56,834 nucleotides of DNA from the NCBI GenBank assembly GCA_903895995.1, contig CAITVX010000028.1, positions 1-56,834 on the forward strand. The letters run 5' to 3'. The stretch's first letter is position 1. Every line of letters begins with the position of its first letter. Origin of the DNA: an uncultured Actinomycetes bacterium (GTDB taxonomy: Bacteria > Actinomycetota > Actinomycetes > Nanopelagicales > Nanopelagicaceae). Below the pieces are notes generated by a model. It did not search any database, had not been told where the DNA came from, and was given only the letters and a program-made list of their open reading frames with translations. Below, piece after piece: positions 1 to 56,834 of the stretch. Position numbers and translations under genes: made by a program.

Positions 1-711
1 ATTGATGGCGAAATTCTTGTTGGCCTTGAAGATGATCAATTAATTCGTATTGCTAACGATGATTCAGTTGTGAAGGCATCTACTCGTGATCTTGCAATCT
101 TGGTTGCTTCAAAGAAGAGCGCTGCAACCACTGTGGCTGCTACCGGTCACATCGCAGCGATGGCAGGAATTACAGTCTTTGCTACGGGCGGCCTAGGTGG
201 TGTTCATCGCGGTGATGGTTTTGATGAATCCGCTGATCTTCGCGCCCTTTCAATCACTCCAATTATTATTGTCTGTGCCGGTGTGAAATCGATCCTTGAT
301 GTCGCAGCTACATTAGAGCGCCTGGAGACTCTCGCGATCCCTGTTCTTGGTTTCCAAACGAATCGATTCCCTGGTTTCTATCTCACCGATTCTGGGTTTG
401 AACTTGAACACCGCGTTGAGAACGTCTCCGAAATTGCATCGATCTGGAAAGAACGTGCAGGTGTAAATACTTCTAATAGCGCCGTTGTCGTTACCAATCC
501 TGTAAAGAAAGAGCTTGATCGTACTTTGCATGATCAACTCCTCGGGGACGGGCTCGCTCTCGCTGATAAAGAACACATCACTGGAAAGGCTGTAACACCA
601 TTCCTGCTTGAATATTTCCACCGTGCAAGTAAAGGTGCGAGCCTTGATGTGAATGTGGATATTATTAAATCGAACTCACTACTAGCTGCTCAGATAGCTA
701 TCGCGTTGTGA
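1..711 (+). CDS. psuG: Pseudouridine-5'-phosphate glycosidase (5'-truncated by window edge)
   Basis: Cleaves the C-C glycosidic bond of pseudouridine 5'-phosphate to uracil and ribose 5-phosphate in the cytoplasm. The frame is open from base 1 (IDGEILVGLEDD...), so the N-terminus lies outside the window and about 236 C-terminal residues are visible; full-length family members have about 300. The visible core FATGGLGGVHRG followed by the FP-rich GFQTNRFPGFY segment is characteristic of the PsuG/IndA family. The stop TGA at 709-711 overlaps the GTG start of the downstream kinase, so the two are translationally coupled, as in other psuK/psuG pairs. PsuG homologues can also form C-nucleosides in antibiotic pathways, but the degradative neighbours favour catabolism. 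Confidence 0.9.
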   Translation: MDGEILVGLEDDQLIRIANDDSVVKASTRDLAILVASKKSAATTVAATGHIAAMAGITVFATGGLGGVHRGDGFDESADLRALSITPIIIVCAGVKSILDVAATLERLETLAIPVLGFQTNRFPGFYLTDSGFELEHRVENVSEIASIWKERAGVNTSNSAVVVTNPVKKELDRTLHDQLLGDGLALADKEHITGKAVTPFLLEYFHRASKGASLDVNVDIIKSNSLLAAQIAIAL

Positions 712-1610
712 GTTCAATCCTCTGTATTGGCGATTCCATGATGGATATCAGCACAATCATTGAATCCGATACTCATTTCGAAGGTGACACCAGCGCTTCA
801 ATCACAACCCAGGGTGGCGGAGCAGCAGCGAATGTAGCTACCTGGTTGGCTCATTTAGGTGAAGATGCCTATCTGGTCAGCCGCATAGGTGATGATGCAC
901 ATGGAGATGCTTTACAGAAAGAATTCAATCAGTATGGAGTTCGCCATTCTGGAATCAAGCATCCAGATGAGAAGACTGGCATTGTGGTCATTCTTGTCTC
1001 ACCCAATGGTGAACGCACGATGTTCCCCGATTCGGGATCGAATTCAAAGCTCAGCTCAAATGACCTGCCTCCACTCGATGGATTTGAAGCCGCATATATC
1101 TCTGGCTATCCCCTCATTAATCCACGTTCACGGGCGAATGTGCTCGCAATGATTGACCAACTTAAAAGCGCTGGAATCACTTTGATCATCGATCCAGGAA
1201 CTGTTGGAGCTCTTCAAAAGATTCCTTTCCAGACAATCTACGAGTGGTTAGCCCTCTTTGATGTAGCGATCTTGAATGAGAGCGAGGCACTCTTTATTTC
1301 TCAGAAGTCAGAGTTGGAGGCGGCACTGACAATGCTGGCAGCCATCACTCCCGTTGTTGTCGTGAAACGTGGATCAGCGGGTTCGGCATCTATCCATGAA
1401 AAAAATGTCATTGCGTATATGCCTGTTGAAAAAGTGGATGCCCTTGATACAACGGGCGCCGGAGATGCCTTTACTGCAGGATTTATCTCTGAATGGCTGA
1501 GATCGAAGGAGATCGATAGCGCAATGAAAGTTGGGGGCGATAATGGTCGCTTGTGTATTCAATCTATTGGCGCTCGTCCTCCTCTGGGAGCTATTGGAAA
1601 AGGCAAGTAG
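708..1610 (+). CDS. psuK: PfkB-family kinase, probable pseudouridine kinase
   Basis: A 300-residue PfkB/ribokinase-fold kinase. It has the N-terminal GDSMMDI strand, the glycine-rich GGGAAANVA substrate-binding segment near residues 37-45, and the C-terminal PfkB signature DTTGAGDAF at 247-255, where D253 is the expected catalytic base. It starts at GTG 708, overlapping the psuG stop by 4 bases. Next to psuG the best guess is phosphorylation of pseudouridine to pseudouridine 5'-phosphate. Sequence alone does not exclude a ribokinase or other nucleoside kinase role. A clearer ribokinase lies at 19656-20588, which leaves the pseudouridine role for this copy. Confidence 0.8.
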   Translation: MSSILCIGDSMMDISTIIESDTHFEGDTSASITTQGGGAAANVATWLAHLGEDAYLVSRIGDDAHGDALQKEFNQYGVRHSGIKHPDEKTGIVVILVSPNGERTMFPDSGSNSKLSSNDLPPLDGFEAAYISGYPLINPRSRANVLAMIDQLKSAGITLIIDPGTVGALQKIPFQTIYEWLALFDVAILNESEALFISQKSELEAALTMLAAITPVVVVKRGSAGSASIHEKNVIAYMPVEKVDALDTTGAGDAFTAGFISEWLRSKEIDSAMKVGGDNGRLCIQSIGARPPLGAIGKGK

Positions 1611-1630
1611 GAGCCATAGAATTGGAATCT

Positions 1631-2026
1631 ATGAATACAGAGACTATTAATTGGAATCAGATTCACGACCTTGCAAAAGAGGCGATGAAGAAGGCATACG
1701 CACCATATTCAAAATTCCCAGTCGGAGTAGCCGCCCTCGTCAGTGATGGACGGCTTATCAGCGGATGTAACGTTGAAAATGCGAGCTATGGTCTTGGCTT
1801 GTGCGCAGAGTGCAGCTTGGTTTCGGCTCTCGTCACTTCTGGTGGTGGACGCCTAGTAGCGATTGTCTGTGTAGATGGCGCCGGAAACTTCCTTGCACCA
1901 TGTGGTCGTTGCCGCCAACTTCTCTTTGAGCACGGCGGAAATGATGCACTTTTGATGACTCCCGATGGGCCTCAAACTATGGCAGCGATGTTGCCATGGG
2001 CCTTCGGACCGGATGACCTTCTCTAA
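1631..2026 (+). CDS. cdd: Cytidine deaminase
   Basis: Zinc-dependent deamination of cytidine and deoxycytidine to uridine and deoxyuridine. The 131-residue product matches the small homotetrameric class. Zinc ligands are C58 (CAEC motif, with proton-shuttle E60), C91 and C94 (PCGRCRQ); NVENASYG at 48-54 binds the ribose. ATG 1631 gives the usual short N-terminus before the YAPYSKFPVG motif. An in-frame TTG at 1622 is better spaced (8 bases) from an AGGAG at 1609-1613 and could be the true start, adding three residues. The gene follows psuK by about 20 bases and abuts add, and it feeds the two uridine phosphorylases of the island. Confidence 0.93.
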   Translation: MNTETINWNQIHDLAKEAMKKAYAPYSKFPVGVAALVSDGRLISGCNVENASYGLGLCAECSLVSALVTSGGGRLVAIVCVDGAGNFLAPCGRCRQLLFEHGGNDALLMTPDGPQTMAAMLPWAFGPDDLL

Positions 2027-3112
2027 ATGACTCTCCTACTTTCTTCAGAACAGATCGCCGCAGCACCAAAAGTACTTTTACATGATCACAACGATGGTGG
2101 CCTACGTCCACAGTCGGTGATTGAGATGGCGCAAGAATCTGGTTACACAAAACTCCCCTTCATGGAGGCAGGCCGACTTGGTAAATGGTTTGTCGAAGCT
2201 TGTAGCGAAGGAACACTCGAGCTCTATCTAGAGACCTTTGAGCACACAATTTCTTTGATGCAAACGGCAGAGCAGATTATTCGAGTTGGCCGTGAATGTG
2301 CGATCGATCTTGCTCGTAGTGGTGTTGTCTATGCTGAAGTTCGCGGAGCCCCCGAGCTCTTCACTCGCAAGGGTTTAACTATCGACCAGGTTATTGAATA
2401 TACGGTCGAGGGTTACAAGCAAGGAATGGCCGAAGCAAAGAATGAAGGTCGCACAATTCGTGTAGAAGGTCTGCTCTGTGCAATGCGCCAAAATCATCTT
2501 GGATTTGAAATCGCGGAGAAAGTCGTCAAGTACAAAGGTAAAGGCATTGTTGGCTTTGATATTGCCGGCCCTGAAATGGGATTCCCTCCTACAGATCACA
2601 TCAAGGCCTTTAATTATCTCCGTGAGAATGGAGCGCACTACACAATCCATGCGGGCGAGGCTGCTCCGGTCGAATCAATCTCACTCGCCGTTCGCGAGTG
2701 CAAGACAGAGCGAATTGGCCACGGAATCCGCCTAATAGACGACATCACATTCACGCCAGGAGAAGCGAAATTTGGCTCTTTAGCTCAGGAAATCTTCGAT
2801 AAGCAGATTGCTCTTGAGATGGCCCCTACCTCTAACGTTCAAACCGGTGGAGCTGCATCGTATGAGACCCACCCAATTGGAATAATGAAAGAACTCGGTT
2901 TCAATGTAACGATCAATACTGATAACCGCTTGATGAGCGATACATCAATGATTCGCGAGATGACTGAGATTGCAACGGCTTTCTCGTGGGAACTCCAAGA
3001 TCTTCAAGATGTCACTGAGAATGCCATCAACTCTGCATTTATCAGCGCTGACGAGATCAAAGATATCCTTGAAAATCAGATCCGCCCTGGCTACGAAAAG
3101 TTAGGTGCATGA
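2027..3112 (+). CDS. add: Adenosine deaminase
   Basis: Hydrolytic deamination of adenosine/deoxyadenosine to inosine/deoxyinosine. The 361-residue length fits the bacterial Add family. The metal-binding HxH motif is HDHNDGGLRP (H19, H21), followed by YTIHAGE (third His plus catalytic Glu), RIGHG, and INTDNRLMS, which carries the late metal-binding Asp. The NTDNRLMS form, rather than NTDDP, is typical of actinobacterial Add. ATG 2027 directly follows the cdd stop, and the TGA overlaps the P450 start by 4 bases. Inosine made here is a natural substrate for the nucleoside hydrolases of the island. Confidence 0.94.
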   Translation: MTLLLSSEQIAAAPKVLLHDHNDGGLRPQSVIEMAQESGYTKLPFMEAGRLGKWFVEACSEGTLELYLETFEHTISLMQTAEQIIRVGRECAIDLARSGVVYAEVRGAPELFTRKGLTIDQVIEYTVEGYKQGMAEAKNEGRTIRVEGLLCAMRQNHLGFEIAEKVVKYKGKGIVGFDIAGPEMGFPPTDHIKAFNYLRENGAHYTIHAGEAAPVESISLAVRECKTERIGHGIRLIDDITFTPGEAKFGSLAQEIFDKQIALEMAPTSNVQTGGAASYETHPIGIMKELGFNVTINTDNRLMSDTSMIREMTEIATAFSWELQDLQDVTENAINSAFISADEIKDILENQIRPGYEKLGA

Positions 3113-4290
3113 TGATTGATTTCACAGATATCAATGTCATTAACGATCCTTATCCCCATCTTGCTGAACTTCGTAAAAATGGAAAACCTATATGGCACGA
3201 TGGACTTGGACTATTCCTTGCACCCAATCATCGCGATGCAAATGAGGTTCTACGAAATAAATCATTAGGAAGAATCTTCACTCCTAAGCTTCCAGAAGCC
3301 GAATGGGATGTCTTCAATTATCTCCACGCTGACTCAATCCTTGATAGCGAACCCCCAAAGCACACTCGTCTTCGCTCTCTCGTGATGAAGGCATTCAATA
3401 AAAATAGAATCGAAGGGTTGCGTCCTGCAATTACTCGGTTAACGCAGGAGTTGCTCGATGGCATCGAAGCAAAAAATGGAGAGTTCGATCTCATCGCAGA
3501 TTATGCAGAACCTCTGCCAGTAAAGGTGATTGCAGCGCTCCTTGGATTCCCACCTAGTGATGAACACTTACTTCGTCCATGGTCCCAAGCAATTGTGAAG
3601 ATGTATGAGGTAAACCCTTCTGCAACCCACAAAGAGGAGGCGCGAAAAGCAGCATCAGAGTTTGCAGAATATGTGCATGGATTGATGCTCGAGCGTAAGG
3701 CAAAGCCTGCCGATGATCTGATCACCGAGCTTGCTCAAGTCGAAGAGGCTGGCGAGAAGCTCTCTACCCACGAATTAATCGCGACATGTGTGCTCCTGCT
3801 CAACGCTGGCCATGAGGCGAGCGTTAATGGCTTTGGCAATGGCATGGTTGCGGCTTATCAGAACCCTTCTCAATGGGAACTTTTAAAGAGCAAACCAGCC
3901 GAGGTATCAACTACTGCCGTCGAGGAATTTCTCCGTTTTGATGCTCCCCTGCATTTCTTTGATCGAACAGCTACTCAAGATACGCAAGTTGGCGGAGTAG
4001 ATATCAAGCAAGGCCAGAAGATAGTAAGCCTCCTCGGATCAGCAAATAGAGATGAAGAGGTCTTTGCCAATGCAGACACTATGGATATTACGCGCGATCC
4101 AAATCCTCATATTGGATTTGGTGCAGGTATTCATTTTTGCATAGGTGCTCCATTAGCCCGTTTGGAGATGGGAATTTCACTCCCTGAACTCTTCGAACGG
4201 TTCCCAACTCTTGAATTGGATGGAAATCCAGTTCGGAGACCGACATTCTCATTACGAGGATACGAATCAGTTCCAGCGAGGGTGGTATGA
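3109..4290 (+). CDS. Cytochrome P450 (soluble bacterial CYP, substrate unknown)
   Basis: A 393-residue bacterial P450 without a membrane anchor. The haem-binding loop FGAGIHFCIG carries the thiolate ligand C344. The K-helix ExxR is E273-F-L-R276. The I-helix reads AGHEAS at 233-238, so the usual Thr of the acid-alcohol pair is Ala (A237), with Ser following, as known for P450eryF. Normal electron and proton delivery may therefore depend on the substrate. Its start overlaps the add stop by 4 bases and its stop overlaps the nucleoside hydrolase start by 4, so it is translated as part of the nucleoside operon. No ferredoxin or ferredoxin reductase was recognised in the window. Function is unknown; oxidation of a modified nucleoside or base is a hypothesis from context only. 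Confidence 0.9.
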   Translation: MMIDFTDINVINDPYPHLAELRKNGKPIWHDGLGLFLAPNHRDANEVLRNKSLGRIFTPKLPEAEWDVFNYLHADSILDSEPPKHTRLRSLVMKAFNKNRIEGLRPAITRLTQELLDGIEAKNGEFDLIADYAEPLPVKVIAALLGFPPSDEHLLRPWSQAIVKMYEVNPSATHKEEARKAASEFAEYVHGLMLERKAKPADDLITELAQVEEAGEKLSTHELIATCVLLLNAGHEASVNGFGNGMVAAYQNPSQWELLKSKPAEVSTTAVEEFLRFDAPLHFFDRTATQDTQVGGVDIKQGQKIVSLLGSANRDEEVFANADTMDITRDPNPHIGFGAGIHFCIGAPLARLEMGISLPELFERFPTLELDGNPVRRPTFSLRGYESVPARVV

Positions 4291-5222
4291 AAACTTTTAT
4301 TCTTGATGTAGATACCGGTGTAGATGATGCATTCGCAATTCTCTTTGCTGCAAGGCACCCAGAGATTAATCTCATCGGCGTTACATGCGTAGATGGCAAT
4401 ACAAATCTTAAGCAAGTAGTCATCAATACACTCAAAGTTCTTGATGCATCTGAAGCTGGTGCCATCCCAGTAGGTGTTGGAGCTACTCGCCCTCTTATCG
4501 ATGAACCTCGTTATGCAGAGCATGTACATGGTGCTGATGGGCTCGCCGATTTAGGTGCCCCTGAATCAAAGAGAGTCGTTGATAAGCGACCTGCAGTCGA
4601 GCTATTACGCGACCTTATTGAAGGTTCAAAAGATCCAGTAACACTTATTCCACTGGCCCCTTTGACCAATATCGCCCTTTTCTTACGCTCATTCCCAGAA
4701 ACTGCAAAGAAGATCGAGCGCATCGTCATCATGGGTGGATCTGCCTCGGTAGGTAATGCAACCGCAACAGCAGAGTTCAATATTTGGCACGATCCAGAGT
4801 CAGCAGCAATCGTCTTTAATAGTGGAATTCCTATCACTATGTATGGTCTTGATGTCTTTATGCAGTTGCGTATGAATGCAGAACATGGAAAATCTCTCAT
4901 CGCTTCAGGACATGCGCCTTCAGTATTCGGTGGCCAGCTCATTAAGACTATGTGTGAGCGCTTGGGTTATGAGATCACTCTCGGAGATTACGGCGCAGTT
5001 GCGACCGCTCTATTCCCAGAGCTGACAAAGACTGAACGCTTCCGCGTCGGAGTAGATACAACTTTCGGGCCTAACCGAGGTATGACTGTCTGCGATCGTC
5101 GTGAAAAGTATGCCCAAGAAGGAGATCCGAACTTCGCTGGGGAAGCCTTCGTTGACGTTGTAATGGAGATTGATGTCGAAGCGATGCGCAATCTTTGGAT
5201 TGAAACTATCTCACGTAGTTAA
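4287..5222 (+). CDS. Inosine/uridine-preferring nucleoside hydrolase (copy 1)
   Basis: Hydrolyses the N-glycosidic bond of ribonucleosides to base plus ribose. The 311-residue protein has the N-terminal calcium-binding signature DVDTGVDDA (D7, D9, D13, D14), the PLAPLTNIALFL segment and IVIMGGSA, all hallmarks of the IUNH family. Base specificity cannot be assigned from these motifs. ATG 4287 overlaps the P450 stop by 4 bases, and this is the last gene of the plus-strand operon. Its stop overlaps the end of the converging ALDH-like gene by 4 bases. It is one of four IUNH paralogues in the window (others at 8501, 10908 and 21987). Confidence 0.93.
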   Translation: MKTFILDVDTGVDDAFAILFAARHPEINLIGVTCVDGNTNLKQVVINTLKVLDASEAGAIPVGVGATRPLIDEPRYAEHVHGADGLADLGAPESKRVVDKRPAVELLRDLIEGSKDPVTLIPLAPLTNIALFLRSFPETAKKIERIVIMGGSASVGNATATAEFNIWHDPESAAIVFNSGIPITMYGLDVFMQLRMNAEHGKSLIASGHAPSVFGGQLIKTMCERLGYEITLGDYGAVATALFPELTKTERFRVGVDTTFGPNRGMTVCDRREKYAQEGDPNFAGEAFVDVVMEIDVEAMRNLWIETISRS

Positions 5223-6058
5223 ATTCCGATTGGGTGCCAGACAGTCTTGTTCTCCATAAAGGCAAGGACTCGTTGAGGCGTCTGATCACCCTTAAATGCG
5301 AAGATGCGTTTAAGGTTTTCAACTCCCTCTAGGCGAGCTTCCTTCTCTTGAGTCGCTGAAAGCCCTGATGCATCAATGGCATCTACATCCATATGCGATG
5401 CCATCCATGGAGCAAGTTCTGCAGTGATGCCTGTAAGAATGTTTACGACTCCCCCAGGGATATCACTTGTTGCAAGAACCTCACTCAACGAGATTGCAGG
5501 GAGTGGGAATTTTTCGCTTGCGACAAGAATCGCAGTATTTCCAGCAGCAAGTACTGGAGCGAGGCTTTGTACGAGACCGAGGAGTGAACTCTTCTGTGGT
5601 GCAAATACTCCTACAACGCCCATCGCTTCAGGTGTTGTGAAGTTATAAAAGGAGCCTGAGACAGGGTTTGTAGCGCCGTAGATTGTGCTGATCTTGTCGC
5701 ACCAACCGGAGTACCAGACCCATAGATCGATAGCTTCTTCAACCTGTTTCTTCGCAGCTGCAGGAGTTACTCCTTCAAGAGCAACAATCTCATCTACAAA
5801 TTGAGATGTACGTCCTTCCATAATTTCTGCAACACGATAGAGAATTTGAGCACGATTAAATGCGGTAGCACCGCTCCACCCTGCTTGTGCGGCGCGCGCA
5901 GCAACAACTGCATCGCGCAGATCTTTTCGTGAAGCTTGTGATGGGTTTGCGATAAATACACCTTTGGAGTTATTCACTTCATAGGAGCGGCCAGATTCAC
6001 TTCGTGGGAATGCTCCCCCGATGTAGAGCTTGTAAGTCTTCTTCACATCGATACGCAT
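5219..6058 (-). CDS. Truncated, non-catalytic aldehyde dehydrogenase-like subunit (ALDH16 C-domain-like)
   Basis: A 279-residue ALDH-fold protein, far shorter than the roughly 480-residue norm. The N-terminal half aligns by eye with the ALDH NAD-binding domain: an LYIGGAF start, a GVVGVFAP segment and LAAGNTAILVASE. The PWNFP motif is replaced by APQKS, so the oxyanion Asn is lost. The whole catalytic domain with its Cys and ELGG Glu is absent, and the sequence goes almost straight to a C-terminal tail. This is unlikely to be a random deletion, because the frame is intact and the start overlaps the catalytic ALDH stop as TAATG. Size and content match the non-catalytic second domain of ALDH16, so it is probably a structural partner of the preceding enzyme. 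Confidence 0.8.
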   Translation of the reverse strand: MRIDVKKTYKLYIGGAFPRSESGRSYEVNNSKGVFIANPSQASRKDLRDAVVAARAAQAGWSGATAFNRAQILYRVAEIMEGRTSQFVDEIVALEGVTPAAAKKQVEEAIDLWVWYSGWCDKISTIYGATNPVSGSFYNFTTPEAMGVVGVFAPQKSSLLGLVQSLAPVLAAGNTAILVASEKFPLPAISLSEVLATSDIPGGVVNILTGITAELAPWMASHMDVDAIDASGLSATQEKEARLEGVENLKRIFAFKGDQTPQRVLAFMENKTVWHPIGI

Positions 6059-7497
6059 TAGTGAACTCCCTTCAAATATGCAGCCAGTCCATGACGACCA
6101 CCTTCGCGGCCCCAGCCAGATTCTTTATAACCACCGAATGGGCTCGCTGGATCAAATTTATTAAATGTATTTGCCCAAATGACGCCTGCCTTCAAATGCT
6201 TTGCTGTCCACAAAATGCGGGATCCCTTATCGGTCCAGATTCCTGCAGAGAGTCCAAATGGAGTGTTATTCGCCTTCTCAATCGCCTCCTGTGGGGTGCG
6301 GAAGGAGATGACAGAGAGGACTGGTCCAAAGATCTCTTCACGCGCAATTCGATTTGCTTGAGTCACACCAGTAAAGAATGTTGGTGGGTACCAGAAACCC
6401 TTTGCTGGAAGATCGCATGCTGGGCTCCAACGTTCTGCACCTTCTGCATCTCCAGAGTCAACAAGCTCACGAATCTTTGCTAACTGAGCTGCCGAGTTGA
6501 TAGCACCGAGATCAGTGTTCTTATCGAGCGGATCTCCCACTCGGATTAAGGCCATGCGGCGCTTCAATTTCTCGAGTAGTTCTTCTTGAATATTCTCTTG
6601 AACGAGAAGCCTTGAACCTGCGCAGCAGACATGGCCCTGGTTGAAGAATATGCCGTTGATAATTCCTTCAACGGTCTCATCAATAGGTGCATCTTCAAAG
6701 ACGATATTCGCGCCTTTGCCACCTAATTCAAGGGTCGCAGCTTTTTTGGTGCCAGCAATCGCTCGTGCAATTCCTTTACCGACAGCGGTCGATCCAGTGA
6801 AGGCAATCTTCTGGATATCTTTGTGGTTAACGATGAGTGAACCTGTCTTGCCATCACCAGTAACGATATTGACTACACCAGCTGGCAATCCTGCTTGTTG
6901 GCAAACTTCAGCGAAGAGAAGTGCAGTCAGCGGAGTTGTCTCTGCTGGTTTCAATACAACAGTGTTACCAGTGGCAAGTGCTGGGGCAATCTTCCATGAC
7001 AACATCAAGAGTGGGAAGTTCCACGGAATGATCTGACCTACAACGCCATGGGGCTTTGGGTTGCTTCCCATTCCTGCATGTTCTAATTTGTCAGCCCATC
7101 CGGCGTGATAGAAAAAATGTGCCGCGGCAAGAGGAATATCTACATCTCGAGTTTCACGGATTGGCTTTCCATTGTCCATTGACTCAAGGACAGCGAACTC
7201 ACGTGCACGCTCTTGCAGAATGCGTGCGATACGGAATAAGTATTTGCCTCTCTCACTTGCAGGCATCTTTGACCAAATCTTCTTGTAAGCCTCATTCGCT
7301 GCGGCTACCGCCTTATTTACATCTGCTTCTGATGCATAGGCGACCTTTGCAAGGTGCTGCTCATTAGATGGGTTGATCGTGGCAAAGCTCTTTCCATCTT
7401 TGGCTGGTACAAATTTTCCATTAATAAAGAGGCCGTATTCTGGCTTTAACTTCACTACAGCCGTTGATTCGGGAGCGGGGGCATATTCAAAGGTCAT
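6058..7497 (-). CDS. NAD(P)-dependent aldehyde dehydrogenase, catalytic
   Basis: Oxidises an aldehyde to the acid with NAD(P). The 479-residue protein has all ALDH landmarks: PWNFP with N160, FTGSTAVGK at 233-241, ELGGKGAN with general base E257, and FFNQGHVCCAG with catalytic C291. A conserved EEIFGPVLSV region follows. It lies 2 bases downstream of deoC, so acetaldehyde released by deoxyribose-phosphate aldolase is a plausible substrate; this is an inference. Its TAA stop shares a base with the ATG of the truncated ALDH-like gene. The two together (479 + 279 residues) match the size and domain order of a one-chain ALDH16. Confidence 0.92.
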   Translation of the reverse strand: MTFEYAPAPESTAVVKLKPEYGLFINGKFVPAKDGKSFATINPSNEQHLAKVAYASEADVNKAVAAANEAYKKIWSKMPASERGKYLFRIARILQERAREFAVLESMDNGKPIRETRDVDIPLAAAHFFYHAGWADKLEHAGMGSNPKPHGVVGQIIPWNFPLLMLSWKIAPALATGNTVVLKPAETTPLTALLFAEVCQQAGLPAGVVNIVTGDGKTGSLIVNHKDIQKIAFTGSTAVGKGIARAIAGTKKAATLELGGKGANIVFEDAPIDETVEGIINGIFFNQGHVCCAGSRLLVQENIQEELLEKLKRRMALIRVGDPLDKNTDLGAINSAAQLAKIRELVDSGDAEGAERWSPACDLPAKGFWYPPTFFTGVTQANRIAREEIFGPVLSVISFRTPQEAIEKANNTPFGLSAGIWTDKGSRILWTAKHLKAGVIWANTFNKFDPASPFGGYKESGWGREGGRHGLAAYLKGVH

Positions 7498-7499
7498 CG

Positions 7500-8438
7500 T
7501 TAGTCCAATGTGACGTAGTTAGGGCCCGCATAGTGGCCATCCCGGATCTTCATTCTTTGGAGCAGTAAATCATTAAGAAGCGCGCTTGCACCGATTCTAA
7601 AGAGTTGTGGGTTGAGCCATTCTGGGCCAGCAGTCTCGTTCACAAGAACAAGCTGCTTGATGGCATCTTTTGTATTACGGATTCCACCCGCTGGCTTTAC
7701 GCCAATCTTCTTGCCGGTCATCGCGTAATAGTCACGAACAGCCTCAAGCATGATGAGTACGACTGGGGCTGTGGCTGCTGGGGTTACTTTTCCAGTGCTT
7801 GTCTTGATGAAATCAGCGCCTGCCGCCATCGCCAAGAATGAAGCTTTGCGGACATTGTCATAAGTAACGAGCTCGCCAGTTTCAAGAATCACTTTTAAAT
7901 GAGCTTTATCGCCACAAATGCCTTTAATAAATTCAATTTCACTAAATACCTTTGCAAGGTTTCCTGAGAGAAAAGCGCCGCGGTCAATAACCATATCAAT
8001 CTCTTGGGCACCGCTTGCGATGGCATCCTCTGTATCGCGCTGCTTTACATCCAACGATGCGCGGCCAGAAGGAAAAGCTGTCGATACGGCAGCTACAGGA
8101 ATATCGTGGCCACCACTTGCATCAAGTTGATCACGAGCAATCTTTACCATGTCGTTGTAAACACAGATTGCGCCAACATGAGGAACCGTTGGATCACTCG
8201 GGTCAGGGCGAACTGCTTTTGTGCAAATCGCTCGAACTTTACCCGGAGTATCGGCGCCTTCAAGAGTTGTTAAGTCAATCATCGAGATAGCGATATCAAT
8301 CGCCCAGACTTTACTTGAGGTCTTTATGCTTCTAGTCGCCAACATCGCAGCTCTTGCATCCGCACCAACTTGGTCGACGGGAGAAAGGGTTCGTAAGAAA
8401 CTTTTTATCGAACTCTCTGAACCGTCGGTCAAGATCAT
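7500..8438 (-). CDS. deoC: Deoxyribose-phosphate aldolase
   Basis: Splits 2-deoxyribose 5-phosphate into glyceraldehyde 3-phosphate and acetaldehyde. The 312-residue class I aldolase (longer eukaryote/actinobacterial type) has the Schiff-base lysine K212 in ADFIKTSTGK, the second active-site lysine K248 in GVKPAGG, and D148 in QEIDMVID. ATG 8438 is preceded by TAGGAT at -12 to -7; this can be read as a -10 box for a leaderless message or, less well, as a poor Shine-Dalgarno. It heads a three-gene unit with the two ALDH genes and is divergent from nucleoside hydrolase 2. It links deoxynucleoside breakdown to glycolysis. Confidence 0.94.
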   Translation of the reverse strand: MILTDGSESSIKSFLRTLSPVDQVGADARAAMLATRSIKTSSKVWAIDIAISMIDLTTLEGADTPGKVRAICTKAVRPDPSDPTVPHVGAICVYNDMVKIARDQLDASGGHDIPVAAVSTAFPSGRASLDVKQRDTEDAIASGAQEIDMVIDRGAFLSGNLAKVFSEIEFIKGICGDKAHLKVILETGELVTYDNVRKASFLAMAAGADFIKTSTGKVTPAATAPVVLIMLEAVRDYYAMTGKKIGVKPAGGIRNTKDAIKQLVLVNETAGPEWLNPQLFRIGASALLNDLLLQRMKIRDGHYAGPNYVTLD

Positions 8439-8444
8439 GTTGTT

Positions 8445-8450
8445 ATCCTA
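8445..8450 (-). promoter_or_regulatory. Candidate leaderless -10 element of deoC
   Basis: TAGGAT on the minus strand occupies -12 to -7 relative to the deoC ATG, so transcription would start at or beside the start codon. No convincing -35 hexamer was found at 16-18 bases. The call rests on the same spacing recurring at other operon heads in the window. Confidence 0.45.
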
Positions 8451-8487
8451 TCTTGCCGATACCTGGCCATGTAAGAGGATTTAGATA

Positions 8488-8493
8488 TACCCT
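8488..8493 (+). promoter_or_regulatory. Candidate leaderless -10 element of nucleoside hydrolase 2
   Basis: TACCCT at -13 to -8 before ATG 8501, with no Shine-Dalgarno upstream of the start. It lies in the 62-base divergent gap shared with deoC, so the two promoters may be co-regulated. Confidence 0.4.
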
Positions 8494-8500
8494 TACGACT

Positions 8501-9439
8501 ATGAAAAAGACTCCCGTAGTTCTTGATTGCGACCCTGGCCACGATGATGCAATGGCGATGATCCTCGCCGCTTATAACCCACATATCGAATTACTAGGGA
8601 TAACGACTGTTTCAGGCAATGGCATTATTGATAAGGTCACTGAAAATGCGCTGCGGATATGTGCCCTCGCAAATATTCGCGTTCCTGTTGCCCAGGGGGC
8701 TGGAACAGCGATTTTAGGCTCAGTAGAAGCAGCCACAGATATTCATGGCGAGACCGCACTCGATGGAGCTCCACTTCCTGCACCTATATTTGAACTCGAG
8801 AAGATCGGTGGCGTTGAACTGATCGCAAAGCTTGTAAAAGAGCATCCTGAAAAAGTTACCTTGGTTGCAACAGGGCCACTGACAAATATTGCGCTCTTCT
8901 TAAAGATGTATCCAGAGCTAAAGAGCAAAGTTGCGCATATCGTCTTTATGGGAGGCAGCGCTTCTCGTGGAAACAGAACTCCTTATGCCGAGTTTAATAT
9001 TTGGATGGATCCTGAGGCTGCTGATGTAGTTCTTAAATCAGAACTTCCTCTCACAATGTGCGGGCTCGATGTGACTCACCAAGCACTCGTTACCAAAGAG
9101 GTCTTCGCTCGTTTAGAAAAGATGGGGACCGAGCTCTCCAAAACTGTCACTGGCCTTCTAACATTCTTTGCAAAAACTTACGATGAAGTATTTGAAATGC
9201 CCGAGCCACCTCTTCATGATCCTGTCGCGATCGCTGTTCTTATCGATGCTTCAGTCACAAAGAATCGTTTTGTGAATGTTGAGATCGAACTCAATGGCAC
9301 ATACACGCGTGGAGCGACCGTGGTTGATACCTACAATCGCAGTGGCGGAAAACCAAATGTCACGGTCGCCCTAGATCTTGATGCGCCAAAGTTCTGGAAC
9401 ATGATGCTTGAAGCGGTAGAGAAAGCTGGAGTTAGTTAA
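8501..9439 (+). CDS. Inosine/uridine-preferring nucleoside hydrolase (copy 2)
   Basis: A 312-residue IUNH-family hydrolase. The calcium-site motif is DCDPGHDDAMA (D9, D11, D15, D16), followed by ATGPLTNIALFL and HIVFMGGSA. The frame is open further upstream to 8354, but that extension runs antisense inside deoC. ATG 8501 puts the family's N-terminal VVLDCDPG strand in its usual place. It is a single-gene unit, divergent from deoC, and its 3' end overlaps the converging uridine phosphorylase by 8 bases. Base specificity is not readable from the sequence. Confidence 0.93.
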   Translation: MKKTPVVLDCDPGHDDAMAMILAAYNPHIELLGITTVSGNGIIDKVTENALRICALANIRVPVAQGAGTAILGSVEAATDIHGETALDGAPLPAPIFELEKIGGVELIAKLVKEHPEKVTLVATGPLTNIALFLKMYPELKSKVAHIVFMGGSASRGNRTPYAEFNIWMDPEAADVVLKSELPLTMCGLDVTHQALVTKEVFARLEKMGTELSKTVTGLLTFFAKTYDEVFEMPEPPLHDPVAIAVLIDASVTKNRFVNVEIELNGTYTRGATVVDTYNRSGGKPNVTVALDLDAPKFWNMMLEAVEKAGVS

Positions 9440-10187
9440 CAGCTCTTCCATTAGCTTTATCTTCAGCAATAATCTCTCGTAGGCCCTGCACTGCTGTCTC
9501 CAGCAAGATATCTAGTGGAGGCATTGGCTCGGTCGCATGGACCATCATGATTCCTGCTGCGCGTACGCAAAGCATGGAAGCGATAACAAAAATCGCTGAG
9601 GCTTCCATCTCAGAACAGAGCGCCCCGCCTATCTCCCAGGCCTTCCAGCGATTTAAGAGGTTCGCAGCTACGCCCATTCTCTCTGGCTCATGCTGGCCAT
9701 AGAAAGAATCCTTCGACTGAGAAATACCGGTTCGGTGTCTGGCACCTGTCTTCTTAGCGGCCTTCTGTAGAGCAAGTACTAGATCAATATCGGCGATAGC
9801 TGGAAATTCAATAGGCATGTAGTGAAGTGAGGTACCTTCATCACGAATTGCCGCAGAGATGATTGCAAGATCCCCTGACTTGATATCTTTCTGGATATGC
9901 CCGGATGTACCAACACGAATAAATGTATCTGCACCAACCATGACCAACTCTTCAAGAGCGATTGCAGCTGATGGGCATCCGATTCCTGTCGATGTAACAG
10001 AGACTTTTACTCCATCTAAATAACCGGTATATGTCGTGTACTCGCGATTTGAAGCAACGAGACGTGGCTCATCGAATAAGCGTGAGATTGGTTCGCATCG
10101 ACCAGGATCGCCGGGTAAGAGAACATACTTTCCAACATCGCCCTTTTCTAATTGGACGTGATATTGCTTTCCGTTATCTCCTTGCAT
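9432..10187 (-). CDS. udp: Uridine phosphorylase (copy 2)
   Basis: Phosphorolysis of uridine/deoxyuridine to uracil and (deoxy)ribose 1-phosphate. The 251-residue protein belongs to the NP-I family: VLLPGDPGRC phosphate-binding loop, GCPSAAIALEEL, TFIRVGTSG and the EMEASAIF ribose-binding Glu/Met segment. Three start features bear on the call. AGGAG directly abuts an ATG at 10193, while the ATG at 10187 sits 6 bases from it, so 10187 is preferred. The start overlaps the end of the upstream paralogue by 14 bases. This is the last gene of the ten-gene nucleoside operon. The C-terminal region (MMVHATEPMPP) differs from the paralogue. Confidence 0.92.
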   Translation of the reverse strand: MQGDNGKQYHVQLEKGDVGKYVLLPGDPGRCEPISRLFDEPRLVASNREYTTYTGYLDGVKVSVTSTGIGCPSAAIALEELVMVGADTFIRVGTSGHIQKDIKSGDLAIISAAIRDEGTSLHYMPIEFPAIADIDLVLALQKAAKKTGARHRTGISQSKDSFYGQHEPERMGVAANLLNRWKAWEIGGALCSEMEASAIFVIASMLCVRAAGIMMVHATEPMPPLDILLETAVQGLREIIAEDKANGRAVN

Positions 10188-10911
10188 CTGCATCTCCTTT
10201 GATCAGCTCACGAACTCCCAGAATAGCAGTTTCGATAAGTGGTTCCAATGATCCAAATTCGCCTTCTCCATGCATCGCCATGATGCCACCTGCTCGCACT
10301 TTTAACATTGACGCAATAATAAATATCGCAGATGCTTCCATCTCAGAACAGATCGCCCCGCCGATTTCCCAGGCTCTCCAACGATCGAGAAGTTTCTCTG
10401 AAACGGCAGAACGCTCAGGTTCAACTTCGCCGTAGAAAGAATCTTTTGATTGCGTAATACCAACGCGATATCGGACTCCCTTTATCTGGGCAGCACGGCG
10501 CAGCGCAGTCACAATCTCTAGATCTGCAATCGCTGGAAATTCCATCGGCATGTAATGCGAAGATGTTCCCTCATCGCGAATAGCGGCAGAGACAATCGCC
10601 AGATCCCCTGATTTCGTGCCTGGCTGGATACCCCCAGATGTCCCAACGCGGATAAAGGTATCTGCGCCTACGCGGGCTAGCTCCTCAACGGCAATCGCTG
10701 CGGATGGGCAACCGATGCCAGTTGACGTTACTGAGACCTTAACGCCATCTAAATATCCCGTATAAGTAACATATTCACGATTCGTTGCCACATGCACTGC
10801 ATTATCCAGATGCTTAGCAATGACTTCGCATCTGCCTGGGTCACCAGGCAGAAGTACGTAGCGTCCTACATCTCCTTTTTCTAATTGGATGTGGTGTTGT
10901 TTAGCACTCAT
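10174..10911 (-). CDS. udp: Uridine phosphorylase (copy 1)
   Basis: A 245-residue NP-I family nucleoside phosphorylase and tandem paralogue of the next gene downstream. It has the same GDPGRC phosphate loop, GCPSAAIAVEEL, FIRVGTSGG and SEMEASAIF motifs. The two proteins are visibly similar along most of their length, which implies an old tandem duplication. Differences cluster around RLFDEPRLVAS versus KHLDNAVHVAT and at the C-terminus (MAMHGEGEFGS here), so substrate range may differ. The ATG at 10911 overlaps the TGA of nucleoside hydrolase 3 as ATGA. Confidence 0.92.
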   Translation of the reverse strand: MSAKQHHIQLEKGDVGRYVLLPGDPGRCEVIAKHLDNAVHVATNREYVTYTGYLDGVKVSVTSTGIGCPSAAIAVEELARVGADTFIRVGTSGGIQPGTKSGDLAIVSAAIRDEGTSSHYMPMEFPAIADLEIVTALRRAAQIKGVRYRVGITQSKDSFYGEVEPERSAVSEKLLDRWRAWEIGGAICSEMEASAIFIIASMLKVRAGGIMAMHGEGEFGSLEPLIETAILGVRELIKGDADARR

Positions 10912-11837
10912 AGTGACTTCATCCGCTCTATAAAGAAATCCATAAAACCGGGCACATCAACTTCCATCGCGACCTTGGCATTCGGCTGCTTATTTAAGGT
11001 CTTAAAGTGGTCTGCAGATGTCTTCGCCCTCGTGTGCTCTCCTTTGAGTTCTACTGTGACGTAGTAATCTCGAAGTGATACGAGCTCGGGTTTCACCAAT
11101 ATTGCTGCAGCAAGAGGATCGTTAATTGCACATCCATCAATGGCTTGATACTCATCATGGAACTCCATATAGAAGCGAGTTGAATCTTCAATAAATTCCC
11201 TAATCGAAGGCTTAACTTCTTTGAGACGCGTGAGGTGTTCCTTGGTGAAAATGCATTGGTAGGTAACATCTAGGGGGACGATTGTTAAATCAAAACCAGC
11301 GCGCACAACTATGTCAAAGGCCTCTGGGTCACAGAAGACGTTATATTCAGAGTCTGGTGTGGAGTTGCCTGGGAAGTGAAAGGTTCCTCCCATGGATACA
11401 ACGTTCTTTACTAAGGGAACAATCGATGGATCCTTCAAAATTGCCAGAGCAATATTGGTCATTGGACCGATACAGAGCAGCGTGATCTCCTTCGGGTATT
11501 TATGGATGAGCTCAATAATCAGATCCACAGCCTTGGGTTCAACAATCTGAACCTTTGATGCAGGCAGAACTGCATAGCCCAAGCCACCATCGCCATGAGT
11601 CTCCTCTGCGACACTGAGGGCTTTCACAAGCGGTTGGTCCGCTCCACGTGCAACAGGTACATGAGAAATACCAGCTAATTCAACGAGTTTTAAGGCATTC
11701 TCAGTGCACTTATCAACACTCGTATTTCCGTGTGTCACAGTGATTGCTTCAAGTGAGATCTCAGGCGATGCAGCAAGAAGCAGAAATGCTAATGCGTCAT
11801 CAATACCAGGATCAGTATCAAGAATAATTCTCTGCAT
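10908..11837 (-). CDS. Inosine/uridine-preferring nucleoside hydrolase (copy 3)
   Basis: A 309-residue IUNH-family hydrolase. It has LDTDPGIDDALA (D7, D9, D13, D14), ITVTHGNTSVDKC, CIGPMTNIALAI and VSMGGTF. It starts at ATG 11837, sharing a base with the stop of the MFS gene (TAATG), and ends overlapping the uridine phosphorylase by 4 bases. It sits in the same operon as the ABC importer, so it acts on imported nucleosides. Pairing with two phosphorylases gives the operon both hydrolytic and phosphorolytic routes. Confidence 0.93.
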   Translation of the reverse strand: MQRIILDTDPGIDDALAFLLLAASPEISLEAITVTHGNTSVDKCTENALKLVELAGISHVPVARGADQPLVKALSVAEETHGDGGLGYAVLPASKVQIVEPKAVDLIIELIHKYPKEITLLCIGPMTNIALAILKDPSIVPLVKNVVSMGGTFHFPGNSTPDSEYNVFCDPEAFDIVVRAGFDLTIVPLDVTYQCIFTKEHLTRLKEVKPSIREFIEDSTRFYMEFHDEYQAIDGCAINDPLAAAILVKPELVSLRDYYVTVELKGEHTRAKTSADHFKTLNKQPNAKVAMEVDVPGFMDFFIERMKSL

Positions 11838-13012
11838 TATTGATTCTCCACAATCTTCCCACGAATGCCAATAGTAGATACCAAGAAGGCTAAGACGGTC
11901 GCTCCGAGCATAAACTCAAAACCACGCCATCCACCGACATGGGAGACAAAGACTCCGCTAACAGATGCCCCGATCGTGATGCCGAGTGAGATTGATGCAC
12001 CGAGGAGTGAGAAGGCCTCACTCAGGCGATGGACTGGAACAAGCTCCTTAAGCCGTGCATTTGCCGAGATCAAAGAAGGTGCAATCCCAAGTCCAGCAAT
12101 AATCAACCAGAAAATAATTGTGCTGTAGCTATGGAAGAGCACAAGCCCAGATGTACCAATACTCATGATTAACAGTGATGCCGTTAAGCGTTTTGCCGAG
12201 CTGATCTTCCAGTGAACAAATCCATATACAAGACCTACAACAGTGCTACCGATTGGATTGAGCCCAACCCAGAGCCCACCCTCTGCTGCTCTATTACCCT
12301 CTTTTGCAACAGCAAGGATCACAACATATTGGGCACCAAAGGTCATTCCAACGCAGACAAGGGTTGCAAGAAGTGATTTAACATAAGGAATCTTAAGCAA
12401 TCCACCATGTTTCTCAACTGGTTGAGGATGGCCACCATGATCAATGCTTGTGAAAGCCAGACCAAACCCAGCAAGAAGAAGGAAGGCAAGCCCGCTATAA
12501 AGTGGATAGTGAGAGCCCTTCCAAGAGAATAAAAATCCTGCGAGTGCAGGTCCCACAACAAATGCAACCTCATCCAAGACCGACTCTAGAGAGAGCGCCG
12601 CACCTAAAATCCGATCATCTGTGAGAGATCTACTCCACCTCGCACGGGTGTAGCTTCCAAATTGTGGGAAAGTCGAGCCGGCTAAGGCACAGGCAATAAG
12701 CAATGGGATTGTCTGCTTTTCAAAGTAAAGAATGGAGAGGATTGCGATCGTATTGAGGATGATGACTGGAACAAGAACCTTTCGGGTTCCCTTAACATCA
12801 ACGAGACGGCCGATCCGAGGGCCCATAAATGCACCAGATAAGGTGTAGCACGCTGATGCAACTCCAGCGAGAGCAAAGGAATTTCGGGTTGAGGAAATTA
12901 AGAAGACGAGAGCAACGGTATTCATTGCCATCGGTAGGCGACCGATAATCCCATAACCAAATGTGGAGAGAGATTTATCGTGCTTTATTACAGCTTTATA
13001 GGCACTCAGCAT
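11837..13012 (-). CDS. MFS transporter
   Basis: A 391-residue major facilitator superfamily protein with about 12 hydrophobic segments. The loop-2/3 region GPRIGRLVDVKGTRKV resembles the MFS motif GxxxDRxGRR. Substrate cannot be deduced from sequence. Its position inside the nucleoside operon, between a deoxyribosyltransferase-family gene and a nucleoside hydrolase, suggests export or import of bases, nucleosides or sugar products. It is separated from the upstream gene by 12 bases, and no clear Shine-Dalgarno is visible. The stop overlaps the next start as TAATG. Confidence 0.85.
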   Translation of the reverse strand: MLSAYKAVIKHDKSLSTFGYGIIGRLPMAMNTVALVFLISSTRNSFALAGVASACYTLSGAFMGPRIGRLVDVKGTRKVLVPVIILNTIAILSILYFEKQTIPLLIACALAGSTFPQFGSYTRARWSRSLTDDRILGAALSLESVLDEVAFVVGPALAGFLFSWKGSHYPLYSGLAFLLLAGFGLAFTSIDHGGHPQPVEKHGGLLKIPYVKSLLATLVCVGMTFGAQYVVILAVAKEGNRAAEGGLWVGLNPIGSTVVGLVYGFVHWKISSAKRLTASLLIMSIGTSGLVLFHSYSTIIFWLIIAGLGIAPSLISANARLKELVPVHRLSEAFSLLGASISLGITIGASVSGVFVSHVGGWRGFEFMLGATVLAFLVSTIGIRGKIVENQ

Positions 13013-13024
13013 TCAATAGTTGAT

Positions 13025-13474
13025 CTACTTCTCATCATGCCACTGCTTGAGAATGGTAAATGCTGCATCAAAGTTATCTACGACTGCTCCGGCATCTTCA
13101 ACACATCCACGGACAAAGAGATTGATTCCTTTTCCGTCGATCATATTTCGATCACGAATAACTCGTGTATCAGTCACAAGACCAACAATGCCTTTCTTTG
13201 ATTTATCGTGGCGCATCTCATTCCAAAAGATTCCAATCTCATTAGCTGTTCCATCATCGACCATAGGGCCATCTAGGAGAGCTAATACAGCATCAGCGCC
13301 AAGAACCGCTTTTGAATCCACATCAAAGATAAATTCTGGTGTTACTGGATCTGGAAGAGGAATCTCATGAGGTACGAAGACTTCCATCCCAGCATCACGC
13401 AACCTTTTGGCGCAAGTATCGATAAAAGTTCGCTCATACGGTGTAAAGAGTGGTCCAGCAAAGTAGATCTTCAT
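13025..13474 (-). CDS. Nucleoside 2-deoxyribosyltransferase-family protein
   Basis: A 149-residue protein of the nucleoside 2-deoxyribosyltransferase / DNPH1 (Rcl) superfamily. It has IYFAGPLFTPYER at the N-terminus, and LLDGPMVDDGTANEIG at 67-81 with the candidate nucleophile E79. Members either swap bases between deoxynucleosides or hydrolyse deoxynucleotides. The sequence does not decide which. ATG 13474 is chosen because it overlaps the upstream stop (TAATG) and begins exactly at the conserved MKIYFAGP strand; the longer reading to 13534 would run deep into the upstream gene. Confidence 0.85.
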   Translation of the reverse strand: MKIYFAGPLFTPYERTFIDTCAKRLRDAGMEVFVPHEIPLPDPVTPEFIFDVDSKAVLGADAVLALLDGPMVDDGTANEIGIFWNEMRHDKSKKGIVGLVTDTRVIRDRNMIDGKGINLFVRGCVEDAGAVVDNFDAAFTILKQWHDEK

Positions 13475-14469
13475 TAGTACATAACCGTTCTTGTTAGATG
13501 GTGCGGCCAATGGGTCGCGTGGTATGACTTCCAAAAACGAAAATCAACTTGTGGCATTAATAAGGTATCCATACCTTTACGACGATCATTAATCTCATCG
13601 GTAAGACGCGCAATCGCATAGATAGAGCTCGCTCGGATCTCGATCTCTGCCATCGAATCGCGAGGCACTTCGACGAGAGAGTTGATCTGACGCTCTAGCT
13701 CAGGGGCATACTCAAAGATTCCAGTCACACGCATCCCGACAGGCACGATGTAATCAGCGAAAGCAGTCAACATATCTGCATCTTCCAGTGCCCAGGCCTT
13801 TCTCGGCATGAGAGCGAGGTGCATCCCCCAAATACCAAGTTGCGCCAATTTATAGATCTGAATTTCAGATCCTTTGTAAGGTGAGACATCTTTGAATCGT
13901 GGGAACTCAGCAGTCAATCTTTCGAGGATTCCATTCCCATCTGCATAGAGCTTAGGAGAACAATCCCTCACAAAGTTATGAAAGTGGCCGTCATAATTCT
14001 CAACGAGAACTCGTCCAACTTCATTAAAGATCGTCACTCGCTCATCCAGCATTGGCATCTCGATAGTTCCAGAAAAGACACCCTGAAGATCCTTTTTCGT
14101 AACAGATGCAAGGTAGTCCCCTGTAAAGAATGGAACTCCTTCTGCAACAGCCTTATGAAGGTTAGCCATCATTGCTTCGCTATCGCTAAAACGTCTGCCC
14201 TTGTAATCGGTCTCGTATTTCACGCCTGTATCAAAATTTGTGAAGGCAAAGTTTGATGTATTGACAGTGAGAGTGAGATCCATCAAGAAGTCAGCATCGT
14301 TGCCGAAATCAAAGAGGGATGAGCCATCTGGCTTTGAGAACTCTTCGTAAGCCATCCAATCAGCAACTTCACTGATCTTTGCCTCATTGATCTTCACTAA
14401 TGAGGCTTGTTTTATTACCGGGTCAAGGCTCTGTAGGACTCCAGAAGACCAGATATGTGAACCAGGCAC
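13474..14469 (-). CDS. Queuosine salvage protein, DUF2419 / Qng1-like N-glycosylase
   Basis: A 331-residue protein recognised as the queuosine-salvage family (DUF2419, PF10343). The landmarks are in the C-terminal half: LTAFADYIVP, an EIEIRASSIYAIARL helix and the terminal VDFRFW. The known family member Qng1 releases queuine from queuosine 5'-phosphate. Here it starts at GTG 14469, sharing a base with the permease TAG, and is coupled to the deoxyribosyltransferase-family gene downstream. Placement directly after a nucleoside importer suggests that imported queuosine, or another deazapurine or modified nucleoside, is the source. The assignment is from memory of the motifs, not a search. No tgt was seen in the window. 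Confidence 0.75.
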   Translation of the reverse strand: MPGSHIWSSGVLQSLDPVIKQASLVKINEAKISEVADWMAYEEFSKPDGSSLFDFGNDADFLMDLTLTVNTSNFAFTNFDTGVKYETDYKGRRFSDSEAMMANLHKAVAEGVPFFTGDYLASVTKKDLQGVFSGTIEMPMLDERVTIFNEVGRVLVENYDGHFHNFVRDCSPKLYADGNGILERLTAEFPRFKDVSPYKGSEIQIYKLAQLGIWGMHLALMPRKAWALEDADMLTAFADYIVPVGMRVTGIFEYAPELERQINSLVEVPRDSMAEIEIRASSIYAIARLTDEINDRRKGMDTLLMPQVDFRFWKSYHATHWPHHLTRTVMY

Positions 14470-15707
14470 TAGCTCGATTCCTCGCCCTTCCTATACGGCG
14501 CACCAGCCATAGCTGGTGGACGTAGCCTCTGCGAGAGGAATGCGAGTACAAGAATTGTCGTCAAGTTAGGGAAGAAGGTAACGAACTCATCAGGCACAAC
14601 TTTGTTGATCAAGTAGTACGCGAGCACTACTCCACCAATCACAACTCCGATGATAAAGCCCTTCCAATCCTTCTTGCGAAGTTTCGAAACTCCATAGGCA
14701 AGTGCGAGTGTGATCACCACGAGAAGCAGTGCGTGCACCGAGGTTGATTGGCGAACACGTAGCGCATCGGTAAGACCAAAGAGAACTGAGCCAGCAAGTA
14801 CACCGGCTGGTGTCCAGTTACCGAAGATCACTGCAGCAAGACCGATGTAACCGCGACCAGCAGTCTGGCCCTCAAGGTAATTACCGGTAGAGATAACAGA
14901 GATGTAAGCCCCACCGAGCCCAGCGAGAGCTCCAGAGACTGCCAAGGCGATATATCGGGTGCGGTAAACATTTACACCCAGAGATTCAGCTGCAACAGGA
15001 TTCTCCCCGCAAAAGCGCATCCGCAATCCAAAACGAGTCTTCCATAAGATCCAGGCAGTTAATGGAAGGGCAAGAATGAGAACGAGTGATGCCCAGTTGA
15101 TCTTGGTAATGAACCCCGCACACACTCCAGCAACATCGGAGATAACAAGGATGTGCTTGCTACCGATTTCTGTAAGGAATGGGCTTAAACCAGGAACGGT
15201 AAATGTCCCAATGCTATTTACCTGAGGTGAGATATTTATATCTCCACCTTTACCGAGGAAGAAGACTCCAGAGAGAAAACGCGCAGTTCCCATACCTAGT
15301 AAGTTAATTGCAAGACCTGAGACAGCTTGATCGATTCCAATACGTACGGTAAGAATTGCATGGAGAATTCCTGCAAGGGCGCCACCAATAGCGCCAGCGA
15401 AGATACCTACCCACGGCCCATAGAGAAAACCAAACCATGCACCAAACCAGGTGCCAAGAATCATCATTCCTTCAAGACCAATATTGATTACGCCAGAACG
15501 TTCAGCCCAGAGACCGCCAAGTCCAGCCATCAAAATTGGGATGGTAAATCGAATTGTTGCGCCAGCGGCACCTGGTGAAGTGATGTCACTAATTCCGGTG
15601 TACTGACGGACGAGAGAGATCATGATGATGACCGCTCCAACAGTAAGCATCATCCGCGATGGCGATGTGATGATCTTCCAGAGGCGGTTAGCTAGAGAAT
15701 TCTTCAT
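14469..15707 (-). CDS. ABC transporter permease, nucleoside/simple-sugar type (second permease)
   Basis: A 412-residue permease of the BPD_transp_2 family (NupQ/YufQ type). It is rich in hydrophobic segments, with the typical RSGVINIGLEGMMILG and GALAGLGGAYISV motifs. The C-terminus adds further membrane segments (RKKDWKGFIIGVVIGGVVLAYYL). With the permease upstream it forms the channel of a BMP-dependent nucleoside importer. The start overlaps the upstream permease stop by 4 bases. The stop TAG shares a base with the GTG of the queuosine-salvage gene. Confidence 0.92.
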   Translation of the reverse strand: MKNSLANRLWKIITSPSRMMLTVGAVIIMISLVRQYTGISDITSPGAAGATIRFTIPILMAGLGGLWAERSGVINIGLEGMMILGTWFGAWFGFLYGPWVGIFAGAIGGALAGILHAILTVRIGIDQAVSGLAINLLGMGTARFLSGVFFLGKGGDINISPQVNSIGTFTVPGLSPFLTEIGSKHILVISDVAGVCAGFITKINWASLVLILALPLTAWILWKTRFGLRMRFCGENPVAAESLGVNVYRTRYIALAVSGALAGLGGAYISVISTGNYLEGQTAGRGYIGLAAVIFGNWTPAGVLAGSVLFGLTDALRVRQSTSVHALLLVVITLALAYGVSKLRKKDWKGFIIGVVIGGVVLAYYLINKVVPDEFVTFFPNLTTILVLAFLSQRLRPPAMAGAPYRKGEESS

Positions 15708-16807
15708 GACTTCACTCCCTTCGCGACTGCATCAACTCGTGGGGCTTCTGCAGCTCCTACAAGTCGTTGCTGTTGACGTCGAGTAATTCGTTTAACAATT
15801 TCGTATGAAGTAACTGTCGCCAAGATGACCGTTCCTTGCATCATCATCACGATCTCTTTTGGTACTCCATTGAGATCGAGAGCGGGGGCTGCCTGCTCTA
15901 AGAATGCCCAGAAGAATGCGGCGATTGCGATACCTACCGGATTACTGCGACCAAGCAGCGCCAAAGCCAAACCTGTCAGCGCATATCCCGTTGGGAATGC
16001 AAGGCTATAGGTGTGGGTGTGGCTTAAGAGCTCGCCCATTCCAGTTAAGCCGGCAATTGCGCCAGAGAGAGCCATCGTAATAAAGACCATACGTGGAGCA
16101 TTTACTCCGCTGGCCCGCGCTGCCCTAAAGGACATTCCTGTTGCGCGAAGGTTGAAGCCGAAGACACTCTTATTAAGAACAACCCAGTAGAGAACACCTA
16201 CGGCTATTGCAACAAAGGCGAAGCTATAGAGCTCGCCACCCATGATGTGGAAGCTTGGCATCCATCCTGATTTAGGAATCATCGGAGTTGCTAAGTTGTC
16301 TGAGAGGCCACCCTTGAGCCCAAGTCGACCAGGCTGAAGCAAGTAGATAATTAGACCTGAAGCGATTGTATTCAACATAATATTACTAATAACTTCAGAG
16401 ATGTTGCGCTTCACTTTAAGGTAGCCGGCAATAGATGCCCAAAGGGCACCAACGACGACGCCAGTGATAACAATCAGCGGAACTTCAAGAAATGCAGGAA
16501 GGTTCGTCGCGCCACCTACAACTGCCGCTATAAATACAGCGAGGCGGTATTGGCCGTCGATACCGATGTTGAAGAGGAGCATTCGGAAACCGATTGCAGC
16601 TGCAACCCCAGCTAGGTAATAAGCAACTGTCTGATTAAGTTCGGCGACAAGGTTCTCTGGTTGGCTACCATAGCTGGCAATAAGTTGGAAGGTTGAGAGT
16701 GGGCTAGCACCCTTCATCAAGAGAATGATGGATACAAAAATTAATGTGAAAACTACTGCGGCGATTGGAGCAGCGAGAGCCCAGAAGAACCTATTGAGTC
16801 TTTTCAT
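15704..16807 (-). CDS. ABC transporter permease, nucleoside/simple-sugar type (first permease)
   Basis: A 367-residue permease of the NupP/YufP type. It has a short cytoplasmic N-terminus followed by about eight to ten membrane segments. Characteristic stretches are FNIGIDGQYRLAVF, ISEVISNIMLN and GLTGMGELL. It overlaps the ATPase gene by 4 bases and the second permease by 4 bases, so stoichiometric synthesis of the transporter is likely. Partner substrate-binding protein: BMP protein at 18427-19497. Confidence 0.92.
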   Translation of the reverse strand: MKRLNRFFWALAAPIAAVVFTLIFVSIILLMKGASPLSTFQLIASYGSQPENLVAELNQTVAYYLAGVAAAIGFRMLLFNIGIDGQYRLAVFIAAVVGGATNLPAFLEVPLIVITGVVVGALWASIAGYLKVKRNISEVISNIMLNTIASGLIIYLLQPGRLGLKGGLSDNLATPMIPKSGWMPSFHIMGGELYSFAFVAIAVGVLYWVVLNKSVFGFNLRATGMSFRAARASGVNAPRMVFITMALSGAIAGLTGMGELLSHTHTYSLAFPTGYALTGLALALLGRSNPVGIAIAAFFWAFLEQAAPALDLNGVPKEIVMMMQGTVILATVTSYEIVKRITRRQQQRLVGAAEAPRVDAVAKGVKS

Positions 16808-18318
16808 GCGATCTTCTCTCCAGTCATGGCCAATCCGAGTTGCTCGGGTGTTGTTTTGCGAGGATCGAGATAATCCACAATTGTTCCTCTGAATATCACC
16901 GCTATCCGATCAGAGAGCTGAAAGAGCTCATCTAAATCAGCAGAGACCAAGAGAACTCCTGTGCCCTTGAGTCTTGCCTCGATGAGGTGATCCCAAATAA
17001 TTGCCTGTGCTCCAACGTCGACTCCACGAGTTGGTTGAGCAGCAATTAACATCTTTGGATCGCCAGACATTTCACGTCCAACGATAAATTTCTGCTGATT
17101 TCCACCTGATAGCGCATTCGCCAACACTGTATTACTTGGCGTACGAACATCGAACTCTTCAATGATGCGCTCTGAATCTGCCTTCGCTGCACCCTTATCG
17201 ATCCAGACCCCATTAGACATTGGCTTAGTTTGCTGATGGCCCAAGATTCGGTTCTCCCAGAGGGTTGCGGCCATCATTAATCCATCGCGCTGTCTATCTT
17301 GAGGAATATAACCAACACCGTGATCGCGAATCTCGCGAAGAGTGGAATCTTGCGTATTGAGTCCAACGGTAACCACAGATCCAGAATCTGGCTTCACGAG
17401 GCCCATGATCAACTCAATGAGTTCCGATTGGCCATTTCCCTCAACGCCAGCCAGACCAAGGATCTCGCCCGCGTGGATCTCTAAATTAATACTGTGAAGG
17501 ATTTCACGGCCCGTGCGATCGTTAGCGCTGGCGTTAGTGACAACCAGAACCTTCTCTTCACGAGGTTTCGTGGTTGCAGGTCGCGGTGATGGTAACTCGC
17601 CACCGATCATATATTCAGCGAGTTCTTTCTTGTTGGTCTTTGCAGGAACCAAGTTAGCAACAGTAGTCCCGTGGCGCATCACAGTGATGCTATCTGCGAT
17701 CGCCATCACCTCATCGAGTTTGTGTGAGATGAAGATAATCGTGAGTCCGTTTTGAGTTAAGCCCTTTAAATTCTTAAAGAGATCATCAACCTCTTGTGGC
17801 ACGAGTACTGCAGTTGGTTCATCAAGGATGAGAATCTTTGCTCCACGGAAGAGGACCTTTGCAATTTCTACACGTTGGCGTACGCCGACTCCAAGGTCAG
17901 CTACTAAATCATCGGGACTAATATCAAGTCCATATGTCTTGATGATTGACTGTAGGTGCTCACGCGCTTTGGCATAGTCCACGACGACCTTTGCCTTCAT
18001 TGGCTCGCTGCCGAGCACAATATTTTCTAGGACAGTTGCATTATCAGCCAACATAAAGTGTTGGTGCACCATACCGATGCCAAGTCCGATGGCATCTTGT
18101 GGAGATTTAATTGTTGCAGGGCTTTCAAAGATTGCGATTGTGCCAGCATCTGGCTTTACCATGCCGTAGAGAATCTTCATCAACGTCGATTTACCTGCAC
18201 CATTTTCGCCGATGATGGCGTGAATATTGCCCTTGGCGATAGTTATGTCTACATCATGGTTTGCAACTACTCCAGGATAATTCTTCTCAATTCCCTTTAA
18301 TTCGATTGCAACGCTCAC
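16804..18318 (-). CDS. ABC transporter ATP-binding protein with two nucleotide-binding domains
   Basis: A 504-residue tandem ATPase of the nucleoside/sugar importer family (NupO/YufO, RbsA-like). Domain 1 has Walker A GENGAGKST near residues 37-45, signature LGVGVRQRVEIAK and Walker B ILILDEPTAVL. Domain 2 has a degenerate Walker A (GVEGNGQSE), signature LSGGNQQK and a modified Walker B (MLIAAQPTRGVD). This degeneracy of the second site is normal for the family. It is 108 bases downstream of the binding-protein gene, with a hairpin in between, and overlaps the first permease by 4 bases. Confidence 0.94.
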   Translation of the reverse strand: MSVAIELKGIEKNYPGVVANHDVDITIAKGNIHAIIGENGAGKSTLMKILYGMVKPDAGTIAIFESPATIKSPQDAIGLGIGMVHQHFMLADNATVLENIVLGSEPMKAKVVVDYAKAREHLQSIIKTYGLDISPDDLVADLGVGVRQRVEIAKVLFRGAKILILDEPTAVLVPQEVDDLFKNLKGLTQNGLTIIFISHKLDEVMAIADSITVMRHGTTVANLVPAKTNKKELAEYMIGGELPSPRPATTKPREEKVLVVTNASANDRTGREILHSINLEIHAGEILGLAGVEGNGQSELIELIMGLVKPDSGSVVTVGLNTQDSTLREIRDHGVGYIPQDRQRDGLMMAATLWENRILGHQQTKPMSNGVWIDKGAAKADSERIIEEFDVRTPSNTVLANALSGGNQQKFIVGREMSGDPKMLIAAQPTRGVDVGAQAIIWDHLIEARLKGTGVLLVSADLDELFQLSDRIAVIFRGTIVDYLDPRKTTPEQLGLAMTGEKIA

Positions 18319-18365
18319 AGATTAGATACCTTTCAGCTTTTCACGACAGTGGGAAAATCTAAATA

Positions 18366-18402
18366 GTGATGGTTGCCAAGCGTATTGCCTGACAACCATC
18401 AC
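18366..18402 (-). terminator. Perfect 10-bp stem-loop between binding protein and ABC ATPase genes
   Basis: GTGATGGTTG (18366-18375) and its exact reverse complement CAACCATCAC (18393-18402) enclose a 17-base loop. On the transcribed minus strand the hairpin is followed by a weak, interrupted T-rich stretch (TATTTAGATTTT). It is probably a leaky terminator or a 3'-end stabiliser that raises binding-protein mRNA above that of the membrane components. Confidence 0.6.
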
Positions 18403-18426
18403 AATTTTAAAGCAGTTCCTTAAGGA

Positions 18427-19497
18427 TTAACCTTGTGGAAGTTTTACCTTTGATGGATCTGTTGGTACGACAATTGCGCCTGATGCAAGTGAATACTTGA
18501 TTGTATTTAACTTGGCAATGATCGCAGCTGAGAGGTGATTTCCAGTGGTTGTGAAACCAACTCCGCCGTTAGATGCATCGAAGAAGTGAGCGCCTGCTGT
18601 GAACTTATTCGCAACAACATCACTCAAGAATGAAGCTACGCCGACATCGACGTTCTTCAGCGCTGAAGTCAAGATTGCTGACTTGTACTTCGCATTTGAA
18701 GCATAAAGAGCTTCGTCAGCATCTACACCGATTGACCAGTGACCCTTGCCGAGTTCAAATGCTGCCTTGTGTGCACCTTGTCCAGTTGAACCAGCTGCTG
18801 AGTAAACAACATCTGCACCATTCTGGTACATACCTAGTGCTGATTCGTGGCCCTTATCTGGAGCGTTGAATCCGCTGAAATCAGGTGGGTTAGATGCATA
18901 CGCTGATTGATACTTAATAGTTGGATCAACCTTGGCAACACCAGCCTTGAATCCTGCTTCGAAAGCCTGGATCAAAGGAATGTTTACGCCACCGATGAAG
19001 CCGACGCTCTTAGTCTTTGTTGTAAGAGCTGCTGCCATACCTACGAGGTATGAACCTTCTTCAGCATGGAAGAGGAGGCCTTCAACGTTTGCTGCGCCAT
19101 CGATATTGTCGTCAACGATCGAGAACTTGACGTTAGGGTTCTTTGCAGCAACCTCTTTGAGGGCATTCTCGTATGAGTAGCCAACAACAACGATTGGGTT
19201 AGCGCCAGCTGAGATGAGAAGCTGCAAGCGCTGAGCGCGTGATGCATCTGTATCAGCAGCATTTCCCTGGAGATCCTTCTCGGACCAGCCTGGGTGAGTC
19301 TTTAAGAAAGTTTTGAAACCAATGTAAGCCAATTGGTTAAAGCCTGGTTGTTCTTTTCCACCCAAGTCAAAAGCGATACCAACTAATTTCTTAGGGGCCG
19401 CTGTTGCTTGAGATGAAACTGCTACTACGGAGAGAGTAAGGCTTGCGGCAGCGATGCTCGCAACCATGCCTAATCTTCCGAGATGTTTTCTCTGCAT
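18427..19497 (-). CDS. BMP-family nucleoside-binding protein of the ABC importer
   Basis: A 356-residue periplasmic-binding-like protein of the BMP/PnrA family. Matching features are VGIAFDLGGKEQPGFNQ at the start of the mature part, VVVGYSYENAL, HAEEGSYLVGM and VGFIGGVNIPLIQAFEAGF. The N-terminus is a Sec signal peptide (basic MQRKHLGR, hydrophobic core to about residue 28, ATAA/PKK cleavage-like site). There is no lipobox Cys, unlike most monoderm binding proteins. The start has AAGGAG 9 bases upstream; the same bases also spell GAGAAT at -12 to -7, so leaderless initiation is possible but less likely. It is first gene of the ten-gene operon. Confidence 0.92.
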   Translation of the reverse strand: MQRKHLGRLGMVASIAAASLTLSVVAVSSQATAAPKKLVGIAFDLGGKEQPGFNQLAYIGFKTFLKTHPGWSEKDLQGNAADTDASRAQRLQLLISAGANPIVVVGYSYENALKEVAAKNPNVKFSIVDDNIDGAANVEGLLFHAEEGSYLVGMAAALTTKTKSVGFIGGVNIPLIQAFEAGFKAGVAKVDPTIKYQSAYASNPPDFSGFNAPDKGHESALGMYQNGADVVYSAAGSTGQGAHKAAFELGKGHWSIGVDADEALYASNAKYKSAILTSALKNVDVGVASFLSDVVANKFTAGAHFFDASNGGVGFTTTGNHLSAAIIAKLNTIKYSLASGAIVVPTDPSKVKLPQG

Positions 19498-19539
19498 GCT
19501 TTTATTCTCCTTAAGGGTAGAAAATATCGTCGGGGGGAA

Positions 19540-19551
19540 TCAGGTACCTGA
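19540..19551. promoter_or_regulatory. Candidate operator: 12-bp perfect palindrome
   Basis: TCAGGTACCTGA is a perfect palindrome about 40 bases upstream of the binding-protein start. It is a plausible binding site for a repressor of the nucleoside operon. No regulator gene lies in the window to match it. Confidence 0.4.
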
Positions 19552-19580
19552 CTAACGATTGATGAGAGCCTAATAGAGGT

Positions 19581-19596
19581 GTAGATTTCCGTCTAC
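19581..19596. promoter_or_regulatory. Candidate operator: inverted repeat GTAGA-6-TCTAC
   Basis: GTAGA and TCTAC are separated by six bases. The repeat lies between the two divergent genes, 60 bases before ribokinase. It may be a second regulator site; no motif assignment is made. Confidence 0.3.
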
Positions 19597-19643
19597 CGTT
19601 TACAGCCCCAATTTGAAGAAAATGAAAAACTTAACCAAAAAGA

Positions 19644-19649
19644 GATAAT
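19644..19649 (+). promoter_or_regulatory. Candidate leaderless -10 element of ribokinase gene
   Basis: GATAAT occupies -12 to -7 before ATG 19656, five of six matches to TATAAT. The only Shine-Dalgarno-like bases (AGG) are too close to the ATG to be useful. Confidence 0.5.
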
Positions 19650-19655
19650 AGGTAA

Positions 19656-20588
19656 ATGAGCAATCTTGAGAGCGCCCACATTGTTGTAGTTGGTAGCACC
19701 ATGATCGACATGCTGACTTATTCGAAAAAAATTCCAGGGTCAGGCGAAACTGTGATTGGTGATAATTTCATCACAGGCTTCGGCGGCAAGGGTGCAAACC
19801 AAGCGACAATGGCTCGCCGTTTCGGCGTCAATGTCTCGATGGTCAACACACTTGGTGACGACGTATTCGGAGAGAGTACCCTCGCTAATTTCAAAGCACA
19901 AGGATTTAATACTGATTTCGTAAGGCGAGCACCAGGCGCTAGCGGCGTAGCTCCGATCTGGGTCGAACCTGATGGAACGAACCGAATTATCTGTGTTCCG
20001 GGTGCAAATAATGCGATGACCGAAGAGCAGTCTCAATCTGCCATTGAGACTTTGCCACATATCTCTGTGGTTATCGGTCAGTTAGAGATCCCGCAAAATG
20101 TTACAGCGGCGGCATTTAGAACTGCGCGATCGATGGGTATCCGAACCATTCTCAACCCTGCTCCATTTGCTCCCATCTCCAAAGAGCTTCTCGAAGTAAG
20201 TGATTGGATCATTCCTAACGAGACAGAGTTTGCATCGATGCACCCTGCAGGGCTATCCCCGACTAGTGATGAGATTATCCAAGAGTTTGCGCAATCTCTT
20301 AACTGCCGCTTTGCCGTCACTCTTGGTCAAGCTGGTGCAGCTTTTACAACTCTTGATAACCAGGTCATCCGAGTATCAGCGCCATCTGTCAAAGCGATCG
20401 ATACCACTGGTGCAGGAGATGCCTTTGTAGGTGCATTCTCCGTTGGGCTCGCACTTGGTCTCGATGATGCGACAGCTGTCCGGTTAGGCACCGAATGTGC
20501 ATCCGATAGCGTCACCAGGCTTGGCACTCAATCCTCGTACCCATCGATCGAGCAAGCAAAGGCACTGCTGGCGCGGGTAGAGCGCTAA
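19656..20588 (+). CDS. rbsK: Ribokinase
   Basis: Phosphorylates D-ribose at C5. The 310-residue PfkB-family protein has the N-terminal VVGSTMIDML strand, the GFGGKGANQATMA substrate-binding motif typical of ribokinases, and the C-terminal DTTGAGDAFVGAF signature (D249-D255, catalytic D255). Ribose freed by the nucleoside hydrolases is the likely substrate, which explains its place beside the nucleoside importer. It is divergent from that importer operon. Start ATG 19656 follows a -10-like hexamer without a usable ribosome-binding site. Confidence 0.92.
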   Translation: MSNLESAHIVVVGSTMIDMLTYSKKIPGSGETVIGDNFITGFGGKGANQATMARRFGVNVSMVNTLGDDVFGESTLANFKAQGFNTDFVRRAPGASGVAPIWVEPDGTNRIICVPGANNAMTEEQSQSAIETLPHISVVIGQLEIPQNVTAAAFRTARSMGIRTILNPAPFAPISKELLEVSDWIIPNETEFASMHPAGLSPTSDEIIQEFAQSLNCRFAVTLGQAGAAFTTLDNQVIRVSAPSVKAIDTTGAGDAFVGAFSVGLALGLDDATAVRLGTECASDSVTRLGTQSSYPSIEQAKALLARVER

Positions 20589-20596
20589 TAGAAAGG

Positions 20597-20602
20597 TAGA
20601 GT
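20597..20602 (+). promoter_or_regulatory. Candidate leaderless -10 element of yajQ
   Basis: TAGAGT lies at -12 to -7 before ATG 20609, inside the 20-base gap after ribokinase. A separate leaderless transcript for yajQ is therefore possible, although read-through from rbsK is equally plausible. Confidence 0.35.
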
Positions 20603-20608
20603 AGAGAA

Positions 20609-21100
20609 ATGGCAACAGATTCCAGTTTTGATATCGTCTCCAAAATCGATGAGATGGAAGTTGATAACGCCTTCAACCAAGCCGAGCGTGAGATCGATAC
20701 GCGCTTTGATTTTAAGAACACAGGTGCAAAGCTTGAGAAGAGCACCGGCAAGATCAATATTGAGGCAGATACCGAAGAGAAGGCGAAAGCCGTTCTTGAA
20801 GTTCTCAAGGATAAATTTGTTAAGCGTGGAGTCTCACTCAAGCACCTCGATGCGGGCAAGCCAGAGTTAAGCGGCAAGATCTACAAGATTGCCTGCACAC
20901 TCAAAGAAGGCATCTCGACTGAGAATGCGAAGAAGATTGCAAAGCTGCTCCGTGATGAAGGACCAAAGGGTTTGAAGACTCAGATTCAAGGTGATGAACT
21001 TCGCGTCACGAGTAAGAGCCGCGATGATCTCCAAACTGCAATCGCCATGGTGAAGGATCACCCGTGGGAGTTCGCAGTTCAATTTACAAATTACCGATAA
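20609..21100 (+). CDS. yajQ: YajQ family nucleotide-binding protein
   Basis: A 163-residue YajQ/DUF520 protein with the diagnostic start FDIVSKIDEMEVDNAFNQA, ERDIDTRFDFK-like segment and LRVTSKSRDDLQ near the C-terminus. Homologues bind cyclic di-GMP or nucleotides in some proteobacteria; that function is unproven in actinobacteria. The length is standard for the family. It is followed without a gap by the RarD-type transporter gene. The neighbouring nucleoside genes do not clarify its role. Confidence 0.93.
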   Translation: MATDSSFDIVSKIDEMEVDNAFNQAEREIDTRFDFKNTGAKLEKSTGKINIEADTEEKAKAVLEVLKDKFVKRGVSLKHLDAGKPELSGKIYKIACTLKEGISTENAKKIAKLLRDEGPKGLKTQIQGDELRVTSKSRDDLQTAIAMVKDHPWEFAVQFTNYR

Positions 21101-22000
21101 GTGAAGAGCTACAAACTAGGCCTTCTCTTCGGAGTTGGCGCATATGCCATTTGGGGCCTATTCCCCCTGTATTGGCCCCTTCTTGAACCATCAGGATCAA
21201 TCGAGATCGTTGCAAACCGCTCGGTCTGGACGCTCTTCTTCTGCATCATTGCGCTCTCTTTCTCCCACCAAATAAGGGTGACATTTCAGCTCATGCGTAG
21301 CTGGAATATGTTCTTCAAATTAACTCTCACTTCGATTCTTATCTCGATCAATTGGATCGTCTATATCTGGGGCGTCAATAACAACCATGTAGTCGAGTGC
21401 GCACTTGGTTATTACATTAACCCGCTTATCATCATCGCTTTCGGAGTTCTCTTGCTGAAAGAGAAGATGCGCAGGTTGCAGTGGATCTCTGTTGGTATCG
21501 CCGCGGTAGGCGTTATCGTCCTAACAATTGATTATGGTCGCCCACCTTGGATTGCTCTTACTCTTGCGTTCTCTTGGGGAAGTTACGGAGTCATCAAGAA
21601 ACAACTTGGCATACCAGCGCTGCAAGGTTTAACCATTGAGACCCTCATATCACTCCCCTTCTATGGCGGATACATGATCTATCTAGGAACGCATGGAGAA
21701 TCCCACTTTGGTCAAAAGGCTGGCCTTACAGTCCTTCTAGTGAGCGCAGGAATTGTTACTGCAATTCCACTATTAATGTTTAATGGATCAGGAAATCGAC
21801 TCCCATTTACCATTATTGGACTCTTGCAATACATCACTCCAACACTTCAGTTCATTATCGGAGTTTCAATCCGCCACGAGAAGATGTCTGTTGGAAGTTG
21901 GATTGGATTCTTTATTATTTGGGGCGCTTTATTTGCTCTTGGTTTAGATCTCGTCAAATCAAATAATCAAAGAGAGAATATTGTGAATGCGCAAGCATAA
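21101..22000 (+). CDS. rarD: RarD-type EamA (DMT) transporter
   Basis: A 299-residue drug/metabolite-transporter protein with about ten hydrophobic segments. The N-terminal GVGAYAIWGLFPLYWPLL and VVECALGYYINPL segments are characteristic of the RarD subfamily. Substrate is unknown. It starts at GTG 21101 immediately after the yajQ stop and overlaps nucleoside hydrolase 4 by 14 bases at its 3' end, so these three genes probably form one unit. Confidence 0.9.
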   Translation: MKSYKLGLLFGVGAYAIWGLFPLYWPLLEPSGSIEIVANRSVWTLFFCIIALSFSHQIRVTFQLMRSWNMFFKLTLTSILISINWIVYIWGVNNNHVVECALGYYINPLIIIAFGVLLLKEKMRRLQWISVGIAAVGVIVLTIDYGRPPWIALTLAFSWGSYGVIKKQLGIPALQGLTIETLISLPFYGGYMIYLGTHGESHFGQKAGLTVLLVSAGIVTAIPLLMFNGSGNRLPFTIIGLLQYITPTLQFIIGVSIRHEKMSVGSWIGFFIIWGALFALGLDLVKSNNQRENIVNAQA

Positions 22001-22868
22001 GATAGTTCTCGATACTGATATAGGCACTGATGTTGATGATGCAATGGCCCTCGCACTCTTGCTAGGTAGGGCAGATGTAGAAATTCTTGGCATTACTACT
22101 GTGTACGGTGATACGAAGTTACGCTCACAGATTGCAGCCCGTTATGCAAGGCTTATGGGAGCCAAGCTTAAGATTCACGCCGGTAGTGAGCAAACCTTAT
22201 CTGGCCGCCCAGTATGGGTATCTGGACTTGAAGGCTCTCTTCTTGCAAACCTCGCAGATGAGAACTTCGAAGAATTTAATGGGGTTAATTTTTTAAGAGA
22301 TGCCGTATCTAAAAATCCTGGTGAGATCGATGTGGTTGCAATTGGCCCACTCACAAATATTGCGAGAGTGATTGAGTCAGATCCAAGCTTCGCTAAGAAT
22401 GTAAAACATTTATGGATAATGGGAGGGGAATTTGCTACAGAGTTTGCTGAGCATAATTTCCGCTGCGATGTTCGAGCCACAAAGATTGTTATGGACTCTG
22501 GCATCAACATGACGATTACCGGAGTTGAAATAACTAAACAGTTACAAATAATGCGAAGTGATCTCGAAGTGATCTCTCAGGCTGGGTCGATGGGTTCTTT
22601 GCTCTTTGCTGAAATTGATCAATGGCTTACCTATCGAAAAGAAGATTTTGATGTCCCTCATGATCCCATCGCAATTTTGCCCATGCTAGAACCTGAACTA
22701 TTCACATTCTCAGAAGCTGGAATAGTCGAGATAGAGATCTCAGATTCAGAGATGACCGGAAAGAGCAGATTCTCAGAGCAAAGCACTGGAAATATAAGAA
22801 TCGTTCGTGATTTTAATCGAGTAAAAGTTCAAGCAGAGATTTTGGCTTCAATCCTTCGAGCTGGATAG
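21987..22868 (+). CDS. Nucleoside hydrolase-family protein (copy 4, divergent)
   Basis: A 293-residue IUNH-fold protein. The calcium-site motif is DTDIGTDVDDA (D9, D11, D15, D17, D18), a longer DxGxDxDD variant than the DPGxDD of the other copies. It also has VAIGPLTNIARV and HLWIMGGEF. The C-terminal half is clearly different from copies 1-3, so it may hydrolyse another N-riboside. ATG 21987 lies within the end of the rarD-like gene. Its stop is one base from the end of the converging polyprenyl synthase gene. Confidence 0.88.
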   Translation: MRKHKIVLDTDIGTDVDDAMALALLLGRADVEILGITTVYGDTKLRSQIAARYARLMGAKLKIHAGSEQTLSGRPVWVSGLEGSLLANLADENFEEFNGVNFLRDAVSKNPGEIDVVAIGPLTNIARVIESDPSFAKNVKHLWIMGGEFATEFAEHNFRCDVRATKIVMDSGINMTITGVEITKQLQIMRSDLEVISQAGSMGSLLFAEIDQWLTYRKEDFDVPHDPIAILPMLEPELFTFSEAGIVEIEISDSEMTGKSRFSEQSTGNIRIVRDFNRVKVQAEILASILRAG

Positions 22869-22869
22869 C

Positions 22870-23856
22870 TTAGGAAGTACGCGTAATAATTGCGTCACAG
22901 AGATTAAAGAGTGCATCCTTCGCAACGCCTTCAGGCAGTGAAGTGAGCTGTGTGCGTGCAAGATCTGCATATTCGACCAGAATACGACGAGCATTTGCGA
23001 GCGCCTCGTGGTTGCGCAGCGCAACTAATGTCGATGCAACGATCGCTTCATCGGTAATGGGAGCTGAAAGTATCTTACGAAGCTCGGCATCCTTAGGGTC
23101 ATCAGATTCAAGGATGTAGAGCGTGACTAAGGTTGGCACCCCTTCGCGAAGATCAGTTCCTGGTGTCTTTCCAGACTCATTTGTTTCACTGGCGATATCG
23201 ATGACGTCATCGGCGAGCTGGAAGACTGTCCCGATTAACTCCCCGTACGCGGTAAGGCTCTGTGTAACGGCAGGAGTTGCACCTGCAAGCAAGGCTCCAA
23301 ATCGAATACTTGTTGCAATCAATGAGCTCGTCTTTCCAGAGATCACATGAAGATAATGATCGAGTTGGGATAACCCTGATGTCGAACCTTGAGTCTCAGT
23401 AATTTGGCCGATAACTAATCTCTCAAATGTGGAAGCTTGCAACCGAACAGCCTCAGGCCCAAGGTCTGCCAGTAAATGTGATGCCTTGGCAAAGAGGTAA
23501 TCACCGGTAAGGATCGCGACTGTATTGCCCCATCGATTATTTGCACTCTCTACTCCACGGCGCAATGGCGCTTCATCCATCACATCATCGTGATAGAGAG
23601 TTGCAAGATGAGTTAGTTCGCATACGACGGCTGCTTCAATGATCCCATAAGCAGTTGGATCTCCAAATTGCGCACCAAGTAAAGTTAAGAGTGGACGCAA
23701 GCGCTTTCCGCCAGCCTCAACGAGGTGACGAGATGTCTCAATGACAAGTGGGTACTCGCCTTCGATATGAGAACGTAGAAGGGTTTCTACTCGCTCCATA
23801 TCCGCGGTAAGTGAGCTCTCTAAAGCAGCATCAAGCTGCGGGATTCCAAGTGACAT
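22870..23856 (-). CDS. Long-chain polyprenyl diphosphate synthase (menaquinone side chain)
   Basis: Chain elongation of isoprenyl diphosphates by trans-prenyltransfer. The 328-residue protein has GGKRLRP at 49-55, the first Asp-rich motif DDVMD (D90, D91, D94) and the second DDVID (D216, D217, D220). Residues four and five positions before the first motif are T86 and A85; small residues there favour long products, so a C35-C50 chain is inferred. It overlaps the nuoN stop by one base as the last gene of the menG-nuo operon, which argues that it supplies the menaquinone tail. Confidence 0.9.
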   Translation of the reverse strand: MSLGIPQLDAALESSLTADMERVETLLRSHIEGEYPLVIETSRHLVEAGGKRLRPLLTLLGAQFGDPTAYGIIEAAVVCELTHLATLYHDDVMDEAPLRRGVESANNRWGNTVAILTGDYLFAKASHLLADLGPEAVRLQASTFERLVIGQITETQGSTSGLSQLDHYLHVISGKTSSLIATSIRFGALLAGATPAVTQSLTAYGELIGTVFQLADDVIDIASETNESGKTPGTDLREGVPTLVTLYILESDDPKDAELRKILSAPITDEAIVASTLVALRNHEALANARRILVEYADLARTQLTSLPEGVAKDALFNLCDAIITRTS

Positions 23857-25370
23857 TAACGAAGGAAGCTAGCGAAGCTCTGTGCGCTATTGAGCAAGAG
23901 TGATGGGTACACACCCAGAACAATAGTGACAATCACACTCGCTGCAAGTACGAGCTTGACCTTGAGCGATGGAACAGAGACCGTAACGGCATCACTCTTA
24001 GGCTCAGTAAAGAAGAGCATCACAATCACGCGAAGGTAGAAGAATAGAGCGATAGCACTCGTGAGCACGCCGAAGACAACCACAGTGGTATTTCCGCTTT
24101 CATACGCTGCAGTGAAGATCGAGAATTTTGCAATAAAACCGCTGGTGAGAGGAATTCCGCCAAAGCTCAATAAGAAGAGGCAGAACGCTCCAGCGATGAG
24201 AGGAGATTTCTTACCAAGTCCCACCCAACGATTCATATCACTTACTTCACCTGCAGAGTCGCGAACAAGAGTCACGACTGCAAATGCACCGATAGTCGCG
24301 AAACCATATGCGACGAGGTAGAAGAGTGAAGCTTTGAGGCCAGATTGATTGAGAGCGATAATTCCTGTGAGCAAGAAGCCTGCATGCGCGATAGATGAGA
24401 AAGCGAGGGTGCGCTTTACATCGCGTTGCGAGAGAGCCGCTATAGCTCCAACAAGCATTGTGATGATGCTAATAACAGTGACGATCGGACGCCACATAAC
24501 GACATCAGCAGAGAGAGCGACGTAGAAGATGCGCAGCATCGCTCCGAGTGCAGCGATCTTTGTGCAAGCCGCCATGAAACCGGTAATGGGAGTTGGGGCA
24601 CCTTGATAGACATCTGGTGTCCATGAATGGAATGGAACAGCGCCAATCTTAAAGAGAAGGCCAACCATGAGAAAGACGATTCCAATGAGTAAGAAGACGT
24701 CATTTCCAGAGTTCACATCTATTGCAGTCGCAATCCCTGTCAGGCTGAGCGAACCCGAATATCCGTAGAGGAAGGCCCCGCCAAATAAGAAGAATGCTGA
24801 TGAGTAAGCACCGAGCAAGAAATATTTCAACGCCGCCTCTTGAGATAAGAGTCTGCGTCTGCGGGAAAGTCCCGCCATTAAATAGAGAGGTAATGAAAGT
24901 ACTTCAAGAGCGACGAAGAGCGTGATCAGATCTGTCGCTGCTGCGAAGAGCATCATTCCGCTAATAGCAAAGAGGGTAAGTGGGAATACCTCTGTCTGAC
25001 TCTTTCCTTCAGCGATCGATGAGTGTTCATCCTGCGAACCAGGGATAGCTGATGCTTGAGCCACAAAATTGCCGCGATCTGCGATCAATAAGAGAGCAAA
25101 GAAGGCGAGAACAAGGATTGAGCCTTGCATAAAGACTGTTGCCCCATCGAAGGCGACTGAGTCGATAGCGGCTTTAAGGGAGCGAACATTACGTACTCGC
25201 AGAAGTTGAACAAAGGATGCAACGACCGAGACGAGCGCGATACCAAGCTGTAGGGGAGCTCGTTGCTCTTTACGAGCGAAGGCTTCAACTCCCACTCCGA
25301 TAAGTGCGCCTGCCAAGATAATAAGAATCGGTGCAAGGAGTGAGTAATCCAGAATAGGAGAGGTGAACAT
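23856..25370 (-). CDS. nuoN: NADH-quinone oxidoreductase subunit N
   Basis: Proton-pumping antiporter-like membrane subunit of complex I. The 504-residue protein has about 14 membrane helices. The core contains the Proton_antipo_M signature VPFHSWTPDVYQGAPTPITGFMAACTKIAAL and the lysine-bearing LAFSSIAHAGFLLTGI helix. An extended loop near residues 95-120 (ASAIPGSQDEHSSIAEGK) lies between N-terminal helices and is typical of long actinobacterial forms. It overlaps nuoM by one base. Confidence 0.95.
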   Translation of the reverse strand: MFTSPILDYSLLAPILIILAGALIGVGVEAFARKEQRAPLQLGIALVSVVASFVQLLRVRNVRSLKAAIDSVAFDGATVFMQGSILVLAFFALLLIADRGNFVAQASAIPGSQDEHSSIAEGKSQTEVFPLTLFAISGMMLFAAATDLITLFVALEVLSLPLYLMAGLSRRRRLLSQEAALKYFLLGAYSSAFFLFGGAFLYGYSGSLSLTGIATAIDVNSGNDVFLLIGIVFLMVGLLFKIGAVPFHSWTPDVYQGAPTPITGFMAACTKIAALGAMLRIFYVALSADVVMWRPIVTVISIITMLVGAIAALSQRDVKRTLAFSSIAHAGFLLTGIIALNQSGLKASLFYLVAYGFATIGAFAVVTLVRDSAGEVSDMNRWVGLGKKSPLIAGAFCLFLLSFGGIPLTSGFIAKFSIFTAAYESGNTTVVVFGVLTSAIALFFYLRVIVMLFFTEPKSDAVTVSVPSLKVKLVLAASVIVTIVLGVYPSLLLNSAQSFASFLR

Positions 25371-26875
25371 TACTTACCTGCCTTTGGAAGTGGATCAGAG
25401 TAGCCAGCTGCCTGCATAGTCGCAGTCGAACTTGGGTTAATCCAATCTAAGACTGGCTTCGGGAAGAAGCCCATGATCACAAGAAGTGCGATAACTGGAG
25501 CAATCGCGATCTTCTCGCGAAGGTTGAGATCGGAGATGCCTTCATTTCCAGGAGCTGCTGGTCCATGAAGTGAACGTTGAACTGTGATCAGAACGTAGAG
25601 CGCTGCAAGAACGATGCCGGTAGTTCCAAAGATCGCTGCAACTGGATAGCGAGTGAAGGTTCCAACAAGTACAAGGAACTCACTGACAAAGCTTGAGATG
25701 CCAGGAAGTGCGAGTGCAGACATTCCTGCGATAAAGAATGACCATGCCATCACCGGAGTAATGCGCTGGAGTCCACCAAAATCTTCAATCTGTGAAGAGT
25801 TGCGACGAGCAACCATCCAACCTGCAACTAAGAAGAGCGCAGCAGTAGAGAATCCGTGGTTGACCATATAGAGAGTTGCGCCTGAAAGTCCTTGTGATGT
25901 CATCGAGAAGATACCGAGAACAATGAAGCCGAAGTGGCTGATCGAGGTGAATGCGATCAAACCGTTGATATCGCGTTGGCCGATCGCAAGGAATGCACCA
26001 TAGAGGATCGAAATTATTGAGAGAACGATAATGAGCGGAGTAAACGTCTTCGTTGCATGTGGGAAGAGAGTGATGCAGAAACGGATCATTCCGTAGGTTC
26101 CGACCTTATCGAGCACACCTAGAAGCAGTACAGAGGTGGCTGGAGTCGCTGATTTTGCAGCACCCGGAAGCCATGTATGGAATGGCCATAGCGGTGCCTT
26201 AATAGCAAAGGCGATAAAGAATCCGAGGAAGAGGCAGTTCTCTGTCAGAGAATCGATATGAAGGGTTGCAAGCTTTGCAGTCTCGAATGTTCCACCAATT
26301 TGATTGGTTGAGATGATGTAAATACCAATCACGGCTGCGAGCATCAAAAGTCCGCCGAGCAATGAGTAGAGCAAGAACTTCATTGCAGCAGCTGCCCGCT
26401 CTCCGCGGCCATATCCGCCAATGAGGAGGTAGACCGGAATCAACATTGCTTCAAAGATGACGTAGAAGAGGAATACATCTGTCGCTGCAAAGACAGCGAT
26501 CATTGAGCTCTCAAGAATGAGCATGAGGACATAGAAGGTGCGAACACTCCAGCGGCCACCTTCTGCTTCATTCCATCCAGCCAATAGCACGATCGGGGTA
26601 AGGATTGTTGTCAGCAAGATCAGAACTAGCGCAAGGCCATCGATTCCAACCGCATATTTAATTCCGAAGTTTGAGATCCAATTGTGAGACTCAACAAATT
26701 GCATTCCTGTCGCATTCGTATCGAAGCGATAGGCAATCAGTCCTGAAATTCCAAGTGCAACAACCGATAGAGCGATGGCTGCTTGCTTGATAAGTTTTGT
26801 ATTTCCCTTTGGGATGGCGTAGAGAAGTACTGCGCTAATCAGTGGAGTGAGTTCGAGAACGGTTACAAGGCTCAT
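25370..26875 (-). CDS. nuoM: NADH-quinone oxidoreductase subunit M
   Basis: Second antiporter-like pump subunit, 501 residues, about 14 membrane helices. Diagnostic segments are [16 protein letters not shown] (conserved Glu of helix 5), [15 protein letters not shown] with the coupling Lys, and [18 protein letters not shown] 26875 overlaps the nuoL stop by 4 bases. It belongs to the membrane arm in the conserved order L-M-N. Confidence 0.96.
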
Positions 26876-28761
26876 AGAGTCACCAACCAGATCGTTGCGA
26901 GTAATGCGATTGCGCCAATGGTCATAAGAAGGGCGTAGCTACGAACATATCCATTCTGCACTTTCTTGAGTGAGAGTGAGAGGTATGAGAGCGTCCAACC
27001 GACTGCTCTGACGATTCCATCGACAAAGTGGAAGTCCATTCCGACCAAACTCTTTGTAATAGCGCGGCCAGGAAGGACTAAGACGCGATGATTAAAGTCA
27101 TCTTGGCCAAGGTCGCGGCGGGCAAAGCGAGTAAGTGGGGAACCAGCAGGCGCTTCGACCGGGACAGTGCCACGGTACTTAAGAACGGCGGTGAGTACTC
27201 CGAGCACCACAACACCGAGAGCGAGAGCTGAAACAACGATTGGCTTGAAGAGCTCTGCACCACCTTCGGCGCCAGATGCATCGACTACTGGAGCGAGCCA
27301 ATGAACGAGCGCATTCCCCTTATTTAATAAGAATCCTGAGGCAACAGATCCAACTGAGAGAAGAATGATTGGAATCAACATCAACGATGGAGATTCATGA
27401 GGATGAGTTCCATCCGCCCATCGCTTCTGGCCTGTAAATGTCAGTACGACTACGCGCGTCATATAGAAAGCTGTAATTGCTGCGCCAAGAAGCGCTGCTC
27501 CCCCAAGCAAAATTCCTCGAGCGCCGCCAGCATTGAAAGCGGTCTCAATGATCTTATCTTTTGAGTAGAAACCAGCAAATGGTGGGACTCCAATAATTGC
27601 AAGATAGCCAAGACCAAATGTGACTGCGGTGATCGGCATGACTTTGCCGAGCCCACCATAACGCCGCATATTCACTTCATCATTCATGCCGTGCATGACA
27701 GATCCTGCACCAAGGAACATGCTCGCCTTAAAGAATCCGTGAGTCAGTAAGTGCATGATCGCGAAGGCATAACCAACCGGACCAAGTCCTGTTGCGAGAA
27801 TCATGTAACCAATTTGAGACATCGTAGAGGCTGCAAGAGCCTTTTTAATATCATCTTTTGCCGTACCGACAATCGCACCAAAGAGCAGAGTGATTGCTCC
27901 AACAATGACGACCAGCAATCTTGCTGTCGATGATGCGTCAAAGATGAAGTTAGAGCGAGTAATAAGATAGACGCCTGCTGTCACCATAGTCGCTGCGTGA
28001 ATTAAGGCCGAGACAGGTGTTGGGCCAGCCATCGCATCGCCAAGCCATGATTGCAATGGGAACTGAGCAGATTTTCCTGCAGCAGCGAGTAAGAGCATTG
28101 CGCCTAGCGCTGTAAGAGCTGCTGAAGATGCATGCAGAGCAGCATCTTTCACGCCCGAGAAGGTCACGCTTCCGAATTGGGTAAAGGCGATCATGATTGC
28201 AAGGGATAAGCCGACATCGCCCACTCGGTTAGCAACGAAGGCCTTCTTAGCTGCTGTTGCATAAGCAGGGCGCTCATTCCAGAATCCGATAAGGAGGTAC
28301 GAAGCGAGTCCAACGCCCTCCCAGCCAACATATAAGTTCAAGTACGAGTCTCCAAGAACCAAGAGAAGCATCGCCGCGATAAAGAGATTGAGATAGGCGA
28401 AGAATCGACGTCTGTCACGATCGTGTGACATATATGCAATCGAATAAATATGAATCAGAGTTCCGACGCCGGTAATCAAGAGAACAAAACAGATACTGAG
28501 TTGATCGAGCAAGAGTGAAGCATCGACTTTGAAGGTTCCAACTGAGATCCATTCAAAGATTCTCTGCGTCGCAGCGCGAAAATCACCAGAGCGACTTCTC
28601 ATAGCAAAGAACTCGTAGAGCCCAATTCCAAAAGTTGAGGCAGATATTGCCGTAGCAAAGAAGTGCCCCCACTTATCAGCGATACGCCCAAGTAAGAGTA
28701 AGAATGCAGAACTAAAGAGTGGAAGTGCGATCAAGTAGACGAGATCAGTACGAGTTGTCAT
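26872..28761 (-). CDS. nuoL: NADH-quinone oxidoreductase subunit L
   Basis: Distal pump subunit of complex I, 629 residues, about 16 membrane helices with a long lateral helix toward the C-terminus. Seen motifs: [33 protein letters not shown] and the following [17 protein letters not shown] helix. It is separated by 2 bases from nuoK and overlaps nuoM by 4. Confidence 0.96.
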
Positions 28762-28763
28762 GG

Positions 28764-29063
28764 TTATCGCTGCAACAAACTAGCATCATCAACAGATGCT
28801 GATCGACGGGAGCGATACATAGTGACGATAATCGCTAGACCAACTACAACTTCGCAAGCAGCTACAACCATCGTGAAGAAGGATGCAATCTGACCACCAA
28901 GATCGCCATTGATACGAGAGAAAGTTACAAAGGCTAAGTTTGCGGCGTTCAGCATCAGTTCAACGCACATAAAGACAACGATTGCATTTCGACGAACAAC
29001 CACGCCAATTGCACCAATAACAAAGAGAATTGCAGAGAGGTAGATGTAATTCGAGATATCCAT
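28764..29063 (-). CDS. nuoK: NADH-quinone oxidoreductase subunit K
   Basis: A 99-residue, three-helix membrane subunit. The second helix carries the conserved Glu in [16 protein letters not shown]; a second conserved Glu occurs in the third helix ([11 protein letters not shown]). Both belong to the proton path connecting NuoA/J to the antiporter subunits. It overlaps the nuoJ stop by one base. Confidence 0.96.
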
Positions 29064-29839
29064 TAGTTCTCCTCCTCGACACTTGGAGCTAGTTCAAATG
29101 GAGCGCTCTCGATGATGTCTCCACGTGCCTGCAAGGTTGGTGAGATAGATGTTGGGGCAGCGCTTCCATCAGGCAGAAGTGCTGGTACATCGACCGCGTT
29201 ATGCCGTGCATATACGCCAGAAGCAGGCAGGCCAGCGGTTTGCGCAAGAGAGCCTTGGCGGAATCGGTCCACAGAGAGCTGGCGCTGAGAAGTGTGTTTA
29301 CGTTCGCTATGTGCAAGAACCATCGCACCGAGCGCAGCTGTGATTAAGAGCGCGGAGACAACTTCAAAGGCCCAGACATATCGAGTAAATAACTCTTGAG
29401 CAATCCCCTGAACATTTCCAGCAGTATTCGCGGTAGTAAGTCCCACCGCATCAACGTTAGTGACTGCGCGTGCGATGAGGGAGAGAAGGAGTCCTCCCAA
29501 TCCAAGTGCTGCAAGTATTGAGGCAGGGCGCTGGCCTTTAATATTTTCAACGAGCGAATCAGAGCTATCAACTCCGACAAGCATGAGAATAAAGAGAAAG
29601 AGCATCATTACTGCGCCTGTATAAACAACTACCTGAACAATTCCAAGGAAAAGTGCATCTTCGGCAATATAGAAAATCGCGAGAGTAATCATGACCCACG
29701 CAAGCAAGAGAGCGGAGTGAACAGCTTTCTTTACGAGAAGCATTCCAAGCGCAGCGAGCACAGCCATAGGAGCCATCACCCAGAAGAGGACTGCTTCTGG
29801 TCTCTGAGTGCTTCCTACGTGGAGTGCCATATTAAACAT
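29063..29839 (-). CDS. nuoJ: NADH-quinone oxidoreductase subunit J
   Basis: Membrane subunit with five helices including [20 protein letters not shown]. At 258 residues it is longer than E. coli NuoJ because of a hydrophilic C-terminal tail of about 80 residues (from [10 protein letters not shown] onward), a trend in actinobacteria. The start is set at ATG 29839: AAGGAG lies 9 bases upstream, whereas the longer reading to 29881 has no ribosome-binding site. It overlaps the nuoI end by 8 bases. Confidence 0.93.
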
Positions 29840-30464
29840 TTGTAGTAGCTCCTTGCGATGGGTCAGCGCCAGGCACTTCACCCTTGTAATACGTAGTGTC
29901 AGTTGAACCTGGATACATAGGATGTGGAGGCATCAACATTCCTGCACGAAGTGGTGCAAGGAGATCTTCTTTCTCAAAAATTAACTTGCTGCGAGATTCG
30001 TCAGCTAGCTCATATTCATTTGTCATTGTCAGCGCGCGAGTTGGGCAAGCCTCAATGCAGAGACCACAGAAGACGCAACGAAGATAATTGATTTGATAGA
30101 CCTTGCCGTATCGCTCACCTGGCGAGAACTGCGCATCTGGAGTGTTATCTCCACCTTCAACATAAATTGCATCTGCTGGGCAGGCCCATGCACATAGTTC
30201 GCACCCAATGCATTTTTCCAGCCCGTCAGGGTGGCGATTGAGTTGGTGACGGCCGTGGAATCGCTCGGCAGTTGGCTCTTTCACCTCAGGATATTGAACG
30301 GTATTAACCTTCTTAAATTGCATAATGAAGGTAACCCAGAAGCCCTGAAGTTGCTTAAAGAAGCTGCCCGCTGATTGATCCAAAATTGGCGCGCTCTCAG
30401 CTGCAGCCTTTGCTAGACCAAATTCGTTGTCGCGGGGAGTCAGTTCATTATCCATTGGATTCAT
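29832..30464 (-). CDS. nuoI: NADH-quinone oxidoreductase subunit I
   Basis: Peripheral-arm ferredoxin-like subunit holding clusters N6a and N6b. The two CxxCxxCxxxCP motifs are [12 protein letters not shown] and [15 protein letters not shown] 30464 (210 residues) is chosen because GGAGA precedes it at suitable spacing and the product begins with an acidic, unstructured N-terminus; the frame stays open to 30572 but inside nuoH. The gene overlaps the 3' end of nuoH by 17 bases. Confidence 0.94.
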
Positions 30465-31683
30465 TGATGCTCTCCACTCGATTGATACCGGCAACATGAG
30501 GTACTGGGAAAGAAGGTTCTGTTGAGCTATCTGGAATTTGATCAATCGATGTGTTGCGGACCGAGCGCTCATACAAGCTAGATGCCGCCATGATCAACAT
30601 AACTATTCCAAAAGTAAATGCTGCAACTACTGCACGAGGTTCACCGCGTGCCGACATCACACGAAGTGTTGCCACCACCAAGATCCAGAGGAGTGAGACT
30701 GGAATCAAAACTTTCCAACCAAATTTCATGAATTGGTCATAACGCATACGAGGAAGAGTTCCGCGCAACCAGACAAAGAGATAGAAGAAACCGATTACCT
30801 TGGCAAAGAACCAGACCATACCGAACCAACCACCAAGCCAGCTCTCAGTGAAGCCAAGACCTGGCAGTGCGTGATATCCGCCTAAGAAGAGAGTTGTTGC
30901 AAGTGAAGAGACTGCAACGATGTTGACATATTCAGCTAAGAAGAAGAGAGCGAATTTCAGTGATGAGTACTCAGTGTGGAATCCACCAACGAGCTCTCCT
31001 TCAGCTTCAGCAAGATCGAATGGCGCGCGGTTCGTTTCACCAACCATTGAGATCATATAAATAATGAATGATGGGAAGAGGACGACTCCGAACCACCACT
31101 TTTGCTGGGCTTCAACGATATCTGATGTAGACATCGAGCCGGCATAGATAAAGACTGCGACGAGGGAGAGTCCCATAGCAACTTCATAGGAAATTACTTG
31201 TGCACTTGAACGAAGTCCGCCGAGCAATGGATATGTTGATCCAGAAGACCATCCAGCAAGAACGATTCCATAAACACCAACTGATGCGATCGCGAGTACA
31301 TAAAGAACGCCAACGGGTAGATCAGTAAGTTGCATAACGGTTGAGTGGCCAAAGAGCTTTACCTTGCCGGTTAATGGCATCACGGCGAATGACATAAAGC
31401 AGGTTGTTGCACTGATAACCGGGGCAATCACGAAGACAATACGATCCGCAGCCTTTGGAATGAGATCTTCTTTAAGGGCGAGCTTTACTCCATCTGCAAG
31501 TGACTGAAGAAGTCCGAAAGGTCCAACCCGGTTAGGTCCAAGGCGCATCTGCATGCGCGCAACGATGCGACGCTCTCCCCAGACAGACATGAGAGTAAGC
31601 ACTACGCAGAGCACAAAGACAATGAGTCCTTTAACTGCGATGAGCCAGCCTGGGTCATTTCCGATTAGGGATGCTGCGTTCAT
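30448..31683 (-). CDS. nuoH: NADH-quinone oxidoreductase subunit H
   Basis: Membrane subunit that forms the quinone-access channel at the base of the peripheral arm. The 411-residue protein has about eight helices. The conserved loop [20 protein letters not shown] and the helix that follows are clear, as are [15 protein letters not shown] near the N-terminus. A hydrophilic C-terminal tail of about 40 residues follows the last helix. It overlaps nuoG by 4 bases and nuoI by 17. Confidence 0.96.
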
Positions 31684-34022
31684 GCCTTCACCACCGTTAC
31701 TACTAGTCCGCTAGCTGCTCCAAGGTTTGCAATACATTGCGAACCAATACTGTTACGTGGAACCCAGATAGCTGAATCTGAAATCTTTCCGATCTGTGCT
31801 GGCGCTGTAATGGATCCGCGAGCAGTAGAAACTTTGACGAGATCACCGTTCGAGAGACCGAGACTCTTTGCTCGGTTTGCCGAGATCAATACATGAGCAG
31901 CCCGCGCAGTTCCTGCAAGGTTTGGTTCCCCATTTTGAAGAGTTCCAAGGTCAAGAAGTTGGCGCCATGAATGCAAGATCGCTTGATCACCAGATGGAGC
32001 TGTAAGCGTTGCGGGCGAAACAGAAGGTGCATCTGCCTTTGCCCCATCCCATTCACCAATCGATTGAAGTTCTTTTGCAGCAGCTTGTGAAGATGGGAGA
32101 TTAATAGGTGTGCCCATCTCATCTGCGAGCATCGAGAGAATTCTCAAATCACTGCGTGTGAGGGAATCTGCGATTGCCTTCTCAAAGAATCGAGGGCGGC
32201 CTTCCCAGTTTAAGAAGGATCCTGACTTCTCACTGACTGCAGCAACTGGCAATACAACATCTGCGATTGCCGTAATCGCTGAATGTGAAATTTCGAGTGA
32301 GAGAACAAATGTAGAAGCACCAAGTAATTGGCCAAGGGCTTCAGAGGAAATATCGAGTGGATCGACTCCACCAATGACTACCGCATCAAGTCGTCCATCA
32401 CCGGCCGCTTCAAGAATCTCCCATGTCGCCTTACCGTGGGCGGCTGGAAGTGATTCAACGCCCCAAACGCTTGCAATATCTACACGGGCTGCAGGATCAG
32501 CAACGGGGCGGCCTCCAGGTAAGAGGTTTCCAATAGCGCCGGCTACAACAGCACCGACTTCACCTGCACGACGTGGAATCCAAGCAACCTTCGCCTTCGT
32601 TGATTGCGCTAATTTCACAACCGAGGTGAATTGGCCAATAACTTCAGCGGCGCGTTCGCCGACCACGATGACAGATTTCTCGCTCAGGCCAGAGATTGAA
32701 GCGATATCTTCGACAATAGCTGCACCAAGTTTTTCAGAGCCACGGCTTAATACTGGAGAAAGAGTTGTCACTTTCAAGCCGCGCTTACGTACTTGCTTAT
32801 AGAGGCGTAGGAAAACGATTGGAGATTCATCTTCAGGTTCAAAATCAACGAGCACGACATGATCTGCTTTATCCAGATCGCGATAGCTCACGTTGAAATT
32901 AACTCCTCGTGAAGCTAAGAATACTGCCTCTTCATCAGAGTGCAGGCGTGAGCGGAAATCAATGTCATTTGTATTTAAAGCAACGCGAGCAAATTTTGCA
33001 TATGCATAAGCATCTTCAACAGTGCTGCGGCCACCGACTAATACACCCGCCCGCTTTCCTTTGAGTCCAGCAGCAGCGCGAGCAAGTGCTTGCGGCCATG
33101 ATGCTTCGTGAAGTTCGCCATCTTCTCCGCGAACCATTGGTCCCGCGATGCGCTCTTTGGAAGAAATATATTTAAATGCCCAGCGACCCTTGTCGCAGTT
33201 CCACTCTTCATTAACTTCTGCATCTTCACCAGCGAGACGACGTAGCGTCTTTCCGCGGCGAACATCGGTGCGCATCGAACATCCAGAAGCACAATGCTCG
33301 CAAGCAGAAGGAGTTGAAACTAAATCAAATGGGCGCGAGCGGAATCGATAAGAAGCTCCCGTGAGGGCACCAACAGGGCAGATCTGAACTGTATTTCCAG
33401 AGAAGTAAGAGAGGAATGGATCCTTCTCATAGATACCAACTTGTTGGAGAGCGCCACGTTCATTGAGAGTAATAAATGGATCTCCTGCAATCTCTTCGCT
33501 AAATCGAGTGCAACGTGCGCAAAGCACACAACGTTCACGATCCAAGAGAACTTGTGAAGAGATTGATACAGGCTTCTCAAAGGTACGTTTTACGCCTTCA
33601 TAGCGACTCTCGCTACGACCATTGCTCATTGCTTGATTCTGGAGTGGGCATTCTCCGCCCTTGTCACACACTGGGCAATCAAGTGGGTGGTTGATCAAGA
33701 GCAATTCCATGATGCCCTTTTGCGCCTTATCTGCAACTTCAGAGGTGAGTTGAGTCTTAACGATCATTCCATTTTCTACAGGAATCGTGCATGAGGCTTG
33801 TGGCTTTGGAAAAGCGCGGCCATTGATCTCAATATCAACTAAACATTGGCGACATGCACCAGCTGGAGAAAGTAATGGGTGATCGCAGAAACGTGGGATC
33901 TGAATGCCAAGTTTCTCTGCAGCGCGAATAACCAATGTTCCCTTAGGGACTGTGACATCAAAACCATCGATCACGACGGTAACCATCTCTACATCTGTCA
34001 TAACAGCATTCTCTGGGGTCAT
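31680..34022 (-). CDS. nuoG: NADH-quinone oxidoreductase subunit G
   Basis: Large iron-sulfur subunit, 780 residues. N-terminal 2Fe-2S motif ([15 protein letters not shown]), His-ligated cluster segment [17 protein letters not shown], then [10 protein letters not shown] for a 4Fe-4S cluster. A further CEHCASGCS with a distant Cys (WNCDKGRW) supplies the ligands of an N7-type cluster, which many groups have lost. The C-terminal part is a molybdopterin-oxidoreductase-like domain without catalytic role. Overlaps nuoF and nuoH by 4 bases each. Confidence 0.96.
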
Positions 34023-35323
34023 GGCTGGCCTACCGTTGCAAAGATCGTTGATGCAATGGGATCAAATGGGCAACCACCATGGGTGAGATGCGCTTCGTAT
34101 TCGGCACGGAAATATTTAATGGAAGAGATGATTGGACTTGCTGCTCCATCTGCGAGTGCGCAGAAAGATCGTCCAGCAATATTATTTGTAATATCAATTA
34201 ACTTATCGAGATCTGCAGGAGTTCCCTTGCCAGCTTCGAGGTCACGAATAATTTGTACCAACCACCAGGTACCTTCGCGGCATGGTGTGCACTTTCCGCA
34301 TGACTCGTGTTTGTAGAACTCAGTCCAACGAAGCACTGCGCGAACGACACATGTTGTCTCATCAAAAATTTGAAGTGCCTTCGTACCCAGCATCGACCCT
34401 GCAGCAGCAACGCCCTCGTAATCGAGCGGAACATCGAGGTGCTCAGCGGTAAAGAGTGGGGTTGAGGATCCACCTGGGGTCCAGAACTTGAGAGTATGTC
34501 CGCTACGCACTCCCCCTGCTAATTCAAGAAGTTCGCGAAGAGTAATTCCAAGTGGAGCTTCGATCTGTCCTGGATTCTTCACATGGCCAGAGAGTGAGTA
34601 GAGAGTGAATCCCTTGCTCTTCTCGGTGCCCATAGCCTGGAACCATTCATTTCCGTGCTCAATAATGGCTGGAACGCTTGCAATCGATTCAACGTTATTA
34701 ACGACTGTAGGCAGCGCATAAAGACCTGCGATAGCTGGGAATGGTGGACGAAGACGTGGTTGGCCACGGAATCCTTCAAGTGAGTCAAGGAGTGCAGTCT
34801 CTTCACCGCAGATATATGCACCCGCTCCAATATGGAGAACGAGCTCGAGATCAAAACCTTTTCCACCAATGTTCTTACCAAGTAGACCTGCTGCATATGC
34901 ATCAGCGATCGCTTGTTGAACTCGGCGAACTACGTGTACAACTTCGCCGCGAATATAAATAAAGGCGTAGTTAGCACGAATTGCATAGGAGGCGATAATC
35001 ATTCCCTCAATAAGAACATGTGGGTTCGCCATAAGCAGTGGCATATCTTTACAAGTGCCAGGTTCTGATTCATCAGCATTTACAACAAGATAATGTGCTT
35101 TGTTATCGCCTTGTGGAATAAAGCTCCACTTCATTCCTGTTGGGAATCCTGCACCACCACGACCGCGAAGTCCTGAATCTTTAACAAGTGCAATGACTTC
35201 ATCGGGTGTCATTGCAAGCGCTTTACTCACAGCGTTATAACCACCATGACGCTTATAGCCTTCAAGGGTAAATGAATCTGCCTCATCCCAGTGAGCTGAG
35301 AGGACTGGCGATAACTTACTCAT
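34019..35323 (-). CDS. nuoF: NADH-quinone oxidoreductase subunit F
   Basis: NADH- and FMN-binding subunit, 434 residues. GLRGRGGAGFPTGMKW binds NADH/FMN and ICGEETALLDSLEG is the second nucleotide segment. Cluster N3 is held by CGKCTPCREG plus a Cys in GRSFCALADGA. It is the electron entry point of the complex. It overlaps nuoE and nuoG by 4 bases each. Confidence 0.97.
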   Translation of the reverse strand: MSKLSPVLSAHWDEADSFTLEGYKRHGGYNAVSKALAMTPDEVIALVKDSGLRGRGGAGFPTGMKWSFIPQGDNKAHYLVVNADESEPGTCKDMPLLMANPHVLIEGMIIASYAIRANYAFIYIRGEVVHVVRRVQQAIADAYAAGLLGKNIGGKGFDLELVLHIGAGAYICGEETALLDSLEGFRGQPRLRPPFPAIAGLYALPTVVNNVESIASVPAIIEHGNEWFQAMGTEKSKGFTLYSLSGHVKNPGQIEAPLGITLRELLELAGGVRSGHTLKFWTPGGSSTPLFTAEHLDVPLDYEGVAAAGSMLGTKALQIFDETTCVVRAVLRWTEFYKHESCGKCTPCREGTWWLVQIIRDLEAGKGTPADLDKLIDITNNIAGRSFCALADGAASPIISSIKYFRAEYEAHLTHGGCPFDPIASTIFATVGQP

Positions 35324-35946
35324 TTGCCCTCCTTCGATAAATTCAAACCGAGAAGTGATGCGTGACCCGCGGAAGGACCTTCACCAGCAAGGCCATCTGA
35401 TAATCCAGCTAGTACAGCTGAGTTCTCTTTCCATGTTCGAAGTGTTTTAGGTCCGCGCGTTGGTGCTGGGGGATTTCCAGTACGTGCGCCATCAACGAGA
35501 TCTTTTACACTCTGAATAGTCTGGTTATCAAAGAACTCCCAGTTCACCATTACTACCGGCGCATAATCACACGCAGCATTACATTCAATACGTTCTAGTG
35601 AAACCTTGCCATCTTTTGTGGTCTCATCATTTGCAATTCCAAGATGCTCACTTACCGCATCAAATATCGCATCCCCGCCCATCACTGCACACAAAGTATT
35701 AGTGCAGATTCCTACGTGATACTCACCGACAGGCTCTGGTTTGTACTGTGTATAGAAGGTGGAGACCGCTGTTACTTCCGCCGTGCTGAGCTCAAGAAGT
35801 TCGGCGATCTTCTCAATGCCCTCTGGAGTGACGAAACCTGAGATCGATTGAACGAAGTGAAGCAAAGGCATAATGGCAGAGCGCTTACGTGGATAACGCG
35901 CAATGATCGAATCCATGATCGAGATTTGTTCAGGTGAGTAAGACAT
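35320..35946 (-). CDS. nuoE: NADH-quinone oxidoreductase subunit E
   Basis: Thioredoxin-like 2Fe-2S subunit, 208 residues. Cluster N1a ligands lie in CTNTLCAVMG and ECNAACDYAP. The C-terminal 50 residues, rich in Pro, Gly and Ala, extend beyond the conserved fold, as seen in other actinobacteria. It overlaps nuoD by one base and nuoF by 4. Confidence 0.95.
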   Translation of the reverse strand: MSYSPEQISIMDSIIARYPRKRSAIMPLLHFVQSISGFVTPEGIEKIAELLELSTAEVTAVSTFYTQYKPEPVGEYHVGICTNTLCAVMGGDAIFDAVSEHLGIANDETTKDGKVSLERIECNAACDYAPVVMVNWEFFDNQTIQSVKDLVDGARTGNPPAPTRGPKTLRTWKENSAVLAGLSDGLAGEGPSAGHASLLGLNLSKEGK

Positions 35947-37286
35947 TAGCGATCAACACCTCCCATAACAGGATCGATAGAAGCGATTGCACCAATGACG
36001 TCAGCGATCATGCTGCCTTCGCACATCGCTGATGTTGATTGGAGATTATTGAAAGATGGTTCGCGGAAGTGAACTCGGTATGGGCGAGTTCCTCCGTCAG
36101 AGACAAGATGTACTCCGGTCTCACCACGAGGAGATTCAATAGCAACGTAGACCTGGCCAGCAGGAACACGGAATCCTTCGGTCACGAGTTTGAAGTGATG
36201 AATAAGGGATTCCATAGATTCGCCCATGATCTCGCGAATGTGTGCGAGTGAGTTACCCATTCCATCAGCACCAACTGAAAGTTGTGATGGCCATGCAATC
36301 TTCTTATCGGCAACCATGACAGGTTGGCCAACTGTCTTATCTAACTTATCGCAGGCTTGTTCGATGATGCGCAGAGACTGCTCGAGCTCTTGCATACGGA
36401 TTAAGAATCGACCATATACATCTGCAGTATCAGTGGTAATGACATCAAATTTATAATTTTCATAACCGCAATACGGTGCAATCTTTCGTAGATCCCAAGG
36501 AAGTCCTGCAGAGCGCAGAACTGGGCCGGTAATTCCAAGAGTTGTGCAGCCAGCTAGATCGAGATACCCGATGTTCTGTGTGCGCTTCATCCAGATTGTG
36601 TTACCAATCAAGAGTTTCTCATTATCTTTAAAGTTCTTGCGAAGTGTCGTGACAGTCTCGCGGATCTTTGCAACACCACCTTCAGGAATATCTTGAGCAA
36701 CTCCACCTGGGCGTACAAAGGCCATATTCATACGTAACCCTGAGATCATCTCAAAGAGATCGAGCACAAGTTCACGCTCGCGGAAAGCGAAGATCATGGG
36801 TGAAAGTGCGCCAAGTTCGAGTGCGCCGGTGCCTAAAGCGACCATATGTGAAGAGATGCGGTTGAGCTCCATCATCAATACTCGGATGATGCTTGCCCGC
36901 TCTGGGACATCTTCTGTAATTCCAAGCAGCTTCTCAACAGCTAAGCAATATGCAGTCTCATTAAAGATAGGGGCCAAGTAATCCATACGTGTAACAAATG
37001 TGACGCCTTGAGTCCATGAGCGGTACTCGGCATTCTTCTCGATACCAGTGTGCAGATAGCCAATGCCGCAACGGGTCTCAGTAACAGTCTCGCCTTCAAG
37101 TTCTAGAATGATGCGAAGTACTCCGTGAGTGGATGGGTGTTGTGGTCCCATATTGACGACAACGCGCTCTTCCTTTGTTGCACCAATCTCAGTTGCAAGT
37201 GAATCCCAATCACCACCGGTTACAGAATAAACGCGACCTTCAGTGGTTTCGCGAGACTCGGCATATGGATCTGAGTATGTACTCAT
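35946..37286 (-). CDS. nuoD: NADH-quinone oxidoreductase subunit D
   Basis: The 49-kDa-type subunit, 446 residues, which with NuoB forms the quinone site. [12 protein letters not shown] carries the conserved His at the quinone pocket, followed by [12 protein letters not shown] and the C-terminal VMGGVDR typical end. It is separate from nuoC, not fused as in E. coli. Overlaps are 4 bases with nuoC and one base with nuoE. Confidence 0.97.
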
Positions 37287-37921
37287 CGATATGTCCTTCT
37301 CTCGCTCGGCGGTGGAATGGTTGCGCCTTTATATTCAACAGGAATGCCACCAAGTGGATAATCCTTACGTTGTGGATGTCCCTGCCAATCATCTGGCATC
37401 AAGATGCGAGTGAGTCCAGGGTGTCCATCAAAAATAATTCCAAACATGTCAAAGGTTTCACGTTCGTGCCAATTAACTCCACCCCAGACCTCAACGAGTG
37501 AAGGCAGGTGTGGATCTGAGTCTGGAAGTGCAACTTCTAACCGAACACGACGATTGTGTGTGAGCGAGAGAAGTTCGTAGACCGCATGCAGTTCGCGATC
37601 TTTCTCATCAGGGTAATGGACTCCATTAACACCCATGCACATTTCAAAACGAAGGCTCTCGGTATTGCGAAGTGTGAGCGCAACCGCACGAAGGTGATCT
37701 CGCTTTACATAAAGCGTAAGTTCATTGCGATCAATAACAACTTTTTCAATCGCAGCGCCAAACTCTGGAAAGGCACGTTCTAATTCATCTGCGACCTCAT
37801 CAAAGTAACCGCCAAATGGGCGTTCTGATGAACCTGGAGTTACTTTGGTTCTGACAAGCCCGCTATATCCAGATGTATCTCCGGATCCTGCAACTCCGAA
37901 TGACCCTTTGCTCTCACTCAT
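37283..37921 (-). CDS. nuoC: NADH-quinone oxidoreductase subunit C
   Basis: The 30-kDa-type subunit, 212 residues. The family signature [16 protein letters not shown] and the end motif [15 protein letters not shown] are both present. The first 35 residues are low-complexity (Ser/Gly-rich) and not conserved. It overlaps nuoB and nuoD by 4 bases each. Confidence 0.96.
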
Positions 37922-38472
37922 GAGAGGAGCCCTGTGATTTGAATAGTTGGCTTTGCAGCGAGCGCAGCAGCTTCTACTTCGCGAATTACGCGTTCACGAT
38001 TAGATCCAAGCTTTGCATCTCCGATATTTTCATGAAGTTTCAAAATTGCATCCATCAACATCTCAGGGCGTGGTGGGCAACCGGGGAGATAAATATCAAC
38101 AGGGACAATGTGATCAACGCCTTGAACGATTGCATAATTATTAAACATTCCGCCTGATGATGCACATGCGCCCATAGCGATGACCCACTTTGGAGCGGCC
38201 ATTTGATCGTAGATCTGGCGTAATACTGGAGCCATCTTATTTGAGACGCGACCTGCAACGATCATCAGATCTGCTTGACGAGGGGATGCGCGGAAGACTT
38301 CCATACCAAAACGTGCAAGGTCATAACGCCCTGCGCCTGCCGCCATCATCTCAATTGCGCAACATGCAAGACCAAAGGTTGCCGGCCAGAGTGAACTCTT
38401 GCGCATATATCCCGCAAGTTTTTCTACAGAGGTGAGGACTACTCCGGAAGGTAACTTCTCTTCAAGACCCAT
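37918..38472 (-). CDS. nuoB: NADH-quinone oxidoreductase subunit B
   Basis: Cluster N2 subunit, 184 residues, the last electron donor to quinone. Ligands: adjacent cysteines in [10 protein letters not shown], then MGACASSGG and [11 protein letters not shown] 38472 gives the conserved [10 protein letters not shown] start, 2 bases after the nuoA stop, with GGAG-type bases about 12 nucleotides upstream. The frame is open further to 38595, but this would lie within nuoA and has no homologous character. Confidence 0.96.
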
Positions 38473-38474
38473 TG

Positions 38475-38834
38475 TTAATCCCACTCCAATCCGCCGCGGC
38501 GCCAAACATATGCATAGGCAACGAAGACGGTAAGGATGAAGATAACCATCTCTACCAAGCCAAAGAGTCCGAGCTTGTCGAATGTAACAGCCCATGGATA
38601 TAAGAAGACAATTTCAATATCAAAGACAATAAAGAGCATTGCGGTTAGGAAGTACTTCACTGGGAAGCGGCCTCCGCCTGCTGCCTGCGGTGAAGGTTGA
38701 ATTCCACACTCATATGCTTCAGATTTTGCTCGGTTGTAACGCTTAGGCCCAGTGATTGCGGCGACGCCAACAGAGAAGGCGGCGAAACCAAAGCCAATAG
38801 CGCCTATAACAAGAATCGGAATGTAGGGATTCAT
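38475..38834 (-). CDS. nuoA: NADH-quinone oxidoreductase subunit A
   Basis: Three-helix membrane subunit, 119 residues. Seen features: YECGIQP (with the Cys of the NuoA loop), [27 protein letters not shown], a highly conserved stretch with the Asp/Glu pair. First gene of nuo, 69 bases after menG. No Shine-Dalgarno precedes the ATG; a promoter-like pair lies in the gap. Confidence 0.96.
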
Positions 38835-38843
38835 GACTTACAA

Positions 38844-38871
38844 AGTCTATGCGTTATGCGTGATTTGTCAG
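38844..38871 (-). promoter_or_regulatory. Candidate promoter of the nuo operon
   Basis: On the minus strand CTGACA (38871-38866) and TAGACT (38849-38844) are spaced by 16 bases, a good -35/-10 pair. The start point would fall about three bases before the nuoA ATG, giving a near-leaderless message. Confidence 0.45.
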
Positions 38872-38888
38872 TGTGGCAAGCGCCACAC
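38871..38888 (-). terminator. Stem-loop between menG and nuoA
   Basis: GTGTGGC and GCCACAC pair perfectly around a 4-base loop. No T-run follows, so termination after menG would be partial at best; it could also shield transcript ends or bind a regulator, because it abuts the nuo -35 element. Confidence 0.4.
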
Positions 38889-38903
38889 CAGCCCAGGTTG
38901 GCA

Positions 38904-39596
38904 CTACTTCTGCCCAATATGCACTGCAACGATCCCAAAGGAGAGGTCCTGCCAGGCGATGTTGCCCCAGCCAGATTTCTCCATGATCGAAGCTAGAGCT
39001 TTCTGATCTGGCCATGCCTGAATCGACTCTGCCAGGTATATATAAGCCTGCGGGTTGGAGGCGACTTTCTTGGCGATCACGGGGAGGGCCCTCATCAGAT
39101 AGCGCATATAGATATAGCGGAAGAGAGCATTCGTTGGATGGCTAAATTCGGCGATGACAATCTTTCCGCCATCTTTTGTGACACGGTGGGCTTCTGCAAG
39201 TGCTGCCCCTGCATCGTGCGTATTACGCAATCCGAATGAGATTGTCGTGACATCGAAACTTTGATCAGTAAATGGAAGTTTCAAAGCATCACCTTGAATG
39301 AAGGTGAGATCAGGATTTCGCTTTCGGCCCGCAGCGAGCATGCCCTCTGAAAAATCAAGGCAGGTTACGGAAGCTCCTTTATCTGCAAGTGGCCGTGAAG
39401 AAGAACCTGTTCCTGCAGCAATATCGAGGATCTTCATTCCAGGCTTTGGTTCGATAATGGTTGTCACGACTTTGCGCCACGCTTTAGTGCGACCAAGACT
39501 TAAAAGATCATTGAGTAAGTCATACCGTTTTGCGACGCCATCAAACATTGAGGCGACTTCTTCCGGCTCTTTATTGAGATCTGCTGCATTACTCAC
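38904..39596 (-). CDS. menG: Demethylmenaquinone methyltransferase
   Basis: SAM-dependent C-methylation of demethylmenaquinone, the final menaquinone step. The 230-residue UbiE/MenG protein has the family signature YDLLNDLLSLG at 25-35, the SAM motif I DIAAGTGSSS at 58-67, and the FGLRNTHDAGAALAEAHRVTKDGG segment split around residue 130. It begins at GTG 39596, preceded by GAGAAT at -12 to -7 and by no Shine-Dalgarno. It is divergent from menF and upstream of the nuo operon. Confidence 0.95.
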   Translation of the reverse strand: MSNAADLNKEPEEVASMFDGVAKRYDLLNDLLSLGRTKAWRKVVTTIIEPKPGMKILDIAAGTGSSSRPLADKGASVTCLDFSEGMLAAGRKRNPDLTFIQGDALKLPFTDQSFDVTTISFGLRNTHDAGAALAEAHRVTKDGGKIVIAEFSHPTNALFRYIYMRYLMRALPVIAKKVASNPQAYIYLAESIQAWPDQKALASIMEKSGWGNIAWQDLSFGIVAVHIGQK

Positions 39597-39602
39597 GCCT
39601 GT

Positions 39603-39615
39603 ATTCTCGTACGAG
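39603..39615 (-). promoter_or_regulatory. menG -10 candidate overlapping a 10-bp palindrome
   Basis: GAGAAT (39608-39603 on the minus strand) sits at -12 to -7 of the menG GTG. The perfect palindrome CTCGTACGAG (39606-39615) overlaps its 5' end, so a bound protein would block the promoter. Confidence 0.4.
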
Positions 39616-39701
39616 TGGGCTTTTCACACAACTTTCGACGCAGGCCCTCCTGTTGAGTGGTGCCCTCTAGTCACCATTTGGCGTTTTCTCCGTAAGTAGT
39701 C

Positions 39702-39707
39702 AAAGAT
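39702..39707 (+). promoter_or_regulatory. Candidate -10 element of menF
   Basis: AAAGAT lies at -12 to -7 before ATG 39714, with TTGGCG 18 bases upstream (39678-39683) as a -35 candidate. It is a weaker match than others in the window. No ribosome-binding site is visible. Confidence 0.35.
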
Positions 39708-39713
39708 TGGTCT

Positions 39714-40952
39714 ATGTCCACTCGGGTAACGACAGAGATCTTGGGTGAACACCCAGTACTTTCTGCGATCCGTACAGATCATGAACTCTCCACATCCTGG
39801 ATTCGTGGCGGTGATGGACTCATCGGTTTCGGAACTTATGCCCAGAAAGCAGTTCGTGGCGCAGATCGTTTTGAGGAATCCTCGAAGTGGTGGAGAGAGA
39901 TTCGCTCCCAATTTGCCATTGAAAATAATGTGCATGGATCAGGTACCGGGCCGATCCTCTTCACATCATTCTCCTTTGATGAGAATGAGATCTCCGAGTT
40001 AGTCGTTCCTCAGGTTATTGTTGGACGTAAGGCGGGGAAGTCATGGATTACATGGATTGGCGATGGTCCTCAACCAAAACTTCATGAGGTCAAGGATGTG
40101 CACGAGAAACCTTCGAATCCAACTCTCACCTATGCACAAGGTGGACTTTCAGATTCAGAGTGGATGAACCGCGTCAATCTCGCTCTTGGGAAGATTAAAT
40201 CTGGGGAGTTAGAGAAGATTGTTCTTGCTCGTGACATGGTTGTTACGAGTGATAAAGGAATTGATATCCAAGCACTTATGCGATCTCTTGAGAGCGAATA
40301 CCCATCAACGTGGGTCTTCTTAGTACGTAACCTTCTTGGAGCAACTCCCGAGCTATTAGTGCGCTTAAGTAAATCACTTGTTACCTCACGTGTGTTAGCA
40401 GGAACAATTCGTAAGACCGGCGATGAATCTCGAGATCTTGCCCTTGCGGGATCACTTGCAAAGTCATCAAAAGATCTAGAAGAGCACGAGTATGCAGTTC
40501 GATCGGTCGCTGATGCCCTTGCTCCATACTGCTCATCGACAAATGTTCCGGACTCTCCCTTCGTTCTGCATTTAGCAAATGTCATGCACCTTGCCACCGA
40601 TGTAACTGGCGTTGTGAATGAATCCGCGTCACATACAGATATTTTTACTCTTATCGAGGCGCTTCACCCATCTGCTGCAGTCTGCGGAACACCTACTGCA
40701 CAGGCAAAAGTTATTATCAACGAGCTCGAAGAGATGTCACGCGGGCGCTACGCCGGACCCGTTGGTTGGATCGATGCTCGTGGAGATGGAGAAGTCGGAA
40801 TTGCGCTTCGATGCGGAATGATTGATGAATCACAGCACCAGGTTCGTATCTTTGCTGGGTGTGGAATAGTTGCAGATTCAATCCCTGAAGATGAGCTAGC
40901 TGAAAGTCAGGCTAAGTTGATTCCTATGCGAACGGCACTAGCAACTCTCTGA
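39714..40952 (+). CDS. menF: Isochorismate synthase
   Basis: Converts chorismate to isochorismate, the first committed menaquinone step. The 412-residue protein belongs to the chorismate-binding family: EKIVLARDM, LFLVRNL-type strand, HPSAAVCGTP with catalytic surroundings, and GPVGWIDARGDGE followed by FAGCGIVADS. Its 3' end overlaps the converging menD gene by 46 bases. Divergent from menG across 117 bases. Confidence 0.93.
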   Translation: MSTRVTTEILGEHPVLSAIRTDHELSTSWIRGGDGLIGFGTYAQKAVRGADRFEESSKWWREIRSQFAIENNVHGSGTGPILFTSFSFDENEISELVVPQVIVGRKAGKSWITWIGDGPQPKLHEVKDVHEKPSNPTLTYAQGGLSDSEWMNRVNLALGKIKSGELEKIVLARDMVVTSDKGIDIQALMRSLESEYPSTWVFLVRNLLGATPELLVRLSKSLVTSRVLAGTIRKTGDESRDLALAGSLAKSSKDLEEHEYAVRSVADALAPYCSSTNVPDSPFVLHLANVMHLATDVTGVVNESASHTDIFTLIEALHPSAAVCGTPTAQAKVIINELEEMSRGRYAGPVGWIDARGDGEVGIALRCGMIDESQHQVRIFAGCGIVADSIPEDELAESQAKLIPMRTALATL

Positions 40953-42478
40953 TAGATCTCTTTGAGACGAGCAGCATTATCTGCGCGTGTTGGCAGTTCA
41001 ACAATCACAAAATTCAATCCCTCTGGTTGTGATGCGATTACTTGAACAAGATCGGCATTTGATTTAACCCGCATAACCGGTTGCCCAAATCCAGCAATGA
41101 TCTTTTCAAGGTCTAAGTTGTGAGGAGTTCCGAAGATTCTCTCAAAATCTGCAACGCCAGCTTGAGGAAGTGTGGAGAATATTCCGCCACCATTGTTATC
41201 CAGAATAAATACAGTGAGATTCTCATCGATGGGGTTAGCCAGCGCAGAGATATCGTGAAGCGCTGTCAGATCGCCAATCACTGCGTAGGTGCGTTCAAAG
41301 CGCGAAGCGATTCCAAAAGCTGTTGCGAGATTTCCATCAATACCTGCCAAGCCCCTATTGGCAAAGACTGATAGCCCTTCGCGAGTGCTTGCACATGCTT
41401 CGATATCGCGAATCGGTCGAGATGACCCCACAAAGAGAGCAGAATCTTCTGGCAGATTTGAAGTAATTGTTTTAATCGCACTCTGCTCAGACCAGACACG
41501 CTCATCTGCCATGACTCGTGAAGCGTGATCACACGCATCGATCCACTTCTGATCCCACTCTTGTGGTGTCGCATGCTTTGTCACATGGGGAATCGAAGTG
41601 AGAATTAGATCTGCGCTTCGCTGCGTGTCAATAAATTGTGTTCGTGGATCGATCACGATGATTCGCTCTGCTTCAGAGATATAACTATTTATGCTCCGTG
41701 AAAGAGTCGTGCGACCAATAATGATGATTTCTGGTGCAGCTAAAGCCGCTCTGATCTTTTCATCAGCAAGAAACAATGATGCATGTGCAAGCGCACTAGT
41801 AATCGAGAGTGGATCTTCGGCGATTACTGGCCAATCTAAAATATCGGCAAATTCATTAATAGCGTCAACTGAAAATCCAGCGCGGTCGTGGCCAACGATT
41901 AAGACTCCGGCCGGTGCCACTGCAATACTCTCTTTGGCCTCAACCTCATCATCAAACTGGGTTAAGGAGAATCCAGCTAGCCAATCATTGTGATCTTGGG
42001 GCAAGAGTGGCTCATCGAATTGCAGATTGATGTGTACCGGTCCCCCGCACAATATTTCGGAGAGGTCGACTGGAGTTGCGGTATCGATGGTTAACAATGG
42101 AGCGAGGATTCCATCTTGAAGAGTGGTCTGATTCGCTCCTGTATTACGCACTCGTGCAGGTCTATCAGCAGTTAAGAAGAGGACTTTCACATCAGAGTGG
42201 AGCGCCTCAAGAGCTGCTGGGTGATAGTTCGCAACTGCCGTGCCACTCGTACAAATGACTGCTACATATTCATTGATTGCTTTGGCAACTCCGAGCGCAT
42301 AAAAACCAGCTCCACGTTCGTCTAAGCGAATATGCAGATCAGCTAGCCCTCGCTCGGCCGCTTCAGAAATAGCGATTGAAAGTGGTGCATTACGAGAACC
42401 GGGAGAAATCACAAAGTCTGAGATTCCAAGTTCAAGAAGTTCGCGGATAGTCGATCGCGCTAGATGCGTCGCATTCAT
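40907..42478 (-). CDS. menD: SEPHCHC synthase (MenD)
   Basis: Thiamine-diphosphate-dependent condensation of isochorismate and 2-oxoglutarate. The 523-residue protein has the N-terminal VISPGSRNAPLSIAI motif, CTSGTAVANYHPAALEA, and a C-terminal ThDP/Mg site GDLTALHDISAL with DNNGGGIFS. ATG 42478 overlaps the menC TGA as ATGA and is preferred over a GTG two codons upstream. The last 46 bases are antisense to the menF end. Confidence 0.95.
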   Translation of the reverse strand: MNATHLARSTIRELLELGISDFVISPGSRNAPLSIAISEAAERGLADLHIRLDERGAGFYALGVAKAINEYVAVICTSGTAVANYHPAALEALHSDVKVLFLTADRPARVRNTGANQTTLQDGILAPLLTIDTATPVDLSEILCGGPVHINLQFDEPLLPQDHNDWLAGFSLTQFDDEVEAKESIAVAPAGVLIVGHDRAGFSVDAINEFADILDWPVIAEDPLSITSALAHASLFLADEKIRAALAAPEIIIIGRTTLSRSINSYISEAERIIVIDPRTQFIDTQRSADLILTSIPHVTKHATPQEWDQKWIDACDHASRVMADERVWSEQSAIKTITSNLPEDSALFVGSSRPIRDIEACASTREGLSVFANRGLAGIDGNLATAFGIASRFERTYAVIGDLTALHDISALANPIDENLTVFILDNNGGGIFSTLPQAGVADFERIFGTPHNLDLEKIIAGFGQPVMRVKSNADLVQVIASQPEGLNFVIVELPTRADNAARLKEIYQRVASAVRIGINLA

Positions 42479-43458
42479 GACCACTGACTCCCTTCACGAA
42501 AGCCTTCGCTCATCCAAATATCTGTGATGCGCTTACTCCACCACTCTACGCGCTCTGTGCTTGCTTGATACTTACGAAGGAGTGCTGGCACTGGTTCGGC
42601 GCGATGGATTTCAATTCTTCCATTATTGGCGGTAAATGCTGGCTCACATATATCTGACTCAAGCAGTGAGAGGGTTCCAAGACCACATGCATAATCCAGA
42701 TTAGGAAAAGATCCAGCAAGGGCGAGGCTATGTGAGATTCCAATTCCAGTTTCAAGTGCGCTTGAGATCACAACAGGTAGACCGATTCGACTCGCAAGGT
42801 TATGTGCAGCTTCCATCCCCCCAACTGGTTGCCACTTTAAAATTGCAATATCTGCATATTGATTGAGTAGCTCCATCTGCGAATCTAAATTCTTACGAAT
42901 TCCCTCATCGACAGCGATCTTGAAAGGTACTTCACGTTTTAACTTTTTCAGATCATCGAGTGATGCACACGGTTGCTCAATATATTCAAAGATATTTCCA
43001 AAGCGTAAGTTGTAGTCATAGAGATGAAGCAGCGCTTCTTCAAGAGTCCAGCCACCGTTAACATCTAAGCGAATCTTCGCTTCTGGCAGATAGTCGAGAG
43101 CTGCTTCAACAAGTTCTGCGCCACCTTCAAAATCATCAACTTTAATCTTTATTGTTGTGCACCCGTCGAAACCCTTTAATACTGAGGCGACTCTCTCTGG
43201 CTCAACTATTGGCAGAGTTGCATTTACCTCAATGCTCTCGCGGTACTGGGTCGGCCAGGGGCGATAAGCAGCTTCTAGAGATGCTTTTAGCCAGGTAGCT
43301 GCTTCAGCACTTTCATACTCAATAAATGGGGAGAACTCACTCCAGCCTTCATCGCCACGAAAGATTGCAACTTCACGTAGATCAATCCCACGAAAACGAT
43401 TCTTCAACGGTATTGAAAGTACGGTGAAATCTCGAAAGATCTCCGTAGGAAAGTTCAT
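42475..43458 (-). CDS. menC: o-Succinylbenzoate synthase
   Basis: Dehydrates SHCHC to o-succinylbenzoate. The 327-residue enolase-superfamily protein has the catalytic KIKVD (acid/base Lys), metal ligands in RLDVNGGW, YIEQP and VDEGI, and the second catalytic Lys in AILKWQPVGG. It lies 15 bases downstream of menB and overlaps menD by 4 bases. Confidence 0.93.
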   Translation of the reverse strand: MNFPTEIFRDFTVLSIPLKNRFRGIDLREVAIFRGDEGWSEFSPFIEYESAEAATWLKASLEAAYRPWPTQYRESIEVNATLPIVEPERVASVLKGFDGCTTIKIKVDDFEGGAELVEAALDYLPEAKIRLDVNGGWTLEEALLHLYDYNLRFGNIFEYIEQPCASLDDLKKLKREVPFKIAVDEGIRKNLDSQMELLNQYADIAILKWQPVGGMEAAHNLASRIGLPVVISSALETGIGISHSLALAGSFPNLDYACGLGTLSLLESDICEPAFTANNGRIEIHRAEPVPALLRKYQASTERVEWWSKRITDIWMSEGFREGSQWS

Positions 43459-43473
43459 TGATGTGTAATCGAA

Positions 43474-44352
43474 TTAAGGTCGCTTAGGGAACTTGCCAAA
43501 GTCTGGTTCACGCTTCTCTTGATAAGCATTGCGTCCTTCTTGGCCCTCTTCAGACATATAGAAGAGCAAGGTTGCATCGCCCGCAAGTTGTTGTACGCCA
43601 GCAAGTCCATCGTCTGCTGCGTTCAATCCTGCTTTTAACAGACGAAGAGCCATAGGTGAATGCCGCAACATCTCGCGGCACCAAGAGACTGTCTCTGCTT
43701 CAAGTTCCGCAACAGGCACGACGGTATTCACTAATCCCATATCGAGCGCTTCAGCTGCATCATATTGACGACATAAGAACCAAATTTCACGTGCCTTCTT
43801 CTGTCCAACGTGCGCTGCTAGAAGTCCTGCGCCATATCCACCGTCAAAGGAGCCAACCATTGGACCTGTCTGTCCAAACTTTGCATTGTCAGCTGCGATG
43901 GTGAGATCGCAAACTACGTGAAGTACATGTCCACCACCGATCGCCCATCCTGCAACCATTGCAACTACTGGTTTAGGTAAGCGACGAATCTGAATTTGAA
44001 GATCAAGAACATTGAGTCGACCAATGCCCTTCTTCGCTAGCTTGTCATCTCCAAGGTAACCATCATCACCGCGAACGTTGATATCTCCGCCTGAACAGAA
44101 TGCCTCACTGCCCGCGCCGGTAAAGATGATGACGCCAACAGTCTCGTTATCGCGAGCGAGCGCAAATGCCTTCTCTAACTCGAAGAGTGTTTGTGGGCGA
44201 AATGCATTGCGTACTTCGGGGCGATTGATCGTTATCTTCGCCATACCTTCAGCAACTTCATAGGTGATATCTGTAAATTCATCGCCGCCTTCGCCGATCG
44301 CCCAAGCGGGGATCGTGCGGGAGCCTGGTTCGCGTTTGATCGGCTTGCTCAT
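43474..44352 (-). CDS. menB: 1,4-Dihydroxy-2-naphthoyl-CoA synthase
   Basis: Crotonase-fold ring closure of o-succinylbenzoyl-CoA. The 292-residue length and the segments [31 protein letters not shown] and [16 protein letters not shown] are diagnostic of MenB. The C-terminal acidic/aromatic [13 protein letters not shown] is also typical. Its start codon is only 20 bases from the start of the divergent menE; TAGGCT lies exactly at -12 to -7. No ribosome-binding site is present. Confidence 0.97.
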
Positions 44353-44357
44353 GCCGA

Positions 44358-44364
44358 TAGCCTA
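44358..44364. promoter_or_regulatory. Shared bidirectional -10 element of menB and menE
   Basis: The 7-base sequence TAGCCTA reads TAGGCTA on the other strand, so TANNNT is present both ways. For menB (minus) it lies at -12 to -7; for menE (plus) TAGCCT lies at -15 to -10. Possible -35 elements: TTGATC at 44336-44341 for menE, and a GTGACG-like hexamer at 44383-44388 (minus) for menB. Confidence 0.5.
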
Positions 44365-44372
44365 CGGTCATC

Positions 44373-45419
44373 ATGGATAAATCGTCACTGCGGCCCTTGG
44401 TGAGCGTGCGCCCTGAGTGGTCCATCCCACAGCAGCGAGATGCCCTTGCCGCCGCAATCGAAGGTGATGGCCCTGCACTTTCATTTGGAGAATCAACGTT
44501 TACAGCCGTGCCAGAAGATTGCGCCATCGTGGTTCCAACAAGTGGCTCGAGCGGAACTCCAAAATCTGTCGCTCTCTCTGCATCTGCATTGATGGCATCT
44601 GCGAGCGCTTCCCATAAATATTTAAGCGCTTCGGCAGGTGACATGTGGTCACTCCTGCTCCCCACTAACCACATCGCGGGAATCAATGTGCTTGTACGTT
44701 CGATTCAACTTGGCACTGTCGTTGGCGATAGTGCATCAGATGCAGCATTTACGGCAATTGTTCCCACACAACTTCATCGCGCACTCAACGGAGATACCGC
44801 GCTACTCGAGCATCTACAGAATGCACAGGCAGTTCTTGTTGGTGGCGCTGCTACTTCTCAAGAACTTATTAATGGGGCTGGAATGGCCGGTATACATCTC
44901 GTCACAACATATGGAATGAGTGAGATGTCTGGTGGCTGTATCTATAACGGTGAGCTTCTTGAGGGAGTACGCATCGCATTTGATGAGGAGATCATCACCC
45001 TCGATGGTCCAATGAAAGCAATCGGATACTTAGGCGAGGCGCCATTTGGAGATACTTTCTTTAGAACGAGCGATTCTGGCTTTATGAAAGATGGAAAAGT
45101 TATCATCACTGGACGCATTGACGATCAGATTATTAGTGGCGGAGAGAAGATCTCTTTGAACGCCATTACAGATTTTTTGCAAGAAGGTACGGTTCAACGC
45201 TTCATGGCAGTGGGATTGCCCGATAGTGAGTGGGGCGAAGTGCTCGCTATTGCAAGTGATGGGGTGATCGATGAGACGCTACTCAAAGAGAGATTGCGCT
45301 CAAAGTTTGGAGCTCACACATCCCCAAAGCGATTCTTATCTAATATCGAGCTTCCATTGACAACAATTGGTAAGCCAGATCGTAGGCAGTTACGTGAGAT
45401 CTTTGGCAGAATGCCCTGA
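44373..45419 (+). CDS. menE: o-Succinylbenzoate-CoA ligase
   Basis: ATP-dependent CoA ligation of o-succinylbenzoate. The 348-residue protein is the short actinobacterial form of the acyl-adenylate family, lacking much of the N-terminal region. The AMP-binding loop is PTSGSSGTPKS at 55-65. TYGMSEMSGG, TSDSG and GRIDDQIISGGEKIS follow, with the late catalytic Lys in IGKPDRR. The TGA shares a base with the menA ATG (TGATG). Confidence 0.94.
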   Translation: MDKSSLRPLVSVRPEWSIPQQRDALAAAIEGDGPALSFGESTFTAVPEDCAIVVPTSGSSGTPKSVALSASALMASASASHKYLSASAGDMWSLLLPTNHIAGINVLVRSIQLGTVVGDSASDAAFTAIVPTQLHRALNGDTALLEHLQNAQAVLVGGAATSQELINGAGMAGIHLVTTYGMSEMSGGCIYNGELLEGVRIAFDEEIITLDGPMKAIGYLGEAPFGDTFFRTSDSGFMKDGKVIITGRIDDQIISGGEKISLNAITDFLQEGTVQRFMAVGLPDSEWGEVLAIASDGVIDETLLKERLRSKFGAHTSPKRFLSNIELPLTTIGKPDRRQLREIFGRMP

Positions 45420-46291
45420 TGCCTGCAAATAAATGGATCGCTGGAGCAAGGCCTCGGACGCTTCCTGCAGCAATCGCACCAGTCCTTGTTGGGACCTCTC
45501 TTCGTCATACAGATCATGTGCATGTTGATCTAATTAATGCGGTGCTTGCCCTCCTTGTCAGTCTTGCCCTTCAAGTTGGTGTGAATTACGCAAATGATTA
45601 CTCCGATGGAGTTCGTGGCACCGATAAAGTGCGAGTGGGTCCCGTTCGGCTTGTTGGTAGCGGTCTTGCGAGCGCTGCAGCGGTAAAACGTGCCGCCATT
45701 CTCTCCTTTGGATTTGCTGCAGTAATTGGTCTCATCTTGAGCGCTCGTTCTTCTCTCTGGTTAATTCTTGTTGGAGCAATCTCCATTCTTGCCGCCTGGG
45801 GTTACACCGGTGGTGAGAATCCATATGGCTACAAGGGCCTTGGTGAGATCTCAGTCTTTATGTTCTTTGGGGTAGTCGCCACAGTTGGCACTTATGTTGT
45901 TCAATCTAATAAAATTACTTGGCAATCATTGCTTGTAGCAATACCAGTCGGCTCACTTGCGTGTGCAATCCTTGCAATCAATAACCTGCGAGACCTACCA
46001 AGAGATGCAAAAGTTAATAAGAAGACTCTTGCTGTGCGTCTGGGTGATCACAACGCTCGAGTTGTATTTATTGCTCTACTTGTATTAGCTCATCTTGCAT
46101 CTGTTTTGGTGGCTGTGATTTCGATTTCAGCCCTTGCAACCCTCTTCCTTATTCCAACCACGTTGGCCATTTCACGCTCAATCTGGGCGGGTGCAAAGGG
46201 CGCTGATTTGATTCCACTTCTTGGCAAAGTTGGAGCGCTCCATCTGCTTCTCTCCACCACTCTCGCCATGGCGCTCCTGGCCAAACGTTAA
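45419..46291 (+). CDS. menA: 1,4-Dihydroxy-2-naphthoate polyprenyltransferase
   Basis: UbiA-superfamily membrane enzyme that attaches the polyprenyl chain to DHNA. The 290-residue protein has about eight to nine helices. The first Asp-rich motif is NDYSDGVRGTD at 59-69 (D60, D63, D69). A second, INNLRDLPRDAKVNKKTLAVRLG split across the middle, is the conserved loop of MenA. Cytoplasmic membrane; the tail donor is probably made by the enzyme at 22870-23856. Confidence 0.95.
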   Translation: MPANKWIAGARPRTLPAAIAPVLVGTSLRHTDHVHVDLINAVLALLVSLALQVGVNYANDYSDGVRGTDKVRVGPVRLVGSGLASAAAVKRAAILSFGFAAVIGLILSARSSLWLILVGAISILAAWGYTGGENPYGYKGLGEISVFMFFGVVATVGTYVVQSNKITWQSLLVAIPVGSLACAILAINNLRDLPRDAKVNKKTLAVRLGDHNARVVFIALLVLAHLASVLVAVISISALATLFLIPTTLAISRSIWAGAKGADLIPLLGKVGALHLLLSTTLAMALLAKR

Positions 46292-46296
46292 GGCGT

Positions 46297-46302
46297 TAAA
46301 CT
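46297..46302 (+). promoter_or_regulatory. Candidate leaderless -10 element of the PLDc_N-type gene
   Basis: TAAACT occupies -12 to -7 before ATG 46309, inside the 17-base gap after menA. No Shine-Dalgarno and no clear -35 hexamer are visible. Confidence 0.45.
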
Positions 46303-46308
46303 ACAACC

Positions 46309-46578
46309 ATGATCAAACTCGACGCGCTACTCGTCATCCTCGGACTCGGCATTCAGATTTATGCCTTATTCGATGTCGCGCGCAAGCCTCAAGAGAGTTT
46401 TCTTCAGTGGCCAAAGTGGGGATGGTTAATCATCGTCATTCTCTTTGGATTAATCGGTTCACTCATCTGGCTCGCATGGGGTCGTAAGCAAACTGGTGGT
46501 TCATCAGGTCCACGTCGCCCACGTCCACCGAAAGATATTCCACCTGACGATAATCCCGATTTCTTAAAGAACCTCTAA
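46309..46578 (+). CDS. Small membrane protein, PLDc_N-like
   Basis: An 89-residue protein with two hydrophobic helices (residues about 6-24 and 38-58), the pattern of the PLDc_N domain: a YALFDVARKP-like turn between them and LFGLIGSLIWLAWGRK at the end. The hydrophilic tail is Pro/Arg-rich (PRRPRPPKDIPPDD). No phospholipase catalytic HKD motif is present. Such short proteins are frequent next to men and ccs genes in actinobacteria. Function unknown. Confidence 0.8.
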   Translation: MIKLDALLVILGLGIQIYALFDVARKPQESFLQWPKWGWLIIVILFGLIGSLIWLAWGRKQTGGSSGPRRPRPPKDIPPDDNPDFLKNL

Positions 46579-46596
46579 TCCTTTTAAGGGTTAGAG
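46573..46596. terminator. Bidirectional stem-loop overlapping two convergent stop codons
   Basis: CTCTAATCCTT and AAGGGTTAGAG form an 11-base-pair stem with one G-U pair and a 2-base loop. It contains the stop codons of both the PLDc_N-type gene and ccsB. No T-run follows on either side, so it is probably a shared 3'-end structure. Confidence 0.55.
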
Positions 46597-47487
46597 CCCC
46601 GAGTAGGTGTGGCGCCCGGTTCCGTAGATATTGACGTAGATGTAATTAAATAAGAATGTCGAGCCCGCAAAGAGACAGAGCCATGCAGCTTTACGCCCAC
46701 GCCAACCTGCAGTAACACGAGCATGGAGATAAGCGGCATAAGCAACCCATGTAATGAATGCCCATGTCTCCTTTGGATCCCAACCCCAGTAACGTCCCCA
46801 CGCAGATTCAGCCCAGATAGCTCCGGCAATTACTGCAAAGGTCCAGAGTGGAAATACAAATGCGACAAGGCGATATGAGAGTTGGTCAAGAGTTTCAAGT
46901 GATGGCAACTTCTTCGCCCACTCGCTACGACCACCGCGCTCTTCCATGCGATCTAAAATTAAATATGTTGCAGCGATCGTATTTGCAAGTAAGAAGACGC
47001 CCCCAGAGACAATCGCAGCGGATACGTGAATCGCAAGCCACGTTGATTTAAGAGCGGGTACAAGTGGAGCGCTCGGGCGATAGAGAACTGTTACCGCGGT
47101 TCCAAGTGTCAGTAGTACGGCGATTGAAACTGGAAGACCAAGCCAGCGCAATTTGTATTTCACAAGAGCGAAGAGGTAGGCACCGCTAAATGCAAGTGCG
47201 CCCGTAATAGAGAACTCGTACATATTTCCCCATGGCACACGGTGAGCAGATGCTCCGCGCAAAATCACTCCAGCAAAGAGAAAGATAAATCCTAAGATCA
47301 TCATCGCTGTGCCGATTCGGCCAGCTCGGTCAGTCCGTGAGAAATCAAAGGAGGTTTTTTCACTTACCTCTGTCGTTTTCACAGAGAATGAGACCTCGAC
47401 AGCATGTGCAAAGAAGGCAATTGTGTACAGGAACATCGCCGAGTAGATCGAGTAGTTAGAGAGATAGGCAAGATTGCGTGATGTCAT
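46591..47487 (-). CDS. ccsB: Cytochrome c biogenesis protein CcsB/ResC
   Basis: Membrane haem-handling component of system II cytochrome c maturation. The 298-residue protein has about eight helices. The WWD-type haem-binding motif is WGRYWGWDPKETWAFITW, followed by AYLHAR; conserved His residues occur in the AIHVSAAIV helix and elsewhere. It works with ResB, 7 bases upstream in the same operon. Last gene of the unit. Confidence 0.95.
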   Translation of the reverse strand: MTSRNLAYLSNYSIYSAMFLYTIAFFAHAVEVSFSVKTTEVSEKTSFDFSRTDRAGRIGTAMMILGFIFLFAGVILRGASAHRVPWGNMYEFSITGALAFSGAYLFALVKYKLRWLGLPVSIAVLLTLGTAVTVLYRPSAPLVPALKSTWLAIHVSAAIVSGGVFLLANTIAATYLILDRMEERGGRSEWAKKLPSLETLDQLSYRLVAFVFPLWTFAVIAGAIWAESAWGRYWGWDPKETWAFITWVAYAAYLHARVTAGWRGRKAAWLCLFAGSTFLFNYIYVNIYGTGRHTYSGL

Positions 47488-47494
47488 GATCTAC

Positions 47495-48934
47495 CTACCC
47501 TTCTAGCCCTTCTAGAGTTTTCTTTAACGCTGCAAGTTCTTCATCCAAACCTGGAACGCCATTCTTTGCCAACCCGGCAATTTGAACACGGCCATCGACC
47601 TTGATCCAAATTCTACGCTGGCGTGTGAAGAGTGATGTCAGTAACCCTAGGATCGCAAAGATCGCACCGAAGAGCGCATACATCTTTCCTGGATCATCAA
47701 CGATCTGCAGATTTACCCAAGATTTATAACCTTCAAAGAGAAGTGTGCCTTCTCCAAAGTTATATATCTCGTTCAATTTCAGCGACTTTAGCCCAATGCG
47801 CTTCATCTTGCTCGTATCAACGCGGTAGACCGATTGAGGCACACCACTATCGAGGCCGAGGTCTCCCATCCAGACAGAGACGAGTAAACGTGGGTCAAGG
47901 ACTTCTGGGAAAGATGAGAATGCGCCACGAGTTGGCGAGCGATCAGCGGTTGGAAGGAAAGATGCAACCATTCCGATTTGTGGCGACATATCAGGAAGTT
48001 TGATTGCCCCGATTGATGTGAGATTCCCATCTTGCGGCAGGAAAGTCACCGCGCCTTCAAAGATTAACTTGCCACTCTTATCTCGAATAGCGACGACAGG
48101 TGAATATCCATTAGCTTGAAGATAAATCTTTGTATTTCCATAGGTTAAGGGAGAGTTCACCTTGATCGTCTTCAGAACTTCCTTGCTACCAATTGGGTTA
48201 GCTGCGGCGACCTGCAATGTGTAATCAGTCGGAGCATTTGTCTTTACATCATAAGAAGCTTTGAAATCTAAAACACGAAGTGAGAATGGAACCATATCCC
48301 CCTCGCGTTGAAACTTTGCAAAGCTGATGTTGTCATATGAAGTCGGCGTATTAATAAAGCGATCGCCGACATTTAAGATTGTCTCGCCTTTGCTACCGTA
48401 AAGACCTCCAGCAGCTACCGCAAGGAGAATAAGAATGAGTGAGAGATGAAAGAGAAGATTTCCAGATTCTCGTGAATATCCTTTTTCAGCTGATATTGAG
48501 AGCTCTTCGCGTCGGACTCTAAAACGATTCTTCTTCAACCATTTCTCAGCAAGGTCGAGAGTTCCATCAACTGGTCGATCTAGTTCAGCAAAGCCCTCCA
48601 TGCGATCTAAGAACTTTGGCGTTAAAGGTGGCTTCTTGCCAATCGCTTTAATATGCTCAAAGGTACGTGGGAGAACGCAGCCGATCAATGAAATGAAGAG
48701 CAAGATATAGATAGCGCTAAACCATGGGGATGAGTACAGGTCAAAGATCTTTGCTTTATCGAGCCACTGAGCGAGGGTTGGGTTATTTTTGAAGAACTCC
48801 CGCACCTTCATGGGGTTCTGGTTGCGCTGTGGAAAGAGTGATCCAGGAATAGATGCAAGACCAAGCATCATTAAGAGAATGAGTGCAGTTCTCATACTCG
48901 TAAGTTGGCGCCATGCCCATCGCACAATCTCCAA
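47495..48934 (-). CDS. resB: Cytochrome c biogenesis protein ResB
   Basis: Partner of CcsB in haem delivery and apocytochrome ligation. The 479-residue protein has three N-terminal helices, among them LTSMRTALILLMMLGLASIPGSLFPQR split at the start, a large extracytoplasmic domain between about residues 190 and 410, and a last helix GAIFAILGLLTSLFTRQRRIW. This layout is that of the ResB family. Directly abuts ccdA upstream. Confidence 0.94.
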   Translation of the reverse strand: MEIVRWAWRQLTSMRTALILLMMLGLASIPGSLFPQRNQNPMKVREFFKNNPTLAQWLDKAKIFDLYSSPWFSAIYILLFISLIGCVLPRTFEHIKAIGKKPPLTPKFLDRMEGFAELDRPVDGTLDLAEKWLKKNRFRVRREELSISAEKGYSRESGNLLFHLSLILILLAVAAGGLYGSKGETILNVGDRFINTPTSYDNISFAKFQREGDMVPFSLRVLDFKASYDVKTNAPTDYTLQVAAANPIGSKEVLKTIKVNSPLTYGNTKIYLQANGYSPVVAIRDKSGKLIFEGAVTFLPQDGNLTSIGAIKLPDMSPQIGMVASFLPTADRSPTRGAFSSFPEVLDPRLLVSVWMGDLGLDSGVPQSVYRVDTSKMKRIGLKSLKLNEIYNFGEGTLLFEGYKSWVNLQIVDDPGKMYALFGAIFAILGLLTSLFTRQRRIWIKVDGRVQIAGLAKNGVPGLDEELAALKKTLEGLEG

Positions 48935-49666
48935 TTAGACCACCGGAATAAATCCCGAGATCAAATCTCGTAGAGAGTTCATCACTGTGAGCCAGAGCCC
49001 TGTGACTTGCAAGATTCCAATAAGGATTAAGAATCCCCCACCAATCTTCGTCATGAGATCCCCATGTTTAGATATCGATCTGCGTAACTTTGCAGATTGA
49101 TCGAAGAAGATTCCGACAAGGACAAGTGGCAATCCAAGTCCGAAGCAGTACGAGAGGCTCAGCAGTGCGCCGCGTGTGGCACTTGATGATTCAAGTGAGA
49201 GTGCTTGCACAGCGCCAAGTGTTGGTCCGATACAAGGAGTCCAGCCAAGCCCAAAGAGAAAACCAAGGAGCGGTGCCCCAACAAGGCCGGCGCTTGATTT
49301 CCAGGTTGGCTTAAATGAACGATAGAACTTTTGATTGAAGAGAAAGATCACTCCCATAAGGATCGTTAAAACCCCGAGCAAGATTGTGAGCCAATGTGAA
49401 CTGTCATTGATCTTTGAACCGAGCGTTCCAAATAGCGCGCCGTAGGAGATGAAGAGCGCAGAGAATCCGCAGACAAAGAGGATCGAACCAAGCGCGACGC
49501 GGCCCTTGCTTTTCACATCGGTCATTCCCGCTGCATAAGAGAGATAACCCGGAACTAATGGGAGTACGCACGGTGAGAAGAATGAAATTAACCCGGCTAT
49601 AAAGGCAACGATAAATGCGAGTAGGAGATTTCCATTCAAGACTTGATGAGTGAAGAAGTTATGCAT
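48935..49666 (-). CDS. ccdA: Thiol-disulfide transporter CcdA
   Basis: Six-helix membrane protein, 243 residues, carrying reducing equivalents across the membrane for apocytochrome c reduction. The two redox cysteines are C33 in [16 protein letters not shown] and C145 in [13 protein letters not shown]. It overlaps the tlpA stop region by 8 bases and abuts resB. The partner is the thioredoxin-like lipoprotein encoded just upstream. Confidence 0.95.
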
Positions 49667-50222
49667 GGGATGGCTCCGCTACTACTTTTTTGATCATGGA
49701 GTCGAGCAGGGCGAAGGTGACCTCGCCGCTAATACGAACAGCTACGCGATTATTTGCATCAATAATAAGCGTGGTTGGTATCGCATTAGGGAGCAATGAG
49801 CCTCTAAATCCAGCTAAAAGTGAGTCATCTGTGAAATTTGGATACGGAATCTTGAAGCGATTCACAAAGGCAGATGCGGATGAGAGATTATCGCGAGTCA
49901 ATATTCCTACAAATTGAACGTGGCCTGCAAGACGTGTTGCAAAATCTGCAAGTAATGGGGCTTCGGCTCGGCATGGTGAGCACCACGATGCCCAGACATT
50001 GACGACGATTACTTGATTCTTCGCAATCTTGATCGACGTTCCTGAAAGAGTTGGGCCCATGAGATCAGGTGCAATCTTTCTTTCAGCTGGCTTGATATAG
50101 ACAGCCACACCACTTCCTGAAACAAATGCATTTTCATTTGCTTTGGAGATACCGCCACTTGAGCAACTCGTAAGAGCGCCGATAGAGAGCATCACTACAG
50201 CAAGCGCAGTCAGTCTCTTCAT
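49659..50222 (-). CDS. Thioredoxin-like lipoprotein, TlpA/ResA type
   Basis: Extracytoplasmic membrane-anchored disulfide reductase, 187 residues. A lipobox LTSC puts the lipidated Cys at 20. The redox site is [13 protein letters not shown] with C81 and C84. [14 protein letters not shown] contains the cis-Pro loop. It most likely reduces the CxxCH motif of apocytochrome c using electrons from CcdA. Overlaps the upstream histidine phosphatase gene by 4 bases. Confidence 0.93.
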
Positions 50223-50854
50223 TTCTTAGGTAGCAGATCTTTCGCAGGTTCGGCATAGGAAGTTCCTTCAATCATGCCTTCTGCATCAAAGTGAAAACTC
50301 GTTACTGAAGCTAATGTGCATTCACGTTTACGTGGATCATGCATCATCCGGCGACCTTCAACTGCAGATCGCAGAATCCAAATAGGAAGCTGATGTGAGA
50401 CACAGATCGCATCTTTACCGGCAGCAGCATCTCTCGCAGCAAATACTGCGGCAAGCATTCGTTCTACTTGCTCTTCATATGGTTCGCCCCACGATGGAAT
50501 CCATGGACGAGTGAGGTGCCTCCACGATTTCGGATGTTTAAGTACTCCGCTACCCATCTCGAATTTCTCACCTTCAAAGATATTTGCTGCTTCAATCAGG
50601 CGATCATCTGTTGTGATGGAGAGTCCGTGTGCTGCAGCAATTGGAGCCGCAGTCTCTTGTGCACGTTGTAGTGGCGATACATGAAGTGCTCCAAGATTAA
50701 GATTTTTAGACCATTGCGCAACAGTCTCTGCCATCGCTTGGCCACGCTCGGAGAGATACCAACCAGGTTGACGACCGTAGAGAATCTTCTCGGGATTAAA
50801 TACCTCGCCATGGCGCATGACGTGAACGGTGATCCCCCGCTGTGGCATTGACAT
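50219..50854 (-). CDS. Histidine phosphatase / phosphoglycerate mutase-like protein
   Basis: A 211-residue histidine-phosphatase-superfamily protein. The catalytic RHGE motif (VMRHGEVFNP) is near residue 15; HVSPLQRAQETA and the second catalytic His in CVSHQLPIWILRSA follow. Substrate is unknown. The start is set at ATG 50854 because TATGCT lies at -13 to -8, matching the window's leaderless pattern; an ATG at 50866 is also possible (215 residues). A homologue at this place is common beside actinobacterial ccs genes. Confidence 0.88.
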   Translation of the reverse strand: MSMPQRGITVHVMRHGEVFNPEKILYGRQPGWYLSERGQAMAETVAQWSKNLNLGALHVSPLQRAQETAAPIAAAHGLSITTDDRLIEAANIFEGEKFEMGSGVLKHPKSWRHLTRPWIPSWGEPYEEQVERMLAAVFAARDAAAGKDAICVSHQLPIWILRSAVEGRRMMHDPRKRECTLASVTSFHFDAEGMIEGTSYAEPAKDLLPKK

Positions 50855-50861
50855 GGGCTTA

Positions 50862-50867
50862 AGCATA
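50862..50867 (-). promoter_or_regulatory. Candidate leaderless -10 element of the cytochrome c maturation operon
   Basis: TATGCT on the minus strand at -13 to -8 before ATG 50854. If correct, it excludes the upstream ATG 50866 as the start and is the promoter for histidine phosphatase, tlpA-type, ccdA, resB and ccsB genes. Confidence 0.35.
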
Positions 50868-50903
50868 AAGGAGTAAAGCGGGGCGCTGCAGAGGGGCTTT
50901 CGC

Positions 50904-50909
50904 TAGGGT
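50904..50909 (+). promoter_or_regulatory. Candidate leaderless -10 element of the HAD-IB gene
   Basis: TAGGGT lies at -12 to -7 before ATG 50916. No Shine-Dalgarno precedes the start. Confidence 0.45.
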
Positions 50910-50915
50910 AGTGAC

Positions 50916-51689
50916 ATGGCACTCACACAGAAGAGAGTCGCCTTCTTCGATGTCGATAACACGCTGATGCAGGGATCTTCCCTCTTCTTTCTCAGCCGTG
51001 GGATGTATCAAAGGGGCTTCTTTAATAGGCGCGATATCGCCTCATTCCTCTTCGCCAATCTTCGTTATCAATTGACTGGCAAAGAGAATAAAGAAGAGAT
51101 TCTTCGAGTTCAAAATGCTGCATGTGAATTTATCAAGGGCCACAACGTAAAAGAGTTAGAGTCGCTCGGCGAGGAAGTTTACGATCGTTACGTCTCGCCC
51201 GCTCTCTGGCAAGGAACTATTGAGATCGCTCATGACCACCTCAACGCTGGTGAAGAGGTCTGGCTAATAACTGCGTCACCAAGTGCGATGGCAGATCTCA
51301 TCGCCTCAAAATTAGGATTCACTGGTGCGCTCGGAACTATCGCTCAAGTTCACGATGGAATGTATACCGGCAAGTTAGATGGAAATCTGCTGCACGGAGA
51401 AGAGAAGGCCATCGCCGTGCACCGATTAGCAAAAGAACAGAATATTGATCTTCGAAACTCCTATGCCTACTCAGATAGCCATCACGATATTCCTTTGCTT
51501 GAAGCGGTTGGAAAACCCCGAGTCATCAATCCAGATACTCTCTTACAGGTTCGTGCGCTCAGGGATCACTGGCCAATTTATGACTTCCGCCGGGCGAGGT
51601 TGCTCAAAAAGGCGATTACTCCAATTATTTCTCGTCTCGCAACGCTGACGACTGCGCTCAACCCCAGGATGAGGCGTCGCAAGCCATAG
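50916..51689 (+). CDS. HAD-IB family hydrolase (SerB-like phosphatase)
   Basis: A 257-residue haloacid-dehalogenase phosphatase. Motif I is FFDVDNTLMQGSS with nucleophile Asp and acid/base Asp; motif II is in WLITASPS; motif III/IV is AYSDSHHDIPLLEAVG. The C-terminal 40 residues, rich in Arg/Lys (RRARLLKKAI, RMRRRKP), may form an amphipathic tail. Similar to phosphoserine-phosphatase-like SerB1/CicA proteins; substrate not decidable. Confidence 0.9.
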   Translation: MALTQKRVAFFDVDNTLMQGSSLFFLSRGMYQRGFFNRRDIASFLFANLRYQLTGKENKEEILRVQNAACEFIKGHNVKELESLGEEVYDRYVSPALWQGTIEIAHDHLNAGEEVWLITASPSAMADLIASKLGFTGALGTIAQVHDGMYTGKLDGNLLHGEEKAIAVHRLAKEQNIDLRNSYAYSDSHHDIPLLEAVGKPRVINPDTLLQVRALRDHWPIYDFRRARLLKKAITPIISRLATLTTALNPRMRRRKP

Positions 51690-51700
51690 CAAATAGTCGG

Positions 51701-51706
51701 TAATGT
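51701..51706 (+). promoter_or_regulatory. Candidate -10 element of the helicase-associated gene
   Basis: TAATGT at -15 to -10 before ATG 51716 within the 26-base gap after the HAD gene. The start would be 3-4 bases before the ATG, a near-leaderless message. Confidence 0.4.
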
Positions 51707-51715
51707 AGGCCAGTT

Positions 51716-53878
51716 ATGTCTAGCTCATTCACCGATGCCTTGCGCTCCCGCAGAGATGATGAGATCACGCGTCTTTTTACGGCCCGCCCAGATCTTCTCT
51801 CCCCGGTTCCAAGTGATCTCTCTGCACTTGCAGCGCGAGCTTCCTCAATGCCAAGCATCATGCGTGCAAGGGACTCTCTCAATAAATTTCAATTCGACAT
51901 TCTCACCGCTGCATGTTCACTTCAAGATCCATTTACCATGCTTGATTTGCTGCGAATCACAGATAAATCTGCAAAAACAGTCGTTGAACTCCTTGAAGAG
52001 CGTGCGTTGATTTACGCAGATGGAGAGCACTATCGAATTCCTACAAATGTGCGCACACTTATTGGAGAGAATCCCGCGGGCCTTGGCCCCATCTCAACCA
52101 AGAAGATTAACTTTGATCTCCTTGATGAGGCGCCAAAGGGTTCTCTGGATCTCCTCAACAAGATGGTTTGGGGTCCACCACGCGGACAAGTTGCTGATGT
52201 AAAGAAGGCAAATCCAACTATTCAATGGTTGCTCAGCAATAATTTCCTCATCGCTTTTGACTCACAAACGCTTCTACTGCCACGTGAAGTAGGAATGCAT
52301 CTACGTGGCGGAAAAGCATTTAAGAATCTCATCTCTGAAGCACCAGCAATCACAGGCACATCTCGTAAACAGAAGGCTGTCGATCTTGCAGCAATAGCTA
52401 ATATCTCAACGTTTATTCGCTGGGCAGAAGAGTTAGCTCACAACTGGTCTGATGAGCCACCATCAGCACTTCGTTCAGGTGGACTTGGTGTACGAGATTT
52501 AAAGCGGACCGCAGAACATCTTGGCGTTGATGAGAACTGTGCCGCCTTTATCGCAGAAGTACTCTTCTTAGGTGGGTTGATCGTTATCGATACCGATGAT
52601 CAAATACTTCCCACAAATACATTTGATCTCTGGCTGACAAAGAGCGTCGAGGATCGCTGGCAGGCACTCGTCTCTATCTGGCTTGAGACATCACGAGTTG
52701 CAGGCCTCGTGGGCAAAGGTGACTCGAAGAGCGTTGCAGCACTTGGACCAGAGCTCGATCGTTCAGGTATTACAGCTCTCAAGAAAACAGTATTTGCGCT
52801 TCTTCGTGAATATCCCGAGCTCGACCCTGAAGTAGCTTCACTTCACGATCGCATGAAATTTGATATGCCAACGCGTGCAAATAGCGAATATTTAGCATGG
52901 GTTCTACGTGAAGCAGAGTGGCTTGGCATTACAGGCCAAGGCGCACTCTCTACATTTGGAAAGGCGCTGATTAACGAAACTGATCTTGGAATTGAATCTG
53001 CACTTCCAAAGCCAGTGGACCACATCTTGATCCAAGCCGATAACAGTGCAATCGCCCCTGGACCGCTGACAATCGAAATTGCTAATGAGATGGGGACTCT
53101 TGCAGATATCGAGAGCCGTGGTGGTGCAACTGTTTTCCGATTCACTGAAGGATCAATCAGGCGAGCACTCGATCATGGCAAGACCGGTGAGAGCATCAAA
53201 GATTTCTTGAAGAAGACATCAAAGACTCCCGTTCCCCAGCCCTTGGAATATCTGATCAATGATGTTGCAAAGCGTCACGGTCGACTTCGCGTGGGTCATG
53301 CAAGCTCATATATCCGCTGCGAAGATGAGGGTTTGATTCAACAAATTACCCACGATATTCAATTAGAAGATTTGCGACTTCGTAAATTAGCGCCACAAGT
53401 TCTGATCGCTGAAGTCGAAATCAATGAATTAATGGCAGGCCTTCGTGCGGCCGGGTATCTGCCGGCAATGGAGAACGGAACTGGAATTCTAATTTCAGCT
53501 CCTGCAATTCGCCGAGCAAAGAGTCGTCCACGTCCTCCTCGAGTCGTGACCGAAAATTCTGCACCTTCGCAAACTCTCATTGCATCTGCAGTTCGTGCTT
53601 TGCGTGCCGGTGAAAAGGCGAGTGCACACAAACCACGCGAAGTTCCACGCACAACTGCAAATGAAACTCTCGATCTTCTCCATCAATATATTGAAGAGCA
53701 AGCGAGCCTAACGATCGGTTATGCCGATTCAAATGGTGGCGTCTCAAATCGATTGATCGATCCAATCTCGATCTCACTCGGAACCCTGATCGCTCGTGAC
53801 CATGCGACCGGAGAGATGACTCAGTTCAGAATCCCCCGTATTACAGGCGTAGCTCTCGCGCAGCCTGCCGGCAACTAG
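51716..53878 (+). CDS. Helicase-associated (XPB-partner) protein with WYL-like C-terminus
   Basis: A 720-residue protein of the actinobacterial helicase-associated family (Helicase_C_3-type) usually found next to XPB. It has no Walker motifs. N-terminal winged-helix-like region (DRSRRDDEITRLF-like start and LNKFQFDILTAACSLQ), a central conserved block around PVDHILIQADNSAIAPGPLT, and a C-terminal segment ASLTIGYADSNGGVSNRLIDP with resemblance to WYL domains. Thought to work with XPB in DNA metabolism; here the two are separated by an M20 peptidase gene. Confidence 0.85.
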   Translation: MSSSFTDALRSRRDDEITRLFTARPDLLSPVPSDLSALAARASSMPSIMRARDSLNKFQFDILTAACSLQDPFTMLDLLRITDKSAKTVVELLEERALIYADGEHYRIPTNVRTLIGENPAGLGPISTKKINFDLLDEAPKGSLDLLNKMVWGPPRGQVADVKKANPTIQWLLSNNFLIAFDSQTLLLPREVGMHLRGGKAFKNLISEAPAITGTSRKQKAVDLAAIANISTFIRWAEELAHNWSDEPPSALRSGGLGVRDLKRTAEHLGVDENCAAFIAEVLFLGGLIVIDTDDQILPTNTFDLWLTKSVEDRWQALVSIWLETSRVAGLVGKGDSKSVAALGPELDRSGITALKKTVFALLREYPELDPEVASLHDRMKFDMPTRANSEYLAWVLREAEWLGITGQGALSTFGKALINETDLGIESALPKPVDHILIQADNSAIAPGPLTIEIANEMGTLADIESRGGATVFRFTEGSIRRALDHGKTGESIKDFLKKTSKTPVPQPLEYLINDVAKRHGRLRVGHASSYIRCEDEGLIQQITHDIQLEDLRLRKLAPQVLIAEVEINELMAGLRAAGYLPAMENGTGILISAPAIRRAKSRPRPPRVVTENSAPSQTLIASAVRALRAGEKASAHKPREVPRTTANETLDLLHQYIEEQASLTIGYADSNGGVSNRLIDPISISLGTLIARDHATGEMTQFRIPRITGVALAQPAGN

Positions 53879-53888
53879 GCGAGTAAGG

Positions 53889-53894
53889 CAGAAT
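53889..53894 (+). promoter_or_regulatory. Candidate leaderless -10 element of the M20 peptidase gene
   Basis: CAGAAT occupies -12 to -7 before ATG 53901 within a 22-base gap. It suggests a separate leaderless transcript for the peptidase and XPB. Confidence 0.4.
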
Positions 53895-53900
53895 AGGCTG

Positions 53901-54971
53901 ATGAACTTCCTTGATGATCTAAAGAGTCTGGTCGAGTTGCAATCTCCCAGCGAAGATCTTGAGGCATGCCGAAGAGTCATTGAACTCGCGGCGCAGATCG
54001 CAAAGAAAGAATTAGGTACATCCCCAAAGATCTTTGATGAAAATGGTCGCCCGGTTTTCTGGTGGGGCGCAGAGAAACCTTCAATTGTTATTCTTACTCA
54101 CCTCGATACTGTCTGGCCAATCGATTCATACCTGCCTCTCTGGAAAATCGATGGCGACAAAATTTCTGGACCTGGAATATTTGATATGAAAGCGGGCTTC
54201 TTGCAGGCGCTCTATGCGCTGAAAGAGATTCCAGGTGCTGCCTCTCAGGTTGCTCTGATCGCAACAACTGATGAAGAGACCGGAAGTCGCACATCACGAG
54301 ATCTCATAACACGAGTGAGTGTGGATGCAGATGCTGTTCTCGTCACTGAAGCATCACTGGATGGAAAAGTTAAGGTGGGCCGTAAAGGAACATCGATGTA
54401 CTCGATCAAAGTAATTGGTCGAGCATCTCACGCAGGACTTGAGCCCGAGAAGGGTATTAACGCAACATTTGAAATTGCTCGCATTGTGAATATGTTGAAA
54501 TCCCTTGAGAGTAAAGAGTTGGGAACGACCGTTGTTCCAACAACTATGCACTCAGGCACAACCACGAATACAGTGCCAGCTATAGCTACGCTTGATATCG
54601 ATAGCCGTTCATTCACAATGGCTGAGATGCAGCGAGTTGAAAAAGCTCTACGAGATTTCACACCTGAACACCCAGAAGCTCGCATCGAAGTCACTGGGGG
54701 AATAAATCGTCCGCCTTTGGAGTTAACTGCTACAAGTGATCTCTATGCAACCCTAGAGAAGGTCGCAACAAAGTTCGGTCTTGGAGAAATCGGAAGCGCA
54801 AGCGTTGGTGGAGCCAGTGATGGAAATATCGCTGCAGCCGCTGGTGCAAAGGTGCTCGATGGCCTTGGCGCTGTAGGCGATGGGGCCCATGCACCGCATG
54901 AGCACATTCTCAGCTCAACTATCCCTGCAAGAATCGCTCTCTTAACCGCTTTTATTAAGGAATTAATGTGA
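53901..54971 (+). CDS. M20 family metallopeptidase
   Basis: A 356-residue dinuclear-zinc hydrolase resembling carboxypeptidase G2/ArgE. Metal-site motifs: LTHLDTVWP (His, Asp), GPGIFDMKAG (bridging Asp), TTDEETGS (catalytic Glu and metal Glu), and the late His in GDGAHAPHEHI. The dimerisation domain lies around residues 165-270 (IGRASHAGLEPEKGINA). Substrate unknown. The TGA overlaps the GTG start of xpb by 4 bases, so the peptidase and the helicase are translated together. Confidence 0.92.
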   Translation: MNFLDDLKSLVELQSPSEDLEACRRVIELAAQIAKKELGTSPKIFDENGRPVFWWGAEKPSIVILTHLDTVWPIDSYLPLWKIDGDKISGPGIFDMKAGFLQALYALKEIPGAASQVALIATTDEETGSRTSRDLITRVSVDADAVLVTEASLDGKVKVGRKGTSMYSIKVIGRASHAGLEPEKGINATFEIARIVNMLKSLESKELGTTVVPTTMHSGTTTNTVPAIATLDIDSRSFTMAEMQRVEKALRDFTPEHPEARIEVTGGINRPPLELTATSDLYATLEKVATKFGLGEIGSASVGGASDGNIAAAAGAKVLDGLGAVGDGAHAPHEHILSSTIPARIALLTAFIKELM

Positions 54972-56614
54972 CCGATGGTCCGCTGATTGTTCAGTCCGAT
55001 AAGACCATCTTGCTCGATGTCGATCACATCTTGGCTGATGAGTGCCGCAGACTGATCGCCGCATTTGCAGAACTCGAGAAATCCCCTGAACATATTCATA
55101 CGTATCGCCTCACTCCACTCGGATTGTGGAATGCGCGAGCAGCAGGACATGATGCCGAACATGTCATTGATATTTTGCTGAAGTACTCTCGTTTTGCTGT
55201 CCCTCACTCATTGCTCGTTGGTATTGCAGAGACGATGTCTAGGTACGGCCGACTACGGTTAGAGGCGCATCCAGTACATGGTCTAACTCTCGTCTCTCAC
55301 GATCCTGCTGTATTAAAAGAAGTAACTCGCGGCAAGAAGATTGCGCCGATGCTTGGTCTACAAATCGATGATGAGACGATCATTGTTCACCCAGGTCAAC
55401 GTGGATTTTTGAAACAGGCACTCTTAAAACTCGGTTGGCCCGCTGAAGACTTTGCCGGTTATGTCGATGGCGAAGCACATGAAATTTCTTTAAACCAAGA
55501 TGGTTGGACAATTCGCAAATATCAAGAGCTCGCCGCCGAAGGATTTTGGCATGGTGGTTCTGGAGTTGTTGTACTCCCCTGTGGTGCTGGAAAGACAATT
55601 GTTGGGGCTGCGGCAATGGCACATGCAAAGGCCACAACACTCATCCTTGTTACAAATACTGTTGCTGCTCGCCAATGGCGTGATGAACTCTTGAAGCGCA
55701 CATCCCTTCATGAAGATGAGATTGGTGAATACTCTGGAGCGAAGAAAGAGATTCGGCCAGTAACGATCGCCACCTACCAAGTTCTCACAACCCGCAAGAA
55801 GGGTGTTTACGCACACCTTGACCTTTTCGACGCAATCGACTGGGGCCTGATTATCTACGACGAAGTTCACTTGCTTCCAGCTCCGGTCTTTAGATTTACC
55901 GCTGATATCCAATCGCGCCGCCGTTTAGGGCTTACAGCGACACTTGTTCGCGAAGATGGCATGGAGGGTGAAGTTTTCTCTCTCATTGGCCCAAAGCGTT
56001 ATGACGTGCCTTGGAAAGAGATTGAACAACAAGGTTATATCGCCCCTGCTGATTGTGTAGAAGTTCGTATCACTCTCACAGATGCAGAGCGGATGCATTA
56101 TGCAACCGCTGAACAAGAAGATCGATATCGCTTCTGCTCAACAACAGAGACCAAGCGTAAGGTCGCGATTGAACTTGCGAATAAACATAAAGATGAACAA
56201 GTTCTCATTATTGGCCAATATATTGATCAGCTCGATGCACTCGGTGAAGAGCTCGGCGTTCCAGTCATTAAGGGTGAGACTCCTATTAAGGAACGTGAAC
56301 GACTCTTCAATCTCTATCGCGCAGGTGAGATTAAGTGTCTTGTGGTTTCAAAGGTTGCTAACTTCTCGATCGATCTCCCAGATGCGACGATTGCAATCCA
56401 AGTCTCCGGAACCTTTGGTTCGCGTCAGGAAGAGGCTCAGCGACTTGGCAGAATCTTGCGTCCAAAATCTGATGGACGTAGCGCGCGCTTCTATTCGCTT
56501 GTTGCTCGCGATACCGTTGATCAAGACTTTGCACAAAATCGCCAACGCTTCTTAGCTGAGCAAGGGTATGCATACCGCATTATCGATGCTGATGATGTCC
56601 TTACCTCTGATTAA
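54968..56614 (+). CDS. XPB-type DNA repair helicase
   Basis: Superfamily 2 DNA helicase, 548 residues, of the bacterial XPB family. A damage-recognition-like N-terminal region is followed by helicase domain 1: Walker A CGAGKT at 205-210, DEVH at 298-301, LTATLVRED at 322-330 including the XPB RED motif. Helicase domain 2: VLIIGQYIDQLDALGE, VSKVANFSIDLPDA and QRLGRILRPKSDG. It starts at GTG 54968 within the end of the M20 gene. Its 3' end overlaps the converging glutaredoxin-like gene by 14 bases. Confidence 0.95.
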   Translation: MTDGPLIVQSDKTILLDVDHILADECRRLIAAFAELEKSPEHIHTYRLTPLGLWNARAAGHDAEHVIDILLKYSRFAVPHSLLVGIAETMSRYGRLRLEAHPVHGLTLVSHDPAVLKEVTRGKKIAPMLGLQIDDETIIVHPGQRGFLKQALLKLGWPAEDFAGYVDGEAHEISLNQDGWTIRKYQELAAEGFWHGGSGVVVLPCGAGKTIVGAAAMAHAKATTLILVTNTVAARQWRDELLKRTSLHEDEIGEYSGAKKEIRPVTIATYQVLTTRKKGVYAHLDLFDAIDWGLIIYDEVHLLPAPVFRFTADIQSRRRLGLTATLVREDGMEGEVFSLIGPKRYDVPWKEIEQQGYIAPADCVEVRITLTDAERMHYATAEQEDRYRFCSTTETKRKVAIELANKHKDEQVLIIGQYIDQLDALGEELGVPVIKGETPIKERERLFNLYRAGEIKCLVVSKVANFSIDLPDATIAIQVSGTFGSRQEEAQRLGRILRPKSDGRSARFYSLVARDTVDQDFAQNRQRFLAEQGYAYRIIDADDVLTSD

Positions 56615-56834
56615 TCGCCTGTAAAAATCTCTCTGGATCGACTCGAAAATAATCATGAGGCTTTCCATCGATATGTATTACCGGAACTTGTTCTCCGTAA
56701 AGCTCGATCAGATCAGGCTGACCATCAATCAGAATCTCGGTGATCTCAAAAGTTGATTGACTCTGTAATTCTTGAAGGGTCTGATGAGCTACTTCGCATA
56801 GGTGGCAGCCACTCCTGGAGTAGATAGTTACCTG
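56601..56834 (-). CDS. Glutaredoxin-like protein (DUF836), N-terminus cut by window edge
   Basis: On the minus strand a frame ends at TAA 56603-56601 and is open to the window edge, giving 77 residues. It reads VTIYSRSGCHLCEVAHQTL at the N-terminal side, a glutaredoxin-like CHLC redox motif, and VPVIHIDGKP with the cis-Pro loop. This is the small glutaredoxin/DUF836 family. The missing N-terminus is probably only a few residues. Possible role: thiol redox; substrate unknown. Confidence 0.8.
   Translation of the reverse strand, partial: QVTIYSRSGCHLCEVAHQTLQELQSQSTFEITEILIDGQPDLIELYGEQVPVIHIDGKPHDYFRVDPERFLQAINQR

Follow-up and report, generated by a model that had tools for sequence, protein, structure and literature searches.

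The window, meaning the whole stretch of 56,834 nucleotides analysed here, carries on its minus strand a gene for a substrate-binding protein together with the other components of an ABC importer, one ATPase and two permeases (14469-19497), which is the operon arrangement of the Bmp/PnrA family. The features referred to below are the following, with the basis of each assignment in brackets.

19507..19511, minus strand: Shine-Dalgarno-like AGGAG, 9 bases 5' of the ATG at 19497 (sequence)
18427..19497, minus strand: Bmp/PnrA-type substrate-binding protein, 356 aa, 0 Cys (ORF, Pfam and PDB matches)
19399..19497, minus strand: predicted signal peptide of this protein, residues 1-33, SPase I site ATA/APKK, without lipobox (read from the sequence, with the A-x-A of the clade)
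16804..18318, minus strand: ATPase of the ABC importer, double ABC_tran (Pfam)
15704..16807, minus strand: importer permease 1, BPD_transp_2 (Pfam)
14469..15707, minus strand: importer permease 2, BPD_transp_2 (Pfam)
13474..14469, minus strand: queuosine salvage protein, PF10343, directly after permease 2 (Pfam, synteny)
49659..50222, minus strand: TlpA-type thioredoxin with a lipobox, an internal control for lipobox retention on another protein (sequence)
50163..50174, minus strand: lipobox LTSC, residues 17-20 of the TlpA-type protein (read from the sequence)

The binding protein belongs to the Bmp/PnrA family: its match to PF02608 (Bmp; E 9.6e-55, 186.1 bits against a cut-off of 24.1) covers profile positions 14-298 of 301 and so spans the domain, and besides it Pfam gives only a weak, overlapping Peripla_BP_4 match (E 0.001). 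By sequence, the protein shares family and fold with the PDB chains of TmpC (2fqw), Lbp (7x0r) and Basic membrane proteins A and D (E 1e-38 to 1e-23), and the importer is set up like those of the Bmp/PnrA nucleoside-binding lipoproteins. However, several of these chains are named lipoproteins, whereas the window protein has neither a lipobox nor any Cys. Its closest named relatives come from MAGs of actinobacteria, two of which carry the title Candidatus Nanopelagicaceae.

PnrA and BmpD bind nucleosides (PMC7093131, in its available part), and nucleosides are, by family, the predicted substrate of the window importer. The neighbourhood of nucleoside enzymes agrees with this prediction, and the NCBIfam model for B6 transporters scores only 68.1 against a cut-off of 400. 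Genes for nucleoside and deoxyribose salvage densely flank the importer on both sides (70-13534 and 19656-22868), among them hydrolases, phosphorylases, deaminases, a deoxyribosyltransferase, PfkB kinases and an aldolase, several of these names coming from reading the translations. Scans of the whole window for tRNAs and Rfam families gave no match. In loop 2 (alignment to PDB chain 7x0r), all 37 outgroup rows examined have an Asp that may be the counterpart of Asp27 of PnrA, a residue in contact with the base, against Gln or Val in all 13 proteins of the clade formed by the window protein and its 12 named relatives. In all seven acI-type loci that extend far enough, permease 2 is followed by the queuosine-salvage gene (PF10343); this is so in none of five outgroup loci, which have a cytidine deaminase there instead. 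The loop-2 change and this adjacency hint at a shifted substrate, and make the importer a candidate for the uptake of queuosine nucleoside, which we offer as a lead and not as a result.

Export signal of the Bmp protein

An earlier note, made from the sequence of the window, had placed a Sec signal peptide ending near ATAA/PKK on the Bmp protein and had remarked on the lack of Cys in the signal region, and our analysis agrees with both. The predicted signal peptide reads MQRKHLGRLGMVASIAAASLTLSVVAVSSQATA, followed by APKK after the cleavage site. Judged by reading and a simple script, a positive n-region, a hydrophobic h-region and an A-x-A motif before the cleavage site are present in 13/13 proteins of the clade, as expected for Sec export and SPase I processing. 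There is no lipobox Cys ending the signal peptide, as a bacterial lipoprotein would have, and Cys is absent from the entire protein. Nor are there signs of anchoring by sortase or a wall domain: the protein has no LPXTG-like motif, and Pfam finds no wall-binding domain in it.

The note had also raised the possibility that another start might reveal a lipobox. The frame extends 14 codons from the upstream stop to the ATG, and this extension holds neither a start codon nor a Cys. Since there is no Cys in the protein either, no other start, whether upstream or downstream, can yield a lipobox, and a wrong start hiding one is ruled out.

Lipobox census across genomes and protein families

The host genome (G000) comprises 1.36 Mb in 39 contigs and is 99.94% complete (a computed figure); we assume from its group that the host is monoderm. 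A search with five Pfam families gave 16 binding proteins (Bmp 2, SBP_bac_1 6, Peripla_BP_6 2, Peripla_BP_4 2, SBP_bac_5 4), after leaving out two LacI-type regulators, recognised by reading their N-termini (L032, L033), and a second count of the window Bmp protein (L034). Each of the 16 carries a Sec-type signal peptide without a lipobox, which answers the earlier question of whether other binding proteins of the genome lack it too, and a search of these 16 for LPXTG-like motifs and for hydrophobic stretches at the C-terminal end found neither. Two of the SBP_bac_1 proteins (L024, L025) both have Cys 42 and Cys 58 between the signal peptide and the domain, in a short region without a significant Pfam match that may form a small disulfide module.

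Loss of the lipoprotein pathway does not account for this pattern and is ruled out as its cause: lgt and lspA are present in the genome, with one match each, as is SPase I, and the TlpA-type protein retains the lipobox that the earlier note had claimed for it, which reads LTSC at residues 17-20. TlpA homologues occur in 61/61 genomes sampled from the order, with a lipobox in all 30 loci read.

We compared Bmp proteins in a class sample of 118 genomes with 92 rows, 14 inside the order (two from the host genome, 12 from G001-G007) and 78 outside it, 76 after two were dropped as second gene pieces (G112:C80 and the second G131:C268 row). By our own rule, a lipobox is present in 76/76 rows outside the order and 0/14 inside. 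The named loci divide in the same way: 12/12 acI-type loci lack the lipobox and 7/7 outgroup loci have it (four named Blastococcus or Modestobacter, two Geodermatophilaceae MAGs and one other MAG). Our rule is relaxed; the strict consensus, [LVI][ASTVI][GAS]C, is matched by 26 of the 37 outside rows tested and by none of the 13 clade proteins. By eye, A-x-A is present in 24/26 in-order Bmp rows; the two exceptions, the second Bmp protein of the host genome (Bmp2) and a row from G007, carry different small residues there. The linker, measured between the cleavage site and the first of the conserved Bmp motifs, also differs, with a median of 10 residues in the order (range 7-11, measurable in 21 of 26) versus 30 outside it (range 9-67, measurable in 69 of 83).

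For Peripla_BP_6, we read 30 loci outside the order, a subset of a longer list: a lipobox is present in 26, and the other four show no export signal of any kind. In G001-G007, 15/16 lack the lipobox by our rule and one (L228, from G007) is ambiguous, with the Cys of LATC lying within the h-region and an AQA site following. In another family of the class (f5; assemblies of 1.0-1.7 Mb, 60-100% complete), there are 22 Peripla_BP_6 rows; the lipobox is present in all 14 of the loci that were read, and five of these 14 score below the family cut-off. A small genome by itself is thus no explanation, and genome reduction alone is insufficient as a cause.

The N-termini of SBP_bac_5 and SBP_bac_1 proteins were read within the order, where the 61 genomes sampled all share one family code (f1). 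These genomes gave 138 SBP_bac_5 rows, of which 129 were read and one was truncated; nine of the 128 readable proteins retain a lipobox and 119 lack it. The order is therefore not uniform. Our rule was overruled by eye for L060, L064 and L065, where the Cys comes after the A-x-A site, and for L187 and L191, which have no export signal; it was tightened after the first three, part of the rows having been scored before. The Cys of L253, two residues past ASA, is rejected as a lipobox both by our rule and by the published consensus.

Lipobox states on protein trees

We built a quick tree from 81 of 109 Bmp domains, with N-termini excluded and actinobacterial rows only. All 24 unlipidated rows belong to this lineage, and they fall in four groups among lipobox proteins. 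The lipobox state changes at least four times on this tree, three of the changes being forced by well-supported branches, versus 20.9 in shuffles; these counts carry no direction, and long-branch warnings touch two of the unlipidated rows (L119 and Bmp2). Because the outgroups are uniform, we infer that the direction was loss of the lipobox. On the SBP_bac_5 tree the nine lipobox proteins are scattered among those without, with eight changes, not fewer than in shuffles, and L068 of the host genome, which has no lipobox, is 0.25 changes per site from the lipobox protein L059. One ancestral change in a single gene is ruled out, for Bmp by the four tree groups and for SBP_bac_5 by the intermixed states.

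On the sequences compared, absence of the lipobox is a trait of the lineage, apparently reached more than once, which is beyond what the reading of a single sequence could show. Cys and tether have both disappeared, in these same organisms, from several lineages of proteins, which suggests a pressure at the level of the cell and not an accident in one gene.

Proposed retention of unanchored binding proteins and its meaning

We consider it probable (roughly 0.65) that the Bmp protein is a soluble, Sec-exported binding protein of a nucleoside-type importer, and that the lineage has in more than one step shed the lipid anchor from most of the binding proteins read, keeping the lipoprotein pathway for TlpA. 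The relatives of Bmp elsewhere in the class are lipoproteins, and the acI/Nanopelagicaceae-type lineage would have moved its binding proteins from a lipid-tethered to a soluble form, the anchor shed consisting of the lipobox Cys and a flexible linker. The soluble proteins would then presumably be retained in the inner wall zone, which in monoderm walls resembles a periplasm without being one (PMC5817068, available part). Cleavage, retention and benefit of the unanchored Bmp protein are what we infer, and cleavage is favoured by the conserved A-x-A and the presence of SPase I.

The same two features bear on the idea that the signal peptide is left uncleaved, so that its helix stays in the membrane and anchors the protein in place of the lipid. 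Something of this kind may be seen within the order: four SBP_bac_5 proteins (L086, L296, L303 and L308) have a strongly hydrophobic N-terminal helix with no clear A-x-A site, and three of the four are close to the lipobox protein L083 on the tree, so that a swap of helix for lipid seems to have occurred there. The signal helix of Bmp is itself not weakly hydrophobic, its best 19-residue mean being 2.11 versus a median of 2.0 for 75 in-order proteins. Hydropathy draws no clear line between cleaved and uncleaved helices: of the anchor-like proteins compared, L303 (2.42) and L308 (2.31) lie within the range of these 75 proteins (1.54-2.49) and only L296 (2.93) exceeds it, L086 having been left out. 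For Bmp, however, the A-x-A retained in 13/13 of the clade and in 24/26 in-order rows, in a genome that encodes SPase I, argues against a helix left in place, and we regard it as unlikely, though the most serious of the alternatives.

If the protein is instead cleaved and has no retention, it would be lost to the water or shared among cells. Neither lipobox nor LPXTG-like motif nor hydrophobic C-terminal stretch marks any of the 16 binding proteins of the host genome, as this would predict; yet on general reasoning such a loss would be costly for a planktonic oligotroph, and it would have been repeated in several families, which makes it improbable. Least credible of all is that the pattern is an artefact of a wrong start, against which stand the absence of an alternative start and of any Cys, or that the gene was acquired from a lineage with soluble binding proteins, such as a diderm. 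Diderms normally have soluble binding proteins, which would fit an acquisition; but on a tree of actinobacterial rows only, without diderm sources, the clade branches among lipobox proteins of actinobacteria, and the lipobox is likewise absent in other binding-protein families of the lineage.

Returning to the soluble, shed-anchor reading, it can be set against two known systems. The lipoprotein form is the norm for Gram-positive binding proteins (PMC7530257, available part); those of the host genome do the same job in ABC import, and the lipoprotein enzymes are present, but by sequence the binding proteins found are not lipoproteins. They resemble instead the soluble periplasmic binding proteins of diderm oligotrophs (PMC8168909, available part) in being unanchored, in their type I signal peptides and in a low-nutrient lifestyle, presumed for the host genome. 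There, however, an outer membrane closes the compartment, whereas here only a wall is assumed. In a model built for such diderms with a closed periplasm, abundant diffusing binding proteins lead to very low half-saturation constants and high affinity at the cost of slow growth (same source), and transcripts of acI binding proteins are reported to reach 1.7 to 411 times the median (PMC5574706, available part). We put forward tentatively, as somewhat less than an even chance, that acI-type monoderms have built a functional equivalent of the periplasm, with tethers stripped convergently, family by family, in favour of a freely diffusing pool behind the wall, like that of diderm oligotrophs behind the outer membrane.

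Our searches of the open-licence PMC literature turned up no report of lineage-wide delipidation of binding proteins, or of lipobox loss in them, for actinobacteria; a study of secreted proteomes pools signal peptides, and the word lipoprotein is absent from its main text as far as available (PMC11039613). The individual parts are known; what is new is their combination, in which an assumed monoderm keeps the pathway and yet has repeatedly untethered its binding proteins. Since cultured Nanopelagicales hosts exist (PMC10202952, available part), the idea of untethering is testable. Rules of protein localisation derived from Gram-positive bacteria may fail in the Nanopelagicaceae-type lineage. 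This lineage of freshwater plankton would also be a natural test of two ideas: that nothing more than a wall is needed to keep a pool of soluble binding proteins in place, and that oligotrophy is founded on binding proteins that are abundant and mobile.
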